DNA from: Sphingomonadales bacterium
Lineage (GTDB): Bacteria; Pseudomonadota; Alphaproteobacteria; Sphingomonadales; Sphingomonadaceae
Direction: 5' to 3'
Length of the DNA: 63,151 nt
NCBI GenBank assembly: GCA_017309275.1
Contig: JAFKLT010000056.1
Location: forward strand, 1 to 63,151
The notes under the pieces are model-generated. The model searched no databases. It had not been told where the DNA came from and saw only the letters and a program-made list of their open reading frames with translations. The position numbers and the translations under genes are program-made. Positions 1 through 63,151 of this stretch are shown here, one piece after another (the first letter of the stretch is position 1; every line of letters begins with the position of its first letter).

Positions 1-374
1 GGGACTCGTCGCAAGGTAAGATCGTCTTGTCGAAGCCAGAGCAGTTCTCGGTCTGGTCGGGCGCTCTGACGACCGCTGGCGGCGTCGTGTTCTACGGCAC
101 GCTCGAAGGCTACTTCAAAGCCGTCGACCAGAAGGATGGCAAGGAACTGTTCAAGTTCAAAACGCCGTCGGGCATCATCAGCAACGCGATGACGTACACC
201 CACGGTGGTAAGCAGTACGTCGGCGTGATGTCGGGCGTCGGCGGCTGGGCCGGTATCGGTCTCGCGGCAGGCTTGACGAACCCGAACGATGGTCTGGGTG
301 CTGTTGGCGGCTACGCTGGCCTGAAGCAGTACACCAACCTTGGCGGCACGCTCACGGTCTTCTCGCTGCCCTAG
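1..374 (+). CDS. xoxF: PQQ-dependent methanol/ethanol dehydrogenase, XoxF type (C-terminal part)
   Basis: The reading frame is open from base 3 and ends at the TAG at 372-374, so only about the last 123 residues are present; the true start lies left of the window. The sequence carries the closing blade of the eight-bladed PQQ propeller ([15 protein letters not shown]) and the tail typical of XoxF-class lanthanide-dependent alcohol dehydrogenases ([15 protein letters not shown], then [10 protein letters not shown]). Members of this family are periplasmic and oxidise methanol or other short alcohols, passing electrons to a c-type cytochrome. Metal ligands and the signal peptide are outside the window, so the lanthanide assignment rests on tail similarity only. 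A strong terminator follows 38 bases after the stop. Confidence 0.85.
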
Positions 375-411
375 CGCTTCCTCCAATAGTGAAGGTCTGC
401 GAGAACTTTGG

Positions 412-443
412 CCGGCACGGTTCCACGCACCGTGCCGGTTTTT
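412..443 (+). terminator. Rho-independent terminator after xoxF
   Basis: A perfect 10-bp inverted repeat (ccggcacggt at 412-421, accgtgccgg at 429-438) encloses a 7-base loop and runs straight into five T residues (439-443). It ends the xoxF transcript. It also argues against the upstream ATG at 408 as a start for the next gene, since that codon would lie just in front of the hairpin. Confidence 0.9.
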
Positions 444-464
444 ATTGCTATAAGTTCAGCGACA

Positions 465-1175
465 ATGACCTTGAATCACAGACTTCCGACCATCTCTCAA
501 ATGAACACGGGCGAGATCGTTGCGATCGGGCCCCAGCGGGTGCCGACCGGAATTTTCAAGCGCGCGACAGCAGGGCCGTGGCATGTCGCGAGCGACGGAC
601 TGCTCGGCGATCATCAGGGCGACCGCAAAAATCACGGCGGCCCCGAGAAGGCGATCCATCAATATCCGGCCGACAGCTATGCCGTATGGCGGAGCGAATA
701 TCCGAGCTTGATTCCGATCTTGGAGCAGGGGGCTGCTTTCGGCGAAAATCTATGCCTGCCACTGATGACCGAGGAAACTGTCTGCGTCGGCGATATCTAT
801 CGGATCGGAGAGGTGGTGCTGCAGATCAGCCAGGGCCGGCAGCCTTGCTGGAAGCTCAACCTGAAATTCGACCGACCCGATATGGCTTGGCTGGTGCAGA
901 AAACCGGACGCACGGGCTGGTACTATCGCGTTCTGAAGAGCGGCCGGATCGAACCGGGTTCGACGGTCGACCTCGTCGAGCGGCCGCATCCACACTGGAC
1001 GATCGCGCGGCTCAACGCCGTCATCGCTTCCCGCAGTCTTGCGCATGACGAACTGAGCGAGATGGCTGCGCTATCCGTTCTCGCTGAGTCGTGGCGCAAC
1101 CTCGCCCGCCGGCGCTTGGAATCACGCCAGATTGAAAGCTGGTCCAAACGGCTCGGACAGAACGCGGAAAGCTAG
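465..1175 (+). CDS. MOSC-domain protein (YiiM-like)
   Basis: A 236-residue protein with MOSC-domain hallmarks: HGGPEKAIHQYP near residues 57-68, GENL near 93-96 and the conserved cysteine in QPCWKL (about residue 128). MOSC proteins bind sulfur or the molybdenum cofactor; YiiM-type members act on N-hydroxylated compounds with Moco. The C-terminal about 80 residues, including WTIARLNAV, match the YiiM-type tail. The ATG at 465 is preferred because the upstream ATG at 408 abuts the xoxF terminator; the ATG at 501 (MNTGEIVAIG) is an alternative. The gene stands alone between the terminator and a dusA remnant. Specific substrate unknown. Confidence 0.8.
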   Translation: MTLNHRLPTISQMNTGEIVAIGPQRVPTGIFKRATAGPWHVASDGLLGDHQGDRKNHGGPEKAIHQYPADSYAVWRSEYPSLIPILEQGAAFGENLCLPLMTEETVCVGDIYRIGEVVLQISQGRQPCWKLNLKFDRPDMAWLVQKTGRTGWYYRVLKSGRIEPGSTVDLVERPHPHWTIARLNAVIASRSLAHDELSEMAALSVLAESWRNLARRRLESRQIESWSKRLGQNAES

Positions 1176-1321
1176 TCCGAGAGAAGCAAAATACGCTCCG
1201 TTCACCCTTGCGACCGACGTGCACTCGCCAAAGGGCCGGCGTTGGCTTATCGAATGCCCGCATAAGTCATGCGCGGCGCGGCTCGATCCGAGCTTAGGCG
1301 AAACGAAAGCAAGCGAAATCA

Positions 1322-1435
1322 GTGACCTACCCGGCGCATAGATTCAGTATCGCCCCCATGATGGATTGGACGGACCGGCACTGCCGCGTCTTTCACCGTC
1401 AACTGACGACGCGCGCCAGAGGCGACGTCAACTAG
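1322..1435 (+). pseudogene. dusA: 5' remnant of dusA (tRNA-dihydrouridine synthase)
   Basis: Reading from the GTG at 1322 gives a 37-residue frame containing [19 protein letters not shown], the highly conserved N terminus of DusA, followed by HRQLTTRAR. Identity is then lost and the frame stops at 1433-1435, overlapping the recG stop codon on the other strand. Full DusA is about 330 residues, so only the first tenth is left. The 5' end of dusA is a known attachment site for dusA-specific integrases, so this may be an att scar or a deletion relic. No integrase and no intact dusA lie in the window. Confidence 0.75.
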
Positions 1436-3498
1436 CCGCTTCTGAGCAGCGGCACCGCCGCGTCGCGCTCGAACAGATAGAGGCAGAGGCGCACCGCCTC
1501 GCCCCGATCGCCCTCCATGCCGCCGTCGCGTTCGACGAACAGCCGCGCATCGTCGTGCGCGACCGGCAACAGCCGCACGAGCTGTTCGGGCGTCGCGACC
1601 CGATAGTCGGCGTCGCCCGACTGCTTCAGGCCCAGCAGCTCGCCGCCACCGCGCAGTTCCAGGTCCTTTTCGGCAATCACGAACCCGTCGTTCGTGTCGC
1701 GCATCAGCGCCAGCCGCTCGCGCGCCGTCTCCGACAATGTCTGCGATCGCAGCAGCAGGCACACCGACTTCGCCGCGCCGCGTCCGACCCTGCCGCGAAG
1801 CTGGTGAAGCTGCGCCAGGCCGAAATTCTCCGCATGCTCGACGATCATCAGGCTGGCGGCGGGAACGTCGACGCCGACCTCGATCACCGTCGTCGCGACC
1901 AGGACGCCGATCTCGCCCGCCTGGAACCGCGCCATGACGTCATCCTTCTCGGGACCCTTCATCCGCCCGTGGACCAGCCCGACGCGATGTTCGCCAAGGC
2001 GCGCGCGAAGCAGCGCTGCCCGGTCTTCGGCCGCCGCCAGCTCGCTCCCTTCGCTTTCGGCCACCAGCGGACACACCCAATAGGCCTGCGCCCCGGTCGC
2101 CAGGTGCCGGTCGAGCCCGTCAACGACCTCGTCCAGCCGATCGACCGAAACGACGCGCGTATCCACCGGCGTGCGCCCGGGCGGCATCTCGTCGAGGCGC
2201 GAGACGTCCATCTCGCCGTGATTGGCCAGCAGCAAGGTGCGCGGAATCGGCGTTGCGGTCATCACCAGCAGATGCGGCGGGCGATTGCCCTTCGCGGTCA
2301 GCATCAGCCGCTGCGCGACGCCGAAGCGATGCTGTTCGTCGACGACGACAAGCGACAGATCGCGGTACGCGACCGCCTGCTGAAAGATCGCGTGCGTGCC
2401 GACCAGGATGTCGATGCTGCCGTCGGCCAGCCCCATCAGCGTCGACTCGCGCGCCTTGCCCTTGTCGCGCCCGGTCAGGATCGCCAGGTTCACGGGCAGC
2501 CCGCCGAGCATCCGCTGCAAGGTCGCATAATGCTGGCGCGCCAGGATTTCAGTCGGCGCGAGCAGCGCCGCCTGCGTCCCCGCCTCGACCGCGGTCAGCA
2601 TCGCGCGCAGCGCGACGAGCGTCTTGCCCGACCCGACGTCGCCCTGCAGCATCCGCAGCATCGGGCGGTCCTGCGCCATGTCGCCGGCAATCTCGCGCCC
2701 GACGCGCTCCTGCGCCCCGGTCAGCCCGAACGGCAGTTGCAACGTATCGGTCAGCCGCCCGTCGCCGACGATCGCCCTGCCCTTGCGCGCGCGCAGGCCT
2801 TCGCGGATCAGCATCAGCGCGACTTGGCTTGCAAAAATCTCGTCATACGCCAGCCGGTCGCGCGCTGCCTCGTCGCGGGGACTAGCATGCGCGCGCTCCA
2901 TCGCCTCGCGCCACGCCGGCCACCCCCGGCTCGCCAGCAACGGCGCGTCGATCCATTCGGCAAGCGAAGGACGGCGGTCGAGCGCCACCGCGCCAAGCTG
3001 CGACAGCCGTGCGTTGGTCAGCCCTTCGGTCAGCGGATAGACGGGTTCGTGAACCGCGATGTCCGCCTCGTCGCCCGGCTCGACGACATGGTCGGGATGC
3101 ACGATCTGCCGCATGTCGCCATACAGGTCGAGCCGGCCCGACACGCGCCGCTTCTCGCCCAGCGGAAACAGCTTGCGCGCCAGACCCGATGTCCGGCCGA
3201 AATAGACCAGCCGCACGTGATCGCCCGCGCTGTCGAAGGCCTCGACTCCGAACGGCGCCCGCGGGCTTCGACCGGAGCGATAATCCTGTGCGGTCAGGTC
3301 GACGATGATCGTCTGCCCCGCCTGCGCCTCGTCGAGCCGATCGACCGGAAAGCGCGAGATCAGCCCCGTCGGCAGATGAAACAGCACGTCGACGACCCGC
3401 TCGAGTCCCAGCCGCGCCAGGGGCTTGGCAAGCTGCGGCCCGACACCTTTCAGGTCAGTCAGCGCGGCAAACAGCGGGTTGAGGATTTCGGGTCGCAT
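1432..3498 (-). CDS. recG: ATP-dependent DNA helicase RecG
   Basis: RecG is a superfamily 2 helicase that remodels stalled forks and Holliday junctions. The 688-residue product has the N-terminal wedge/OB region (about 1-150) and complete helicase motifs: GDVGSGKT (287-294), DEQH (387-390), TATPIPRT (414-421) and the RecG/Mfd-type QLRGRVGRG. The start is placed at the ATG at 3498 ([13 protein letters not shown]), which gives the usual family length; the longer upstream frame has no family similarity. The 3' end converges on the dusA remnant, and sdhE-mfd run divergently from the other side. Confidence 0.96.
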
Positions 3499-3656
3499 GG
3501 CTAGGGCGTGTCTAGCCTCGTCTTTCCGTTCGTGTCGAGCGAAGTCGAGACACCCCCGACGGCAACCGACGGGCCGATGGGCATCTCGATCACGCTGAAC
3601 GCGACCGGGATGGGGAACGACCGTTGATATCGCGCAGCCGCTCAAGAAGAACAACC

Positions 3657-3917
3657 ATGCAAGATCGCCTGAAACGTCTGAAATTCCGCGCCTGGCACCG
3701 CGGCACGCGTGAAGCCGACTATATGATCGGCGGCTTCTTCGACCGCTATTCGTCCGCCTGGGGCGAAGAGGAAATCGGGTGGTACGAACGCGTCGTCGAA
3801 GAAGATGACGTCGACATCATGGCCTGGGCGCTCGGCACCGGGCATCCGCCCGCGCATCTCGACAATCCGTCGCTGATCGCCGCGATGCGCCGACTGGACT
3901 ATATACCACTTCCATGA
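3657..3917 (+). CDS. sdhE: FAD assembly factor SdhE (succinate dehydrogenase assembly factor 2 family)
   Basis: An 86-residue protein with the signature RGTREAD (residues 15-21), the RGxxE motif required for covalent attachment of FAD to the flavoprotein subunit of succinate dehydrogenase. The five-helix fold is short and matches the normal family length of 80-100 residues. The ATG at 3657 is the only start that gives this length. Its stop overlaps the mfd start by 4 bases (ATGA), so the two are translationally coupled, an arrangement commonly seen in sphingomonads. Confidence 0.9.
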   Translation: MQDRLKRLKFRAWHRGTREADYMIGGFFDRYSSAWGEEEIGWYERVVEEDDVDIMAWALGTGHPPAHLDNPSLIAAMRRLDYIPLP

Positions 3918-6900
3918 CCCGTTCGGCCGCCGACATTTTTGCCGCCATCGCGCCGGCATCGGCGCCGCTGACGCTCGCGCGCGTAGCGGACGGGTTTCTG
4001 CCCGTGCTGCTCGCCGACCTCGCGCGCGCCAGCGACAAGCGGCTCGTCTATGTCGCGACCGACGATACGGCGATGCAGGCGATCGCCGACGCCGCTCCCT
4101 TCTTTGCGCCCGACCTGGTCGTTCACCGCTTTCCCGCCTGGGACTGCCTCCCCTACGACCGCGCCGGCCCGTCGATGCGCGTCAGCGCCGATCGGTTGGC
4201 GACGCTCTCCGCGCTCCAGACGCCGGCAAAGCGCGGCGAGCTGATCCTCACGACCGTCGCCGCGATCACACAGCGCACGCTGACGCCGTTCCGGATTCGC
4301 CAGCTCGCGACGACGCTGTCGCCGGGACAGCGAATCGACCGCGACGCGCTGTCCGCGCTGCTCGTCTCCAACGGTTTCAGCCGCGTCGACACCGTTGCCG
4401 ACCAGGGCGAGTTCGCAGTGCGCGGCGGCATCGTCGACCTGTTCCCGGCGGGCGAGGAAAGCGGACTGCGCGTCGATTTCTTCGGCGACGAGATCGAAAG
4501 CATCCGCCGCTTCGACCCCGCCGACCAGCGCAGCCTCGGCCCCGCCAAGGCCCTGCAACTGCTGCCCGCCGCCGAAACGTTGCTCGACGAGGCGACGATC
4601 AAGCGCTTCCGGTCGAGCTACCGCGAGATCTTCGGCGCGCAGGCGACCGGCGACCCGCTCTATCAGGCGGTCAGCGAAGGCCGGCGACAGGCGGGCATGG
4701 ATCATTGGCTGCCGCTGTTCGAGGAACGGCTGGCGACGTTGTTCGACCATGTCGACGCGGCGACACCGGTTCTGCGCGGCCACCGGACCGATGCGACGGC
4801 CGAGACCCGTTTCGACGCCATCCGCGATTATCATGCGAACCGCGTCGCCGCCGAACGCGAACAGGCGGGCAGCTATCGGCCGCTCGCGCCCGAAACCCTC
4901 TATCTGACCGCCGAGGAATGGGCCGACGCCGAACGCGAGCGCCCGATCCACGTCGTTTCGCCCTTCGACGTGCCGCCCTCGGCGACGGTGATCGACCTCG
5001 AAACCTTCGCCGCGCGCGATTTCACCCCCGAACGCACCGCCGACCTCAACGTCTATGACAAGGTCGCCGACCATCTGTCGGACGAGCGCCGCAAGGGACG
5101 CAAGACGATCATCGCCAGCTATTCGGGCGGCGCGCGCGAACGTCTGTCGGGGCTGCTCCGCGATCATGGCGTCACCTCGCTCGCCCCCGCCGATGGCTGG
5201 CAGGATGCGCTGGGCACCGCCTCTGCCGAAGTGGGCGGCGCGACCGCGATGGTCGTCCTCCCGCTCGATCATGGTTTCGCGAGCGACGCGATCAGCCTCC
5301 TCACCGAACAGGACATCCTCGGCGAACGCCTCGTCCGCCGTCAAAAGCGCCGCAAGAGCGCCGACGCCTTCCTCGCCGAACTCGCGACGCTCAGCGTCGG
5401 CGACCTCGTCGTCCACCTCGACCATGGCATCGGCCGGTACGAGGGGCTGACCTCGATCCCCGTCGGCAACAGCCCGCACGACTGCGTCGCGCTGACCTAC
5501 TCTGGCGGCGACAAGCTCTACGTCCCGGTCGAAAACCTCGACGTCCTCTCGCGCTATGGCGGCGAGAGCGAAGGCGTCGCGCTCGACAAGCTCGGCGGCG
5601 AGGCCTGGCAGCGCCGCAAGGCGCGGATGAAGGAACGGATTCGCGAGATTGCGGGCGAACTGCTCGCGACCGCGGCGCAGCGCGCGCTTCGTTCGGGTGA
5701 GGTACTGGCACAGGACGCCGCCTACCCTGCCTTTGCCGACCGCTTCCCCTATCAGGAAACCGACGATCAGGATCGCGCGATCGGCGATGTGCTCGAAGAT
5801 ATGGCGTCGGGCCGCCCGATGGATCGCCTCGTCTGCGGCGACGTCGGCTTCGGCAAGACCGAGGTCGCGCTGCGCGCGGCCTTCGTCGCCGCAATGGCGG
5901 GGGTACAGGTCGCGGTGGTCGTCCCCACCACCCTGCTCGCGCGCCAGCATTACACGAATTTCGTTGAGCGTTTCAAAGGCTTCCCGATCAATATTGGCAG
6001 GCTGTCACGCCTCGTCCCCGCTGCCGAAGCCGCGAAGACGCGCGACGGGCTGGCGGCGGGTACGATCGACATCGTCGTTGGCACGCACGCGGTGATCGCC
6101 AAGGCGGTCGAGTTCAAGAATCTGGGGCTCGTCATCGTCGACGAGGAACAGCGCTTCGGTGTCGTGCACAAGGAACGGCTGAAACAGCTGAAGGCCGACG
6201 TCCATGTGCTCACCCTCACCGCGACGCCGATCCCGCGTACGCTCCAGATGGCGATGTCGGGGCTGCGCGAACTCAGCGTGATCCAGACCCCGCCGGTCGA
6301 TCGCCTCGCCGTCCGCACCTATGTCGCCCCCTGGGATCCTGTCGTCATTCGCGAGGCGCTTCTGCGCGAGCACGATCGTGGCGGGCAGAGCTTCTTCGTC
6401 ACGCCGCGCATCAAGGACCTGCCCGATATCGAGGAGTTCCTGCGCACCCGCGTTCCCGAGATCAAATATGTCGTCGCGCACGGCCAGATGGCGCCCGGCG
6501 AGGTCGAGGAACGGATGAGCGCCTTCTACGACCGCAAATATGACGTGCTCGTCTCGACCACGATCGTCGAAAGCGGGCTCGACATCCCCAGCGCCAACAC
6601 GCTGGTCATCCATCGCGCCGACCGGTTCGGCCTTGCGCAGCTCTATCAGCTCCGCGGCCGCGTCGGGCGGTCGAAGACGCGCGCCTATGCCTATCTGACG
6701 ACGATGGAAGGCGGGGCGATCACCGACACCGCCGAAAAGCGGCTGAAGCTGCTGGGCGATCTCGACACGCTGGGCGCCGGTTTTCAGCTCGCGAGCCACG
6801 ACCTCGACATTCGCGGCGCGGGCAATCTGGTCGGCGACGAACAGTCCGGCCACATCCGCGAGGTCGGCTTCGAACTGTATCAATCGATGCTCGAAGAGGC

Positions 6901-7408
6901 GATCCTCGTCGCCAAGGCCGAGGGTATGGGCGCCGCGCCGCCGCGTGAAGCGCTGTCGCCGGTCATCACCGTCGACGCGCCGATCCTGATTCCGGAAGAT
7001 TATGTCCCCGACCTGCCGCTGCGCATGGCGCTTTATCGCCGCCTCAACGATGCCGGCGATCGCGCCGGGCTCGACGCCTTCGCGGCGGAGATGATCGACC
7101 GCTTCGGTCCGCTGCCGCCCGAGACCGCAAACCTCATTCAGCTCATGGAGATCAAGGCGAATGCCAAGGTCGCGGGCATCGCCAAGCTCGACGTCGGCAC
7201 CAAGGGCGCGCTCGTCAGCTTCCACGGCGACCAGTTCGCGAACGTGCCGGGCCTCATCGCCTATGTCGAGCGGCTGAAGGGTCGCGCGCGCATCCGCCCC
7301 GACAACAAGCTGTCGATCAGCGGCGACTGGGCAAGCGCGGGCGCGCGTCTCAACGGCGCGCTGCAATTGTCCAAGGGATTGGGAAAGCTGGCGCGGCAAG
7401 CCACTTAG
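3914..7408 (+). CDS. mfd: Transcription-repair coupling factor Mfd
   Basis: Mfd removes RNA polymerase stalled at lesions and recruits UvrA. The 1164-residue protein has the UvrB-homology module in the N-terminal third, the RNA-polymerase interaction domain (GDLVVHLDHGIGRYEGL), then an SF2 translocase with [30 protein letters not shown] and QLRGRVGRS, and the C-terminal TRCF domain (PEDYVPDLPLRMALYRRL). Length and order are normal. The start overlaps the sdhE stop by 4 bases. Confidence 0.97.
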   Translation: MTRSAADIFAAIAPASAPLTLARVADGFLPVLLADLARASDKRLVYVATDDTAMQAIADAAPFFAPDLVVHRFPAWDCLPYDRAGPSMRVSADRLATLSALQTPAKRGELILTTVAAITQRTLTPFRIRQLATTLSPGQRIDRDALSALLVSNGFSRVDTVADQGEFAVRGGIVDLFPAGEESGLRVDFFGDEIESIRRFDPADQRSLGPAKALQLLPAAETLLDEATIKRFRSSYREIFGAQATGDPLYQAVSEGRRQAGMDHWLPLFEERLATLFDHVDAATPVLRGHRTDATAETRFDAIRDYHANRVAAEREQAGSYRPLAPETLYLTAEEWADAERERPIHVVSPFDVPPSATVIDLETFAARDFTPERTADLNVYDKVADHLSDERRKGRKTIIASYSGGARERLSGLLRDHGVTSLAPADGWQDALGTASAEVGGATAMVVLPLDHGFASDAISLLTEQDILGERLVRRQKRRKSADAFLAELATLSVGDLVVHLDHGIGRYEGLTSIPVGNSPHDCVALTYSGGDKLYVPVENLDVLSRYGGESEGVALDKLGGEAWQRRKARMKERIREIAGELLATAAQRALRSGEVLAQDAAYPAFADRFPYQETDDQDRAIGDVLEDMASGRPMDRLVCGDVGFGKTEVALRAAFVAAMAGVQVAVVVPTTLLARQHYTNFVERFKGFPINIGRLSRLVPAAEAAKTRDGLAAGTIDIVVGTHAVIAKAVEFKNLGLVIVDEEQRFGVVHKERLKQLKADVHVLTLTATPIPRTLQMAMSGLRELSVIQTPPVDRLAVRTYVAPWDPVVIREALLREHDRGGQSFFVTPRIKDLPDIEEFLRTRVPEIKYVVAHGQMAPGEVEERMSAFYDRKYDVLVSTTIVESGLDIPSANTLVIHRADRFGLAQLYQLRGRVGRSKTRAYAYLTTMEGGAITDTAEKRLKLLGDLDTLGAGFQLASHDLDIRGAGNLVGDEQSGHIREVGFELYQSMLEEAILVAKAEGMGAAPPREALSPVITVDAPILIPEDYVPDLPLRMALYRRLNDAGDRAGLDAFAAEMIDRFGPLPPETANLIQLMEIKANAKVAGIAKLDVGTKGALVSFHGDQFANVPGLIAYVERLKGRARIRPDNKLSISGDWASAGARLNGALQLSKGLGKLARQAT

Positions 7409-7601
7409 GCTCAGCCTCATAAATCCGCGCGCGCCGCGAAAACCTCCCACGGTGCGAACCTCGCCTCGGCTATTTGATTCCGTCGGTAAACCTTCCTCCC
7501 CGCGCACATAGGGATACTTTGTCGCGTTAAGGCCGCAAAAGGCGCCGCTTCGGCGACTGCTTGGCGGGGCGCGGGGCTTCAGGTCTCGACATTGCGTCGG
7601 A

Positions 7602-8819
7602 TTACTCCAGCAGCCCCTCCAACTGGTCCCCCGGCACCGGCCCCGATTTCAGGAAACCCTGCCAGGTCGCAACGCCCAGTTCTTTCAACCGCTCGAGCTG
7701 CGGCTCCTTCTCGATCCCCTCGGCAACCACCAGCAGGCCCAGCGCGCGCGCCAGATCGACGATAGCTCGAACGACGATGCGGTCGCGGTCGCTGCCATCG
7801 AGGCTGCGCGTAAAGCCGCTATCGATCTTCAGATAGTCGATCGGTAGTCGCGCGAGCAGCGACAGGCTGGAATAGCCGGTGCCGAAATCGTCGATCGCGA
7901 TCGCACAGCCGAGCGCGCGGATCTGCGCAAGCTGCGCCGCCGCGCTCGCCGGGTCGCTCAGCATCGCCTGTTCGGTCAGTTCCAGCGTGATACGGTCGGG
8001 ATCGACGCCCGCCCATTTCGCCATCATTGCGAAGCGGTCGGCAAAATCGGGGTCGCCCAGGTCGGCCGCGGTGATGTTGAGCGACACGCGCAGCTTCGAC
8101 AGCGCTTTCGGCCAGCCCGCCATTTCGGCCAGCGCGACGCGGTGAGCATGTTCGGTCAGCTCGCGTTCGAGCCGCGCCGCACGTGCCGCGGTGACCAGCG
8201 GTCCGGCGCCCAGCAAGCCCAACTCGGGATGCTGCCAGCGCAGCAGCGCCTCGACCCCGACCATCTCGCCAGTCGCTACGTCATATTGCGGCTGGTAGAA
8301 TATGTTCACTTCGTTCCGCGACAACGCCGCCTGCACCATCGCGCCATCGCGTGCCGACGCCGGACGACCCAGTTGATCGCTGGCGATGCGCAGTTGCGCG
8401 GCGATATCCTCCGCTCGCATGATCAGCGATGCCGCGATGCGGATTGCCAGACGTCCGTTCGGGTCGCCGACCATCGGTTCGGCAAGCGCGACATGCAGCG
8501 CGCGTTCCTGCACCCGAAGCGCACCGAGCGACAGCGCCGCCGCGGGGACGATCAGGAAACGGGGGCCGCCCAGCCGCTCGACCAGCGAACCCCGGCCGAA
8601 TTCGTCGCCGGCAAAGCTCTCAAGCCGCCGCGCGACCTCTTCCAGCAGCGCATCGCCGGTTTCGGGCCCCGCACTGGTGTTGATGCGCGCAAGCTGGTCG
8701 ACCTGCACGAGAATCACGCCGATGTCCGCACCGGCTTGTTTTTGCAGCAATTCAATCTGCCGAACGCTTGCCGCGTCCGAGTCAATCATTCGATTCATGG
8801 GGGCCGCCATAGCAGGCAT
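7602..8819 (-). CDS. Degenerate GGDEF / EAL-domain cyclic-di-GMP phosphodiesterase
   Basis: The N-terminal half resembles a diguanylate cyclase, but the catalytic loop reads GGPRF in place of GGDEF, so it is probably inactive or a nucleotide-binding regulatory domain. The C-terminal EAL domain looks active: EALLRW, SLNIT, LELTE, IDDFGTGYSS, YLKID, VVAEGIE and a closing TWQGF are all present, supplying the metal- and substrate-binding residues. No membrane or sensor segment is visible, so it is likely cytoplasmic. I chose the ATG at 8819 because a purine-rich stretch (AAGGGAAGGG) precedes it; 8846 and 8798 are alternatives. It is divergent from moaA with a very short gap. Confidence 0.85.
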   Translation of the reverse strand: MPAMAAPMNRMIDSDAASVRQIELLQKQAGADIGVILVQVDQLARINTSAGPETGDALLEEVARRLESFAGDEFGRGSLVERLGGPRFLIVPAAALSLGALRVQERALHVALAEPMVGDPNGRLAIRIAASLIMRAEDIAAQLRIASDQLGRPASARDGAMVQAALSRNEVNIFYQPQYDVATGEMVGVEALLRWQHPELGLLGAGPLVTAARAARLERELTEHAHRVALAEMAGWPKALSKLRVSLNITAADLGDPDFADRFAMMAKWAGVDPDRITLELTEQAMLSDPASAAAQLAQIRALGCAIAIDDFGTGYSSLSLLARLPIDYLKIDSGFTRSLDGSDRDRIVVRAIVDLARALGLLVVAEGIEKEPQLERLKELGVATWQGFLKSGPVPGDQLEGLLE

Positions 8820-8859
8820 TACTTGCCAAGCCCTTCCCTTTTGCATCACTATTGCGTCG

Positions 8860-9876
8860 ATGGCCGTAATTTCGCCTCCATCCGCAGTTCAGCCTGCACC
8901 GCTCGTCGACGGCATCGGCCGCCGTATCAGCTATTTGCGCCTGTCGGTGACCGACCGCTGCGACCTCCGTTGCCGCTATTGCATGGCGGAGGACATGACC
9001 TTCCTGCCCCGGTCGCAAGTGCTCAGCATCGAAGAGATGGGTGACTTGGCCGAACGATTCGTGGCGCGCGGCGTTCGCCATATCCGCCTGACCGGCGGCG
9101 AGCCGCTGGTGCGGCGCGGCATCGACATGCTTGCCGAACGGCTGGGCGGCCTGATCGGCCGCGGTCTCGACGAGCTGACGCTGACCACGAACGCCATGCG
9201 CCTCGCCGACCATGCGCCGATGCTCGCCCGGGCCGGCATGCGGCGCATCAACGTCAGCCTCGACACGCTGGACCCGCAGGCCTTTCGCCATATCACGCGC
9301 GTCGGCGACCTCGACCTGGGACTGCACGGAATAGCGGCGGCGCGGGCGGCGGGGCTGGCGGTCAAGATCAACATGGTCGCGCTCGCCGGCCTCAACGAAG
9401 ATCAGTTGCTGCCGATGCTCGATTTCTGCGCGGCAAACGGCTGCGACCTGACTCTGATCGAAACGATGCCCCTCGGCGAAGTCGAGGCCGATCGCAGCGA
9501 TCACTACGTCCCGCTTCACCAGTTCATCGCGCCGCTGCGCGCGGAACGGTCGATCTGGCCCGTCGACAAGGCGACCGGCGGCCCGGCGCGCTATTTCGCA
9601 ATCGAGGACAGCCCGGTGACGCTTGGGCTGATCACGCCGCTCAGCGACAATTTCTGCTCGACCTGCAACCGCATCCGCCTGACCGTCGAGGGCCGCATCT
9701 ACATGTGCCTGGGACAGGATGATCATGTCGACCTCCGCGCCGCGCTGCGCGACGGCGGCGATGTCGATGGCTTGATTGATGCCGCATTGGCTGGCAAACC
9801 CCGCGCGCATGACTTTCATATCGAACGAAAGTCCACACCGGCGGTCGCGCGTCATATGAGTGCAACGGGCGGCTGA
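8860..9876 (+). CDS. moaA: GTP 3',8-cyclase MoaA
   Basis: A radical-SAM enzyme that performs the first step of molybdenum-cofactor synthesis (GTP to 3',8-cyclo-H2GTP). The 338-residue protein has the N-terminal CxxxCxxC cluster (CDLRCRYC, Cys34/38/41), the TGGEPLVRRG loop, and the C-terminal cluster region CSTCNRIRLTVEGR with the third cysteine in YMCLG. It ends in the catalytically important Gly-Gly. The ATG at 8860 gives the usual family N terminus (LVDGIGRRISYLRLSVTDRC). nadK follows after 24 bases. Confidence 0.96.
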   Translation: MAVISPPSAVQPAPLVDGIGRRISYLRLSVTDRCDLRCRYCMAEDMTFLPRSQVLSIEEMGDLAERFVARGVRHIRLTGGEPLVRRGIDMLAERLGGLIGRGLDELTLTTNAMRLADHAPMLARAGMRRINVSLDTLDPQAFRHITRVGDLDLGLHGIAAARAAGLAVKINMVALAGLNEDQLLPMLDFCAANGCDLTLIETMPLGEVEADRSDHYVPLHQFIAPLRAERSIWPVDKATGGPARYFAIEDSPVTLGLITPLSDNFCSTCNRIRLTVEGRIYMCLGQDDHVDLRAALRDGGDVDGLIDAALAGKPRAHDFHIERKSTPAVARHMSATGG

Positions 9877-9900
9877 CACTCCGCCTTTGGGGGGATCATA

Positions 9901-10671
9901 ATGCAACGCAAGATCGCGCTGGTCGCATCGAACGCGCCCGCAGCGGAAGAGGCTGAGGCTGAACTTCGCCCGCTTTACGACTTCGTCGACCTGAACGAAG
10001 CCGACATGCTCATCGCTCTCGGCGGCGATGGCTTCCTGCTTCACATGCTGCACCAGTTGCTCGACCAGCGCCGCAGCCTGCCTGTCTTCGGTATGAACCG
10101 CGGCACGATCGGCTTTCTGATGAACGAGTTCCGCGTCGAAGGCCTGCTCGACCGCATCGCTGCGGCGCGGCCCTATCTGATCCATCCCCTGTCGGGCGAC
10201 ATCACGACGATCAGCGGCGAGCGGCACATCCTGCCCGCGATCAACGAGATCTCGCTTCTCCGCGAAACGCGCCAGGCCGCGAAGCTGGAGGTGATGATCA
10301 ACGAAAAGACGATGCTGGAGGAACTCGCCTGCGACGGCGTTCTGGTCTCCACCCCCGCCGGGTCAACCGCCTACAACCTGTCCGCCAACGGACCGATCCT
10401 CCCGCTCGATTCGGCGATGCTCGCGCTGACTCCGATCAGCCCCTTCCGCCCGCGACGCTGGCGCGGCGCGCTCGTTCCCGAATCGACGAGCATCCGCTTC
10501 AACGTCCGCGAAGCCGCCAAACGCCCGGTCAGCGCGGTCGCCGACCAGCGCGAAATCCGCGACGTGAAGACCGTTCTGGTCACGACAGACCGCAGCCGAC
10601 CGCTGACTTTGCTGTTCGATCCCGACCAGGGATTGGACGAACGCATCGCGATGGAACAATTTATCGTTTGA
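9901..10671 (+). CDS. nadK: NAD kinase
   Basis: Phosphorylates NAD to NADP. The 256-residue product carries the GGDG motif (41-44), the NEISLL segment and the diagnostic STPAGSTAYNLSANGPI nucleotide-binding loop. It is of the short alphaproteobacterial type, without N-terminal extension. It probably shares a transcript with moaA upstream and precedes a tRNA-Asn gene. Confidence 0.95.
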   Translation: MQRKIALVASNAPAAEEAEAELRPLYDFVDLNEADMLIALGGDGFLLHMLHQLLDQRRSLPVFGMNRGTIGFLMNEFRVEGLLDRIAAARPYLIHPLSGDITTISGERHILPAINEISLLRETRQAAKLEVMINEKTMLEELACDGVLVSTPAGSTAYNLSANGPILPLDSAMLALTPISPFRPRRWRGALVPESTSIRFNVREAAKRPVSAVADQREIRDVKTVLVTTDRSRPLTLLFDPDQGLDERIAMEQFIV

Positions 10672-10732
10672 GGGCTTGATTAATCCCGCAAGCGACGGCA
10701 AAGGGGCCGCCTTGCCCGCCTCGGCGGAGTGT

Positions 10733-10807
10733 TCCTCGGTAGCTCAGCGGTAGAGCAATCGACTGTTAATCGATCGGTCGTAGGTTCGAATCCTACCCGG
10801 GGAGCCA
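10733..10807 (+). tRNA. tRNA-Asn (anticodon GTT)
   Basis: A complete cloverleaf: acceptor tcctcgg (10733-10739) pairs with ccgggga (10797-10803, one G-U pair), the anticodon stem atcga/tcgat encloses loop ctgttaa with GTT at 10765-10767, and the T arm is gtagg-ttcgaat-cctac (10780-10796). The discriminator G is followed by an encoded CCA (10805-10807). The catabolic region begins beyond it; I see no second copy of the tRNA 3' end in the window that would mark an integrated element. Confidence 0.97.
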
Positions 10808-11446
10808 ATTACACCCTCTAAAGCTTTGATTTTAGATAGTTTTTACAGTGGTCGCGAAAATGACCCCACATCCATCCCCACAAAATAATTGCGTTGCGAC
10901 CCGTCGCTTAGCCGGAAAGGGCAGTCGGCTTACGCATGGTCTGATCTTTCGATCGCATTTCAGAAGCCGATTCTAAGCCCGGCGGCATGCCCCTCGCTCC
11001 TCCGCGGTTCTTCTGACATTTTTCCCGAGTAGTCTCCCACTCGATCGTCCGAGCGGTGGGGTGGTCTCCTTTTTTTCACCAGAGCAAAACTTCGGCGAGA
11101 CGTCACGCGGCGGCCCCATTTTTCCTGAAGGGATGAGCAAACGCGACCCGGCAAAGCGCTATAAACACTTGCTTGCCGCAAGCTATTTGGATAGCGTTGC
11201 TGTCAAAATATGGAGAGGAATTGCAGATGCGACGCTCGGCGCCACCGGACGATTCACGTCGCGGCCCAATTGAGACCATTTGACGAAGAACGCCCGCCAA
11301 CGCTCCCGCGATTCCGGCGAGCGCCGCGAGCAAGCACGCACAGTCCGGCGAATTCCACACGCCGAGCGCGGTGCTCCTTCGAATGACGAGCGTAACAATT
11401 CACTTTTGAACCTTTTAGGCATTGAAACAGAGCGGAGTTGACGATC
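10808..11446. other. Non-coding stretch with regulon operator
   Basis: About 640 bases between tRNA-Asn and the esterase with no convincing gene; the short open frames have shadow-like composition. It is more AT-rich than its neighbours just after the tRNA. Its one recognisable element is the operator at 11167-11185. Confidence 0.6.
11167..11185 (+). promoter_or_regulatory. Regulon operator, copy A
   Basis: ACTTGCTTGCCGCAAGCTA, an imperfect palindrome whose core GCTTGC-C-GCAAGC is perfect. It is the exact reverse complement of copy F at 25263-25281. It lies 261 bases upstream of the esterase start and is the left boundary of the regulon. Confidence 0.8.
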
Positions 11447-12340
11447 ATGTCCCAAGACCAGCTACAACAAGTCAATGAGATGATCCGCTCGGGCCCGGAT
11501 CTCGGGTCGCTGCCGGTACCGGAATTGCGCGTGGCGTTCGACGGGTTTGGCGATTTTACGCCGTTCGATTCCTCGATCGAGTTCGAGCTTGTCGATGCCA
11601 ATGGGGTGCCCTGCGAAATCGGTGTCGCGCCGGGATCCAGAACCGACGCTACCTTACTTTATCTGCACGGCGGCGGATATGTGATCGGCTCATTCACGTC
11701 GCATCGCGGCCTTGTTGCGAGACTGGGTCAGGCCGCATCGATGCGCACCATGGCGGTCGATTACCGCTTGGCACCTGAACATCCCTTTCCAGCGGCTATC
11801 GATGATGCCGTCACCGCCTATCAGTGGCTTCTCGATAGCGGCACGCCGCCCGATCGCATTTTCTTCGCTGGCGACTCTGCGGGGGGCGGCCTTGTCGTCG
11901 CCACGATGCTGCGATGCAAGGCGCGCAATATTGCTCTTCCCCGCGCAGCTGTTCTGTTTTCGCCATTCGCCGACATGGGCACGACCGGACAGTCGCTTGT
12001 CGACAACCGGGACCGTGATTTTGTGGTCACCGAAGGCGTGGCTCCCGGCATGGCGGAAACCTATCTTGCAGGCGCAGATGCCGCATCACCCGAAGCGTCA
12101 CCGATCTATGGCGACCTAGCGGGATTGCCGCCGATCCTGATCCAGGTCAGCAGTCATGAGGCTCTTCTGGACGATTCCCTCAGACTTTTACGAGCCGCGA
12201 TTCTGGTGGATGTCCAGGTGCACCTGCGGGTCTATCAGGGACTTCCTCATGTCTGGCAGTTGTTTACGGGCATGCTGGACGAAGGTCAGGCTGCACTCGA
12301 GGAGGCAGGCGCGTTTTTCGACAAGCATCTGGACAGGTAG
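11447..12340 (+). CDS. Alpha/beta-hydrolase, HSL/acetyl-hydrolase family (esterase)
   Basis: A 297-residue esterase of the hormone-sensitive-lipase type. It shows the oxyanion-hole HGGG (74-77), the nucleophile elbow GDSAGG (Ser144), the VDYRLAPEHPFPA block and the catalytic histidine in GLPHVW (about 268); the acidic residue is probably Glu or Asp in SHEALLDD (238-243). With a Baeyer-Villiger monooxygenase encoded nearby, a plausible role is hydrolysis of the ester or lactone that such an enzyme makes; that link is inference. The ATG at 447 of 11 kb (11447) has GGAG nine bases upstream; a TTG at 11438 is in frame. First gene behind operator A. Confidence 0.85.
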   Translation: MSQDQLQQVNEMIRSGPDLGSLPVPELRVAFDGFGDFTPFDSSIEFELVDANGVPCEIGVAPGSRTDATLLYLHGGGYVIGSFTSHRGLVARLGQAASMRTMAVDYRLAPEHPFPAAIDDAVTAYQWLLDSGTPPDRIFFAGDSAGGGLVVATMLRCKARNIALPRAAVLFSPFADMGTTGQSLVDNRDRDFVVTEGVAPGMAETYLAGADAASPEASPIYGDLAGLPPILIQVSSHEALLDDSLRLLRAAILVDVQVHLRVYQGLPHVWQLFTGMLDEGQAALEEAGAFFDKHLDR

Positions 12341-12376
12341 CCGCGAACGGCCGGCCCCTGCTTTAAGGAGATTCGC

Positions 12377-13165
12377 TTGATCAAGATGTTATGCCAAGTG
12401 CCTCGGAAACTGGGCATGAGCGAGGGCGAATTCTACCCGCGCTATCTCCAGGGGCATGGGAGCCTTGTCCGTAACCACGCGCGGGCGATGGGCTTCTTGC
12501 GCTACGTTCAGACCCACCGGATCGCCTTGCCCCAAATAGACAATTTCACCGCGGGGCAAACCTGGCGCACCCCGTTGGACGGTCAGTCGGAACTGTGGTG
12601 GGATAGCTGGGAAAGCATGGAGCGCGCGCTCGCCTCGCCCGAGGGCGGAGAGGCCAGCGCCATCCTGGAAGTGGATGAGCGGGAATTCACCGAAACGAGC
12701 AATGTCAGCGGATTTGTCGCTCAGGAAGAGGTTGTTCTGGACATCTCCGACGGATCGCCGCCCGGTTTCGGGACCGCCGTCAAGATAGTCATCGACATCT
12801 GGAAGCGACCGGACCTCAGCACAGCGGAATTCAGCGCACGCTGGCGGGCGCAGCACGCCGATCTCGTCCGGCAGCACGCGGCGGCGCTAGGCATCTGCTA
12901 ATATGTTCAGAACCATCGGGATCCGGCAGCGAAATTCGATTTTGCCGAATTGCGAGGCTGGCAACCGGCGCCGGACGGGGTGACCGAAATGTGGTGGCCC
13001 AGCAGCGAGGCCATGAGCTGGGCTTTGACCTCGCCCGAGGCAGTCGCGGCTGTCGCAGCCATCCGGCTCGATGAGGAAGAATTTGTCCTGCCCTCTCTGA
13101 CTCGCGCGTTCGCCGCCAAGGAGCATTCCATTTTTGATTACATCGGCGCGACATCCGTAGTGTAG
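12377..13165 (+). pseudogene. Tandem EthD-like protein interrupted by an in-frame TAA
   Basis: An AAGGAG at 12365-12370 precedes a TTG start at 12377. The first module (FYPRYLQGHGSLVRNHARAM, then LRYVQTHR) has the dimeric alpha/beta-barrel EthD-like pattern and repeats from about residue 130 (FSARWRAQHADLVRQHAAAL). In the second repeat the frame meets TAA at 12899-12901 exactly where the first repeat has Arg in LRYVQTHR, then goes on in the same frame with YVQNHRDPA and ends at 13165. The continuity of homology in one frame shows that a two-module protein of about 262 residues was split by a point mutation or an error. EthD-like proteins accompany oxygenase pathways; exact function unknown. 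Confidence 0.75.
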
Positions 13166-13249
13166 AGAGGCCCGAACGGCTTGGCCCTCGCAATGATCGT
13201 AGTCGCGCTAGTTGGCCCTAACCAATCCCGCAAGGTCGGCCAGTGATCC

Positions 13250-13933
13250 TCAGGCTGCGCTGTTCGGTGCCAGCGAAACCTGCGCTTCGAAAGAATCCAG
13301 GGCCTTTGCCGATGCGGGACGGTCGGCCATCCGCTGAAACCAAGCGGCAACATTCGTGCGGCCAGGAGGGTTGAGCCACGGCACGACGCTGACGCTGGTT
13401 GCCATGAAGCCATAGAGAAGTATGTCAGCCATCATCGGGCGATCACCACACAGGAAGTCGCGACCGGACAGGTCGTCGTCCAGCTGATTGAGGCCGCGGT
13501 CGGCAATGAGCCGGTTGTCCTGCTGCGCGGCAGGCGTGAGTACGCGGTTGCCGCGATAGTAGGCCTCGGCATCCGCTCCACCGCGCCACCAGGCAACCAT
13601 TGGCTCGGCAACCTCCAGATCGACGCGACGCGTCCACATCCGCACGGTTGCGCGTTCTTCCGCTGTCTGGCCGATGAGCGAGCGACCACCTGTCGCGATC
13701 TCATCGAAATATTCGCAGATCGCCGTAATTTCGGTCACGATCCGGTCGTCGTCCAACCGCAACGCAGGGACCTCGCCACGCGCATTTACCGTGGTTCTGT
13801 AAGACAGGGCACGGTTGGCAAGGTTGGCGAGGTCGATCGCCTCTGCCTGGAAGTTCAGACCTCCGCGCTCGTGAGCGAAAAGACGAACCGTGTATGGATT
13901 GGGAGCAGCGAAATTCGAGTCATACAGAATCAT
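13250..13933 (-). CDS. Glutathione S-transferase family protein
   Basis: A 227-residue protein with an N-terminal thioredoxin-like domain (MILYDSNFAAPNPYTVRLF, then RGEVPALRLDDDRIVTEI with the glutathione-binding VPAL and acidic residue) and an all-helical C-terminal domain containing GDRPMMADILLYG, the usual N-capping motif region. GSTs in aerobic catabolic clusters isomerise, dehalogenate or conjugate intermediates; nothing here shows which. It points away from the esterase and EthD-like genes. I see no regulon operator directly in front of it. Confidence 0.85.
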   Translation of the reverse strand: MILYDSNFAAPNPYTVRLFAHERGGLNFQAEAIDLANLANRALSYRTTVNARGEVPALRLDDDRIVTEITAICEYFDEIATGGRSLIGQTAEERATVRMWTRRVDLEVAEPMVAWWRGGADAEAYYRGNRVLTPAAQQDNRLIADRGLNQLDDDLSGRDFLCGDRPMMADILLYGFMATSVSVVPWLNPPGRTNVAAWFQRMADRPASAKALDSFEAQVSLAPNSAA

Positions 13934-14328
13934 GTCTTAACTTTCCATGATGACGTGCAGTAAGAGAACGAAATCACGAGTGTGAGTGAGAAAGCAAAGC
14001 CAAGAACTGGCCACTCAAAAAATAATCAATAAGTTGGCGGGCTTCAAGCGTCATCAACCTGCAACACCAGGATCATGCCGAAGCGCCTTTGTGCCCGACA
14101 GAACCTTTGACTGCGCAAGGCAGTGACAACGCCTTAGGCTATTGCTTACACCGCGCTCATGCGCAACAAATCGACTGGGCTCTAATTCCGACTGGTAGAA
14201 ACCAGAGGGTCACGTCAGTAGCCCCCTTATGGTGGTAGAGCGGCCGTGAATTGTGAACAACCGAGCCCGCTGCAAAGGCGCCCCTCGCAGACGGCGCCGC
14301 AAGCCGTTTCCGGAGCGAGCCCTCACTT
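13934..14328. other. Intergenic stretch, nothing recognised
   Basis: About 395 bases between the GST start and the stop of the next SDR gene. I find no gene, no clear hairpin terminator and no copy of the regulon operator here. Confidence 0.5.
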
Positions 14329-15099
14329 CTAGCGCGCGAGTAGCCCCCCATCGATGACGAGTTCGGCACCAGTGACGAAGCGTGCCTCATCCGAGGCCAA
14401 ATAGACGCAGCCCCACGCAATGTCTTCGGGAACCCCGGGGCGACCGCCGGGCTGAAGACTGTTGAAGATCGCCTGCGCAGAATCGACATCCGCGGCGTTG
14501 TTGATGATGTTCTGCACGATGGGTGTGTCAATGTAACCCGGATGGATCGAATTTGATCGAATGCCTTGGCCAATATAGTCCAGCGCAACCGACTTCGAGA
14601 AATTGCGCACCGCGCCTTTTGATGCAGCATAGGCCGCGAAATGAGGGCCTGCGACAATCCCGAACGCAGAGGAGATATTGATGATTGAACCGCCGCCCGC
14701 TTTAATCATGTGCGGGATGGCGTATTTGGTAAACAGGAACACGCCGCGTGCGTTGATTGCGAAGGTTTTGTCCCAATGTTCCGCCGAAATATCACCTGCT
14801 GCGCCCATTCCGGCTACGCCGGCACAGGCAACAATCGTGTCGAGCTTACCAAACGCCGAGACTGCAGCGTCGATCGCTGATACGACCTCATCTTCTGAAG
14901 ACACGTCGCATTTCTGAAATTTGATCGCTTCGGACTTGCTGTTGATGAGTTCAGCAAGCTTTTCATCGAGTGGCTCTTGGAGATCCGCGACGACGACTCG
15001 GGCGCCCTCCGAAACGAAGAGACGCGCCGCTGCCGCGCCGATGCCCGACGCGCCGCCCGAAATTACGGCCACTTTACCATTCAGTCTGTCTGCCATCAT
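14329..15099 (-). CDS. Short-chain dehydrogenase/reductase (SDR 1)
   Basis: A classical SDR of 256 residues: cofactor motif SGGASGIG, an acidic residue after the second strand (VVVADL) that favours NAD, ACAG, the active-site serine in INISSAFG and YAASK. The C terminus ends GAELVIDGGLLAR as in cyclohexanol/3-hydroxyacyl-type SDRs. Likely an alcohol dehydrogenase supplying the ketone for the Baeyer-Villiger enzyme or a later hydroxyacyl step; the choice is inference. It lies immediately downstream of the TonB receptor on the same strand (34 bases) and is probably co-transcribed with it. Confidence 0.9.
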   Translation of the reverse strand: MMADRLNGKVAVISGGASGIGAAAARLFVSEGARVVVADLQEPLDEKLAELINSKSEAIKFQKCDVSSEDEVVSAIDAAVSAFGKLDTIVACAGVAGMGAAGDISAEHWDKTFAINARGVFLFTKYAIPHMIKAGGGSIINISSAFGIVAGPHFAAYAASKGAVRNFSKSVALDYIGQGIRSNSIHPGYIDTPIVQNIINNAADVDSAQAIFNSLQPGGRPGVPEDIAWGCVYLASDEARFVTGAELVIDGGLLAR

Positions 15100-15133
15100 C
15101 TTGTCCTTGATTGAAATTATGTACGCGCGCGGC

Positions 15134-17537
15134 CTAGTAGCGGAAGCTTACGCTGACGCCGTAGGTGGCGGGTTTGCCAGCATAGCGCTGAATGGTGTCG
15201 AACGCGGCAACTACATTGTTCCAATAATATTCGTTGCCCACATTCTTGCCCCAGACGGACACCCGCCAGCTGTCGTCAGCCGCTGCCACGCCAGCGCGAA
15301 GATCGATCAGAACATAATCGTCGATGCCGAAAACGGTCGTGACTGGAGAAGTGACTCCCGCAGGATTGGTTTCGCCGCCGATCGTCGCCACCGTTTTCGA
15401 TCGAAAATTCAGACTCGTGCCCAGAAAGGCGTTCAACGAGTCGGAAACAGGGAACTCATAATCGATGTTACTCCCGAACTGATATTTCGGCGTGTACGGG
15501 ACATTTGCGCCAGCAAAATTGGCTGAAATGCCGCCTGAGTTGATGCCGGTGAATTCTTTGATGGTGGCGTCGAGATAGGTGAAGGTGTTGTTGATCACGA
15601 GCCCCTGCGTCGGGCGGATGCTCATCTCGATTTCGAAGCCCTTGACGTCCGACTTCGGAATATTTTGAAGCACGTCCAAAATTCCGAAATTCGGATCTAC
15701 GAACTTCGACCGCAGCTGCTTGTTGGTGTAATCATAATAGAAGACCGCACCGTTCAGTTGCAGCGTCCGATCGAGCAGCGTGGCTTTGAACCCGGCCTCA
15801 TAAGACTGCACAGACTCCTGCACGACCGGGAGATACTGGCTAAAGAGCGAGGCCGAGAGCGTCGGATAGCTGCCGGCCTTATAGCCTTTCGCGACGTTGG
15901 CGTAGAGAAGGACGTCGTCCACCGGCTTGTAATCCAGACCCACGCGCCACGAAAAATTGTCCTCTTTCAGAGTGTCGGTGAAGCGGCCCGATGCGCCAGG
16001 TGCTACACCGTTATACGTGTCCGGCGTATTGTTGATCTGATAGCATTGCCCGGCATATGGCCCCAACGCTCCGCCGAAAAGCACATCGTAGAACAGGGGG
16101 CCGGTGTTCGTGGGACTGCCGCTGTCGTCGAACCCGCACTCGCTGGCATCGGTCCTCGACTTGGTATAGCGGCCACCCAGCTTAACCGTCAGTTGGCCGA
16201 TATCATATTCGATATTCGCGAAGCCGGCGTAGTTCTCCATCTTTTGATCGTTGGAATAGGATAGCGAGAAGAACGGGTAACCGAACGATCCATAAAGGCC
16301 TCTGACGGAAACATCAGGAAACGATAAGTCGATAAGTTCATTGACCGTGCTGCGCTCATAGTTGGCGCCGACGACCCAGCGAAAGTCCGATCCGCTATTG
16401 TTCGAAATCCTGAGTTCTTGGTTGAAGCTCTTGATGCGGCCCGTGTTATTGACAAGGTCAAGCGTCGAAAGCGGAAGGCCATCGCCCTCATCACCCTGCC
16501 GTTGCTTATTAATCGGCGTAAGACGTGAGCGATGTCAACGTGACGTCGTCGCTCACGTCGAATTCGGTACGAAGAGTGGCTTGTCCAAGCCTGTTGCTGC
16601 GCCGGGGGACGCCGGGAGTCCAATCAGCTGCTTGCGGCCGCTCCGGCGAAAACTGCGCTGCTGCCAATTGGGGGGTCAGGAACGCAGGCGCTTGCGGAAA
16701 CAGCGCAATATACTGGGGCGCTTGCGTTTCGCTATTATCTTTCCAGCCATTTATATTCAGTTTGAAACGCAGCCGCTCTGTCGGTTCAAAATCAATCAAC
16801 AGTCGGCCCATATAGTTTTCGACCTTGCCGTTCCGGTCCCCCGGTCGCGAGTTGCTGATCTGCCAGCCGTCGGCGCGTTCGATCCGGCCTGCGAGGCGCG
16901 CACTCAGTGTCGAGGAGATCGGACCGCTGATAAAGGCATCGGCAACGACTTCGTTGAAGCGACCATAGGAGATGCTGCCGCCCGCACTCAATTCGCTAGT
17001 CGGCTTGGCAGCGATATAGTTGATCGCGCCGCCGGTTGCGTTCTGGCCGAACAGGGTGCCCTGAGGGCCCTTCAGAATTTCGACCCGCTCCAGGTCAAAC
17101 GCCGAGTGGGACGAAAGGACTGGAAACGCGAGCGGCGCTTCGTCCACATATGTGCTGACGGTCGGATAAGCACCGATCGACGTTTCGTAAAAGCCGACGC
17201 CGCGCAGAGTGTACACCGGTGTGCCGTTCGCGCTGTTCGTGAAGGAGAGGCTGGGTGTCGCGTTTGCAAGATCCGCCAGCGAGTTGATCTGCCGGTTCTG
17301 CAGCGCATCCCCTGACACCACCGCAACGGTAATCCCGACGTCGTTCAAACGCTGCTCGCGCTTGTTGGCGGTAACCACAATATCATTCGAATCTGGCGCC
17401 TGATTGGCCGTTTCAACCTCAACCGGCTGCTGGGAGGGGGCATCGGCAGCGGGCGCGACGGCTTGGGCATGCGCCTGGCCGGCAACGGCAATAGCAGCGA
17501 TACTGGCACCCAAAAGCGCACGATTGACATGGTTCAT
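15134..17537 (-). pseudogene. TonB-dependent receptor with a one-base frameshift
   Basis: The N-terminal part (start 17537, AGGGAG upstream) has a signal peptide (LGASIAAIAVAGQAHAQA), a TonB box region (DIVVTANKRE) and a plug domain (LERVEILKGPQGTLFGQNATGG). It stops at TAA 16509-16511 after LTSLTSYAD. The remaining barrel lies in another frame, reading KQRQGDEGDGLPLST from about 16507 and running through MENYAGFANIEYD to the terminal GVSVSFRY at 15134. The span, 2404 bases, is one more than a multiple of three: one extra A in gattaataag explains it. An intact protein would have about 800 residues and would import the pathway substrate across the outer membrane. Operator B lies upstream. Confidence 0.85.
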
Positions 17538-17794
17538 TGAAGCTCTCCCTAGATTTTATTTTTGTGAAACCGATCCCCCGAAACTTACGGGAGAGAAATT
17601 CTCCCGAGGATCGGCACGAACCGGCGTTCGCGCCGACCGACATGTGACAGCGATAATGGGACAGTTGACGCGCGACTCGCGCCAGCGCGCTGCCGTGCAA
17701 TGAATGGGCCTTTGCGTTGATTAGGCTTCCTAGCGCTCATTCGTCCTCTCCCACCTCAATCTTCGTTGAAGGTGATTCGTCATAACTAATACGC

Positions 17795-17813
17795 TAGCTA
17801 GGCGCAAGCAAGT
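17795..17813 (+). promoter_or_regulatory. Regulon operator, copy B
   Basis: TAGCTAGGCGCAAGCAAGT keeps the outer TAGCT and the half-site GCAAGCAAGT but has three core mismatches to copies A, F and G. It lies 258 bases upstream of the TonB receptor start, just past the SDR 2 stop codon. Confidence 0.6.
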
Positions 17814-17815
17814 TT

Positions 17816-18598
17816 CTAAATCGCTGAAATTCCACCGTCGATCTTGAATTCCGCAGCGGTAATGAAACGGCTCTCGTCCGAGGCCATATACAAGACAGCA
17901 TAAGCCACGTCGTCGGGGTCGCCGAGACGGCCCAATGGAACCTGTTTCGCAAGACGTGCGAGCGTTTCCGCTTCGTCGCGATCGCCGCGCAGATCGTCGA
18001 GCATCGGCGTTCGAATGAATGTCGGGTGGATCGAATTGCAGCGGATGTCCCACCCCTTCTTGGCCGCGAGAAGCGCGACCGATTTGGTGAGAAGCCAGAC
18101 GGCCGCCTTCGAGGCATTATAGGCAGCGAGGTTCGGAGACGCCATCAATCCGGCGATTGATGAAAGATTGATGATCGACGCAGGCTGACATTCGCGCATC
18201 ATCGGCAAGGCCAGTTTGCAGCCCAGAAAAACACTGTCGGTGTTGACCTGCATGACATGGTGCCATTGCTCGAGATCGAGATCCTCGACCGATCCTGTCC
18301 GTACCATCCCGGCATTGTTGACGAGCACGGACAGGCCATTCATGCGGTGGCGTGCCTGTTCGATCGCCGCTGCCCAATCCTCGGCGCTGGTCGCATCGTG
18401 CTGGAAACCCCAGGCCACTTCGCTGCCGATTTCAAGATTGATCGACTCGGCGACCTGCTGTGCCCCGGCTTCGTTGATATCGGTCAGCAAAACGTGGGCG
18501 CCGTGACGAGCAAGCATTTGGGCAGCCGCGGCACCCAATCCCTGCGCTGCCCCGGTCACCAGCGCCCTTTTGCCGCGAACACGCTCCATCGAACCCAC
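17816..18598 (-). CDS. Short-chain dehydrogenase/reductase (SDR 2)
   Basis: A classical SDR, 260 residues from the ATG at 18598 (18589 is possible). Motifs: TGAAQGLG cofactor loop, NNAG, LSSIAGL and YNASK catalytic Tyr/Lys, and the PLGRLGDPDDVAYAVLYMASDES tail. The Asp after the second strand (LLTDIN) points to NAD. It is divergent from the Baeyer-Villiger monooxygenase with a 70-base shared promoter carrying operator C, so the two are likely induced together: alcohol to ketone, then ketone to ester would be the simplest sequence of steps (inference). Confidence 0.9.
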   Translation of the reverse strand: MGSMERVRGKRALVTGAAQGLGAAAAQMLARHGAHVLLTDINEAGAQQVAESINLEIGSEVAWGFQHDATSAEDWAAAIEQARHRMNGLSVLVNNAGMVRTGSVEDLDLEQWHHVMQVNTDSVFLGCKLALPMMRECQPASIINLSSIAGLMASPNLAAYNASKAAVWLLTKSVALLAAKKGWDIRCNSIHPTFIRTPMLDDLRGDRDEAETLARLAKQVPLGRLGDPDDVAYAVLYMASDESRFITAAEFKIDGGISAI

Positions 18599-18639
18599 CT
18601 CTCGCTTTCAATATGCTTGTCATGGCGACAATGCGATAC

Positions 18640-18658
18640 TAGTGTGTGACAAGCAAGT
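18640..18658 (+). promoter_or_regulatory. Regulon operator, copy C
   Basis: TAGTGTGTGACAAGCAAGT retains the TAG end and the half-site CAAGCAAGT of the consensus and is weaker than copies A, F and G. It occupies the divergent promoter of SDR 2 and the monooxygenase, 10 bases from the monooxygenase ATG. Confidence 0.55.
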
Positions 18659-18668
18659 GGAGAGAGTA

Positions 18669-20171
18669 ATGCAAAATCAGATGGCCAAAGGCCCGGCGAC
18701 GAATGCGTCGCGGACCCAGAATTCCGCCTATCGTCCGCGCACCGCGATCATCGGAGCTGGTGCCGCAGGGATGATGCAGGCAATCAAACTGCGCGAAGCT
18801 GGCTTCGACGATCTCGTCATTTATGAAAAAGCGAACGAGGTCGGCGGCACCTGGCGCGAAAACCGCTATCCCGGCATCGCCTGCGACGTCCCGGCGCATC
18901 ACTATAATTATTCGTTCGAACACAACCCCGGCTGGAGCCACCGGCTGGCGCTCGGGCCGGAAATCCAGTCATACATGGTCAAGATCGCCGACAAATACGA
19001 TCTTCGACGCGATATCGTGTTTGGCGCCAAGGTGACGAAGGCGCAGTTCGACGGTCAGCGTTGGCATCTCGAGACATCGAACGGTCAGCGCGACACCGTC
19101 GATTTTCTGATTGCGGCGACGGGGCCGCTGCATGTCCCGGCCTTCCCCGATATCGAAGGCATCGACGATTTCAAAGGGACCAAGTTTCACACGGCCGAGT
19201 GGCTTGACGGCATCGACCTGTCGGACAAGCGCGTCGGCATCATTGGCAGCGGGTCGACCGGAACGCAGGTCATCTCGGCGATTGCAAATCAAGGGGTCAA
19301 CCTCAAGGCGTTTATCCGCACACCGCAATGGGTGTTTCCCTTGCCAAATCGCCAGTTCGGCAAGATGGAGCGCTCCATCGTCCGCGCCTTTCCTTTCATC
19401 GGGCGCTTGGCGGGTAGCTTTTACGGGTGGTTCTTCGAACGCGTTTTCGCCGAAGCAGTCATCAAGCAGGGTTGGCAGCGCAAATTCCTGTCCGCCATGT
19501 GCAAATGGCATCTGAGCCGCGTCAAGGACCCGGCACTACGCGCGAAGCTGACCCCCACCGATGAGCCGCTTTGCAAGCGGATGGTGATGTCGACATTATT
19601 CTATCCGGCTGTGGCTCGCCCCAATGTCGAGATTGTGCGCGACGGGATCGTGCGGGCAACCGAGAAAGGCTTGCTGGACGAGTCGGGACGTTTGCACGAA
19701 CTCGATGTGATCATTTTCGCGACCGGTTTCCATGCGCGCGCCTACCATCGCCCGATCGAACTGACCAACGCCCGCGGCGAATCGTTGACAGAAGTGTGGA
19801 AGAAAGAGACCGGCGCGCATCTGTCGGTCCATGTCCCGGGGTTTCCGAACTTCATGCTCATAGGTGGGCCACATTCGCCGCGCGGTAATTTCAGCGCGAT
19901 CGCCTATTCGGAAGCGATCGTCGACCATATCGTCAAGGTCATCCGCTATTGCGCGGACAACGGATTTCATTCGATCGAGGCCCGGCCGGAAGCAATGGCC
20001 CAGTTCCGCGAACGCGTGCTTTCAGCCGTGCCGAAGACGATTTGGAACACGGGCTGCAAGAACTGGTATCTGGACGAAAAGGGCATGCCGGAAAACTGGA
20101 CCGGAACGCCGGACGAGTATCGCGACGTCCTCCGCGATCCCAACTACCAGGAATTTAACCTCGCCGCTTGA
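18669..20171 (+). CDS. Flavin-containing Baeyer-Villiger-type monooxygenase
   Basis: A 500-residue class B flavoprotein monooxygenase. It has the FAD-binding GAGAAG (29-34), the NADPH-binding GSGSTG (193-198) and the Baeyer-Villiger fingerprint FxGxxxHxxxW as FKGTKFHTAEW (168-178). An ATG motif follows in FATGFHA. Such enzymes insert oxygen next to a ketone carbonyl to give an ester or lactone. The ATG at 18669 follows GGAGAGAG. Its operator and the divergent SDR place it inside the regulon. The ketone cannot be read from the sequence. Confidence 0.92.
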   Translation: MQNQMAKGPATNASRTQNSAYRPRTAIIGAGAAGMMQAIKLREAGFDDLVIYEKANEVGGTWRENRYPGIACDVPAHHYNYSFEHNPGWSHRLALGPEIQSYMVKIADKYDLRRDIVFGAKVTKAQFDGQRWHLETSNGQRDTVDFLIAATGPLHVPAFPDIEGIDDFKGTKFHTAEWLDGIDLSDKRVGIIGSGSTGTQVISAIANQGVNLKAFIRTPQWVFPLPNRQFGKMERSIVRAFPFIGRLAGSFYGWFFERVFAEAVIKQGWQRKFLSAMCKWHLSRVKDPALRAKLTPTDEPLCKRMVMSTLFYPAVARPNVEIVRDGIVRATEKGLLDESGRLHELDVIIFATGFHARAYHRPIELTNARGESLTEVWKKETGAHLSVHVPGFPNFMLIGGPHSPRGNFSAIAYSEAIVDHIVKVIRYCADNGFHSIEARPEAMAQFRERVLSAVPKTIWNTGCKNWYLDEKGMPENWTGTPDEYRDVLRDPNYQEFNLAA

Positions 20172-20181
20172 TCGCGGGCGA

Positions 20182-20862
20182 TCAGGCGGATCGTCGAACT
20201 GCCATGTCCGTTTCGCCGATAACCTGAATCATGGCGTCGCGAAAATCATGCAATGCGCTCTCGAACTCGATCGCGTCCGGGTTCGCGAGCCATTGATAAA
20301 CCAGGCCGAAGAAGAAGGACGTATATTGGAGGGCGACGCGGGTTGGATCGACGGTCCTCTTGATCGTCTGCTCGGCGATGCCCTGACTGATATAGCGAGC
20401 GATCGCCCGGCGATAGGCGCCGTGCTGTTCCGCCAGCCGCTCGCGCATCACGGTGCTGCTTCCCACCGTCTCATAATATAGGATGAACATCGCGCGGATA
20501 TAATCCGAGTTATCGTTCATGAAGTCGATGATGCTTTCATTCGCGGCGTCGAAAGCCTCCAGCCCGGTCTTGCTGCCGACGAGCGCGCTGCTTTCCTTCT
20601 TCCAGCGCTCGTTGAAAACGTCGATCAATTCGGCGAACAGCTCGTCTTTCGACCCGAAGCGATTGCTCGCCAGACCGCGGCTGTAGCCGGCAAGTTCGCC
20701 GACCTCGCGGAGCGTGGTGTTATGGGTTCCGCGCTCCAGGACCAGCGCCATCGCCGCCTCGAGCATCCGCCCGTCGGAAATCGCGGTGCGTTCCGCCTGT
20801 GTGAGTCGCGGCGCCTTGTTGCTTGCCCTGCTCGCCGGCTTCAACCTTCGCATTTGTACCAA
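20182..20862 (-). CDS. TetR-family transcriptional regulator (candidate regulon repressor)
   Basis: A 226-residue TetR-type protein with the N-terminal helix-turn-helix at about residues 48-70 (TTLREVGELAGYSRGLASNRF) followed by a ligand-binding domain of the FadR/AcrR-like sort. It is the only regulator between 11 and 40 kb. An operator-like palindrome (copy D) lies 43 bases upstream of its start, consistent with autoregulation. TetR proteins of catabolic clusters usually release DNA on binding an acyl-CoA; the ligand is unknown. It converges on the monooxygenase gene with a 10-base gap. Confidence 0.9.
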   Translation of the reverse strand: MVQMRRLKPASRASNKAPRLTQAERTAISDGRMLEAAMALVLERGTHNTTLREVGELAGYSRGLASNRFGSKDELFAELIDVFNERWKKESSALVGSKTGLEAFDAANESIIDFMNDNSDYIRAMFILYYETVGSSTVMRERLAEQHGAYRRAIARYISQGIAEQTIKRTVDPTRVALQYTSFFFGLVYQWLANPDAIEFESALHDFRDAMIQVIGETDMAVRRSA

Positions 20863-20904
20863 TTTACCATCCTTTTTGTGGAAGATTTGCCCGAGTTCTA
20901 GTCC

Positions 20905-20928
20905 ACTCGCTTGTTTCGAGCAAGCTAG
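20905..20928 (+). promoter_or_regulatory. Regulon operator, copy D (TetR promoter)
   Basis: ACTCGCTTGTTTCGAGCAAGCTAG: same half-sites as the consensus (ACTCGCTTG and CAAGCTAG) but with a longer spacer, about 5 bases more than copies A, F and G. Position in front of the TetR gene suggests autoregulation. Confidence 0.55.
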
Positions 20929-21332
20929 TGATTCGCCTCGAAGGCGATGAGATGTTGATGTGGCCCGACGAAGGATGGCGTGCTGTGCCGCACCGCTGTC
21001 GCCCTCGCTACTCCACCGGTGGCGGCAAGCTCGATCGCTTGCTGTGGGAAGCCGCCCATAGATCCGGGGCGAAGTCGGCTATTCGCGTGGGCGCTTGCAA
21101 CGCAGATAATAGTTCCGGCAAAGCAAGACTCGTCCGCGCACAATGCGACGGTGACGAACGGACACGCTTGCCATCCCTGCTACGTGTCGCGAATTTGCGA
21201 AAGCCCGTCCCGGCCAACAACGGTTTCGCCCAGGCAGTTCTTCGCATGGATTTGCAACGCGCATAGCCCGCCGGTGGGCCCACCCCAAACCGCCGATACC
21301 GGCGAAACAGCACAATTTTGTGCAAAATGCTC

Positions 21333-21359
21333 ACTTGCTTGCTTGCGCCTAGCAAGCTA
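21333..21359 (+). promoter_or_regulatory. Regulon operator, copy E
   Basis: From ACTTGCTTGC (21333-21342) to AGCAAGCTA (21351-21359): both half-sites are present with an extended centre, and the internal CTTGCTTGCGCCTAG matches the reverse complement of copy B. It lies 50 bases upstream of the kinase-like gene. Confidence 0.65.
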
Positions 21360-21408
21360 AAACTCCCAGGATCGACCGAGAGCGTCGCGATTGAGAGGAT
21401 GTCTGCAA

Positions 21409-22494
21409 GTGGCCGAACCCGCCGATATAGCCGGAACCGTTGGCGCCATGCCCGTTCGCGAGGGTCATCGTTTTGATGAAAATAACCTCGCGCGCTGGAT
21501 GGGCGCCAATGTCGATGGTTATGAAGGCCCGATCAGCGTGCGGCAGTTTCGCGGCGGACAGTCCAACCCAACCTATCTGGTCGGCACACCGTCACGCTCC
21601 TATGTCCTGCGGCGGCAGCCATCGGGAATGCTTTTAAAGGGCGCCCATGCCGTCGATCGCGAAGCGATGGTGCAGTCCGCGCTCGCCGACACGCGCGTTC
21701 CCGTGGCCGGGATTTACGCAAGCTGCGTCGACCCCGAAGTCATCGGAACGATGTTTTACCTGATGGAACTGGTCGAAGGCCGAATTTTTTGGGATGCAAC
21801 CTTTCCCGACGTCAGCACCGGCGATCGACCCGACTATTTCCGGGCCATGAACGCGGCAATCGCGAACCTGCACGCGCTGGACCCCGACCAAATTGGCCTC
21901 GGCGGCTTCGGCCGGCCGACTGGCTATGTCGAACGCCAGATAAAACGGCTTTCCGAGCAGTATCTGGCCGATACGGTCGCCGGCCGGGATCCGAACATGG
22001 ACCGGATGATTGCATGGCTTGACCATGCCAGACCGCGAAATCCCGAGCGAGTGGCGATCGTGCATGGCGACTTTCGCTGCGACAATCTCATTTTTCACCC
22101 GACCGAACCGCGGATCGTCGCGGTGCTCGACTGGGAACTCGCGACGCTCGGGCATCCGCTCGCCGATTTTGCCTATCACGCGATGATGTATCGCATGCCC
22201 GGTCACATCGTTGCCGGACTGGCGGGCGCCGAACTCGCGATGTTGAACGCGCCGAGCGAAGCGGAATATCTCGCGCTATACGCCGAGAGCACGGGTATTG
22301 CGGATACGTCCGACTATGATTTCTTCCTGGCCTTTTCCTTCTTCCGGCTCGCCGCCATCATCCATGGCATCAAGGGCCGTCTGGCGCGGGGTACGGCGGC
22401 GTCGCCGGAAGCCGCCGAGCGCGTCAAGGCGCTGCCCGAACTGGCCGAACTCGCTTGGGAACAGGCGCGCCGCGCCGGCGCCCCGGCCTCATGA
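21409..22494 (+). CDS. Aminoglycoside-phosphotransferase-fold kinase, ACAD10/LvaA-like
   Basis: A protein kinase-like fold enzyme of about 361 residues with the catalytic loop HGDFRCDNLIF and metal-binding VLDWELATLG, plus the N-terminal VLRRQPSG strand with the ATP-site lysine/arginine. Relatives include the kinase domain of mammalian ACAD10/ACAD11 and LvaA of levulinate catabolism, which phosphorylate 4-hydroxyacyl-CoAs so that the hydroxyl can be eliminated. The next gene, an ACAD of the matching type, supports that role. The GTG at 21409 has GAGAGGA upstream; the ATG at 21448 is the alternative. Operator E precedes it. Confidence 0.8.
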   Translation: MAEPADIAGTVGAMPVREGHRFDENNLARWMGANVDGYEGPISVRQFRGGQSNPTYLVGTPSRSYVLRRQPSGMLLKGAHAVDREAMVQSALADTRVPVAGIYASCVDPEVIGTMFYLMELVEGRIFWDATFPDVSTGDRPDYFRAMNAAIANLHALDPDQIGLGGFGRPTGYVERQIKRLSEQYLADTVAGRDPNMDRMIAWLDHARPRNPERVAIVHGDFRCDNLIFHPTEPRIVAVLDWELATLGHPLADFAYHAMMYRMPGHIVAGLAGAELAMLNAPSEAEYLALYAESTGIADTSDYDFFLAFSFFRLAAIIHGIKGRLARGTAASPEAAERVKALPELAELAWEQARRAGAPAS

Positions 22495-22503
22495 GGAACT
22501 AAC

Positions 22504-23790
22504 GTGGACATCACTCAAAGCGCGCGCAGCGTCATCCTGCAGCACCGGCTGCAGGATTTCATGGCGGCGCATCTCTATCCGGTCGAGCGCGAGCTGTATC
22601 TGGCCGCCGAGCGCCTCGGCCCCTGGGCGATCTATCCGCATATCGAGGATCTCAAGGCCCGCGCACGCGCCGAAGGCTTGTGGAATCTGTTTCTCCCGGC
22701 CTCGCACGATGCGAGCGGGCTGAGTAATGTCGAATATGCCCCGCTATGCGCAGCCATGGGCCGTTCGCTTTTTGCCCCGGAAATCTTCAACTGTTCCGCG
22801 CCGGATACGGGCAATATGGAAACCCTGCTGCTGTTCGGCACCGATCAACAAAAAGCAGACTATCTCGAACCGCTTCTCGCCGGCGAGACGCGATCGGCGT
22901 TTGCCATGACCGAGCCCGAAGTCGCGTCGTCCGACGCGACCAATATCGCTTCCGAAATATCGCGCGACGATGACGATTATGTCATCAACGGCCGCAAATG
23001 GTACACGACAGGAGCAACCGACCCGCGCTGCGCCTTTTTCATTTTCATGGGCCGCACCGGCGATGCGACAACCGACCGGCACAAGGCGCAATCGATGATC
23101 CTTGTCCCGCGCGATACCCCCGGTGTCCGGGTCGTTCGGGCCTTGCCTGTCCTTGGCTTTTACGGCGTTCCCGATCGGTCGGCGGAAGTTGTGTTCGAGA
23201 ATGTCCGCGTCCCCGCCGCCAATATGCTGCTGGGCGAAGGCCGCGGTTTCGAGATCGCGCAGGGTCGGCTTGGGCCCGGCCGCATCCATCATTGCATGCG
23301 GCTGATCGGGCTTAGCGAGCGGATCGTGGAGCGGATGTGCCGCCGCGCGACCGAGCGCGTGGCCTTCGGCAGTCCGCTGTCGGAACAGAGCGTCACCCTG
23401 GAGCGGATCGCGCAATCGAGAATTTTGATCGATCAGGCGCGATTGCTGACGATGCGTGCCGCCTGGATGATGGACACCGTCGGCAACAAGGCTGCGCGTC
23501 AGGAGATCGCGATGATCAAAGTCGCCGCGCCTGCCATGGCACAGCAGGTGGTCGATTGGGCCATTCAGCTCTTCGGTGGTGGCGGAACGAATAACGATCA
23601 TTTCCTTGCCGCCGCCTTTGCGACAGCCCGGCTGCTGCGACTGGCCGACGGACCCGACGAGGTCCATCGCAACCAGATCGCCAAGCTCGAACTGCGTCGT
23701 CACGCCGCCGGTGACGGCGGGTCCGACGGCTCGACCGCGCGAGGGCTCACGCTCGCCGAAGCCGATACCGCAGCGGCGGCCAGCCTTTGA
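22504..23790 (+). CDS. Acyl-CoA dehydrogenase family protein, ACAD10/11 (LvaC-like)
   Basis: A 428-residue flavoprotein with three-domain ACAD architecture ([18 protein letters not shown]-binding strand, RHxAxG-type C terminus). The end reads [17 protein letters not shown], the hallmark of the ACAD10/11 branch, where the usual MCAD-type Glu-Gly of the active-site loop is altered. In this branch, partners with the preceding kinase convert 4-hydroxyacyl-CoA to an enoyl- or 3-hydroxyacyl-CoA by way of a phospho intermediate. GTG start 9 bases after the kinase stop; clearly one operon. Substrate chain unknown. Confidence 0.85.
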
Positions 23791-23907
23791 CCCGCGCCTC
23801 CCGGTCAAACACGTCCTCTGCCCGGCACTGCCGGACAGATTTCGGCGTCGCCAGGCGGCCCGGTGAGAATGTGAATCCTTATGTGACAGAAATGATGGGA
23901 GCGATTT

Positions 23908-25059
23908 ATGCAGCTGTTTGACTTCGATCTCGGCGAATCAGCCGACATGATCCGGGAAACGACCCGCCGGTTCGCGGCCGATAAAATCGCACCGCTCGCG
24001 AAAAAGGTCGACGCCGACGACTGGTTTCCGCGCGACGAGCTCTGGGCGAGCATGGGCGAACTCGGCTTGCACGGCATCACCGTCGCCGAAGAATATGGCG
24101 GGCTCGGCCTCGGTTACCTTGAACATGTGATTGCCTGCGAAGAAATCGCGCGGGCCTCGGGTGCGATCGGACTCAGCTATGGCGCGCACACCAACCTGTG
24201 CATCAACCAGATCGCTCGCTGGGGCTCGGCCGAACAGAAGACGAAATATTTGCCGCCGCTCATTTCAGGCGAGCATCTCGGGAGCCTGGCGATGTCCGAG
24301 GCGGGAGCGGGGTCCGACGTCGTCTCGATGAAACTGAAAGCCGATGCCGTGCAGGGCGGATACGTCCTTAACGGCACCAAATTCTGGATCACCAATGCGA
24401 CCTATGCCGACACGCTTGTCGTTTACGCGAAGACCGGGGAAGGCAGCGGCGGTATCACCGCCTTCATCATCGAAAAGGATATGCCGGGTTTCTCGATCGG
24501 ACAGAAGATCGACAAGATGGGCATGCGCGGATCGCCAACCGCGGAACTGGTGTTCGACAATTGCGAAGTGCCGGAGGCCAATGCTCTGGGGCCGGTGAAT
24601 GGCGGCGTCGGCGTGCTGATGAGCGGGCTGGATTTCGAACGCGCGGTTCTGGCCGGTATTCCCCTCGGCATCATGCAAGCCTGTCTCGACGTCGTTTTGC
24701 CCTATGTGCGGGAGCGCAAGCAATTCGGTAAGCCGATCGGCGAGTTCCAGCTCATGCAGGCCAAAATCGCCGACATGTACGTCGCGCTCAATTCGTCGCG
24801 CGCCTATGTCTATGCGGTCGCAAAAAGCTGCGATGCGGGCCGGACGACGCGATTTGATGCAGCGGCCGCATTGCTCCTGGCGGCCGAAAACACCGAGCGT
24901 GTGGCGAGTGAAGCTGTTCAGGCGCTCGGCGGTGCAGGCTATACCAAGGACTGGCCGGTTGAGCGTCTCTATCGCGACGCAAAGCTCCTCGGTATCGGTG
25001 GCGGGACGAACGAGATCCGGCGGATGCTGATCGGTCGCGAACTCATCGGCGAAGCCTGA
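23908..25059 (+). CDS. ivd: Isovaleryl-CoA dehydrogenase
   Basis: A 383-residue ACAD with the isovaleryl-CoA dehydrogenase signature throughout: LAMSEAGAGSDVVSMKLKA, DKMGMRGSPTAELVFDNCEV, LMSGLDFERAVLAGIPLG (Glu of DFER is the IVD-specific catalytic base position), LPYVRERKQFGKPIGEFQ and GGAGYTKDWPVERLYRDAKL. It oxidises isovaleryl-CoA to 3-methylcrotonyl-CoA in leucine breakdown (LiuA). In this cluster it may act on isovaleryl-CoA or a longer 3-methylacyl-CoA delivered by the mutase. Follows the ACAD gene by 117 bases. Confidence 0.88.
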   Translation: MQLFDFDLGESADMIRETTRRFAADKIAPLAKKVDADDWFPRDELWASMGELGLHGITVAEEYGGLGLGYLEHVIACEEIARASGAIGLSYGAHTNLCINQIARWGSAEQKTKYLPPLISGEHLGSLAMSEAGAGSDVVSMKLKADAVQGGYVLNGTKFWITNATYADTLVVYAKTGEGSGGITAFIIEKDMPGFSIGQKIDKMGMRGSPTAELVFDNCEVPEANALGPVNGGVGVLMSGLDFERAVLAGIPLGIMQACLDVVLPYVRERKQFGKPIGEFQLMQAKIADMYVALNSSRAYVYAVAKSCDAGRTTRFDAAAALLLAAENTERVASEAVQALGGAGYTKDWPVERLYRDAKLLGIGGGTNEIRRMLIGRELIGEA

Positions 25060-25360
25060 AGCGTGGCACAATAATCCGCTCAGCAACCTCGAAGCATCGA
25101 CGGGACTTGGGCAGGCTTGCGTCCACCTGCCCTCCCCGACTTTTGTTGTCCGCCCCTTCACGAAAAACACGCGCCGCCTCTCGCGAAATATCCCGCGCTG
25201 CGTCGAGGATTGCAGCGAATAGGCGGCGGCTCAGCTCGGCGCGAATGACAAGCAAGTTAGACTAGCTTGCGGCAAGCAAGTCTTGACCATGACCCACGCG
25301 GCAGCTATTGCCGACCGATAAGAGTCGCGCTCTCCCCGAGCACAAGCGAATGAGAAGAGG
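25060..25360. other. Intergenic region with the strongest operator
   Basis: About 300 bases with no gene. It contains operator copy F and an extra half-site ACAAGCAAGT at 25248-25257, making this the likely promoter for the long rightward operon from 25.4 to 37.6 kb. Confidence 0.6.
25263..25281 (+). promoter_or_regulatory. Regulon operator, copy F
   Basis: TAGCTTGCGGCAAGCAAGT, the exact reverse complement of copy A, with a further half-site (ACAAGCAAGT, 25248-25257) just upstream. It precedes the acyl-CoA ligase-to-SDR operon. Confidence 0.8.
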
Positions 25361-25480
25361 ATGCCGATGGCTGGCGCATATCTGGATCAACTGCCTTGGC
25401 CAGAATTTGGTCGGAGAGATTCTGTGATCGTGGAGATCAAATCGACCCGGCCTTGCGCGAGCCTGAGGTTCCGGTCTTGA
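25361..25480 (+). CDS. Possible 39-residue leader ORF coupled to the ligase gene
   Basis: An ATG at 25361, preceded by GAAGAGG, opens a 39-codon frame (MPMAGAYLDQLPWPEFGRRD, then basic residues) that ends at TGA 25478-25480, overlapping a TTG start of the ligase as TTGA. The same overlap form is used at the mutase/GTPase junction. It could be a coupling leader, or simply an accident near an ill-defined ligase start. No homology recognised. Confidence 0.3.
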   Translation: MPMAGAYLDQLPWPEFGRRDSVIVEIKSTRPCASLRFRS

Positions 25481-27093
25481 GCGCGCCGGTCGAAATGGCT
25501 CGATCGGGGTCGGCGTCTTACGAGGGCTCAAAGACCTCACCCGTCAGCTTGGGCCTTCAGCCCTCGCCGCTCGTGACCGAGGGTATCGGGCGCGTGGCTC
25601 TCGGCGACCTGATGCGGCGTTCGGCGCGCCGCTTCCGCGACAAGGCAGCGGTGGTCACCCCATCGAGCACCATCACCTTCGGCGAGCTCGACGACAAAGC
25701 GAACCGCTGCGCCAATATGCTGCTCGAAAAAGGCGCAAAGCCCGGCGACCGGATCGCGACCATCTGCGCGAACAGCATCGACTTCATCGTCACCATCTTC
25801 GGAATTCACAAGGCCGGGCTCGTCTGGGTTCCCATCAATCCCGCCCTCTCGGCGGACGACCGGGCTTATATTCTCAATCATACCGAGGCCGCCATCGTTA
25901 TCGCCGATGCGAACAGTGGTGAGGCGGTCCCTGGCGGTACCGAAGGTGAGCCGTTGGTGCTGACGCTCGGTCCCGATTTCGATGCAAGACTCGAGGCTGC
26001 GTCCAACCGCGAACCCGATCTGCCGATTCACGAGCGTGACCTGACAATGATCATGTACACGAGCGGGACGACATCGCGGCCCAAGGGCGTCATGCACTGC
26101 AATCTGGCCGTCTATGCCACCGTGATGTGCAACATCGGCGAATGGATGGTCACGCGCAACGATCGCATCCTGATCGTCTTGCCGCTCTTCCATGTGTCGG
26201 CGCACTGCCTCCTGACGACATTCCTCGCCGCCGGCGCGACCGTCGTCCTCCACAACGGCTTCGAACCCGGACAGGTGCTGACGACGATCGATCAGCAAAA
26301 AGTGAGCTTCTTCGTCGGGCTGCCGATGATGTACGCCGCGATGATGGAGCATCCGGTCCGCGACACGCTGGACCTCGCATCGCTGCGCTACTGCATCTAC
26401 GCGATGGCCCCCATGCCCGGACCTTTGCTGCGGCGGCTGCTCGTCGAGTTTTGCCCGACCTTTGTCCTGTCCTCGGGCCAAACCGAGATGTACCCGAGCA
26501 CGATGATGCTGCGTCCGGAGCAGCAGTTGCTCAAGGAGGGCAATTATTGGGGCGAGCCGTCGATCGTCAACGACGTGGCGATCATGGCGGAGGACGGCAC
26601 GCTGCTGCCACATGGCGAGATCGGCGAGATCGTGCATCGCGGTCCGAACGTCATGCTCGGCTATTATAAGGATGACGCTGCAACCGCTGAATCGCGGCGC
26701 TTCAGCTGGCATCATACCGGCGATCTGGGCGTCATCGATGACGACGGCCAATTGCTTTTCGTCGACCGCCTGAAGGACATGATCAAAAGCGGCGGCGAGA
26801 ATGTTTCGTCGGTCAAGGTCGAGCAGGTCCTGCTGCAATGCCATCTGATCGCGAACGCCGCTGTGATCGGCGTGCCGCACCCGCGCTGGCAGGAGGCCGT
26901 CGTCGCGGTGATCATGTTGAAGCCCGGCGAAACCGCCGAATCCTGGCATATCCATATGTACTGCCGCGAGATGCTCGCGCCGCATGAAGTGCCCAAGGCC
27001 TTCGAGTTCGTCGACGATCTTCCGCTCACCGCGACTTCCAAGCTCCGCAAGGTCGAGCTGCGCAATCGCTTCATCAATTTGTTCGGAGGCTGA
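25477..27093 (+). CDS. AMP-binding acyl-CoA synthetase
   Basis: An ANL-superfamily ligase (ATP, acid and CoA to acyl-CoA, AMP and PPi). Core motifs: MIMYTSGTTSRPKGVM (P-loop, A3), SSGQTEMYPS (A5 region), HHTGDLGVIDDDG (A7), VDRLKDMIKSGGENVSS (A8) and the C-terminal catalytic Lys in LPLTATSKLRKVEL. It would activate the pathway acid before the mutase or dehydrogenases. The start is uncertain: TTG 25477 has GAGG eight bases upstream and overlaps the short ORF; ATG 25495 and TTG 25396 are alternatives. Two bases separate its stop from the next start. Confidence 0.88.
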   Translation: MSAPVEMARSGSASYEGSKTSPVSLGLQPSPLVTEGIGRVALGDLMRRSARRFRDKAAVVTPSSTITFGELDDKANRCANMLLEKGAKPGDRIATICANSIDFIVTIFGIHKAGLVWVPINPALSADDRAYILNHTEAAIVIADANSGEAVPGGTEGEPLVLTLGPDFDARLEAASNREPDLPIHERDLTMIMYTSGTTSRPKGVMHCNLAVYATVMCNIGEWMVTRNDRILIVLPLFHVSAHCLLTTFLAAGATVVLHNGFEPGQVLTTIDQQKVSFFVGLPMMYAAMMEHPVRDTLDLASLRYCIYAMAPMPGPLLRRLLVEFCPTFVLSSGQTEMYPSTMMLRPEQQLLKEGNYWGEPSIVNDVAIMAEDGTLLPHGEIGEIVHRGPNVMLGYYKDDAATAESRRFSWHHTGDLGVIDDDGQLLFVDRLKDMIKSGGENVSSVKVEQVLLQCHLIANAAVIGVPHPRWQEAVVAVIMLKPGETAESWHIHMYCREMLAPHEVPKAFEFVDDLPLTATSKLRKVELRNRFINLFGG

Positions 27094-27095
27094 GC

Positions 27096-28706
27096 GTGGC
27101 GATTATCGAAAGCATGGCCATCGCCGAGAGCGAAGCATTCAAGCACAACCGCTCGGCGCACCTGGAATTGATCGGCGACTTTCGGGCGCTCGAAGCCAAG
27201 GTGCTGGCGGCGTCCGCCCGCGCCGGCCCCAAATTCGCCAAGCGCGGACAATTGCTGCCGCGCGATCGTGTCGCGTTGCTGCTCGACCGTGACGCGCCAT
27301 TTCTGGAGCTGTCGACGCTCGCCGGCATCGGCATGCACGACGATGACGGCGTCGAGAATGTCTATGGCGGCGGTGTCATCGCCGGGATCGGTTTCGTCTC
27401 GGGCGTCCGCGCGATGGTGTTCGCGAGCGACGCCGGCATCAAGGGCGGTGCTGCGCATCCAATGGGCATCAAGAAGCAGCTCCGCGTCCAGGACATCGCA
27501 ATCGAAAACAAGCTGCCCTATATCCAGCTGGTCGAAAGCGCGGGCGCGAACCTCAATCTGCAGGCCGAAATGTTCGTCGAGGGCGGCCGCACTTTTGCCA
27601 ACCTCTCGCGCATGTCCGCTCTCGGTCTGCCGACGATTACGGTGGTCCACGGCTCATCGACGGCGGGGGGGGCGTATCAGGTCGGCCTCTCCGATTATGT
27701 CATCATGATCCGCGGCCGCTCCAAGGTATTTCTGGCCGGCCCGCCTTTGCTAAAGGCAGCCACGGGCGAAATTGCCCGTGATGAAGATCTTGGCGGCGCC
27801 GTGCTGCACACCCGGGTGACAGGGGTCGGCGACTATCTGGCAGAAAGCGATGCGGACGGGCTGCGCCAGGCGCGCGAGGTTCTTGCAAAGTTGCGCTGGG
27901 ATCGAAGCCTGCCGCAGCCGGCCAAGCCCGGTCCCCGCTACGACAGCGAAGAATTGCTCGGGATCGTCTCGCCCGACTACCGCAAACCCTATGACGTGCA
28001 CGAAGTCATCGCCCGCATCGTCGACGATAGCGATTTCACCGAGTTCAAGGCGGAATATGGGCCGCAGACCGTTTGCGGTCACGCCCGGATCGAAGGCCGT
28101 GAGCTTGGCGTCATCGGTAACAACGGGCCGATCGATGCGCAGGGTGCAACCAAGGCCGCGCAGTTCATCCAGCTCTGCTGCCAATCGCGAACGCCGCTGC
28201 TGTTCCTCCAGAACACGACGGGGTTCATGGTCGGGGTGGAGGCGGAAACGTCGGGTATCGTCAAACATGGGTCGAAGCTGATCCAGGCTGTCACCAACGC
28301 GTCGGTGCCAAAGGTCACCATCCAGATCGGCGCGAGTTTCGGGGCTGGCGCCTATGCGATGTGCGGCCGGGCGTTCGGTCCGCGCTTCATCTTTTCATGG
28401 CCGAACAATCGCTTGTCGGTGATGGGCGGAGAACAGGCGGCAAAGGTCCTGACGATCGTCGCTGAAGACGGTGCCGCGGCGCGCGGCGTCGAGCCCGACC
28501 ATGCGGGACTGGCGGCGATGTCCGAAAGGCTGATCGCGCAATATGACCGCGAAGGCGAGGCGCTGTTTGCGACCGCGCGCCTCTGGGACGACGGCATCAT
28601 CGACCCGCGCGACACGCGGCGGGTCGTGGCCTTCTGCCTGGACACATGCACCGAGGGCGATGCGCGCGAGCCGGCGCGAAACAATTTCGGGATTGCGCGG
28701 CTGTGA
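27096..28706 (+). CDS. Acyl-CoA carboxylase beta subunit (methylcrotonyl/geranyl-CoA carboxylase-like carboxyltransferase)
   Basis: A 536-residue carboxyltransferase, the family's usual length, with both crotonase-fold halves: GGGVIAGIGFVSG, HGSSTAGGAYQVGLSDYVIM, FLAGPPLLKAATGE and, in the second half, LFLQNTTGFMVG, KVTIQIGASFGAGAYAMCGR and MGGEQAAKVL. It transfers CO2 from biotin to an enoyl-CoA. The substrate pocket differs from standard MCC: KKQLRVQDIAIENKLPYIQL is followed by VESAGANL in place of the DSGGANLPRQ-type sequence, so 3-methylcrotonyl-CoA should not be assumed. GTG start; stop overlaps the hydratase start (GTGA). Confidence 0.85.
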   Translation: MAIIESMAIAESEAFKHNRSAHLELIGDFRALEAKVLAASARAGPKFAKRGQLLPRDRVALLLDRDAPFLELSTLAGIGMHDDDGVENVYGGGVIAGIGFVSGVRAMVFASDAGIKGGAAHPMGIKKQLRVQDIAIENKLPYIQLVESAGANLNLQAEMFVEGGRTFANLSRMSALGLPTITVVHGSSTAGGAYQVGLSDYVIMIRGRSKVFLAGPPLLKAATGEIARDEDLGGAVLHTRVTGVGDYLAESDADGLRQAREVLAKLRWDRSLPQPAKPGPRYDSEELLGIVSPDYRKPYDVHEVIARIVDDSDFTEFKAEYGPQTVCGHARIEGRELGVIGNNGPIDAQGATKAAQFIQLCCQSRTPLLFLQNTTGFMVGVEAETSGIVKHGSKLIQAVTNASVPKVTIQIGASFGAGAYAMCGRAFGPRFIFSWPNNRLSVMGGEQAAKVLTIVAEDGAAARGVEPDHAGLAAMSERLIAQYDREGEALFATARLWDDGIIDPRDTRRVVAFCLDTCTEGDAREPARNNFGIARL

Positions 28707-29518
28707 CCGGGGGCATGATCGACACTCCGCAGATGTCGGTGTTGCGGCTGGAGCAGCGCAGCGGCGCGCTTTTCGCAACGATCGACGATCCCGCGACGCG
28801 CAACGCGATTTCCGACCCGCTGCTGGCCGATTTCGACCTGCTGTTCTCGCATTATCGCGCCGACCCGGCCGTTCGCGCCCTCGTTCTGCAAGGCAATGGC
28901 CGTATATTTTGCGCCGGTGCCGATTTGAGCGGCAAGACCCTCGGGGCATCGAGCGACGATCCGCATGCCGAGATGGTCGAACTGTCGATCCGCGGCGCGC
29001 GTGTTTTCGGCGGCCTCCACGCCTTCCCCAAGCCGGTGATCGCGGTGGTCGAGGGCGCTGCGATGGGCGGTGGCATGGGACTGGCCGCATGCGCCGACAT
29101 CGTCCTCGCCTCACCGGGTGCCAGCTTTGCCCTCTCCGAAGCGCGCCTTGGCCTCGTAGCGGCTCAGATCGCACCCTTTGTGGTCGCGCGTCTCGGCCCG
29201 GCCACCACGCGCCGTCTCGCGCTGACCGGCAGCCGGTTCGATGCGGCACAAGCGGCGAGACTTGGCTTTGTCGATGAATTGCTGGCCGATCGCTCTGCGA
29301 TCGATGCCCGGCTGGACGTCATCCTGACCGAGATACGCGCCTGCGCCCCTGGCGCCCTCGCGGCGACGAAAGCATTGCTCAACGGCTTGGCGGGATTTGA
29401 CGCCGCCGCCTTTTCGCAAGTCGCAGCCGAAGTTTTCGCTGAAGCCGTCCTCGGCGAAGGCGCCGAGGGCATCGCAGCGTTCAAAGAGAAGAGACCGCCG
29501 GCATGGGCCACGACATGA
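28703..29518 (+). CDS. Enoyl-CoA hydratase, LiuC/AtuE-like (methylglutaconyl-CoA hydratase type)
   Basis: A 271-residue crotonase. It has the oxyanion loop IFCAGADLSG, GAAMGGGMGLAACADI and FALSEARLGLVAAQIAPFV. Of the two classical hydratase glutamates the first is Gly (GMGLA) and the second is kept (SEARLGL); this is the pattern of the LiuC/AtuE hydratases of leucine and acyclic-terpene degradation. It would hydrate the carboxylase product. The GTG at 28703 overlaps the preceding stop as GTGA; ATG 28715 is possible. The stop overlaps the next start as ATGA. Confidence 0.85.
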   Translation: MTGGMIDTPQMSVLRLEQRSGALFATIDDPATRNAISDPLLADFDLLFSHYRADPAVRALVLQGNGRIFCAGADLSGKTLGASSDDPHAEMVELSIRGARVFGGLHAFPKPVIAVVEGAAMGGGMGLAACADIVLASPGASFALSEARLGLVAAQIAPFVVARLGPATTRRLALTGSRFDAAQAARLGFVDELLADRSAIDARLDVILTEIRACAPGALAATKALLNGLAGFDAAAFSQVAAEVFAEAVLGEGAEGIAAFKEKRPPAWATT

Positions 29519-31458
29519 AGCCGTTTTCGAAAATCCTGATCGCCAATCGCGGTGAAATCGCGTGCCGCGTGATCCGCAGCGCCAAGGCAAAGGGCTATGC
29601 GACGGTTGCCGTTTTCAGCGACGCGGACGCGGGCGCGCGGCATGTGCTCGAAGCCGATGAAGCCTTCCGCCTGGGCGGCGGGCCGCTGCAGGAGTCCTAT
29701 CTGTCGGCCGAACGGGTGCTGGCGGCGGCGCGCGCGACCGGTGCCGATGCGCTCCATCCCGGATACGGCTTCTTTTCCGAAAATGCCGATTTCGCCGAGC
29801 AGTGTGCCGACGAGGGGATCACCTTCATCGGACCGATGCCCGATTCGGTGCGGGTGATGGGTGACAAGGCGCGATCGAAGCGGCGAATGATCGAAGCGGG
29901 CGTCCCCTGTGTGCCGGGTTATGAGGGCGATGATCAGGACGACGCCCTGTTCGTGCGCGAGGCCGACCGGATCGGCTACCCCGTCATGGTCAAGGCCTCG
30001 GCGGGTGGTGGCGGACGCGGCATGCGCCTTGTCCACGATCGCAGCGACCTCGCGGCAGCGCTGGTCTCGGCGCGGTCGGAGGCAAAGAATGCGTTCGGCG
30101 ATGATCGGCTGCTGCTCGAGCGCGCCGTCGTCGATGCGCGCCACGTCGAGATTCAAGTGTTCGGCGATCGCTTCGGATCGGTTGTGCATCTTGGCGAGCG
30201 CGACTGCTCGGTCCAGCGTCGGCACCAGAAGGTCATCGAGGAGGCGCCATCGCCTGCGGTGGACGAGGACCTGCGGCGCCGAATGGGCGACGCGGCGGTT
30301 CGCGCTGCGGCGGCGATCGATTATGTCGGGGCGGGAACCGTCGAATTTCTGCTCGGCAAGGATGGCGAATTCTACTTCCTCGAAATGAACACCCGCCTTC
30401 AGGTCGAACATCCGGTGACCGAATGTGTCACGGGCATCGACCTCGTCGATCTCCAGATCGATGTGGCGGCGGGACTGCCCCTGCCCTTTGCTCAGGACGA
30501 TATTTCGATCTCGGGTCACGCGATCGAGGTAAGGTTCTACGCCGAGGACCCGCGACAGGAATTTTTGCCGCAGACCGGCGTCGCGTCGATCTGGCAGCCC
30601 GCCACCGGCGACGGCGTGCGCATCGATCACGGCCTGGTGACGGGCCAGGTCATCAGTTCATTCTACGATCCGATGATCGCCAAGATCATCGCCACCGGCG
30701 CGAACCGCGACGAAGCACTGCGGCGCCTCGTCCAGGCGGTTCGCGGCACGCACTTGCTCGGCGTCGCGACGAACCGCGAGTTCCTGCTCGACGCCTTGTC
30801 GGTCGAGGAATTCCGGCGCGGCGATGCGACGACGGCCTTCATCGGCAAGCATTATGCTGACGGCTTCAAGCCGGGCGAAGGCGACCCAGTTGCGATCCTG
30901 CTTGCCGCCATCCTTGCCGCCGAAACGGCCGGACAGGGTTGGTCGTCGAATGGCAAGCAGGCGCATCAGGTCAATCTCGCCAGCGACGGCAGCGAAACCA
31001 TCGTGCGCGTAGCCCGGGCCGGGCAGCGCTGGTCGGCGCAAAGCGACGCACATTCGGCGTCGATCGCCATCGTCGAACGCGGCGACACGCTGGTCCGGTT
31101 CGAGGTCGATGGCCTGCTCCGGCGGGCGGTCTATCTTTGTGACAGTGATGAGATCGCGATCGATCTCGACGGGCGGGTCTATCGGTTCGAGGATACCACC
31201 TACCGCGCTCCGTCGCGCGCCAGCGCCGGCGGTGACGGCGTGATGCGCGCCCCGATGACCGGCACCATTACCGCGGTGCGGGTCGGCCAGGACCAGCTCG
31301 TGGCCCGCGGCGACGTGCTTGCGGTGCTCGAGGCGATGAAGATGGAACAGCAGATCATCGCGCCGATCGGTGGCAAAGTCACCACCGTTGCGGTCGCCGC
31401 GAACCAGCAGGTAGCGGCGCGCGACATCCTCTTCATCGTCGAGGGGGAGCCGGCATGA
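29515..31458 (+). CDS. Acyl-CoA carboxylase alpha subunit (biotin carboxylase plus biotin carrier; LiuD/AtuF-like)
   Basis: About 647 residues: biotin carboxylase N domain (KILIANRGEIACRVIRSAK), ATP-grasp (KASAGGGGRGMRLV, ERDCSVQRRHQKVIEEAPSP, EMNTRLQVEHPVTE), a linker (BT-like) domain, and a C-terminal biotinyl domain with VLEAMKMEQ (biotinyl-Lys about 609). It carboxylates biotin with ATP and bicarbonate and works with the carboxyltransferase two genes upstream; interruption of the pair by the hydratase gene is also seen in liu/atu operons. Start at the ATG 29515 overlapping the hydratase stop (ATGA); ATG 29503 is in frame. Confidence 0.9.
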   Translation: MKPFSKILIANRGEIACRVIRSAKAKGYATVAVFSDADAGARHVLEADEAFRLGGGPLQESYLSAERVLAAARATGADALHPGYGFFSENADFAEQCADEGITFIGPMPDSVRVMGDKARSKRRMIEAGVPCVPGYEGDDQDDALFVREADRIGYPVMVKASAGGGGRGMRLVHDRSDLAAALVSARSEAKNAFGDDRLLLERAVVDARHVEIQVFGDRFGSVVHLGERDCSVQRRHQKVIEEAPSPAVDEDLRRRMGDAAVRAAAAIDYVGAGTVEFLLGKDGEFYFLEMNTRLQVEHPVTECVTGIDLVDLQIDVAAGLPLPFAQDDISISGHAIEVRFYAEDPRQEFLPQTGVASIWQPATGDGVRIDHGLVTGQVISSFYDPMIAKIIATGANRDEALRRLVQAVRGTHLLGVATNREFLLDALSVEEFRRGDATTAFIGKHYADGFKPGEGDPVAILLAAILAAETAGQGWSSNGKQAHQVNLASDGSETIVRVARAGQRWSAQSDAHSASIAIVERGDTLVRFEVDGLLRRAVYLCDSDEIAIDLDGRVYRFEDTTYRAPSRASAGGDGVMRAPMTGTITAVRVGQDQLVARGDVLAVLEAMKMEQQIIAPIGGKVTTVAVAANQQVAARDILFIVEGEPA

Positions 31459-33236
31459 CGCAGCGAACAATCAGCATCGGCGGCGCATCGGGATTTTGGG
31501 GCGACAGCTCGATCGCCCTGCCCCAGCTGCTCGAGCATGACGGTCTCGACTATATCTCCTTCGACTATCTGGCTGAAGTCACGATGTCGATCCTCGCCCG
31601 CGCCCGCGCGAAGGATCCATCGCTGGGCTATGCGACCGATTTCGTCAGCCTGGTCGAGCGTCACCTGCCGCGGATCGCCGAACGCGGGGTGAAGCTGATT
31701 GCGAATGCCGGGGGCGTCAATCCATCGGCCTGCGCGGAAGCGCTTCGGGCAAAAATTGCGGCCGCCGGCTTGAACCTGCGGGTCGGCGTGGTCACTGGCG
31801 ACGATCTGATCGCGATGCAGCCCGAGCTTCAGACCAGTAGGGAAATGTTCTCGGGCGCCGCGATGCCGTCGCGGCTGATGAGCCTCAATGCCTATCTGGG
31901 GGCCGCACCGATCGCGGCGGCATTGGATGCCGGCGCCGACATCGTCGTCACGGGTCGCTGCGTCGATAGCGCGACCGTGCTTGGCGCGTGCATTCACGCG
32001 TTCGGCTGGTCCATGTCGGACTTCGACAGCCTGTCGGGCGGATCGCTCGCCGGCCACATTATCGAGTGCGGAGCGCAGGCGACCGGCGGTCTCTTCACCG
32101 ATTGGCAGGATGTCGGCGACTGGGCGAATATCGGCTATCCGATCGCAGTGATCGACGCCGATGGTGCGTTCGACGTCATCAAGCCGCAAGGGACCGGCGG
32201 CCTTGTCTCGCGCGGCACGGTCAGCGAGCAGCTCGTTTACGAAATCGGCGATCCCGCGGCCTATCTCCTTCCCGACGTCAGCTGCGACTGGCGGTCGGTC
32301 GAGATCGAAGAAACCGATAACGGGCGGGTGCGGGTCACCGGCGCACGCGGCCGTGCACCGACCGAAACCTACAAGGCCAGCGCAACCTGGCAGGATGGCT
32401 ACCGCGTCGGCGCGACCTGGACGATTATCGGTGAGGCTGCTGCCAGCAAGGCAGCCAAGGTGGGCGAAGCAGTTGTGACGCGAGTCTCGTCGCTGTTGTC
32501 CGCGGCGGGTTCAGCGCCGTTCAGCGAGACTTCGATCGAGATCATCGGCGCCGAATCGAGCTATGGCGCGAACAGCCAGGCGCGAGGCGCGCGCGAGGTT
32601 GTGCTCAAGATCGCCGCGAAGCATGGCGATCCCAAGGCGCTGGAGCTGCTGGTCCGCGAATTCACCTCCGCCGGCACGTCGATGGCGCCCGGATTTACCG
32701 GCATGGGTGGCAACCGCCCCAAGGTCATGCCGCTCGTCCGCCTCTTTTCGACTGCGGTCGACAAGGCGATCGTCGACGTCCAGGTGAATGTCGAAGTCGA
32801 AGGACAAGTGGTCGCTCTGCCGGATGTGCCAAGGCCGTCTTCCGCCAACCCGCCAGTCGATCAGGAGCCCGAACGGTCCACACCGCTTGCTGCGACCGGC
32901 CTTACCAAAGTTCCGCTGATCGAGCTCGCGTGGGGCCGCAGCGGCGACAAGGGCAATCACGCCAATATCGGCATCATTGCGCGGCGGCCCGAATTTCTTC
33001 CCTACATCCGGCATGCACTGCAGCCCGATGTCGTGGGCGCCCTGTTCCAACATTATGCGCCCGCTGAAGTGCGGCGCTTCGACCTCCCCGGCATCCATGG
33101 CCTCAACTTCATGCTCTACGACGTTCTGGGCGGCGGCGGCATCGCCTCGCTGCGCAATGATCCGCAGGGCAAGGGCTATGCGCAAATCCTGCTCGGCATG
33201 GAAATTGCCGTGCCGGCCGATCTCGTCCGTTCCTGA
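31455..33236 (+). CDS. Acyclic terpene utilisation AtuA-family protein
   Basis: A 593-residue protein with the AtuA arrangement: an N-terminal DUF1446 domain (about 1-440; MTQRTISIGGASGFWGDSS, YISFDYLAEVTM, VTGRCVDSATVL, GNRPKVMPLVRLF) joined by a short linker to a C-terminal AtuA-like ferredoxin-fold domain (about 485-593; PLIELAWGRSGDKGNHANIG). AtuA is essential in citronellol/geraniol growth in pseudomonads but its reaction is not established. Here it occupies the place where liu operons have HMG-CoA lyase. ATGA overlap with the carboxylase alpha gene. Confidence 0.88.
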   Translation: MTQRTISIGGASGFWGDSSIALPQLLEHDGLDYISFDYLAEVTMSILARARAKDPSLGYATDFVSLVERHLPRIAERGVKLIANAGGVNPSACAEALRAKIAAAGLNLRVGVVTGDDLIAMQPELQTSREMFSGAAMPSRLMSLNAYLGAAPIAAALDAGADIVVTGRCVDSATVLGACIHAFGWSMSDFDSLSGGSLAGHIIECGAQATGGLFTDWQDVGDWANIGYPIAVIDADGAFDVIKPQGTGGLVSRGTVSEQLVYEIGDPAAYLLPDVSCDWRSVEIEETDNGRVRVTGARGRAPTETYKASATWQDGYRVGATWTIIGEAAASKAAKVGEAVVTRVSSLLSAAGSAPFSETSIEIIGAESSYGANSQARGAREVVLKIAAKHGDPKALELLVREFTSAGTSMAPGFTGMGGNRPKVMPLVRLFSTAVDKAIVDVQVNVEVEGQVVALPDVPRPSSANPPVDQEPERSTPLAATGLTKVPLIELAWGRSGDKGNHANIGIIARRPEFLPYIRHALQPDVVGALFQHYAPAEVRRFDLPGIHGLNFMLYDVLGGGGIASLRNDPQGKGYAQILLGMEIAVPADLVRS

Positions 33237-33274
33237 ACACCAGCTCTCACGCACCATCTTACCGGAGTAAAGCC

Positions 33275-33676
33275 ATGTCGATCGAAGCAAACAAAGCCAT
33301 TGTCCAACAGTTTCTGGCCAAATTCGGAAGCGGCGATGCCGACGGTCTGATTGACAGCCTAACCGACGACGCGACCTGGTGGATCGGCGGCAAGCCCGAC
33401 CAGCTTCCGCAGGCCGGAATGAAGACCAAGGAAGGGATCAGCGCCGTCCTGCGCGGTATCGGCGCGAAGATCCCGGGCGGTATCGACATGCGGATCCGCG
33501 GCATGATCGGCGAAGGCGACAAGGTCGCTGCCGAGGTCGAAGCGCATGGCGAGATCACGAACGGGCGCATCTACAATAATGAATATCACTTTCTGTTCAC
33601 GATCCGTGATGGCCGCATCGCGGCGGTCAAAGAATATAATGACACACTTCATCTGAAGACCATTTTCGCGGCGTGA
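33275..33676 (+). CDS. SnoaL-like / NTF2-fold small protein
   Basis: A 133-residue cone-fold (NTF2-like) protein: MSIEANKAIVQQFLAKFGSG, LTDDATWWIGG, VEAHGEITNGRIYNNEYHF and VKEYNDTLHLKTIF. Families with this fold include ketosteroid isomerases, limonene-epoxide hydrolases and polyketide cyclases; in catabolic operons they often act as hydratases or isomerases. The Asp/Glu pattern does not settle which. GGAG precedes the ATG at 33275; it lies between atuA and the mutase. Confidence 0.75.
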   Translation: MSIEANKAIVQQFLAKFGSGDADGLIDSLTDDATWWIGGKPDQLPQAGMKTKEGISAVLRGIGAKIPGGIDMRIRGMIGEGDKVAAEVEAHGEITNGRIYNNEYHFLFTIRDGRIAAVKEYNDTLHLKTIFAA

Positions 33677-33739
33677 CCGCTTGCACGCTCGCGACGCGGT
33701 CGTCGCAGACCCAAAGCCTGAAAGGGAGCCGTCAGTCTC

Positions 33740-35416
33740 ATGATTAGCGCCGACACGAAGCCGGAAGAGAGCCCCTATGCGCTTTGGCAGCAAACGGTGT
33801 CGGCGCGGTACAAGGATCGCTCCTTTGTCGCGCGCAACCGCTCGGGCGTCGAGGTCGATCCGGTTTACGGTGGGCTCGACCGTCATGGCAACGAAGCCGA
33901 AATGCCCGGGCAATATCCCTATACGCGCGGCATTTACCCGATCCATTATCAGTTCCAGCCGTGGATGGACCTCCAGATCATTGGCTTCGGCCTGCCCTCG
34001 CAGACCCGCGAGCGGATGGATCTTCTGCTCGAACAGGGCGGCTCGAAGGGCTATTTCGATCGCGAAGCCTACAATTTCATCTTCGATATGCCGACGTCGA
34101 TGGGCTATGATCCCGACCACCCCGGGGTGCGCGGCAGCATCGGCGACTGCGGCATTTCGGTCTGCAAGGCGCGCGATTACGAGATCCTGCTCGACGGCAA
34201 GGATCTGGCGAAAACGACGGTCTCGATGGTCCTCAACGCGGGGTCGCCGGCCATGCTCGGGCTGTATCTCGCAGCGGCCAAGCGCCGCGGCTTTGCATTC
34301 GACAAGCTTGGCGGCAATCTCACCAACTATATCTGGGATTTCTTTGGCCATAGCGGCGGAACGAACTTCTCGCCGCGCGGCAGCTACCGGCTGATCGCCG
34401 ACATCGCGGCCTATTGCGCCGAGCATGTGCCGCTGTGGAATCCCCTCACCATCAGCGAGCATAATATCTGCGAAGCCGGCGCCACGAACGTCCAAGCCGT
34501 CGCCTATTCGATCGCTGCGATCATTGCGGTCAACGAGGAGTGCGTGAAGCTCGGCATCGACCCCGACACCGTCGTACCACGCTTCGGATTTCACGTCCGC
34601 TACGGCGAGAATTTCTTCGAAGAGGTCGCGAAGACCCGCGCGCTGCGGCGCGTCTATGCGAAGGTGAACCGCGAGCGTTTCGGCTGCAAGAAAAGCGGTT
34701 CGCTCCAAGCGCGCATCCATGCCCAGACCGCAGGGTCGCTGCTGACCGCGCAGCAGCCGCTGAACAATCTCGTCCGCAACGCTTATGGCGCGCTGGCGGC
34801 CGTCCTGTCCGGCGCCAACGGCATGACGATCAACGCCTATGACGAGGCACTCGGCCTGCCGACCGAAGAAGCGGTGACGCTGTCGCTGCGCACAAGCCAG
34901 ATCATTGCTGAGGAAACCGGCGCCGTTCATGTGTCCGACCCGTTCGGCGGATCCTATTATGTGGAAGCGCTCACCGACGAGATCGAACGCCGGGTGTTCG
35001 AGATCATCGCCGACATCGACGACCGCGGCGGGCTGATCGCCTGCATCGAGTCAGGCTGGATCAAACAGCAGGTCTCTGCCGCCGCCTACCAATGGCGTCA
35101 GGAAATCGAGAGCGGCGCGCGAACGATGGTCGGCGTCAACAAATATACCACCGACGAACCCGAGCAATTTGCGGTGTTCCAGCCCGATCCCGAAGCCGCG
35201 CGCCTTGCGATCGCCGACGTCGAGCGGCACCGCCGCGAACGCGATGCGACGCGCTGCGCGGCGGCGCTTGAAGACCTGCGCCGTGCGGCGGTCGAGGTCA
35301 ACGAAGGCCGGGCGATCGGGTCGGTAATGGCAAACCTTGTCGCCGCCGCCGAAGCCGATGCAACGCTCGGCGAGATGCAGGCCATTCTTCACGAAGTCTT
35401 CGGGCGCAACAAATAG
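33740..35416 (+). CDS. B12-dependent acyl-CoA mutase large subunit, divergent active site
   Basis: A 558-residue TIM-barrel subunit of an AdoCbl acyl-CoA mutase, without the fused B12 domain, as in isobutyryl- and 2-hydroxyisobutyryl-CoA mutases. Family blocks: PYTRGIYPIHYQFQPW, FIFDMPTSMGYDPDHP, EAGATNVQ, HAQTAGSLLTAQQPLNNLVR and SDPFGGSYYVEALT. By hand alignment to P. shermanii methylmalonyl-CoA mutase, Tyr89 is Ile80, Arg87 is Leu78, Ser114 is Asn112, Gln197 is Thr195, Arg207 is Ser205, Tyr243 is His241 and His244 is Asn242. It therefore lacks the carboxylate-binding Arg207 and cannot be read as a methylmalonyl-CoA mutase. Ile at position 89 recalls 2-hydroxyisobutyryl-CoA mutase, but that enzyme's Asp is not present. 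Substrate unknown. Confidence 0.88.
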   Translation: MISADTKPEESPYALWQQTVSARYKDRSFVARNRSGVEVDPVYGGLDRHGNEAEMPGQYPYTRGIYPIHYQFQPWMDLQIIGFGLPSQTRERMDLLLEQGGSKGYFDREAYNFIFDMPTSMGYDPDHPGVRGSIGDCGISVCKARDYEILLDGKDLAKTTVSMVLNAGSPAMLGLYLAAAKRRGFAFDKLGGNLTNYIWDFFGHSGGTNFSPRGSYRLIADIAAYCAEHVPLWNPLTISEHNICEAGATNVQAVAYSIAAIIAVNEECVKLGIDPDTVVPRFGFHVRYGENFFEEVAKTRALRRVYAKVNRERFGCKKSGSLQARIHAQTAGSLLTAQQPLNNLVRNAYGALAAVLSGANGMTINAYDEALGLPTEEAVTLSLRTSQIIAEETGAVHVSDPFGGSYYVEALTDEIERRVFEIIADIDDRGGLIACIESGWIKQQVSAAAYQWRQEIESGARTMVGVNKYTTDEPEQFAVFQPDPEAARLAIADVERHRRERDATRCAAALEDLRRAAVEVNEGRAIGSVMANLVAAAEADATLGEMQAILHEVFGRNK

Positions 35417-35429
35417 GAAACCGATCGCC

Positions 35430-35846
35430 ATGCCAGATACTGCGCCGCAGCCGCGCGTCCTCCTGACCAAGAGCTTCATCGACAGCCATGATCGCGCCAT
35501 TGCGACCATCGCGCTCGCGCTGCGCGACGCCGCGATGGAAGTGGTGCTGATCGACTATGAGCAGCCCGAAGATGTAGTCACCGTCGCGCTCCAGGAAGAC
35601 GTCGATATTATCGGGCTGAGCTTCATGTCGGGAGGCCAGGTCGAAACCACGCAAAAGATCGTCGCCGAGCTACAGCGTCGCGAAGTCCCCGATTTGCCGG
35701 TGGTGGTCGGCGGGGTCATTCGTCCGTTCGACGTCGCGCCGCTCGAAGCCGTGGGCGTCCGGGAAATCTTCCGCGGCGGCGCACCGCTGACCGATGTTGT
35801 CGCGACGTTCGATCGCCTTGCCCGCGCCTATCGGAGTCACGTTTGA
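35430..35846 (+). CDS. B12-binding small subunit of the acyl-CoA mutase
   Basis: A 138-residue Rossmann-like B12-binding protein, the length of separate small subunits such as IcmB/HcmB. The DxHxxG motif is present as DSHDRA (18-23): Asp and the cobalt-ligand His20 are kept, the final Gly is Ala. The second and third motifs appear as LSFMSGG and VVVGGVIRP. It should bind adenosylcobalamin base-off/His-on and pair with the large subunit 13 bases upstream. Its TGA overlaps the TTG start of the GTPase. Confidence 0.9.
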   Translation: MPDTAPQPRVLLTKSFIDSHDRAIATIALALRDAAMEVVLIDYEQPEDVVTVALQEDVDIIGLSFMSGGQVETTQKIVAELQRREVPDLPVVVGGVIRPFDVAPLEAVGVREIFRGGAPLTDVVATFDRLARAYRSHV

Positions 35847-36832
35847 CCGGGACGCGCGCAGGATCTGACGCGGCTTCGCTGCTGAAGGCGGTCCGCGATC
35901 GCGATCCGCTGGCGATTGCGCGCGCCATCACCGCGATCGAAAACCGCACGGCGGTAGGAACCGAACTGGCGGTCGCGGTGCGCGGCCGGGCCAGCCGGTG
36001 CCGAACCCTCGGCGTGACCGGGCCACCGGGCGCCGGCAAGTCCTCGCTCATCAATGCGCTTTTGCCCGAATTGCTGCCGAGATACCGCCGCGTCGCGATC
36101 CTGACGGTCGATCCATCGAGCCCGATCAGCGGCGGTGCGGTGCTGGGCGATCGCGTTCGCATGGCGGCGCACAGCGCAAATCCGGACGTTTTCATCCGGT
36201 CGCTCGCTGCGCGCGGCCACCTCGGCGGGGTGACGCGAACCACAAGATCGGTCATGGATCTACTGGCGGCCGCCGATATGGACCTCGTGATCGTCGAAAC
36301 CGTCGGCACGGGTCAGTCAGAAGTCGAAGTTGCCAACCTGACCGATGTGAAGATCGTCGTGTGCGCACCCGGCCTTGGCGACGAGATGCAGGCGATGAAG
36401 GCCGGCGTATTGGAAATCGCCGACCTGTTGGTCGTGAACAAGGCGGATCTGCCCGACGCCGCGCGAACGGCCACACATTTGACAGCCATGCTGCACCACC
36501 GGGGCCATGAGGAACGCCGGTCCATGCTGTCGGTATCGACGCAAACTCGGGACGGCCTCAAGGCGCTCGGCGACGCGATCGACGACAGGTTCGCTGGGCT
36601 TCCGGCCGGCCCGCCCGACGCCGCCGCCGGAGGCGGGATATCACGATCGACGCTCGCTCAGGACGTTGCCGACGCCGCGGCCGCGCTGTTGCTCGGCACG
36701 TCCGACCCGCGCCTGACCACAATCGTGGAACACATGTCGCAGGGAAAATTGTCGCGGCACGAGGGCGCTAAAGCTGCCTTGGAGCTCCTGACCGACCTCG
36801 ACGGCCCTTCAGAAGCAAGGATCTATTCGTGA
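35843..36832 (+). CDS. MeaB/ArgK-family GTPase, mutase chaperone
   Basis: A 329-residue G3E-type GTPase that loads and protects AdoCbl in acyl-CoA mutases. Motifs: Walker A GPPGAGKSS (60-68), LTVDPSSPISGGAVLGDRVRM (switch region typical of MeaB), VETVGTGQSEVEV (switch II/Walker B) and NKAD. Direct coupling to the mutase genes fits a dedicated chaperone, as with MeaH in 2-hydroxyisobutyrate operons. TTG start overlapping the preceding stop (TTGA); its own stop overlaps the next start (GTGA). Confidence 0.92.
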   Translation: MTGTRAGSDAASLLKAVRDRDPLAIARAITAIENRTAVGTELAVAVRGRASRCRTLGVTGPPGAGKSSLINALLPELLPRYRRVAILTVDPSSPISGGAVLGDRVRMAAHSANPDVFIRSLAARGHLGGVTRTTRSVMDLLAAADMDLVIVETVGTGQSEVEVANLTDVKIVVCAPGLGDEMQAMKAGVLEIADLLVVNKADLPDAARTATHLTAMLHHRGHEERRSMLSVSTQTRDGLKALGDAIDDRFAGLPAGPPDAAAGGGISRSTLAQDVADAAAALLLGTSDPRLTTIVEHMSQGKLSRHEGAKAALELLTDLDGPSEARIYS

Positions 36833-37599
36833 ACGCTGACCTGTTTTCGCTTTCCGGGCGTGTTGCCCTTGTCACCGGCGCGTCGAGCGGTATCGGCCGG
36901 GAGCTTGCGCTGGGCCTGGCCGCGGCAGGCGCACGCGTCGTTGCGGTGGCGCGCCGCGCGGACCGCCTCGACGGCCTCGTGCGGGAAATCGAGCAGTCGG
37001 GAGGAAGCGCGCTGGCCGCGCAAGCGGATGTGACCGACGCCGAGAGCATCGAGCGGGCTTTCGATGCCGCGGAGCGCGCCTATGGCACTATGAATGTCAT
37101 CGTGAGCAATGCCGGCGTCACCGATGCCCGTAATTTCCTGAAGATCGAACCGGCGGCCCGGGATGCGGTTTTCGACACCAATTTTCGGGGCGTCTGGAAT
37201 GTGGGTCAGATGGCTGCTCGCCGGCTCGTAGCGGCCAAGCAGGGCGGCTCGATCATCAACGTGGCGTCGGTGCTGGGGCTGGGCGTGCAACCCGGGCTGG
37301 CGAGCTATTGTGCGTCGAAGGGCGCAGTCATCCAGCTCACGCGCGCCATGGCGATCGATCTCGGCAAGCATAATATTCGCGTCAATGCTCTGGCACCGGG
37401 CTGGTTCAAGACCGAGCTGAACGAGGAATTTTTCGACAGTCCGACCGGAATCGAACGCATCGCGCAAATGCCTGCGCGCCGCCTCGGCAGGATCGAAGAG
37501 TTGGTCGGCCCTGTCGTCATGCTGGCAAGCGATGCGGGAGCCTTCGTCAACGGCTCGGTCATTGCGGTGGACGGAGCGCTGAACGCTCTGGTCGCCTAA
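36829..37599 (+). CDS. Short-chain dehydrogenase/reductase (SDR 3)
   Basis: A classical SDR of 256 residues: TGASSGIG, SNAG, INVASVLGLG and YCASK; the Arg pair after the second strand (VAVARRADRL) suggests NADP(H). It ends NGSVIAVDGALNALVA. As last gene of the long rightward operon it may handle a hydroxyacyl-CoA or the mutase product. GTG start overlapping the GTPase stop. Convergent with the CoA-transferase gene. Confidence 0.9.
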   Translation: MNADLFSLSGRVALVTGASSGIGRELALGLAAAGARVVAVARRADRLDGLVREIEQSGGSALAAQADVTDAESIERAFDAAERAYGTMNVIVSNAGVTDARNFLKIEPAARDAVFDTNFRGVWNVGQMAARRLVAAKQGGSIINVASVLGLGVQPGLASYCASKGAVIQLTRAMAIDLGKHNIRVNALAPGWFKTELNEEFFDSPTGIERIAQMPARRLGRIEELVGPVVMLASDAGAFVNGSVIAVDGALNALVA

Positions 37600-37726
37600 T
37601 GGCTTGACGCCCAATGGCGGCGCCGCCCCGAGCAAAGGGCGTGAAGCACTGCTACGCCATTGCGCCTCTCTTCAGCGCGATCTCCTTCCCGCCCGTCCCG
37701 CACCAAATGCGCCGAGCGGTTCGCGA

Positions 37727-40195
37727 TCAGGTGAGTATCCCGGCCGCTTCGAGCGCCTCGATCGTCGCCGCATCCAGCCCCAGAATGTCTCGCAAGACAT
37801 GCGCGTTGTCGCGCCCGTAACAGGGCGCGGATCGTGCGTATTCGGCGGGCGTGCGCGCGAGCTGGAATGGCGACGCCTCGACGACGGCGGTGCCCGAGAG
37901 AGAATGCGGCAGATGGACGAGGTGATTACGCGCCACAATCTGAGGATCATTGCCAAATTCTTCGATCGAAACCAGACGATGCGCGGGGATGCCGTTTTCC
38001 TGCAGAAGCTGTTCGATGACCGTGACCTCCTGCTGCCTAGCCCATTGCTCGAGCCGACGTTCCAAGGCGTCCTCGTCGCTCTTCCGCCCCTGGAATGTTT
38101 TCCATGCGGGCTCGTCGATTTGCGCGATCGCCGCAAGGCGTTCCCATTGCGCATCCGACTGCACCGCGATTGCGATCCAGCTATCCTCGGCATTGGTCCG
38201 GAAAACGCCGTGCGGGGCCATGGCGAGGTCCCGATTGCCCATCGGTCCCTGAACATTTCCCGTAACCGATGTTTCTGCGATCTGGGCGGCAAGGAACTGG
38301 ACGCCAGCTTCGGTCTGCGACACGTCGAGCCAACATCCCCGACCGGTACGCCGACGATGGTCCAGCGCAGCCAGCGTGGCGGGGATACCGAAGCGCGGCG
38401 CGACGAAATCCGTATAGGGGCCATAGGGTCCAACCGGGGTCGCCCCCTCCATTCCAACGAGATTCTGGAAGCCAGCGATCGCTGCGCCATGGTTGCCGTA
38501 ACCCGAGTAGCTGGCGAACGGTCCTGATTGACCGGTCAATGACGTACTGACCATGACCAGACCCGGATTATCTCTTGCCAGCTCGTCATAAGACAGCCCC
38601 CAACGCGCCATCTGCCCGGGCGTGAAGGATTCAACGAGGACATCCGCCCAGCGCGCCAGCGAACGCACGATGTCACGTGCTTCCGGCTTGGACAAGTCGA
38701 GCGACAGGCCGAGTTTTCCGGCGTTGCAGGTCTCATAGAGGGCGGATCGCTGCACATCATAATCGCCCGCTGGGAATGGTCCCATCAATCGCGCCGTCTC
38801 GACACGCTTTGCCGACTCTAGTCGGATAACCGTCGCGCCATAGTCGGCGAGATTTCGGCCGATGAGAGGGCCAGCCACGACCCAAGCAAGGTCGAGCACC
38901 TTGAGCCCGGCGAGGGGTTGCAACGAGGGCTCGGCTGCGATTTCTTCGGGCTGGCTGGTTGCTGACCATTCGCCGAGAATTTGCGCGCGATCGGCATCAA
39001 GCCTCGGCGCGGCAGTCGGGCGCGCGAATCCGTCCGGGCATGCACCGCCGAAGCCCCAAGGCAGCGAATAGTTTCCTTCCGGGCCGGCCACCGTGGCGAG
39101 GAAGCCGCGCGCCGCAAACTGTTCGCTCGCCAGCAGATCGGCAATCGTTTCGATCGGTGCGATACGGATGCCGCGATCGAGCGCGATCTGCATGAGGTTC
39201 GCTTTGCGGAATCGCGCGAGGAAGGCCGACACATGGCGGCGAGCCTCCTCGAGCATTTCCCAGCTGATGTCGCTTTCGAGCCGTCCGTGCAGCGTCGTCC
39301 AGTCCCAGTCGTGAAAGGTCTCGGGAAGCGCGGACTCCTCGATCATCCAAGCGAACAATTTATTGGTCGACGGACCGGTCGCGGGTCCCATCGCCAAGTG
39401 CATTTCCGCAAGCCCGTCGGCAATCGGCCACTTCGATCGCCGGGTAAGCGAGCCGCTTCCGCTGAGATCCATTGGCCCACCCTTGCCGCTCGATAATGTG
39501 GCGCCGGGTCGGGGCACGAAATTCTCATGACCGATGGATTCGGCAAGCACCGCGCCGAGAGTGCATTGCGGAAGGGTTTGAAGAATGGCGAGATCGATAT
39601 GCTGCCCCATTCCACTGCGCCCGCGCTCGGCATGCCCGATCAGGGCAGCTCCGGCGGCGGTTGCAGCGCCGTGTAGATAGGCCTGAGGGGCGCTGAGCCG
39701 AAGCGGCCGGCCCTCGTTGTCGCGGGTGAGTAACAGTGGCCCGCCCGCAGCCCAGAGGATCAGTTCGCTGTCCAGCCAGTCCTTTTTGGGGCCAGTGAGG
39801 CCGTAAGGCGTGATGGATACGTGAACGAGCCTGGGATTAAGCGCCGCCACTGCAGCCGGATCGAGCCAGTCCGGGCGACCGTCACTGGGAGCGGTGGAAT
39901 CAAGCAGAATATCCGCCGACCCTAGCAACTTCGCCCAAGTCTTCGAATCCGTCGCCGGATCGCAGACAATCGAACGCGTCCCAGAGGCGTAGGCGGCCCA
40001 ATAGAACGAGTCTTCACCTTGACTCCAATCGGGCGCGAAAGGAGGCTGAAGTCGACCATCACTGCCGCCTGGCGGCTCCATATGAACCACATCTGCACCC
40101 AGTTGGGCCAAGATGTGCCCGGCCAGCACACCGCGATGATCCGTGACGTCCAGAACCCGATATGGCGAGAGAAAGCCGCTATGGTTGTCTCTCAT
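37727..40195 (-). CDS. Fused double CaiB/BaiF (family III) CoA-transferase
   Basis: About 822 residues made of two family III CoA-transferase repeats (about 1-395 and 400-822). The second has the full pattern PLAGLKVLDLAWVVAGPLI, GATVIRLE and GPYTDFVAPRFG with the catalytic Asp position. In the first the equivalent segment reads RLSAPQAYLHG, apparently Tyr for Asp, so it may be structural, replacing the second chain of the interlocked dimer. It would move CoA between pathway acids. ATG 40195 has GGGAGG nine bases upstream; ATG 40204 would sit on that site. Operator G lies 88 bases upstream. Confidence 0.88.
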   Translation of the reverse strand: MRDNHSGFLSPYRVLDVTDHRGVLAGHILAQLGADVVHMEPPGGSDGRLQPPFAPDWSQGEDSFYWAAYASGTRSIVCDPATDSKTWAKLLGSADILLDSTAPSDGRPDWLDPAAVAALNPRLVHVSITPYGLTGPKKDWLDSELILWAAGGPLLLTRDNEGRPLRLSAPQAYLHGAATAAGAALIGHAERGRSGMGQHIDLAILQTLPQCTLGAVLAESIGHENFVPRPGATLSSGKGGPMDLSGSGSLTRRSKWPIADGLAEMHLAMGPATGPSTNKLFAWMIEESALPETFHDWDWTTLHGRLESDISWEMLEEARRHVSAFLARFRKANLMQIALDRGIRIAPIETIADLLASEQFAARGFLATVAGPEGNYSLPWGFGGACPDGFARPTAAPRLDADRAQILGEWSATSQPEEIAAEPSLQPLAGLKVLDLAWVVAGPLIGRNLADYGATVIRLESAKRVETARLMGPFPAGDYDVQRSALYETCNAGKLGLSLDLSKPEARDIVRSLARWADVLVESFTPGQMARWGLSYDELARDNPGLVMVSTSLTGQSGPFASYSGYGNHGAAIAGFQNLVGMEGATPVGPYGPYTDFVAPRFGIPATLAALDHRRRTGRGCWLDVSQTEAGVQFLAAQIAETSVTGNVQGPMGNRDLAMAPHGVFRTNAEDSWIAIAVQSDAQWERLAAIAQIDEPAWKTFQGRKSDEDALERRLEQWARQQEVTVIEQLLQENGIPAHRLVSIEEFGNDPQIVARNHLVHLPHSLSGTAVVEASPFQLARTPAEYARSAPCYGRDNAHVLRDILGLDAATIEALEAAGILT

Positions 40196-40282
40196 CCGTA
40201 TCATCCTCCCTTCGCGGGCGTCCGAGAACCCTGCGGTGTTGTAATTTGCGCACCATAATGCCCCGCCCCCACACGGGTCAAC

Positions 40283-40301
40283 ACTTGCTTGCGGCAAGCT
40301 A
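40283..40301 (+). promoter_or_regulatory. Regulon operator, copy G
   Basis: ACTTGCTTGCGGCAAGCTA, identical to copy A except for the central base. It lies 88 bases upstream of the CoA-transferase start and marks the right boundary of the regulon. Confidence 0.8.
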
Positions 40302-40900
40302 TTAGAATTCAGGCTTTCGCATATATTCGGCCGTGCCGTCCCAGGGGCGTTGGTAAAAGCCTAGCTGTCGAGAAAGGGGAGATTGGTCCGATTGGGCTGG
40401 CCCCCGCGAAAACTGGCCCTGACCTTTGCCCCGGTGTCACGGGCGATGCTTATCCGTAACGCCAGGCACGACGATCATCGAATTGAAACGCTTCAAGGCG
40501 GATGGATCGATCCAGCGCCGCCTGAAAAGGTTGTCAAACTGGTCATCTGGTTTCCGACGCTGAGCGCGTCTGACACGTTGCAAAACGAGGTTTGCTCATA
40601 ATTTGATGTCGGCGAAATGTCGTCACAGAATGCCCGATGACCGGGATCAGGTCGAAGCTGCAGTGTCGTGGTCGCGCTACAAGCCACCGCTATGAGTCGG
40701 CGACAATTGAGCCCGCCAAGTGCAAGGGCGCGCTGATCAAGGTTGGCCGGTTGCGGTCAGTCCGCTTCTAGACTTGGAACGCACGAAGCAGACGCTCCTA
40801 TTGAGATCCACGAGCGGCAATTCGATTGGCGATTGAAATCGTGCCTGGAGGCGGCCGCATGAAATTCAACGAGCCGCGCGCTCTAACGCTCACAGGTCGC
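40302..40900. other. Gene-free junction between catabolic and arsenic regions
   Basis: About 600 bases with only short open frames of shadow-like composition. I recognise no transposase remnant or terminal repeat, but it separates two unrelated gene sets and may be a degraded junction. Confidence 0.5.
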
Positions 40901-41386
40901 TTACAGCAATCGTTGCCACCAACCGACATCATGCCAAGCATCGAACTTTCGTCCGACTTCGCGGTAAATGCCGACCAGCTCGAAGCCCATAGCTTCATGC
41001 AGGCCGACGCTTGCTTCGTTTGGCAGCGCGATGCCGGCAAAGGCAGCGTGATAACCCATGCTTGCTGCGGCGGGCAGCAGCCGGGAGTATAAGGCGCCCG
41101 CCACGCCCCTCCGTTGCGTTCCGGGCGCCACATAAACTGCTACATCGATCGATGTCCTGTATGCCGCGCGAGTGCGATGCTCAGAGGCGTATGCGTAGCC
41201 GACAACCTGCCCCTCCACTTCGGCAACGAAATAGGGATGGTGCGGCAGAATAGTGGCGATACGCCTTTCGATCTCCGTAATGTCAGGCGGCACTACCTCG
41301 AAGGAGATGGTGGTGTCACTGACATACGGCGCGTAAATGGCCTGAACGGCTGGCGCATCACCCATGACTATTTGACGCACATGCAT
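40901..41386 (-). CDS. arsN1: GNAT acetyltransferase, phosphinothricin/arsinothricin type (ArsN1-like)
   Basis: A 161-residue GNAT of the PAT/Bar-like family: VRQIVMGDAPAVQAIYAPYV, TTISFEVVPP, SIDVAVYVAPGTQRRGVAGALY (acetyl-CoA loop QRRGVA) and HEAMGFELVGIYREVGRKFDAW. Such enzymes acetylate phosphinothricin, methionine sulfoximine or, for ArsN1, the arsenic antibiotic arsinothricin. Divergence from an ars operon with a shared 200-base promoter region favours ArsN1. The gene symbol depends on that context. Confidence 0.75.
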   Translation of the reverse strand: MHVRQIVMGDAPAVQAIYAPYVSDTTISFEVVPPDITEIERRIATILPHHPYFVAEVEGQVVGYAYASEHRTRAAYRTSIDVAVYVAPGTQRRGVAGALYSRLLPAAASMGYHAAFAGIALPNEASVGLHEAMGFELVGIYREVGRKFDAWHDVGWWQRLL

Positions 41387-41529
41387 GGTTGTACCGCTCC
41401 GGAATCAGATTTTGTCCAGACTGGCGTGCCACTTCCGGGCAATCAAGGCATTACGCCCTCTGTTGCGTCTGGCACATGTAGAGGCTGCCCGGCCGCGGGC
41501 CACTCCTTCGCACGCCAACATCCGTACGC

Positions 41530-41545
41530 ATCGAATATTTCCGAT
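41530..41545 (+). promoter_or_regulatory. ArsR operator, distal copy
   Basis: ATCGAATATTTCCGAT, the same palindrome as the proximal operator with two differences, 38 bases upstream of it. Lies between arsN1 and arsR and could control both directions. Confidence 0.65.
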
Positions 41546-41567
41546 GGGCATTGACGCGAGAAAACCT

Positions 41568-41583
41568 ATCGGATAATTCCGAT
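41568..41583 (+). promoter_or_regulatory. ArsR operator, proximal copy
   Basis: ATCGGATAATTCCGAT, perfect 6-base arms (ATCGGA/TCCGAT) around TAAT, ending two bases before the arsR ATG. Its position would block transcription or the leader of arsR directly. Confidence 0.75.
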
Positions 41584-41585
41584 GC

Positions 41586-41915
41586 ATGAACACGGACACC
41601 GCCCTTGCCGCGCTCGCCGCGCTGTCTCATCCTACCCGTCTTGAAGCTTTCCGTTTACTGGTTCAGCATGAGCCTGAAGGACTGTCGACCGGCCAGCTCG
41701 TGGATGCCTCGGGGCTAACCCAAAGCACGTTCTCCACACATCTTGCGGTCTTGGCAAAGGCCGGCTTGGTCAAATCGGAAAAGCGCGGGCGTCAGTTCAT
41801 CCAACGCGCGGAGATCGATGCGCTGAAGGGTCTAATGCTCTTCCTCGCGAAAGACTGCTGCCAGGGCCGCGCCGAACTGTGCGAACCGCTCCTCGCCGAA
41901 CTTTCCTGCTGCTGA
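41586..41915 (+). CDS. arsR: ArsR-family arsenic-responsive repressor
   Basis: A 109-residue winged-helix repressor: SHPTRLEAFRLLVQ, LVDASGLTQSTFSTHLAVLAKAGLV recognition helix and a wing at SEKRGRQFI. The metal site is at the C-terminal end: Cys91, Cys92 and Cys99 in DCCQGRAELC plus Cys108-Cys109, like the CC...C site of Acidithiobacillus-type ArsR rather than the ELCVC site of E. coli. As(III) binding would release the operators at 41530 and 41568. First gene of the operon. Confidence 0.92.
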   Translation: MNTDTALAALAALSHPTRLEAFRLLVQHEPEGLSTGQLVDASGLTQSTFSTHLAVLAKAGLVKSEKRGRQFIQRAEIDALKGLMLFLAKDCCQGRAELCEPLLAELSCC

Positions 41916-41945
41916 TCGGCGCGACCTGCGCCGAGGGAGATTTTC

Positions 41946-42467
41946 ATGGCCGACAAGATTTACAACGTGCTGTTCCTGTGCACCGGCAACAGCGCGCGCT
42001 CGATCCTCGCCGAGGCCTTGTTGAACCGCGACGGCAAGGGGCGCTTCCGCGCATATAGCGCGGGCAGCTTCCCGAAGGGCGAGGTCCACCCCCAGGCATT
42101 GGCGCTTCTCGGCGAACTCGGCTTCGAAACCGCCGAACTCCGCTCGAAGAGCTGGGACGAGTTTTCCGAACTCGATGCCCCGGTCTTCGATTTCATCTTC
42201 ACCGTCTGCGACAATGCCGCCGGCGAGACCTGCCCGATCTGGCCGGGCAAGCCGATGAACGCACATTGGGGAATCGAGGATCCCGCCGCGGTAGAAGGCC
42301 GCGGCCAGCGCGAAGCTTTCGAACATGCCCTGCATTATCTCTCGAACCGCATCTCGCTCTTCCTCGCGCTGCCGCACGAAAGCATCGACGAGATGGCGAT
42401 GGACCGGAAGCTGAAGGAGATCGGCCGCACCGAAGGCGCCACCGGCGGACAGGAGGCGGACGCATGA
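41946..42467 (+). CDS. arsC: Arsenate reductase, low-molecular-weight phosphatase fold
   Basis: A 173-residue LMW-PTP-like protein with the P-loop CTGNSARS (CX5R, Cys12-Arg18), the SAGSFPKGEVHP segment and FTVCDNAAGETCPIWPG with the further redox cysteines used by thioredoxin-coupled arsenate reductases. It reduces As(V) to As(III). 30 bases after arsR; the stop overlaps the next gene by 4 bases. Confidence 0.9.
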   Translation: MADKIYNVLFLCTGNSARSILAEALLNRDGKGRFRAYSAGSFPKGEVHPQALALLGELGFETAELRSKSWDEFSELDAPVFDFIFTVCDNAAGETCPIWPGKPMNAHWGIEDPAAVEGRGQREAFEHALHYLSNRISLFLALPHESIDEMAMDRKLKEIGRTEGATGGQEADA

Positions 42468-42895
42468 CCGCCGACATCGTCATCTACCACAATCCCGAAT
42501 GCGGCACGTCGCGCAACACGCTCGCGCTCATCCGCAATACGGGGATCGAGCCGCATGTCGTCGAATATCTGAAGACGCCGCCAGCACGCACGCTGCTCGA
42601 ACAGCTGATCCAGCGCGCCGGCATTAGCCCGCGAGACCTGCTACGCGAGAAGGGCACGCCTTATGCCGACCTCGGTCTCGGCAACGAGAGCCTCAGCGAC
42701 GCCGCGCTTATCGATGCAATGATGGCCCACCCTGTCCTCATCAATCGCCCACTCGTGGTGTCGCCGCTCGGGGTCAAGCTCTGCCGCCCGTCCGAAGCCG
42801 TGCTCGACATCCTTCCGGCCCGCCAGCACGGCGCCTTCGCCAAGGAAAACGGCGAGCAGGTCGTCGATGCCGCCGGCAATCTCGTCCAAGAATGA
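42464..42895 (+). CDS. arsC: Arsenate reductase, glutaredoxin-coupled ArsC type
   Basis: A 143-residue ArsC/Spx-fold protein with the active site [11 protein letters not shown] (Cys13) and the basic residues of the substrate site in [18 protein letters not shown]. It uses glutathione and glutaredoxin. Two unrelated arsenate reductases in tandem give the operon redundant As(V) reduction with different electron donors. ATG start in an ATGA overlap. Confidence 0.92.
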
Positions 42896-42905
42896 GGGCA
42901 GCAAC

Positions 42906-43982
42906 ATGACCACTGCCGCGAAACGCGAACGCCTGTCGTTCCTCGACCGCTATCTGACGCTCTGGATCTTTCTTGCCATGGGCCTCGGCGTGTTGCTCGG
43001 GTCGGTCTTCAAGGGGCTGCCCGCCGTGATCGACGCCATGTCGATCGGCACGACGAACATCCCGATCGCCATCGGCCTGATCCTGATGATGTATCCGCCG
43101 CTCGCCCGGGTGCGCTACGATGAGCTGCCGCGCGTGTTCGAGGACAAGCGCGTACTCGCGATTTCGCTGATACAGAACTGGATTATCGGACCCGTGCTCA
43201 TGTTCGCGCTCGCGGTCATCTTCCTCGCGGATAAACCCGAATATATGACCGGCCTGATCCTGATCGGTCTCGCCCGCTGCATCGCGATGGTGATCGTGTG
43301 GAACCAGCTCGCCAAGGGCGACAATCAATATGTCGCCGCGCTCGTCGCCTTCAACTCAATCTTCCAGATCCTCTTCTTCAGCATTTACGCCTGGTTCTTC
43401 CTGACCGTCCTCCCGCCGCTGTTCGGCCTCGAAGGCAGCGTGATCGACGTGAGCTTCTGGACCATCGCCGAGGCGGTCCTCATCTATCTCGGCATCCCCT
43501 TCCTCGCAGGATATCTCACGCGCCGCTTCCTCGCCCGCGCGAAAGGTGACGAATGGTACGAGACGCGCTTCCTGCCCAGGATCGGCCCGATCACGCTCGT
43601 CGCGCTGCTGTTCACGATCGTCGCGATGTTCAGCCTCAAGGGCGGCGAGATCGTCACCATCCCTGCCGACGTCTTCCGGATCGCAATCCCGCTCACCATC
43701 TACTTCGTCGTGCAATTCCTTATCAGCTTCTGGATGGGGAAGCTGATCGAGGCCGATTATCCCCGCACGACGGCAGTCGCCTTCACCGCGGCGGGCAATA
43801 ATTTCGAGCTCGCGATAGCGGTCGCCATCGCTGCCTTCGGCCTTGCTTCGCCGGTGGCCTTCGCCGCGGTTATCGGCCCGCTCGTCGAAGTTCCAGTCCT
43901 CATCCTCCTCGTCAACGTCGCCCTCCGCCTCGGACGCCGATGGTTCCCGGCGACCACGCCTTCAGAAGCCCGAGTATCATGA
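42906..43982 (+). CDS. acr3: Arsenite efflux permease ACR3
   Basis: A 358-residue integral membrane protein of the ACR3 (bile/arsenite/riboflavin transporter) family with about ten hydrophobic segments. Landmarks: [55 protein letters not shown] (the conserved transport Cys) and [21 protein letters not shown]. Exports As(III) produced by the two reductases. ATG 42906 follows GAGGGCAG; stop overlaps arsH. Confidence 0.94.
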
Positions 43983-44737
43983 CAGAACAGACCCATCACC
44001 GCTTGCGGACACTCTCCGACCCGGACCATCTCCCGGCGCTCAGCCCCGAATATCTTCGCGCGCAGCCCGCGCGCGGCCTCGGACCGCTCGATCCCGCGCC
44101 GCGCATCCTTTTGCTCTATGGCAGTTTGCGCGAGCGTTCTTATTCGCGGCTCGTCGTCGAGGAGACAGCGCGCCTGCTCCAGTTCTTCGGCTGCGAGACA
44201 CGCATCTTCGACCCGTCCGATCTCCCTCTGCCCGACCTGATTGCCGACGACGACCATCCTGCCGTGGAGGAACTTCGCCGACACTCGCTCTGGTCCGAAG
44301 GCCAGGTCTGGTGCAGCCCCGAGCGCCATGGACAGATCACGGGCATCATGAAGGCACAGGTCGACCATCTTCCGCTCGCCTACAAGGGCCTCCGCCCGAC
44401 GCAGGGGCGTACGCTCGCGGTGATGCAGGTGTCGGCCGGGTCACAGTCGTTCAACAGCGTCAATACGCTCCGCATCCTCGGCCGCTGGATGCGGATGATC
44501 ACCATCCCCAACCAGTCGAGCGTCGCAAAGGCGTACCAGGAGTTCGACGAAGCCGGGCGCATGCTGCCATCGAGCTATTATGACCGGATTGTCGACGTTG
44601 CTGAGGAGCTTGTCCGCTTCACCGTCCTCACCCGCGGGCATGCCGACCAGCTCGTTGACCGCTATTCGGAGCGCAAGGATCGGAAAGAGCAAGTGGTGAC
44701 GCCAGCCGAATTAGCTGGAATTCCGGGCACCCGTTGA
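43979..44737 (+). CDS. arsH: ArsH, NADPH-dependent FMN oxidoreductase
   Basis: A 252-residue flavodoxin-like protein: [20 protein letters not shown] (FMN phosphate loop), [20 protein letters not shown] and [20 protein letters not shown], all characteristic of ArsH. ArsH oxidises trivalent methyl/organoarsenicals to less toxic pentavalent forms. Last gene of the ars operon, ATGA overlap with acr3. Confidence 0.94.
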
Positions 44738-45076
44738 ACATTTCTGGCCGTTTGGAGACAGGCAGCTTTTAGGTGCCAAACAAAGAGAGCTGACGTTCCG
44801 ATGCAGTCTGGAACGCTCGCTCTCTAGGATAACTGACGTTAACTCGGGGTCAGCTGCCAACCACAATACGCCGTCCCGATTTAGCGCTCGGGATGTCGCT
44901 TGCGCCGAAAGCTGGCGGAGAGGCCGCGAGAAGTGGCGGATTGGCAATGCGCACAACACGGCCGTCTATCAATCTCAACATCAATCCTCAGAGCATCCCG
45001 CTGATCAGGCGAATAGCTGACCCGTCAAGCAGCGCCGAAGGTCTTTGGTTTGGTCAGTTGGGTTGGGCATCCTGCG
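44738..45076. other. Gene-free stretch at the left edge of the defence island
   Basis: About 340 bases between arsH and a convergent unknown gene. A 63-codon open frame crosses part of it but has no support. No clear terminator hairpin with T tract seen. Confidence 0.5.
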
Positions 45077-46393
45077 CTAGCTAGCTGACGAATCCTGTAG
45101 GAACAGCACCTCGGAATCGCTGCGAAGCCAACGACGTTCGCCAAACATGTAATTGTGGATCTGCTCGACATCGAACTGCTGGAACGGGCCGAAGGTGTCC
45201 ATCATCATCGCGCGAGATGATTCCAAACCCTCTCGTTGGCTGTCCGCGATCCAAGACAACGATACAAACTCATACGCGACGCGCGCGACCAACTGCTGAG
45301 CGATGCCAACCACGCCCCCGGCTTCGTGAATGCAATGAAGAGCATAGTCGCTCGCTGGGTCAAATTCGATCTGCCAACCGGGCGCGGCCATCTGCCTGCA
45401 CAGTTCGTCCATGCTCGCCCCGACGATGATAAAGATGTTGCCCTCGATAAAATCTAAAAGGTGATGGGACTCCCGGATGGTGAGGATGAAGGGCGTGTAG
45501 GGTGCCCAAGCAAAATCGTTCTTGTCGCCGTTCAGAGTCCAGAACACCCACCGCTCGTGGGCGAACGGCTCGAAGATCGCTGAATAGTCGGGCCGCGCAC
45601 CAGCTATTACCGCGTAAGCAATGCCCGGTTCCGGGCGAGAAATCGCAAAACCTGTCCTTTTGGCTTCAGCGATGCACTCGTTCAGCGCTTCGACATTAGT
45701 GCGCTCAGGGAGGGTGACCGCTTGCCGCATCGTCTCACCAGGCGCTCCTCGGTAGCCCACCGCACGATCAGTCTCCAAGAAGCTGCGTAGCTTCTCCATC
45801 TTCTCGGCTTGCCGCCTCCCTCGACCCCCTTGCTTCGGGCTGCTTTTCACCTCGATAGGCACGGGATCGGAAGCACCAAGTAGACAAACATCGCCATAGC
45901 GGATGGTGTTGGTAATGTCGGAAAGGACTGCCGGCACCTGATGCTCAAGGGCACTGAATAGGCACTTCAACTCGCTAACCAATCCCTCTTTGCCGCGGAT
46001 CATCCCGGCATCGCGTTTTATGGCGAAGTGGTCGGTGTCATAGTAGGCGTGCTTGATCGCGAACTTGTCGAGATAGATGAACGCCAGCGCGTCCCCACAG
46101 CATTTCCAGATGTAAATCTGCTTGGCGTATCCGTTGATGAATCCCGCTGTGCGCTTGACCTTTGTTCTAAGCGCCTTGCTGATTTCCTTCGATCCCCGGC
46201 CTGTTTTCAATTGCCGGATCAGTTCCTTGTGCGCAGCGCGATGCTTGTCTTGCATCCGCTCTGCGCGAATGATCTCCTTCAAGACGAGGAGGTTTAGGGC
46301 TTTGACCGAAGCAAAATCGTCGTGATCCGCTTCAATTGTGCGGAGCAGCCTTACCATTTCGAAGAACGGCTTCTGTCGCCGACCTACCATCAT
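45077..46393 (-). CDS. Unknown protein with PD-(D/E)XK-like nuclease motif
   Basis: A 438-residue protein I do not recognise. The N-terminal about 125 residues are basic and helical (RAERMQDKHRAAHKELIRQL); then YGDVCLLGASDPVPIEVKSS places Asp168 and Glu181-x-Lys183 in the spacing of a PD-(D/E)XK nuclease core, followed by a basic GGRGRRQAEKM helix. The C-terminal half contains predicted mixed alpha/beta sequence without known motifs. Codon use and base composition are less GC-rich than the arsenic genes. It is divergent from the RHH-like gene across a palindrome-rich spacer. Confidence 0.6.
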   Translation of the reverse strand: MMVGRRQKPFFEMVRLLRTIEADHDDFASVKALNLLVLKEIIRAERMQDKHRAAHKELIRQLKTGRGSKEISKALRTKVKRTAGFINGYAKQIYIWKCCGDALAFIYLDKFAIKHAYYDTDHFAIKRDAGMIRGKEGLVSELKCLFSALEHQVPAVLSDITNTIRYGDVCLLGASDPVPIEVKSSPKQGGRGRRQAEKMEKLRSFLETDRAVGYRGAPGETMRQAVTLPERTNVEALNECIAEAKRTGFAISRPEPGIAYAVIAGARPDYSAIFEPFAHERWVFWTLNGDKNDFAWAPYTPFILTIRESHHLLDFIEGNIFIIVGASMDELCRQMAAPGWQIEFDPASDYALHCIHEAGGVVGIAQQLVARVAYEFVSLSWIADSQREGLESSRAMMMDTFGPFQQFDVEQIHNYMFGERRWLRSDSEVLFLQDSSAS

Positions 46394-46441
46394 TAGCGTT
46401 GTTCCGACCTTAGGTTAGAAGGGCTTACCGTTATCCCAAGC

Positions 46442-46457
46442 ATCGCCAAATGGCGAT
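46442..46457. repeat. Inverted repeat ATCGCC-AAAT-GGCGAT
   Basis: Perfect 6-base arms around AAAT, 49 bases upstream of the leftward gene start. Possible operator for that gene. Confidence 0.4.
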
Positions 46458-46518
46458 CGCGGAGGCGGCAATGAGCCCTTAGCCACAATTTGCACCGAGC
46501 AGGTTCCTTAGTGCATTT

Positions 46519-46533
46519 GTTCCCTATTTGTTC
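46519..46533 (+). promoter_or_regulatory. Possible alphaproteobacterial LexA box
   Basis: GTTC-N7-GTTC (GTTCCCTATTTGTTC), the form of SOS boxes in Alphaproteobacteria, in the AT-richer spacer between two divergent island genes. Eight fixed bases are expected about once by chance in a window of this size, so support comes only from location. Confidence 0.3.
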
Positions 46534-46602
46534 TATTCCGGCATTTGAATCGGAGACCAAATTCGAGGACGACGCGTGCTCACCATTCCCGGGTTCCTTA
46601 TT

Positions 46603-46616
46603 TCTGGATATCCAGA
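46603..46616. repeat. 14-bp perfect palindrome
   Basis: TCTGGATATCCAGA, immediately followed (no gap) by the 34-bp palindrome at 46617. About 105 bases upstream of the RHH-like gene. Confidence 0.85.
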
Positions 46617-46650
46617 TTTCTTGCAATCCACATTTGTGGATTGCAAGAAA
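46617..46650. repeat. Perfect inverted repeat, 16-bp arms, 2-base loop
   Basis: Arm TTTCTTGCAATCCACA (46617-46632), loop TT, arm TGTGGATTGCAAGAAA (46635-46650). No T tract follows, so it is not an ordinary terminator. It is AT-rich against its surroundings and next to a small DNA-binding-type gene, suggesting an operator, a centromere-like site or a recombination site. Confidence 0.9.
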
Positions 46651-46720
46651 GGCCGATTTCTGTATTTCTCCGCCAGATGCGAACCGCCCAGGGCGGGCCG
46701 CAATGGGGAGGGGGCGCCTG

Positions 46721-46900
46721 ATGGTCGACAAGCAGATCGTGGACGGTGGTACCGCGGATGGCGAAAACAAGTCGCTCAATTTCAAGGTGAGCGCCGACTT
46801 CAAGAAGGACTTCAAAGGGTTCGCCGTCGCGCAAGGCATGACGATGACAGACCTTCTCAAGGAAGGCTTCGCGCTAACGAAGAAAAAGCGGCAGAAGTGA
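46721..46900 (+). CDS. Small ribbon-helix-helix-like protein
   Basis: A 59-residue protein with GGGGAGGGGG seven bases before its ATG. After a polar N terminus it reads KSLNFKVSADFKKDFKGFAVAQGMTMTDLLKEGF: one beta strand and two helices with the spacing of ribbon-helix-helix DNA-binding proteins such as ParG-like or antitoxin-type regulators. It sits between the long palindromes and a DNA methyltransferase gene (37 bases). It could bind the palindromes; no toxin partner is visible. Confidence 0.65.
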   Translation: MVDKQIVDGGTADGENKSLNFKVSADFKKDFKGFAVAQGMTMTDLLKEGFALTKKKRQK

Positions 46901-46937
46901 TGCTGACGGCGCCGTCGCGGCTGACCGGACTCCGGCG

Positions 46938-49808
46938 ATGACAGCGCACGCGCCCGATGCGGCGTTCGCTGGCGCCGAATGGTTGTTTTCGATCGGCCGC
47001 GGGGATGTCCCGGCCGTCGAAGGATTGGTTCCGGTTGCCTCGTTCGATCGCGAAGGGCAGAATCCGGATGTCGTAGCCATGATCGAGCGTGCGGCCAGCT
47101 ATGGGGCACGCGCGGTCTTCTTCGAGGCGCAGCGACAAGGACGGGCCCCGGTCGCGCAGGCGTTCGTCTTCGATACCAAGGACCATCCCGACGACGAAAA
47201 ATTTGCCGAGCTTCACAAGCGACTATGGAGCTGGGGCGGCGTGCCGCTAGTCTATCGCGCAGGACCGGGCGTCATACAGTTGTTTCGCTGCGCACACGAG
47301 CCGGATTTCGTCGGCACGGACGATCGTCCTATATGCAATCCGATCCGCACGCTGGAATTGGGCGCGGCGATCGCGGAGCAAGACGTCTGGTGGGACGCGC
47401 AACGAATCCGCAATGGCGCGATCTGGGATGACCCCGACGCCTGCCTGCTCATGCTGTCCGCGACCAAGTCTGCTCACCGCAAACTGGTCGCCGGGGTCCG
47501 CGCGCTCGCCATACAGCTTTCGGACAGCGAATTGCTTGACCCGGCGCTGCGCCGCCGGCTGCTCATCCTGTCACTGCTTATCGCATATCTCGAAGAGCGA
47601 CTGGTCTTGCTCCCCCATGATTTCGCGAGCGCCCTGCCCGGTGCTTCTCGCTTCTTCGAGGTTCTTGCCGACGGTCCGGCGCTGATCAGGCTACTCGAAT
47701 CGCTCGAGGCAAGATTCAACGGCCATGTCTTTCGACTTCGCGACAGCGAACGGGCCGCCTTGGTCAAAACTTCCGATCTCGCCCGCTATGCGCGATTGGT
47801 GCAGGGCTCTGAAGATGAAACAGGCCAGCTCAGCTTCTGGCGGCTGTATTCGTTCCGAGACCTGCCGGTCGAGCTGATCAGCAACATCTACCAGCTCTTC
47901 GTGAAAGACGAGGCCAGCTCCATCTACACGCCGCCGGCGCTTGTTCGACTGATGCTCGAGGAGGTTCTCGATTGGGATCGGATCGACGCGCTGATGGAAA
48001 GCGAGGGAGTCATCCTCGATCCGGCATGTGGTTCGGGCGTTTTCCTCGTCGAGGCGTACAAGCGGCTCGTGCTCCATTGGCGTTCGCGCAACGGATGGGT
48101 GCATCCCGGCGTGGAAATTCTTCGCGGGCTGCTCCAGCGCATTCATGGCGTCGATCTCGAAGAAGGCGCGGTCGAACTCGCAGCATTCAGCCTCTGCCTC
48201 AGCCTGTGCGACGCCTTGAAGCCGGAGGATATTCGCGCAAGCGTAAAACTATTCCCACGCCTTGCCGGCGAGACGCTCCATTGGAGCTGCTTTTTCGACG
48301 CGAAGAAAAATGGCCTTGTCGCGCAGAAGGTCGCGATCATTGTCGGCAACCCGCCCTTCGCCTCGTCGCTGACGACCAAGGGTGCTCGCGATTGCGCCGC
48401 GTCGTACGCGAAGGAATACGGCCCCCTCGCCGACAAGCAGCTCGCCTACCTGTTTCTCCACGAAGCTATGGCGATGGCGACGAAGGGTGGCATTCTAGCA
48501 ATGATCGAGCCGTCGGGGTTCCTGTACAACCAGAATGCCCATTCGGTCCGCCAAGCGTTCTTCAAAACCTGGCGTGTCCGCGAGCTATTGGACTTTGTGT
48601 CCGTCCGGGGACTATTTAAAAAGGGAAACGCCGATCCGAAGATTGTCGTTGTAATCGCAGAGGCGGAAGATCCCGAAGTCGACGGCCGCCTCCTGCACGC
48701 AGTTTTCCGACGCAACGGCCGGGCCACCGCAGAGCAGGGATTCGACATTGATTATTACGATCTTCACTGGATCCGCAACATCGATGCCCAACAGTCGCGG
48801 GACATCTGGCGGGCCAATCTGCTGGGCGGCAGCCGGGCGCACGATCTGATCAAGCGGCTGCGCACCTATCCCACGCTGCGGCAATTCGCCGAACAGCGGC
48901 AATGGGATTTCGGCGAGGGCTATATTGCGGGACAAAAGGGTATCTCGCGCCCCGCCACCCATCTCATCGGCAAACCGCTCCTTCCCACCAGCGCGCTATC
49001 CAGCGCCGGTCTCGACACGAGCAATCTTGCTGTCGTGCCCAAGCAGCCAATCAAGGATACGAAGACGGAGCGTCGGTTTACGCCGCCGCTCCTGCTCATC
49101 AAAGAGCATGAAGATCTGCACCACGGGATGTGGACGGGTCACTATCTTACCTATAAGCACGAGATCGTCGGCCTTGCGGCACCACGCGGTCAGCTCCCTC
49201 AACTCGCGGCGATCGGCGAGTGGCTTGAACGGGAGTCGGTAGCTCTGCGAGCCTATATCGCGGGCATCAGCCCCCGCCTGTTTACGCAGCGTGCGACGGC
49301 GATCCTGAACGCAGACGTGCTTGCCCTACCCTATCCCGAAAGCGGGAATCTGGATCTCAGCGATAACGAAAGGATCATTGCTGAAGACATCGTCGAGCAT
49401 CAGCGCGATTTCATTCGGCTTGGTACGGGTGCCGCCATCATGCAGGCAGCCCCGCCGGCGGCCCTTGAAGCCTTCGACAAGGTGTTCACGCGGCAGTTGA
49501 ATTCGATCTATTCGCGTAAGCCGCTGCGCGCGCTTCCCGCACAAAAATGGTCCGGCGCGATTTGCCGGGCCTTTGCGTTCGGTGATGGCCAAGTCGATTG
49601 GACGGGTGCCGATGAACTACGCATCAAACTCGACAGCTTGCTGCGCGAGCGGCGGGGCTCGAGCCTGACGATCACGCGGATTACGCGACTGTACGACAAG
49701 GAATTCGTTTTTCTGCTTAAACCCGACCGGCACCGTTTCTGGACCCGATCGGTCGCTCTTCGCGATGCCGACGATGTTCTCGCCGATCTGCGAGGTCAGG
49801 GTTTCTGA
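46938..49808 (+). CDS. N6-adenine DNA methyltransferase, type I/IIG-like (Eco57I-type)
   Basis: A 956-residue protein. Residues about 1-330 form an N-terminal region like those of large type I/IIG restriction-modification methylases; YTPPALVRLMLEEVL leads into motif I DPACGSGVFL (361-370) and motif IV IVGNPPF (catalytic NPPF, 471-474); a target-recognition-like C-terminal half follows (KPLLPTSAL, GHYLTYKHEIVGLAAPRG). It should methylate adenine in a specific DNA sequence. The nuclease-like gene starts one base after its stop, so the two likely form a restriction-modification or related defence pair. Confidence 0.85.
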   Translation: MTAHAPDAAFAGAEWLFSIGRGDVPAVEGLVPVASFDREGQNPDVVAMIERAASYGARAVFFEAQRQGRAPVAQAFVFDTKDHPDDEKFAELHKRLWSWGGVPLVYRAGPGVIQLFRCAHEPDFVGTDDRPICNPIRTLELGAAIAEQDVWWDAQRIRNGAIWDDPDACLLMLSATKSAHRKLVAGVRALAIQLSDSELLDPALRRRLLILSLLIAYLEERLVLLPHDFASALPGASRFFEVLADGPALIRLLESLEARFNGHVFRLRDSERAALVKTSDLARYARLVQGSEDETGQLSFWRLYSFRDLPVELISNIYQLFVKDEASSIYTPPALVRLMLEEVLDWDRIDALMESEGVILDPACGSGVFLVEAYKRLVLHWRSRNGWVHPGVEILRGLLQRIHGVDLEEGAVELAAFSLCLSLCDALKPEDIRASVKLFPRLAGETLHWSCFFDAKKNGLVAQKVAIIVGNPPFASSLTTKGARDCAASYAKEYGPLADKQLAYLFLHEAMAMATKGGILAMIEPSGFLYNQNAHSVRQAFFKTWRVRELLDFVSVRGLFKKGNADPKIVVVIAEAEDPEVDGRLLHAVFRRNGRATAEQGFDIDYYDLHWIRNIDAQQSRDIWRANLLGGSRAHDLIKRLRTYPTLRQFAEQRQWDFGEGYIAGQKGISRPATHLIGKPLLPTSALSSAGLDTSNLAVVPKQPIKDTKTERRFTPPLLLIKEHEDLHHGMWTGHYLTYKHEIVGLAAPRGQLPQLAAIGEWLERESVALRAYIAGISPRLFTQRATAILNADVLALPYPESGNLDLSDNERIIAEDIVEHQRDFIRLGTGAAIMQAAPPAALEAFDKVFTRQLNSIYSRKPLRALPAQKWSGAICRAFAFGDGQVDWTGADELRIKLDSLLRERRGSSLTITRITRLYDKEFVFLLKPDRHRFWTRSVALRDADDVLADLRGQGF

Positions 49809-49809
49809 T

Positions 49810-50526
49810 ATGCTGGCCGACGACGGTGAAAGCGTTGGTCATGCGGGTTCGCTTGACGCCGGCGTGCATCTTCCCGGCGAATGGTTCTCATCCCTGATCC
49901 GCTTCCTACGCGATGCCCTTCCGGGATGGCGCGACGATCCTGCCCGCGAAACGGCGACAGGGGAGACGAAGTTGACCGCGCAACTCTGCGCGCGCCTGGC
50001 CAGCCTGACAAGGCACACTCCGGGATGGGATTTTCTTCAGTTCCGGCGCGAGGAGCCCGACGAAACCAGCGGCAATCGCGCAATCGATCTCGCCGTCGCG
50101 CCCTGCGGCGATGTCATATGGATCGAAGGGCGGGCCTACACCGAGTATCAGACCCTGCTGCCCGTGGAATGCAAGCGCCTCCCCACGCCTCCTGGCTCTG
50201 ACCGCGACGAGCGCGAATATCTGATCAGCCGTTTCAGCAGCGCGGGCGGAATCCAGCGGTTCAAGGCGGGCCACCATGGGGCTGCGCACAATCGCGCGGC
50301 GATGATCGGGTACTTGCAGGCCGAAGATTGCGCCTTCTGGCGAACGCAGCTCGATAGTTGGATCAACGGCATTGTGGCGGAGCCGGTGGAAGGATGGTCC
50401 GAAAGCGACAAGATCACATTGCACGACCATGACGCCGGAGCGCGTCTTGCCGCTCTGCAGTCCAACCATGTCCGGAAGCCTGGCCTAGCGCCAATCCTCA
50501 TCGATCACCTTTGGATCGAAATGTAG
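49810..50526 (+). CDS. PD-(D/E)XK nuclease-like partner of the methyltransferase
   Basis: A 238-residue protein with a complete-looking PD-(D/E)XK core: a helix with GETKLTAQLCARL, then RAIDLAVAP (Asp93) and LLPVECKRL (Glu120-x-Lys122), and SRFSSAGGIQRFKAGHHG after it. Such folds cut DNA in restriction systems. TGATATG junction with the methyltransferase indicates coupled translation. I do not recognise a named family; the restriction role is inferred from the motif and its neighbour. Confidence 0.7.
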   Translation: MLADDGESVGHAGSLDAGVHLPGEWFSSLIRFLRDALPGWRDDPARETATGETKLTAQLCARLASLTRHTPGWDFLQFRREEPDETSGNRAIDLAVAPCGDVIWIEGRAYTEYQTLLPVECKRLPTPPGSDRDEREYLISRFSSAGGIQRFKAGHHGAAHNRAAMIGYLQAEDCAFWRTQLDSWINGIVAEPVEGWSESDKITLHDHDAGARLAALQSNHVRKPGLAPILIDHLWIEM

Positions 50527-50527
50527 G

Positions 50528-50709
50528 TCACGCGTAAAGGCGTATGCGATCCGGAGCAGCCCGCTCCCCGAGACGACGATCGACAAGTTCGATCAACTTC
50601 CAAAGGCGCTCGAGATCAACGCCGCCGATCTTGCACTCCGCCGTCAGCCTAAGATTCCCGTCGCCTGAAGCGTCGGGCGGGAGGTCATTGCGCCACCGAT
50701 CCCGGACCG
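50528..50709 (-). other. Possible short coding remnant, no standard start
   Basis: On the minus strand a frame ends at TGA 50528-50530 and reads NDLPPDASGDGNLRL, then TAECKIGGVDLERLWKLIEL and VDRRLGERAAPDRIRLYA. The composition is protein-like rather than shadow-like, but no ATG, GTG or TTG opens it after the stop of the upstream HEPN-like gene. It could be the end of a frameshifted or truncated gene. Confidence 0.25.
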
Positions 50710-50712
50710 CTC

Positions 50713-51489
50713 TTATGAATCGGCGTCCCGCTCGAAGTGTAGTCGCGCGTGCTGCCCAGCCGCTTCAAGCACCTCGTCAATGAGTGTGAAGATGCGGGCG
50801 ACGAAGGTATCCGACATGTACCAGACCCAAGGCCGGCCATTTGTCGTCGCCGACTGGAACCAGCCCGCCGGCCAGTTTTTGACGCGGTTTCCGAAGGACT
50901 CACGCTCCTCAACCGGCCACTCGAATCCGTTGTGGAGAATCTTGTTACGGTAGCCGAACAGCGCTTCGAGCACGGCTTTCAGATCGGTGGGAAAATGCGG
51001 CTCGAGACCCGACGCCGCGGCGAGCTGGAGGATTCCGGTGACGATATCGTCGCGGACCTCGCTCTTCCCATAATAATAGTGCGCATCCCAGAAGCGCGCG
51101 ACCGCGCGGACCGAGCGCTCGGAATCCGGATCGTGGCCGAGAACATCCTCGCCCATCTTACCGATCCCGCGATAGATACCGACGAACAGATTCTCGACGA
51201 AGGGCGCGAGCATGCCCACGGCGGCGGCGCTGCGCGCAGCATCATGATAGACCGAGGTATGGACCTCGTCGGTCCACATGCCGACGAGATGATCGCTACC
51301 GATCTCTTTCGCGCGCTGCGCAAGCCGTTCGATTTCGTCAGATTGCTGCGTCGCTGCGGTGCGTGCGGCGGCGAGCGCGCCGCGGATCGCGATCAGCTGG
51401 GCGTCGAGGTCGAACTCTTCGAAATAGAAATGCGCGTAATCGCGGTTGGTCAGTTGGAACATGAGACGATGATAGCCATGCGGCGCCAA
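50713..51489 (-). CDS. Unknown protein with HEPN-type motif
   Basis: A 258-residue mainly helical protein (249 if it starts at the ATG 51462, MFQLTNRDYAHFYF). Near residue 181 it has RNKILH within ALFGYRNKILHNGFEW, matching the RxxxxH motif of HEPN ribonucleases, in a predicted helix. Otherwise unrecognised. It is transcribed against the flanking island genes, and is divergent from the Mrr-like gene with about 40-60 bases between starts. A role as RNase effector is only suggested by the motif and the setting. Confidence 0.55.
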   Translation of the reverse strand: MAPHGYHRLMFQLTNRDYAHFYFEEFDLDAQLIAIRGALAAARTAATQQSDEIERLAQRAKEIGSDHLVGMWTDEVHTSVYHDAARSAAAVGMLAPFVENLFVGIYRGIGKMGEDVLGHDPDSERSVRAVARFWDAHYYYGKSEVRDDIVTGILQLAAASGLEPHFPTDLKAVLEALFGYRNKILHNGFEWPVEERESFGNRVKNWPAGWFQSATTNGRPWVWYMSDTFVARIFTLIDEVLEAAGQHARLHFERDADS

Positions 51490-51548
51490 TAAAAAATGAA
51501 AAACGACAAGCGCGGCGCTATATCCCGATCATGCCTGTAATCTCCTCG

Positions 51549-52568
51549 ATGACCCTCCCGCGCCCCAATGACTTCGAGGAGTTCGAGCGCGTGACGCTCG
51601 CCGCCCTCGCGCAGCGCTGGCAATCGCCCAATCTTCAGAAGAACGGCCGCAAGGGTCAGAAGCAGGCGGGGGTCGATATCTACGGCGTCGACGAGATCGG
51701 CCGCCCGGTCGCGATCCAATGCAAGAATTACGCGCAGGCGCCGAAGCTCGCGCTGATCAAGAAAGAGATCGCGAACGCCGGGGCGTATAAGGGCAAGCTG
51801 GGTACGCTGTACATTGCGACATCGGCCGATCACGACTCGAAGCTCCAGCAGGAGGTGCGCCTTCTATCCGAAGCGCGCGTTGCGTTGGACAAGTTCGCGG
51901 TCGCGATAATCTTCTGGGACGAGATCGTAGACGGGCTCGCGCTGAACCCGCAGGTTATGAAGAATTTCTACCCGCAGATACACCTGCCCGCGCCGACTCA
52001 CGTCAACAAGGAGCGGCTGCTCGCGGCGCTCGAGCTCGGCTATTACGGTTCCTTCCTGTGGGACTATATCGAGCTGATCTATGGCGAGGTCGGATGGATG
52101 GCGCAGGAGGATACCGATCAGATCGAGGTGATCCTGCGCATCGTAGAACGGCGCGTGATCCAACTTCTCGATGACGCCGATCAAGCGGTCATCGGCAAGA
52201 GCCTCGGCAAGGTCCGCGTCGGCTGCAACAAGAAGAGAAAGAGCCAGAAATCCTGGCACCGCGTCGAGGACCATGCCAAACGGATCGCGACGCGCGTTAA
52301 GGCCGCGACGACTTTCCTCGACGTTGCCGAGGGCAATGCGCTCGGGGTCGGCATGTCGCTCGGCACAGTATACCTCCACGCCGACGACAAGCCGAAGAAA
52401 GCGGCGCGCGACGATATCCAGGCGCGCATCGCGGCGCTGGCGCCCGGAATCGATGCCGAGACGGTCGCCGCGGCCTTCAGGAAGGTCCGCTCGAAGCGCG
52501 CGGGCTATCAGTGGGCGCCGCCGATCTACACGAGCACCGAGCGGCAGATCCGATCGCTGCCGGCCTGA
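51549..52568 (+). CDS. Mrr-type restriction endonuclease-like protein
   Basis: A protein of about 339 residues (ATG 51549; 51531 also possible). The N-terminal 120 residues are an Mrr-like catalytic domain: FEEFERVTLAALAQRW, then QAGVDIYGVDEIGRPVAIQCKNYAQ with the GVDI Asp and the QxK variant of the PD-(D/E)XK site, and TSADHDSKLQQEV. The C-terminal 200 residues are basic and unassigned. Proteins of this kind cleave modified or foreign DNA as stand-alone restriction or as effectors. Confidence 0.75.
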   Translation: MTLPRPNDFEEFERVTLAALAQRWQSPNLQKNGRKGQKQAGVDIYGVDEIGRPVAIQCKNYAQAPKLALIKKEIANAGAYKGKLGTLYIATSADHDSKLQQEVRLLSEARVALDKFAVAIIFWDEIVDGLALNPQVMKNFYPQIHLPAPTHVNKERLLAALELGYYGSFLWDYIELIYGEVGWMAQEDTDQIEVILRIVERRVIQLLDDADQAVIGKSLGKVRVGCNKKRKSQKSWHRVEDHAKRIATRVKAATTFLDVAEGNALGVGMSLGTVYLHADDKPKKAARDDIQARIAALAPGIDAETVAAAFRKVRSKRAGYQWAPPIYTSTERQIRSLPA

Positions 52569-52597
52569 CCGGCGCGCGAAAGCCAAGAAGCGGGGTC

Positions 52598-54013
52598 ATG
52601 CAGCGAACCGTCGAGATTGCCGATTTCGAGCTCCCGCGCGGCGCCGTTTCGATTTCCGAGCTGATGGCGATGGACCGGGCAGGCTGGGAACATCTGCGCG
52701 CCGAAATCAACCTCCGCCACAAGGCCGATCCCGATAATCCGCTCGCGCGCTGCCGGCTGTGCCGCGCCGGCGTCTATATCAAGGCGCAGGTGACACGCGC
52801 GGGCCATATCCCGCTGTTCGCCCACTACGCCGGAAGCCCAGCCGACTGCCCGTGGTATCAGGGCGCCAATCTCGTCCCCGACGACGCGCGCGCCGCGCAA
52901 TATCGTGGCCATCAGGAATGCGCGCTCCATCGTTCGATGTGTGACACGATTGCGGCGTTTTTGAAGGCCGATCCGCGCTGCACCCACGTCGCGGTCGATC
53001 GCTATCTCAAGCCGCATATCGAGGAGCGCGGCCGCTATCCCGATGTCTATGCCGAGCTGGGCCAAGCCGGAAAATTTGCTTTCGAGGTTCAGCTTTCCAA
53101 GCCCTTCGCCTTCGAAATCGCCGCGCGGCACTTACACTACAGGGCCGAAGGCGTCGCACTTATCTGGTTGTTCCGCGATATCGCGACCGAACTGCCGCAA
53201 GGGTTTCGCGACGTGATCGCCTTCCAGCGCGGCAATGCCTTTCTGTTCGACCAGGCGGCATTTGAGGCTTCGAACGACCGCGGACGGCTGATGCTCTCGG
53301 CGTGGCTCGGGGATAGTCGTGGTGGCTGGCTTAAACCACGGCTGGTGGGGCTCGACGATCTTGACCGCGGCAACGGCCGCTCGGTGTTTCTCGAGGATCG
53401 CCGGACGCCGCGCCTGCTCTCGCGCGGCCAGGAAGTGCGCGAGAAGTGGTGGCAGGCGCTCAAGACCGGCAAGCCGTTCGATTTCACTGATCCTATTGTG
53501 GACAAACAGTTCGGTCCCGCCTGGGACTCAATCAAAAAGTATGTGCCCGCACTTTCGGAATGGAAGAATGAGTTCTGGCGCGCGCATAATGCGCGCGGCC
53601 GTCCGCATTTTTTCGAGGTCGCCGCGATGCTCTTTTCGATCGCGCGGAGCGCGGCCGTTGGCGAAGAGCGCGTTTATGTTTCGCGCTACAAGGACAAGAG
53701 CCGGTTGGCCGCGATGCTTAACGCGCGCCTCTCAAACTCAAGCTACAAACCCTATGCTGACCTCGTCGAGACCATGCTTGCCAGAAGCGCTATGGCACAT
53801 TGTCTGGGACGTCCATCGCTCCATAACGCGCTTGCGGAGGCGAGAGGCCACACGGCACAGGTTGGGCAGGAGCATCCGATCTGGGAAGCTGCTGCGCGGT
53901 TGTTTCCCGAAATATTCGACGGATTGCTCCGTGCGGAGCTGATCGATCTCGACCATTTGCCCAACTGGGCTAAGCCGATGCCCGCGCGCCCCACGAGGGG
54001 CCCTGAGCCATGA
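52598..54013 (+). CDS. CoiA-like nuclease-domain protein (DUF6035-like)
   Basis: A 471-residue protein. A CxxC pair in ARCRLCRAGVYIK and a histidine/cysteine stretch (FAHYAGSPADCPWYQG, QECALHRSMC) form a probable zinc site; then RYPDVYAELGQAGKFAFEVQLSKP has the D...ExQ arrangement of the CoiA nuclease fold, and AEGVALIWLFR follows as in CoiA relatives. CoiA proteins act on incoming DNA during competence; homologues without competence genes occur in accessory islands. GGGG precedes the ATG 52598; 30 bases after the Mrr-like gene stop, same strand. Confidence 0.65.
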   Translation: MQRTVEIADFELPRGAVSISELMAMDRAGWEHLRAEINLRHKADPDNPLARCRLCRAGVYIKAQVTRAGHIPLFAHYAGSPADCPWYQGANLVPDDARAAQYRGHQECALHRSMCDTIAAFLKADPRCTHVAVDRYLKPHIEERGRYPDVYAELGQAGKFAFEVQLSKPFAFEIAARHLHYRAEGVALIWLFRDIATELPQGFRDVIAFQRGNAFLFDQAAFEASNDRGRLMLSAWLGDSRGGWLKPRLVGLDDLDRGNGRSVFLEDRRTPRLLSRGQEVREKWWQALKTGKPFDFTDPIVDKQFGPAWDSIKKYVPALSEWKNEFWRAHNARGRPHFFEVAAMLFSIARSAAVGEERVYVSRYKDKSRLAAMLNARLSNSSYKPYADLVETMLARSAMAHCLGRPSLHNALAEARGHTAQVGQEHPIWEAAARLFPEIFDGLLRAELIDLDHLPNWAKPMPARPTRGPEP

Positions 54014-54036
54014 CTGGAACGTATGGAGGAACGAGA

Positions 54037-54489
54037 GTGGCAAAACGAAAGCCTACGCTGTCGGATGAGCGCCTCGCCGATATCTGGAATGTTCGCGGCA
54101 TCGACTACGCAGAGGGCGAACTCGCCGGCTTCGACAGGCTGATCTCGTCGGCGGTGAGCCGGTGCCTCGCTGACGATGAGGATAATCGCGCCGAACTCGC
54201 AGACCTTGTGTCGCTGGTGCTCGGCGAGCGAGTCTCGGTGATGATGCTCGACGCCTACGCGAGCGAGGCGCGGCGCGGGCAGCGCATTCCGGCTTCGCGT
54301 TTCCTCGCACTGATCGCAGTCACACGGCGCTTTGACATTCTCGATGCCATTCTGCGTGAAGTCGGCGGCAAGGCGCTCGATCGCAGCGATGCGCAAGTCT
54401 ATCGCCTCGGCAGGCGCTATCTCGACAGTCTTCACGCCTCGCGGCGGCTCCGCGAAACCGAGGCCGAGATTTTCGATGCGGCGTCCTGA
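54037..54489 (+). CDS. Small unknown helical protein
   Basis: A 150-residue all-helical protein, unrecognised. GGAGGA at 54025-54030 selects the GTG at 54037; an ATG at 54010 overlaps the previous stop as ATGA. The stretch MMLDAYASEARRGQRIPASR, then FLALIAVTRRFDILDAILREVGG, resembles phage CII-like or other regulatory proteins in which a helix-turn-helix is followed by a short helical tail, but the match is weak. It lies in a run of same-strand island genes. Confidence 0.5.
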   Translation: MAKRKPTLSDERLADIWNVRGIDYAEGELAGFDRLISSAVSRCLADDEDNRAELADLVSLVLGERVSVMMLDAYASEARRGQRIPASRFLALIAVTRRFDILDAILREVGGKALDRSDAQVYRLGRRYLDSLHASRRLRETEAEIFDAAS

Positions 54490-54531
54490 TGGACCTAACC
54501 GGATGCGCTCCCAGCGAGACGAGGATCGACA

Positions 54532-56799
54532 GTGACGCGGAAAAGGAAGGCGCCGACGCCCAAAGGCAAGGGTAGAAGGGGCGGCCGTCCCGTGGCCGAC
54601 CGGCTCGCCGTGCATCCGGTTTCGATGGCCGATCAGGCGGCGATCAAGGACGAACTCGTCGCCAATGCGGCCTTTCAGGTCGAAGCCTTCCCACAGTTGC
54701 AGGCCGACCTGCTGACGCTTTTCCGCCGCGTGCACCCGCTTCATCTCATCGCGATCGTCGGGCAATATGGGCTGTTCGCACCGGTTTCTAATCAAGGCAT
54801 CGCCGACGGCACACTCATGGAAGGAATTCAGCAGCATCATGTCGAGCTGATGCAAGCCTTCGCCTTGGCCCTATCCGACGCCGAATGGGGCGTTTCGCCG
54901 GCGACGCCAAAGGATGTGGAACAGGCCGTTGACACTGTGAAGGCACTGGCTGACGCGTTCCACGCGCGCCGGTTTCTCGAGGCCGAGAATGTTGAGGAGA
55001 AGAGCGAGCGGTATCGCCTGATGTTGCGCGAGAAGATTCGTCTTCATACCCAGATGATCCGCAACTGGGGGCATTTCGGCCAAGTCGTCGACATCACGCG
55101 CCGCCTCTATTTGCCTCTCGATCCGCTCCTGCGCGAGGCGCACGGTTTCGCGGGGACCGAGCTCATCTCGGTCGCCAAGGCGATGCTGGACCTGCATCAA
55201 AAGCGATCGAGCGCGCGCTTTCAACAGCTCCAGCGCGTGTTCGCCGAACAGACCGTTCGCGGCGCGGTCAGCCGCTACTATGCGCTCTTCATGCCCAGCG
55301 AGGATCCGGCACCTTTCCTTGCCATGCTTCCCGCCGAATGGCCGCTTGATACCGTGCGGCAGCGCCTCCTTGCTCATGCCGACACGCAGCTTGCTAGACA
55401 GGCCTCCTATGCGCCGGACGATCTAGCGGCGACGACGGGGCTCCCTGCCGGGGTGGTCAACGCCGTCCTTGGCGCACTCGCCTTTGCGCCGGGCGCTCTC
55501 GCGTCGATGGACCGCGAGCATCTGTTCCTCGGTAATCCGGTCTGGACAGTGCCCGCGATCGACCTCGGATCGGACTATTTCGTCCCGGCGCCGCAGTCGA
55601 TTTTTAGCTTTATCCACGCGATTATGCGGCGGCTGGCAACCACGCCCGAGCTAAAAAAGGCGCTCGAACGTCGCCGCGCTGAATTTCTCGAGACAGAACT
55701 GGCCGAGCTGCTCGCTGAGGCGCTGCCCGGCGCGCAAGTGCAATCGGATATCGCATGGTCGCTCGACGGCCGTCGCTACCAGACCGATGTGGTGGCGAAG
55801 CTCGACCGCGTCGTGGTGATTGCCGAAGCCAAATCGGCAGCGCTTACGGAGGCCGCGCTGCGCGGTGCCCCAGAGCGCGTCCGCAAGCATGTCGGCGAGT
55901 TGATCGTCGAGCCGTCGCAGCAGTCGCTGAGGCTCGCCGGCCTGATCGAGCGAGCCAGCGGCGGCGATGCTGATGCCCGCGCCATCCTGACGCCGTTCGG
56001 CGACGATTTTTTCGACGTCGACGAAGTCGTCCGCCTGTCGGTGACGCTCGACGATTTCTCGATCATCGCATCTTCCGAACCCGAACTGCGGCTAGCCGGC
56101 TGGTTACCCGAGGATGTGCCGCTCGGCTGCACAATGGGGATCGCCGACCTCGCCGCGGTCGTGGAAATTCTCGGCGACCCGGCGCGGATAATTCACTATC
56201 TCGCCGAGCGGCAACGGATTCAGAAGACGCTCCAGATACTCGGGGACGAGATGGATTTCCTCGGTTTCTATCTCGAGACGGGCTTCAACATCGCTGCGAT
56301 CGAACGCAACAGGCCGCGGCTTTCGATCAGCGGCATGTCGGCCGAGATCGACCGCTGGTTCATCAATCGCGAGATCGGGCGGATGCAACCGCCGCCTCGA
56401 TTTGCGATCGATCATTACTTTGCAAAGGTGATGGATGCTGTGCGGCGCCATGGGGAACCAGGATGGCTGACGATCACGCTCGATCTGCTGCGTGCCTTCG
56501 ACTGCGACGAGCAGGCCGAGGTCGTCAAATCGCTCGGCCAGCTGCGTAAGGAGGCCATCCGGCGGCGTAATGATCGCGAGCGGACCGCGACCCTGCTCGT
56601 CACGCCGCCAGCCAACCGGCGCACCGCCATCCTCTTCCATGTCTACCCGCAGGAATATGCCGCGGAACGCCATCAATTGGGTGCCAAGCTCGGCGCATGG
56701 GCGCTTGAGACCAGCGGACGCCATCGATGCCTGATGATCGGCCGCGACACGTCGCGCTGGCACGAGCCCTATTCCTATATCGGCTTCGCCGAAGCCTGA
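54532..56799 (+). CDS. Large unknown protein with nuclease-like (ExK) motif
   Basis: A 755-residue protein with a basic N-terminal tail (TRKRKAPTPKGKGRRGGRP). A mostly helical first half is followed at about residues 395-445 by ALPGAQVQSDIAW, RYQTDVVAKLDRVVVIAEAKS, the D...ExK arrangement of NERD-like or PD-(D/E)XK nucleases. The C-terminal third (WFINREIGRMQPPPRFAIDH; RRTAILFHVYPQEYA) is unassigned. GTG start with GAGG upstream, 42 bases after the small helical protein. Likely an effector or DNA-processing protein in the island; function unknown. Confidence 0.55.
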   Translation: MTRKRKAPTPKGKGRRGGRPVADRLAVHPVSMADQAAIKDELVANAAFQVEAFPQLQADLLTLFRRVHPLHLIAIVGQYGLFAPVSNQGIADGTLMEGIQQHHVELMQAFALALSDAEWGVSPATPKDVEQAVDTVKALADAFHARRFLEAENVEEKSERYRLMLREKIRLHTQMIRNWGHFGQVVDITRRLYLPLDPLLREAHGFAGTELISVAKAMLDLHQKRSSARFQQLQRVFAEQTVRGAVSRYYALFMPSEDPAPFLAMLPAEWPLDTVRQRLLAHADTQLARQASYAPDDLAATTGLPAGVVNAVLGALAFAPGALASMDREHLFLGNPVWTVPAIDLGSDYFVPAPQSIFSFIHAIMRRLATTPELKKALERRRAEFLETELAELLAEALPGAQVQSDIAWSLDGRRYQTDVVAKLDRVVVIAEAKSAALTEAALRGAPERVRKHVGELIVEPSQQSLRLAGLIERASGGDADARAILTPFGDDFFDVDEVVRLSVTLDDFSIIASSEPELRLAGWLPEDVPLGCTMGIADLAAVVEILGDPARIIHYLAERQRIQKTLQILGDEMDFLGFYLETGFNIAAIERNRPRLSISGMSAEIDRWFINREIGRMQPPPRFAIDHYFAKVMDAVRRHGEPGWLTITLDLLRAFDCDEQAEVVKSLGQLRKEAIRRRNDRERTATLLVTPPANRRTAILFHVYPQEYAAERHQLGAKLGAWALETSGRHRCLMIGRDTSRWHEPYSYIGFAEA

Positions 56800-56816
56800 G
56801 CAGTCCCGCCCCTGGC

Positions 56817-57683
56817 TTGCGAGTTCCTCAAGAAGGTCGAGACAGCTTTGAGCGGATTTCGTATCGCTTCCTGCCTTTTGGACGACGGCAGCGAGACAAG
56901 CCTTTGCATAGCAGCGCGATAATCGAAGACGCGGTCAGCACGCTTGCAAATACGATGAGACTCTATGTCGAGGCGCATCTTCGCTTCGGCGATCTGTTCA
57001 AGGTCGATCCCGAAGAGGCGATCGACAATATAGATCGCGCCTTCGAGGCGAAGCTCGAGGCCTTCCATTCGCTGTACGACGTATCGAAGACGCTCTTTGC
57101 ATATTTCGATGATGGCGACACCGCGCTGATCATCGCGATACGAAACGCGATACATCATCGCGACCACCCGCTGTTTCGAAGTCTCAGGCGACGCCTTTAT
57201 CTTGATGAGTGTGGCGTGGATCGCTGGCTGGGCGCGTCGTTTCTGCTTGCAAGTCACCCGACTCTTCATGGCGCCCCAGTTTGGATGTCCCATCATGTTC
57301 GGTTGGACGACATGGATTCGCGCCTCGACCCGTCCCGTGCTTCACCCTATCTCGACACCGGAGCGGGCATGGCGAAGATCGCCGGCAGGTTCGAGTTGAT
57401 CGACCGGCAGCTCGCGCTTCCGGCGATCCGCCGGTTCCGCGATCGGCACCGATTTCCCGACGACCAGGCCTATGTCGATCTGATGCCGATCTTCGTCTCG
57501 GCCGTGTGCAAGGTCTTCAAGGCGATGAAGCACGCGGGGATAGGCTTCAATCGATTCGACGCCAGAACCTACCTCGCCCCCTTTACGTCAGAGCTTGAGA
57601 TCGACCTCGGCAACCACGACTTCAGGCAGCTGCGGATGCGCGGATGGGGTGCACTCGACCTGATGCCCATTCCCATCGAATAG
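56817..57683 (+). CDS. Unknown protein with HEPN-type motif
   Basis: About 288 residues from the TTG at 56817; an upstream frame overlaps the previous gene and an ATG at 56955 is an alternative, so the start is uncertain. The helical N-terminal half contains TALIIAIRNAIHHRDHPLF, where RNAIHH fits the RN(x3)H signature of HEPN ribonucleases; similar proteins are annotated only as hypothetical. Same strand as and directly behind the large nuclease-like gene. Probably the last gene of the left-to-right island operon. Confidence 0.55.
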   Translation: MRVPQEGRDSFERISYRFLPFGRRQRDKPLHSSAIIEDAVSTLANTMRLYVEAHLRFGDLFKVDPEEAIDNIDRAFEAKLEAFHSLYDVSKTLFAYFDDGDTALIIAIRNAIHHRDHPLFRSLRRRLYLDECGVDRWLGASFLLASHPTLHGAPVWMSHHVRLDDMDSRLDPSRASPYLDTGAGMAKIAGRFELIDRQLALPAIRRFRDRHRFPDDQAYVDLMPIFVSAVCKVFKAMKHAGIGFNRFDARTYLAPFTSELEIDLGNHDFRQLRMRGWGALDLMPIPIE

Positions 57684-57843
57684 GTTCAAGCGCGTTCGCG
57701 CCTGCAAATGGCGGCAAAGGACCAACGTCTGCTTTCTGGCCTTAGTAGCTTTGGATCGAATGGCCGAAATCAGGCGCGTTCCGGACATAACGCGTTGAAC
57801 ATTTTGCTGTCCGCGTAAAAACCGCAGACAACCCTAGCCGACG

Positions 57844-58305
57844 TCAACTCCAAGTCGCGACCCCGATCAGGGCCATGAACGCGCCAAACAGAACACCCCC
57901 GGTTGCCGCCCACGTCACCCACCAGTCCTGCTCGTCGTTTGACCGTCGCTGCTTGATCATACCCTCGACGCGGCCAAGTGAGTGTGAAAGCGCGTCGCGG
58001 GCCTCGCCGACAGATTTGCGATACTCCGCACTAAAAGCCATCGACGCTTGGTGACTTTCGGCGGCAAGGGTCAGCGGCGTAAGGCGCATCGCGGGTTTGT
58101 CGTGGATGCTCGCGATGTGCTGATCGATCTGATCGAGCCGCGCGTTCATGTCACGAAGGGTCAGCGAATAGTCGGGCAGCTTTTCCTTTGCAGACGTGAG
58201 TCCCTCGATCGCGGTCCGTTGCAGAGAAATCTCACTGCGCAGATCATCAAAGGCTTTGGCGGCGTCGTTGGAGGGCGGGGCGGCGGGGGTGAGTTTGCGT
58301 GTCAT
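57844..58305 (-). CDS. DUF6118-like, membrane-anchored coiled-coil protein
   Basis: A 153-residue protein with a proline-rich N terminus (RKLTPAAPPSNDAAKAFDDL), a long helical segment (LRDMNARLDQIDQHIASI) and one C-terminal membrane helix (WVTWAATGGVLFGAFMALIG). Proteins of this layout are commonly encoded next to Ti-type TraA relaxases in alphaproteobacterial mobile elements. Starts 9 bases after the relaxase stop, so it is in the same operon. Role in conjugation inferred from position. Confidence 0.7.
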   Translation of the reverse strand: MTRKLTPAAPPSNDAAKAFDDLRSEISLQRTAIEGLTSAKEKLPDYSLTLRDMNARLDQIDQHIASIHDKPAMRLTPLTLAAESHQASMAFSAEYRKSVGEARDALSHSLGRVEGMIKQRRSNDEQDWWVTWAATGGVLFGAFMALIGVATWS

Positions 58306-58314
58306 GGACGCAGC

Positions 58315-61293
58315 CTACATCGAGATCCCCAGCCCGCGTCCAGCGCCTAGACTTAGCTGGAGATCCTGAGACAGCGTTTTCCCTCTCATAGCGTCCAGCC
58401 CGAGCTGAGCGCGGCGATTTTCAAGGAGCGACTCGAGCTGCGGATCGCGGTGAAGGCTCTTCGCCATGCTCGTGAGGTTGGCGCGCGCCTCGTCACGCGC
58501 CGCATATGTCGGCGCCTTGCGGGCTATCGTGCTCTCCTTCTTCCATGTCTCAACAAACTGGTCGGCGCGCTTCTCGGTCTCGGCGGCGAGCCTCTTCGTG
58601 TCGACGGCGAGCCGCGCGCGATCGCGCGCTGCACGGTCCGCCGCCGCGCGCTCGGCGACGCGTGCCGCTTCCTGCCGTTCCATCGCCGCGATCGCGCCCG
58701 CCGTCCGCCCTGCGGCGGCCTCGCTGGTGAGCTTATAGCTTTTCCCGAACGCCTCGCGCAGATCGTTTGCGCCGCCCGGACGCAGCGTATCGAGTTCCTG
58801 CCGGGCCTTGCGATAGGCGTCGAGCTCGTGCGGCAGCTCCTTCCCTCCGGCGCGCCGGACATCGACGATGTCCTTCGTCATCTGCGCAAAGCGCTCGACC
58901 GCCTTGTCGAGTGGGGGTTGTGCAGGGGCGCGATCAAGGAATCGGCCGCTGACGCGGACCTCCGATAGTTTGACCTGCCGCAGCCGCTGAGGCGGAGCCT
59001 CTTCCAGTGCTTTGCGCGAGACGGTAAGCTTCAGCCCGTCGAACATGCCGCGTTTGGGCTCGGCGGTTTTTGCCGGTTCCGGCGCACGCACGCGATAATC
59101 GCTGGCCATATCCTTGCCGCGCTCGCGGCTGAGCGTGCGGACGAGTTTGGACTGATTGGCAAAATCATCGCGGCCATAATGGAGATCGACGGATTCGCGG
59201 TGGCGCGACATGGCAACATAGGCTCCGTGCCGATCCATTCCCGGCGTCGCGAGCACCTGCACCCGGTCGACCGTCATGCCCTGGGCCTTATGGATGGTCG
59301 CGGCGTAGCCATGATCGATATGAGCATAGTCCTTGAGGTCGAACGCGACGTTGCGCCCGTCGTCGAGCATGACAGCCATGCGCATTCGATCGACATTTCG
59401 GACCGTGCCGAGCGAGCCGTTCTTGACGCCCAGATCGCGCTCGTTCCGCAGGAACATGACGCGGTCGCCTTCCGCAAAGCTGCGGCCGCCACGCTCGACA
59501 TTGATCGCGACATCTGCGCCAAGCGCCCCGCCGGCGCGCAGTCTGTCTCGGGCATCGTCATTGAGCTGGCGCACTTCGTCATTGGTGTGGGTAAGAATAA
59601 TACGGCTCGCATCGGGATGACGCTGCCGATCGCGATCCCACGCATCGACAAGTTCGGTGCGCGCCGCATCGCGGGTAACGGCGGCGTGGACATGCCCGGC
59701 CTCGGCATAGCGACCGACCGCATCGCCGGTCCGCCCGGTGGCAAGCTCGCGCGTCGCGTCGCGCTGCCATTCTTCATGCTGGCGACGGATGGATGTAATC
59801 TCCACCGCCCCGTGGCGCTCGGCGGCGGCGCGGAATGCCGCGCCCGCTTCGATCGCCTGCAACTGCTCTGGATCGCCGACCAAGACGACCTTGGCGCCCT
59901 GCTTTTCGGCTTCGGTCACGACACGCTCAAGCTGGCGCGTTCCGATCATACCGGCCTCGTCGATGACGAGAATATGTTTGCTGGTCAGCCGTTCGCGGTC
60001 ATTGGCCCATTGATGTTCGAGGCTCGCCAAGGTCCGCGAGCCGATGCCGGAACCATGTTCCAAACCCTCGGCGGCGATGCCCGACAGCGCAGCGCCCTGC
60101 ACCTGATAGCCCGCCGCCTCCCAAGCTTCGCGCGCCACGCCAAGCATCGCGCTTTTGCCCGTGCCGGCATAGCCAATGACATTGCTCACACCGCGCGCCG
60201 ATGTGACATGCTCAAGCGCGCCGCGTTGCTCAATCGATAGATCAAGGCCGCGTGCTGACGCGCGCGCAAGCGCCCGTTCGCGATGACGATCGGCGACGCC
60301 ATGGTTGCGGCGCGCGTCGAGCGTCGCGGTCGCGCGTTCAAGCCTTTGCTCGGTCTCGATCATGGCGCGCGAGGTGAACCGATCTTCGCCGCGCCCGTCC
60401 TTGCCGAGTGCGACCAATTCGGGCGACGCTTTCACCGCACCCATGACGGCATCGAACTGGATCGTTCCCGCGCTATGTCGATGCACGAACATCGCGAGGT
60501 CGCGGTTGGTGAAGGTGGCCTGCCCGTGGGTAATGGTGTCGAGAGCGATCGACGGGTTGGCGAGGATTTTCTCGCCGTTCCGCCGCGCAATATCGAGATG
60601 CTCTTCGGCGCGGTCGACTTCGAGCCCCTGCTCCACCATCCGCGCAGCAGCGGGACCGATCTTGTGCTGGGGTTCGAGCTCGATCCCCTGCGCTTCCAAG
60701 GTGCGATGATCGATGCGTGCATCGATATCGAGCGCGGCGAGCCGTTCGTTGACATGATCGGCCCAGGCTTCGCGCCAACGCGTCAGCAGCTCGGTGCGGT
60801 TCCAGTCGCGGACCTTGGCGCCGAACTCGGCCGATCCGTCTTCGCCGATGCGGATCTCGCGCATCGTCAGCATGACATGGGCGTGAGGCCGCGCCAGCCC
60901 GTCGGCGCCGATGTCCCAGTGAACATTGAGGTCCGCGATCATGCCGCGTTCGACGAACTCGTCTCGGACGAAGTCGCGGGCCAGCTCGATGCCCTGCTCC
61001 TTGGTCATCTCGCGCGGGATCGCGAACTCGATCTCGCGAGCGAGCTGCGCGTCTTTGCGGATCTCCGCGGCCTCGACGTCATTCCAGAGCTTTTCGCGGT
61101 CGCGCCATTCCTCTGGCGCATTCTCCGGCAGCAGCACTTCGCTGTGGACGACACCCGCCTTGTTCGAGAAGTCGTGGCTTCGTCCAAGCCGCTCGTCGTG
61201 CAGCCGGTCGGCCGAACGATAGGCCGCGGCGGCAACCGCGCTGCTGCCTACGGCGCGGGAAATCACTTTTGCCGAGAAATGATAGATCGCCAT
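58315..61293 (-). CDS. traA: Ti-type conjugative relaxase/helicase TraA
   Basis: A 992-residue MOBQ-type protein. The N-terminal MobA/MobL relaxase has an early candidate catalytic Tyr in AAAAYRSADRL and the metal motif H125...PHAHVML (His137, His139). From about residue 350 a RecD/TraI-like helicase follows with GYAGTGKS (374-381), LVIDEAGMIG, VLVGDPEQLQAIEAG and ATIHKAQGMTVDRV. A basic, coiled-coil C terminus completes the usual length. It nicks oriT and unwinds the transferred strand. The ATG 61293 (MAIYHFSAKVISR) matches the family start. Divergent from traC. Confidence 0.94.
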   Translation of the reverse strand: MAIYHFSAKVISRAVGSSAVAAAAYRSADRLHDERLGRSHDFSNKAGVVHSEVLLPENAPEEWRDREKLWNDVEAAEIRKDAQLAREIEFAIPREMTKEQGIELARDFVRDEFVERGMIADLNVHWDIGADGLARPHAHVMLTMREIRIGEDGSAEFGAKVRDWNRTELLTRWREAWADHVNERLAALDIDARIDHRTLEAQGIELEPQHKIGPAAARMVEQGLEVDRAEEHLDIARRNGEKILANPSIALDTITHGQATFTNRDLAMFVHRHSAGTIQFDAVMGAVKASPELVALGKDGRGEDRFTSRAMIETEQRLERATATLDARRNHGVADRHRERALARASARGLDLSIEQRGALEHVTSARGVSNVIGYAGTGKSAMLGVAREAWEAAGYQVQGAALSGIAAEGLEHGSGIGSRTLASLEHQWANDRERLTSKHILVIDEAGMIGTRQLERVVTEAEKQGAKVVLVGDPEQLQAIEAGAAFRAAAERHGAVEITSIRRQHEEWQRDATRELATGRTGDAVGRYAEAGHVHAAVTRDAARTELVDAWDRDRQRHPDASRIILTHTNDEVRQLNDDARDRLRAGGALGADVAINVERGGRSFAEGDRVMFLRNERDLGVKNGSLGTVRNVDRMRMAVMLDDGRNVAFDLKDYAHIDHGYAATIHKAQGMTVDRVQVLATPGMDRHGAYVAMSRHRESVDLHYGRDDFANQSKLVRTLSRERGKDMASDYRVRAPEPAKTAEPKRGMFDGLKLTVSRKALEEAPPQRLRQVKLSEVRVSGRFLDRAPAQPPLDKAVERFAQMTKDIVDVRRAGGKELPHELDAYRKARQELDTLRPGGANDLREAFGKSYKLTSEAAAGRTAGAIAAMERQEAARVAERAAADRAARDRARLAVDTKRLAAETEKRADQFVETWKKESTIARKAPTYAARDEARANLTSMAKSLHRDPQLESLLENRRAQLGLDAMRGKTLSQDLQLSLGAGRGLGISM

Positions 61294-61322
61294 GGCGGCA
61301 ATCCATTTACAGCAAAACGAGC

Positions 61323-61352
61323 ACGTCGGCACGACGTATAAGCGCGCCCTCA
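61323..61352 (-). other. Candidate oriT nick region
   Basis: On the minus strand this reads GTGAGGGCGCGCTTATACGT followed by CGTGCCGACG. It resembles the Ti/RSF1010-type nic core (AGGGCGCAATTATACGTCGC) and includes a perfect inverted repeat ACGTCG-GCA-CGACGT at 61323-61337. Its place between divergent traA and traC is where Ti plasmids carry oriT. Comparison made from memory. Confidence 0.6.
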
Positions 61353-61465
61353 CACGATTTCATCGCGCTCGGGATCACAAAGTCGCAAGAGATTTCAGCT
61401 GCTTGAATGGCGATGAGACTCGGCATAATTGGTTCGTCCGACCCCATCAAACGGAAGGACAGACG

Positions 61466-61789
61466 ATGCGTAAACTGCGCGATTTCGACGCCGAACTCCA
61501 GGTGCTCACCGACAAAGCCAAGGCGCTCAAGACAAAGAAGCAAGGTCAGCTCGGCGAGCTGGTGATCGCCACCGGCGCCGATGCGCTGTCGATCGAACAG
61601 CTCGCGGGCGCATTGATCGAGGCTGTCGGCGCAGACGGGGCACGGAAGGAAGCGTGGCGCAAAAGCGGCGCGGCCTTCTTTCGCGGAAGCAGCACCGGTA
61701 CTCGCCAAGACGCTCGCCGCAACGCGGGCGGCGCATCGGCGATCGGTGCAGGCGCGCAACCGCCTTCAGGCGAAGCGGGCGCGGCATGA
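61466..61789 (+). CDS. traC: Conjugal transfer protein TraC-like
   Basis: A 107-residue protein with GGAAGGA before its ATG. It begins MRKLRDFDAELQVLTDKAKA, then LGELVIATGADALSIEQLAGAL, the pattern of sphingomonad TraC/TraD-type accessory proteins that help relaxosome assembly. Divergent from traA across the candidate oriT; overlaps traD by 44 bases in another frame. Confidence 0.75.
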   Translation: MRKLRDFDAELQVLTDKAKALKTKKQGQLGELVIATGADALSIEQLAGALIEAVGADGARKEAWRKSGAAFFRGSSTGTRQDARRNAGGASAIGAGAQPPSGEAGAA

Positions 61790-62036
61790 CACGCGAGCCT
61801 GGCAGGTGAAGCGCCGCGAGCGCACGCGTCAGCTAATCGAGTTGGGCGGCCTCGTTGCCAAGGCCGATCTGATCGAGCTGACCGGCGATGATCGGGCGAT
61901 CATCCTCGGGCTGCTCGTCGAAGCCGCTGCGAAGCTGCGCGGCGAAAGCCGTGAGCAGCAAATTCTTCTGTGGCGCCGCCGGGGGCGGCGCGCCTTCAAC
62001 AGCGACATTAGCGCTGATGCGATGTCGAAACTTTGA
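61746..62036 (+). CDS. traD: Conjugal transfer protein TraD-like
   Basis: A 96-residue basic protein containing RTRQLIELGGLVAKADLIEL and, near the end, WRRRGRRAFN; the LGGLVxKA core is shared with Ti TraD and sphingomonad homologues. GTG start inside the traC 3' end; a GTG at 61806 would remove most of the overlap. Its end overlaps the convergent cysteine-rich gene by 29 bases. Confidence 0.75.
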   Translation: MQARNRLQAKRARHDTRAWQVKRRERTRQLIELGGLVAKADLIELTGDDRAIILGLLVEAAAKLRGESREQQILLWRRRGRRAFNSDISADAMSKL

Positions 62037-62232
62037 TAGAGCTGCAAAAACCGCACGGCTGCTTCTCGCGCCGAAAGCCGTTTGCACCGCCGAGACCGCG
62101 CGTCACAACATTGGCCTGCGAACGCACTGACAGATTGAGGCGATCGGTGACGCAGTCGTCACAGATTGCCACGCCTTCGAGGCGCTGGATCAGTGCCTCG
62201 ATTTGCCCCGCAATGGTCATGCGCCGGGGCAT
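62008..62232 (-). CDS. Small cysteine-rich (zinc-ribbon-like) protein
   Basis: A 74-residue protein with paired CxxC motifs, CDDC near residue 24 and CGFC near 60, fitting a zinc ribbon. The N terminus (MTIAGQIEALIQRLEG) is helical. It starts 3 bases after the nucleotidyltransferase-HEPN stop on the same strand, so the two are co-transcribed. No known function; it could regulate or accompany its neighbour. Confidence 0.6.
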   Translation of the reverse strand: MPRRMTIAGQIEALIQRLEGVAICDDCVTDRLNLSVRSQANVVTRGLGGANGFRREKQPCGFCSSIKVSTSHQR

Positions 62233-62235
62233 AGA

Positions 62236-63151
62236 TCAGCGACCAGCCTGTGCGGCCGCTTCAAGCTGGGCGATCCGCTCCGAACAGATCGCGTGCACGG
62301 CGCGGCCCAATTCTTCGACGCGCTCGCCAAGCCAGCGCAATTCGTCTTCGGTGATCCGGTAATGTTTTGAATAGCGCGCCTTTACATAAGCTTCCTTGAG
62401 CTTTTCGAAGTGCTTGCGATCTGCTTTCAGTTCGCGCGGCCAGGCATCGACGAGCCGCATGTCGATGCGCTCGGCCTGGGTGCGCAGAAAGCCCAGATTG
62501 TGAACGTGAGGAGTATAGAAGGTACAAACGAGAAGCACGGTATGGTAAAGCCTCTCTGTCGCCTGATGCATGTCGAAAGCTGCTTTCTTCAGCCAGCCTT
62601 GTTGCAGAGAATGCAGCGCTGAACCGTGAAACTGGCCAGCGGTGGGGTACCATTCTCCGAAATATTCCTGCGCCATGGCGAGCGCCTGCTCGGGCGTCTT
62701 CGGCTTCGGCTTGTGCAATTCCTTGTCGTCAAACTCGTAGAGCGCGATCCCATCGCGCGCGACGTCCATGAAGAAATAGCGCCCGTGCGCGAGTCCGTCG
62801 TTCACTTCCTGGATGGTGTGGACGATGAAATTGACCGGCGTATGGAGCGTCTTGTCGATCGCCAGCTCGCGGTTGAGCCGGTCCTCGACTTTCAGCCAGT
62901 AATCGACCTTTTCGGTCAGCCGCTTGTCGCTGACGATGATCAGCAGATCGAAGTCCGAGCGATAGCCTTTGGCGGTGTGCGGCTCATCGACCCAACCGCC
63001 ACGCGCATAGCTGCCGTAGAGGATGATCTTGTCGATCCGGCCCTTCTTCTTCCAGTTCATTGTCGCCAGCGCTATGCTGTCGGCAAATTCTTCGAATATG
63101 ATTTGCTACACGCGCTCGAGTTCGCGCTGCTTGTTGGCGGGAAGATGATCG
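62236..63151 (-). pseudogene. Nucleotidyltransferase-HEPN fusion protein with in-frame amber codon (5' end outside window)
   Basis: From the ATG at 63060 a 274-residue protein has an MNT-type nucleotidyltransferase domain (KIILYGSYARGG, then YRSDFDLLIIVSD with the catalytic carboxylates) and a C-terminal HEPN domain (FDMHQATERLYHTVLLVC). MNT and HEPN domains often form toxin-antitoxin pairs; here they are one chain. Upstream the same frame reads DHLPANKQRELERV, TAG (63106-63108), then QIIFEEFADSIALAT straight into the ATG residue. The upstream text looks like the family N terminus, so the amber codon has split an originally longer gene, which runs off the window. Translation from 63060 would still keep the catalytic motifs. 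Confidence 0.75.

What the first reader, a model, noticed from the sequence alone, without database searches (positions are those of the whole stretch)
33740..36832. B12-dependent acyl-CoA mutase with an active site unlike any characterised subfamily
Seen: large subunit, separate small subunit and MeaB-type GTPase in one coupled operon. By hand alignment to P. shermanii methylmalonyl-CoA mutase, Tyr89, Arg87, Gln197, Arg207, Tyr243 and His244 become Ile80, Leu78, Thr195, Ser205, His241 and Asn242. Known: Arg207 binds the substrate carboxylate in MCM (Gln in isobutyryl-CoA mutase), His244 is kept in the characterised enzymes, and Ile at position 89 is a mark of 2-hydroxyisobutyryl-CoA mutase, whose second mark (an Asp) is absent. 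Inference: the pocket accepts a different, probably bulkier or branched, acyl group; a pivalyl/isovaleryl-type rearrangement is one option because isovaleryl-CoA dehydrogenase is encoded in the same regulon.
Basis: partly seen in the sequence, partly recalled or inferred. Interest (0 to 1): 0.87.

Follow-up and report, generated by a model that had tools for sequence, protein, structure and literature searches.

The report
New branch of B12-dependent acyl-CoA mutases
A soil-type bacterium carries a vitamin-B12 enzyme that should rearrange the carbon skeleton of some CoA-bound acid, but its catalytic pocket is rebuilt unlike the studied relatives it was compared with, so it probably handles a substrate, perhaps a plant-terpene fragment, not yet assigned to this enzyme family.

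Summary
The operon encodes a B12-dependent acyl-CoA mutase (large subunit 33740-35416, small 35430-35846, MeaB GTPase 35843-36832). Twelve distinct alphaproteobacterial proteins share all six; four actinobacterial ones (65-70% identical) differ only by Cys for Ser.

The protein lies in a deep clade of mutases lacking His244 (support 100/98), apart from the MCM, ICM-type, HCM and PCM-like rows sampled. All 22 distinct His244-less proteins carry a 5-7-residue insertion with an invariant Asn112; none of 78 His244-bearing proteins does.

The steadiest partner is an SDR dehydrogenase, not isovaleryl-CoA dehydrogenase: it follows the mutase in 11 of 12 alphaproteobacterial loci, and in three actinobacteria it is fused to MeaB. 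A sister lineage has 3-hydroxyacyl-CoA dehydrogenase plus thiolase instead; two other lineages have neither.

Best guess: the mutase moves the thioester off a fully substituted alpha-carbon of a bulky, perhaps terpenoid-derived acyl-CoA, most likely a 2-hydroxy-2-methyl acid, giving a 3-hydroxyacyl-CoA that the SDR oxidises. Pivalyl/isovaleryl-type chemistry is the main rival. Clade membership is well supported; the substrate is inferred.

The parts
33740..35416 (+). Large (substrate-binding, barrel) subunit of a B12-dependent acyl-CoA mutase lacking the Arg207 and His244 equivalents
   Evidence: PF01642 509 bits; best solved relatives HCM 4r3u and MCM; residue tables
34034..34075 (+). Clade-specific insertion, about residues 99-112 (QGGSKGYFDREAYN) with Asn112 invariant in the clade
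   Evidence: Present in all 22 distinct His244-less mutases, in none of 78 with His244; low-confidence loop in the model (residues 101-108 under pLDDT 50)
34460..34465 (+). His241-Asn242, in the place of Tyr243-His244 of MCM
35430..35846 (+). Small, cobalamin-binding subunit; Lys, Asp and His of the B12 motif kept, DxHxxG reads DSHDRA
   Evidence: PF02310 65 bits; alignments to 2yxb and 4r3u_C; orthologues
35843..36832 (+). MeaB-type GTPase chaperone, overlapping the small-subunit gene
   Evidence: PF03308 248 bits
36829..37599 (+). Short-chain dehydrogenase, overlapping meaB by 4 bases; steadiest partner of the mutase, fused to MeaB in three actinobacteria
33275..33676 (+). SnoaL/NTF2-like protein directly upstream of the mutase; function unknown
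   Evidence: PF12680; best PDB match an uncharacterised NTF2-like protein
31455..33236 (+). AtuA family protein (acyclic terpene utilisation)
   Evidence: PF07287 459 bits; 54% identical homologue beside the distant His244-less mutase of L094
29503..31458 (+). Biotin carboxylase/carrier (alpha) subunit of an acyl-CoA carboxylase
28646..29518 (+). Enoyl-CoA hydratase family protein (true start may lie downstream); matches the gamma-carboxygeranoyl-CoA hydratase model (146 bits) below its cut-off (426)
27096..28706 (+). Carboxyltransferase (beta) subunit, nearest solved relative geranyl-CoA carboxylase (701 bits; methylcrotonyl-CoA carboxylases 438-496)
25396..27093 (+). AMP-forming acyl-CoA ligase
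23908..25059 (+). Acyl-CoA dehydrogenase, nearest solved relatives isovaleryl-CoA dehydrogenases (529 bits)
21391..23790 (+). Kinase-like protein plus acyl-CoA dehydrogenase, matching the two halves of ACAD11 (8v3u residues 9-355 and 373-771)
18570..20171 (+). Flavin monooxygenase, nearest solved relatives Baeyer-Villiger monooxygenases
37727..40297 (-). Family III CoA-transferase with two domain matches
   Evidence: PF02515, two stretches

Best explanation
Shown: the genes encode a B12-type acyl-CoA mutase (separate large and small subunits, MeaB chaperone) of a deep clade in which His244, Arg207, Gln197 and, in the window clade, Arg87 of MCM are gone and a 5-7-residue insertion with an invariant Asn is present. 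Inferred mechanism: adenosylcobalamin yields the 5'-deoxyadenosyl radical, which takes a hydrogen from a methyl group on a fully substituted alpha-carbon of a bulky acyl-CoA; the CoA-thioester group migrates to that carbon and the radical is quenched. Asn112 of the insertion and/or Asn242 is proposed to hold the thioester carbonyl in place of His244. Most likely substrate class: a 2-hydroxy-2-methyl-type acyl-CoA (as in HCM but with a larger R), giving a 3-hydroxyacyl-CoA that the partner SDR oxidises to a 3-ketoacyl-CoA. This would remove a beta-oxidation block in the degradation of a terpenoid-like compound.
For: Fold and family. Residue pattern fixed over Alphaproteobacteria and Actinomycetota. 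All His244-less rows in one clade, 100/98. Insertion in 22 of 22 against 0 of 78. SDR or 3-hydroxyacyl-CoA dehydrogenase on the same strand within 3 kb in 17 of 22 His244-less loci against 0 of 29 canonical loci; in the L021-23 lineage it is a 3-hydroxyacyl-CoA dehydrogenase with a thiolase on the other side; MeaB-SDR fusion in L039, L040 and L041. Ile at position 89 is shared with the HCM group. Surroundings hint at a bulky branched substrate: geranyl-CoA-carboxylase-like beta subunit, AtuA, Baeyer-Villiger-type monooxygenase, esterase, ACAD11-like pair.
Against: No substrate evidence of any kind. HCM's Asp117 (binder of the hydroxyl, recalled) is Ile114 here. Two His244-less lineages with visible neighbours have no SDR or 3-hydroxyacyl-CoA dehydrogenase within 3 kb: L025/L094, the first branch, has an IVD-like dehydrogenase, AtuA and a hydratase instead, and L146 a hydratase-like and a distant acyl-CoA dehydrogenase gene. 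The PCM-like group is the sister clade (94/86, just under the starred level). The SDR could act on another group of the substrate. I recognised no enzyme in the window that makes a 2-hydroxy-2-methyl acid. The model is mediocre (mean pLDDT 72.8, insertion partly under 50, rmsd near 10 A to MCM/HCM), so the role of Asn112 is a guess.
Confidence: 0.4

Rival explanations
1. Pivalyl/isovaleryl-type mutase of a larger alpha-quaternary acyl-CoA: R1R2C(CH3)-CO-SCoA becomes R1R2CH-CH2-CO-SCoA, which the IVD-like dehydrogenase, the geranyl-CoA-carboxylase-like enzyme and the hydratase/AtuA then process. The SDR serves elsewhere.
For: IVD-like dehydrogenase, GCC-like carboxylase and AtuA in the same operon; an IVD-like dehydrogenase (44%) and AtuA (54%) also beside the distant His244->Asn mutase in L094; the PCM-like group around Xaut_5043 is the sister clade (94/86; its identity as PCM is recalled).
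Against: Close IVD and AtuA homologues were not found in the stretches seen of the other cluster types (some of them short), while the SDR was found in each type. Window residues differ from the PCM-like group at all six sites (LITSHN against RLQNQH).
Confidence: 0.28
2. It is a known-substrate enzyme (methylmalonyl-, ethylmalonyl-, isobutyryl- or 2-hydroxyisobutyryl-CoA) with an unusually drifted pocket.
For: Same fold and about 35-40% identity to such enzymes.
Against: Arg207 and His244 are lost and this state is conserved over two phyla; the same genome has an ordinary MCM (731-aa frame); tree and AU tests. An H244A mutant of MCM is in the PDB (1e1c, title); that it is strongly impaired is recalled. 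Ethylmalonyl-CoA mutase was not identified by name among the rows, so that case is less tested.
Confidence: 0.13
3. The mutase acts on an acyl-CoA with a further polar or charged group, for example a dicarboxylic or keto acyl-CoA bound through the new Arg287/Tyr288.
For: Residues 285-288 (HVRY) stand where MCM has F-W-G-I; His285 and Arg287 are kept in all 16 clade members and Tyr288 in 15 (Phe in L127). Residues of the MCM CoA tunnel (roles recalled) differ too, e.g. Thr77->Ile68, Arg82->Gln73.
Against: No direct evidence for such a substrate. His327/Gln329, which align with CoA-binding His328/Gln330 of MCM (roles recalled), are kept, and CoA ligase or CoA-transferase genes are often nearby, which fits an ordinary acyl-CoA equally well.
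Confidence: 0.1
4. Dead or non-catalytic mutase homologue, like the MCM beta chain, with a structural role.
For: Loss of several catalytic-site residues.
Against: Frames without stops, 86-97% identity among alphaproteobacterial members and 65-70% to actinobacterial ones, with an own B12 subunit keeping the Lys/Asp/His of the cobalamin motif and an own MeaB in most loci.
Confidence: 0.05

Closest known systems
2-Hydroxyisobutyryl-CoA mutase (HCM; 4r3u; rows L046, L047, L052, L024, L029, L030, named by resemblance and recalled marks)
   Same: Separate large and small subunits with MeaB; Ile at position 89; best match in sequence and fold searches
   Different: Word RIQQYH: keeps Arg87, Gln197, Tyr243, His244; Asp where the window has Ile114; no insertion; joining the clades is rejected
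PCM-like group around Xanthobacter Xaut_5043 (identity as pivalyl-CoA mutase recalled)
   Same: Sister clade in the tree (94/86); separate subunits, MeaB, acyl-CoA ligase genes nearby
   Different: RLQNQH at the six sites, His244 kept, no insertion; no SDR or 3-hydroxyacyl-CoA dehydrogenase within 3 kb on the same strand in the 4 loci of the group examined (L053, L059, L144, L145; SDRs lie 3.5-6 kb off on the other strand in two); joining the window clade to it is rejected
Methylmalonyl-CoA mutase (MCM; 1req)
   Same: Fold, type of B12 domain, MeaB partnership (partnership recalled)
   Different: R87, Y89, Q197, R207, Y243, H244 all replaced; insertion
Isobutyryl-CoA mutase and IcmF (4xc6; rows with word RFQQYH)
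   Same: Fold
   Different: Phe89 and Gln207 with His244 kept; no insertion; these rows lie outside the His244-less clade, though they are not resolved as one group
Acyclic terpene utilisation (Atu) pathway
   Same: AtuA, geranyl-CoA-carboxylase-like beta subunit, IVD-like dehydrogenase, hydratase; pathway as in passages of PMC4097962
   Different: The words mutase and cobalamin do not occur in that review's main text; here a mutase-SDR module and a monooxygenase/esterase/ACAD11-like set are added

Membership tests
MM_CoA_mutase superfamily (PF01642) | Profile match over the whole domain | tested here: met
   509 bits, profile 3-512 of 512
B12-dependent acyl-CoA mutase | Cobalamin domain with Lys/Asp/His of the base-off motif | tested here: met
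   K, D and H align with 2yxb and 4r3u_C; the Gly of DxHxxG is Ala
B12-dependent acyl-CoA mutase | AdoCbl-dependent isomerase activity | not testable with these tools
   Needs purified enzyme
Methylmalonyl-CoA mutase | Arg207, Tyr89, His244 present | tested here: not met
   Ser205, Ile80, Asn242
Methylmalonyl-CoA mutase | Inside the MCM clade | tested here: not met
   MCM rows group at 100/100 without the window
Isobutyryl-CoA mutase / IcmF | Phe at 89, Gln at 207 (recalled marks), His244 | tested here: not met
   Ile80, Ser205, Asn242
2-Hydroxyisobutyryl-CoA mutase | Ile at 89 | tested here: met
   Ile80
2-Hydroxyisobutyryl-CoA mutase | Asp at the 117 position (recalled mark) | tested here: not met
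   Ile114
2-Hydroxyisobutyryl-CoA mutase | Clade with the HCM rows | tested here: not met
   Rejected, p-AU 1.4e-5
Pivalyl-CoA mutase | Clade with the PCM-like rows | tested here: not met
   That group is sister to the whole His244-less clade (94/86); joining the window clade alone to it is rejected, p-AU 5.8e-6
Pivalyl-CoA mutase | Pivalyl-CoA/isovaleryl-CoA activity | not testable with these tools
   Needs assay; primary paper not held
Ethylmalonyl-CoA mutase | Clade with named ethylmalonyl-CoA mutases | not tested
   No row was identified by name

The most novel reading that the evidence does not exclude
The His244-less mutases are a separate catalytic class of B12 acyl-CoA mutases in which an inserted loop (invariant Asn112) takes over the job of His244. 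They rearrange terpenoid-sized CoA esters with a fully substituted alpha-carbon, and in the window clade the radical mutase hands a 3-hydroxyacyl product to a dedicated dehydrogenase that in actinobacteria is physically part of the MeaB chaperone.
Probability: 0.3. Interest if true: 0.86.

Novelty: new variant of a known kind. Interest (0 to 1): 0.72.

Why it matters
His244 is treated as a fixture of acyl-CoA mutases (recalled). A conserved clade without it, carrying a matched insertion, would test how the migrating radical is controlled and would widen the set of carbon-skeleton rearrangements open to biology and engineering. It could also show how aerobic bacteria get past fully substituted carbons in terpenoids or synthetic branched acids. 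The MeaB-SDR fusion gives a ready handle on chaperone-mutase-dehydrogenase coupling.

Tried and rejected
Considered and set aside: (1) misalignment as the source of the odd residues: rejected, since phmmer, two MAFFT modes and conserved orthologues agree. (2) Propionate metabolism: the genome has its own ordinary MCM. (3) Reading the pathway from a host strain: Sphingobium sp. WTD-1 is discussed for chloramphenicol use in the passages seen of PMC11446756, which say nothing of this cluster. (4) SnoaL-like protein as an epoxide hydrolase: limonene-1,2-epoxide hydrolase 5aif appears only at E 0.016, so no support. (5) Hydantoinase A/B-type genes of L106 (and their homologues in L100) as an acetone carboxylase: best NCBIfam models are caprolactamase and acetophenone carboxylase, far below cut-off, so not named. 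(6) Structure model for pocket geometry: confidence too low at the insertion; only the fold match was used. (7) Viral contigs: no match.

Limits of the counts; the Fisher value (1.8e-9) overstates the case because rows are related, and because the dehydrogenase queries came from the His244-less loci themselves. By lineage it is two (window clade, L021-23) of four with visible neighbours; L025/L094 and L146 are the exceptions, and L044's contig ends after the small subunit. The 5 misses are L037, L044, L094, L127 (an SDR adjacent but on the other strand) and L146. Of the 29 canonical loci, L128, L129, L132 and L145 have under 3 kb on one side; 143 frames were reduced to 102 distinct proteins and frames under 400 aa were dropped; L027, which has an in-frame stop, is absent there but was in the table and the tree. 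Two rows with P and R at the 244 site have gaps at other sites and look like MCM beta chains (not tested). One search uses 65 chosen rows, not all 102, has long branches (L025, L146, L054, L048), and does not resolve the ICM-type rows.

Literature: none of the titles or abstract starts listed in the ten searches describes a His244-less acyl-CoA mutase clade or a MeaB-SDR fusion; of those papers only passages were seen. Primary papers on HCM, ICM/IcmF and PCM specificity were not held, so their residue marks and the naming of Xaut_5043 as PCM are recalled.
Full report
Observation. The three genes are present as described and match the families claimed: MM_CoA_mutase for the large subunit, B12-binding for the small one, MeaB for the third. 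In the PDB the large subunit matches HCM (4r3u, 363 bits) and MCM large chains (264-310 bits). At the place of HCM Asp117 (numbering recalled) stands Ile114.

Distribution. The gene is rare and patchy. An order-level draw found 1 genome (87%) among 295 others at E <= 1e-112, and none among the 15 same-genus genomes listed. A class-level draw found no close homologue: 10 of 384 others passed E <= 1e-108, at 39-43%. One scan of the GTDB contigs found 14 loci: ten alphaproteobacterial (Sphingomonadales where the title says) at 86-97%, three actinobacterial (Conexibacter, a Solirubrobacterales MAG, Amycolatopsis echigonensis) at 67-70%, and a Chloroflexi MAG at 45%. A draw of 396 genomes of the Conexibacter phylum gave 89 at E <= 1e-112, two of them in this range: Conexibacter itself (70%) and one other (65%); the others listed were at 44% or less. 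A plasmid of Sphingobium sp. WTD-1, predicted conjugative, carries the cluster at 93%. The window genome has a separate ordinary MCM.

Active site across the family. From the loci fetched by then I took 143 frames, 102 of them distinct. At the His244 position 78 have His, 17 Asn, 3 Gly, 1 Cys, 1 Ala; two rows that look like MCM beta chains have other letters. The six-site word is LITSHN in 12 distinct alphaproteobacterial proteins (window included) and LITCHN in 4 actinobacterial ones. Commonest elsewhere are RYQRYH (56, MCM type), RFQQYH (8, ICM type by recalled marks), RIQQYH (6, HCM group) and RLQNQH (5, PCM-like group). The other His244-less words are SATSYN (L025), QVMVYG/QVMTYG (L021-23), EIMWYC (L089) and QVMAHA (L146).

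A shared insertion. With a slower alignment, the stretch opposite window residues 92-122 is 30-31 residues long in all 22 distinct His244-less proteins and 24-25 in all 78 His244 proteins. The extra residues include a Gly-Tyr/Phe pair and an Asn (112) present in all 22. Loss of His244 and gain of this loop go together over the sampled diversity. That the Asn replaces His244 is my inference. The AlphaFold model is too uncertain there to judge (mean pLDDT 72.8, residues 101-108 below 50); as a whole it matches HCM and MCM large chains (query TM-scores 0.77-0.82, rmsd about 10 A).

Tree. With 65 rows all His244-less rows form one group at 100/98. The window clade (9 alphaproteobacterial plus 4 actinobacterial rows) is 100/100. 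MCM, HCM and PCM-like rows are each one group at 100/100; ICM-type rows are not resolved. The PCM-like group is sister to the His244-less group at 94/86, just under the starred level. Holding the window clade with HCM costs 102 log units (p-AU 1.4e-5), with the PCM-like group 73 (p-AU 5.8e-6). An earlier tree of 50 rows also set the His244-less rows apart (100/99). Long branches are present, and ethylmalonyl-CoA or other dicarboxylic mutases were not identified by name.

Neighbourhood. The order large subunit, small subunit, MeaB, SDR is kept in 11 of 12 alphaproteobacterial loci long enough to show it (L037 lacks the last two), while the rest of the cluster changes. Window-type clusters (window, L031, L042, L043, L045) add the IVD-like dehydrogenase, ligase, GCC-like carboxylase, hydratase, AtuA and SnoaL-like gene. 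A second type (L033, L034, L036/L097, L037, L038/L106, L035/L100) has variously a GntR regulator, TonB receptor, Baeyer-Villiger-type monooxygenase, CoA-transferases, ligase and thiolase-like or hydantoinase-type genes. Actinobacterial loci L039 and L040 bring CoA-transferase, hydratase, ligase, thiolase-like and ChsH2-like genes. In L039, L040 and L041 MeaB and SDR are one protein of 522-545 aa, with both Pfam domains well above cut-off; in the fourth actinobacterial locus, L127, an SDR is adjacent on the other strand and no MeaB was detected. In the L021-23 lineage the gene after the small subunit is a 3-hydroxyacyl-CoA dehydrogenase, and a thiolase lies on the other side. Same-strand SDR or 3-hydroxyacyl-CoA dehydrogenase within 3 kb: 17 of 22 His244-less loci, 0 of 29 canonical loci. 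Rows are related; by lineage it is two of four.

What the pathway looks like. The carboxyltransferase subunit is much closer to geranyl-CoA carboxylase (701 bits) than to methylcrotonyl-CoA carboxylases (438-496 bits) and lacks, like it, three residues that the latter have in one loop. The kinase-like protein and first dehydrogenase match the two halves of ACAD11, which by recall handles 4-hydroxyacyl-CoAs. A Baeyer-Villiger-type monooxygenase, an HSL-type esterase, SDRs and a TonB receptor (by comparison with L045) stand upstream. The order ketone, lactone, hydroxy acid, CoA ester resembles the limonene route described in passages of PMC4097962. A terpenoid-like ring compound is a reasonable but unproved source of the mutase substrate.

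Mechanism. The chemistry of the family (recalled) is a radical 1,2-shift of the CoA-thioester group. A dehydrogenase beside the mutase in two lineages, one of them clearly of the 3-hydroxyacyl-CoA type, suggests that the product bears a 3-hydroxy group, as with HCM, whose Ile89 is shared. In the isobutylene degrader ELW1 a 3-hydroxybutyryl-CoA dehydrogenase is likewise encoded in the mutase cluster (passages of PMC13188929). Against this, L025/L094, the first branch of the clade, pairs its mutase with an IVD-like dehydrogenase (44%) and AtuA (54%) and no SDR within 3 kb, which suits a pivalyl-type reaction, and L146 too lacks such a dehydrogenase. I rank the hydroxy-acid reading first, the alkyl reading second. 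Both share the claim that a fully substituted alpha-carbon is relieved.

Verdict. Real, conserved, not a member of any characterised subfamily sampled here; substrate unknown. A new variant of a known kind with an unusually altered catalytic site.

Noticed in passing
window 41586-44737: Arsenic-resistance-like set: ArsR-type regulator and ArsC-like reductase (by eye), low-molecular-weight phosphatase family protein, SBF-family transporter (Acr3-like by recall), FMN reductase family protein.
   Followed up: partly
window 46938-49808 and 54532-56799: Eco57I-type methylase protein (956 aa) and a 755-aa protein without Pfam match, possibly a defence region.
   Followed up: partly
window 58315-61353: MobA/MobL relaxase-helicase protein (1012 aa), suggesting mobile DNA near the catabolic cluster.
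   Followed up: partly
window 15134-17537: The TonB-receptor gene of the cluster appears as two separate frames in the window, while homologues in L045 and L099 are longer single frames.
   Followed up: no
L039 2441-4018, L040 12074-13711, L041 4217-5785: MeaB-SDR fusion proteins in actinobacteria.
   Followed up: yes
L106 12532-16965; homologous genes in L100: Hydantoinase A/B-type gene pair with an aldehyde dehydrogenase in second-type clusters; nearest NCBIfam models caprolactamase and acetophenone carboxylase, far below cut-off.
   Followed up: partly
L026, L028, L078, L079: Mutases with the usual six-site residues but Ile/Gly or Gly/Gly aligned at the His328/Gln330 places; the alignment there was not checked further, and they join no named group.
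   Followed up: no
L146 and L089 (both from the Chloroflexi genome G686): One genome holds two different His244-less mutases, with Ala and Cys at the site.
   Followed up: no
L035/L100: The cluster of the MAG titled Novosphingobium sp. Chol11 lies beside a phage-type integrase gene, pointing to an island.
   Followed up: no
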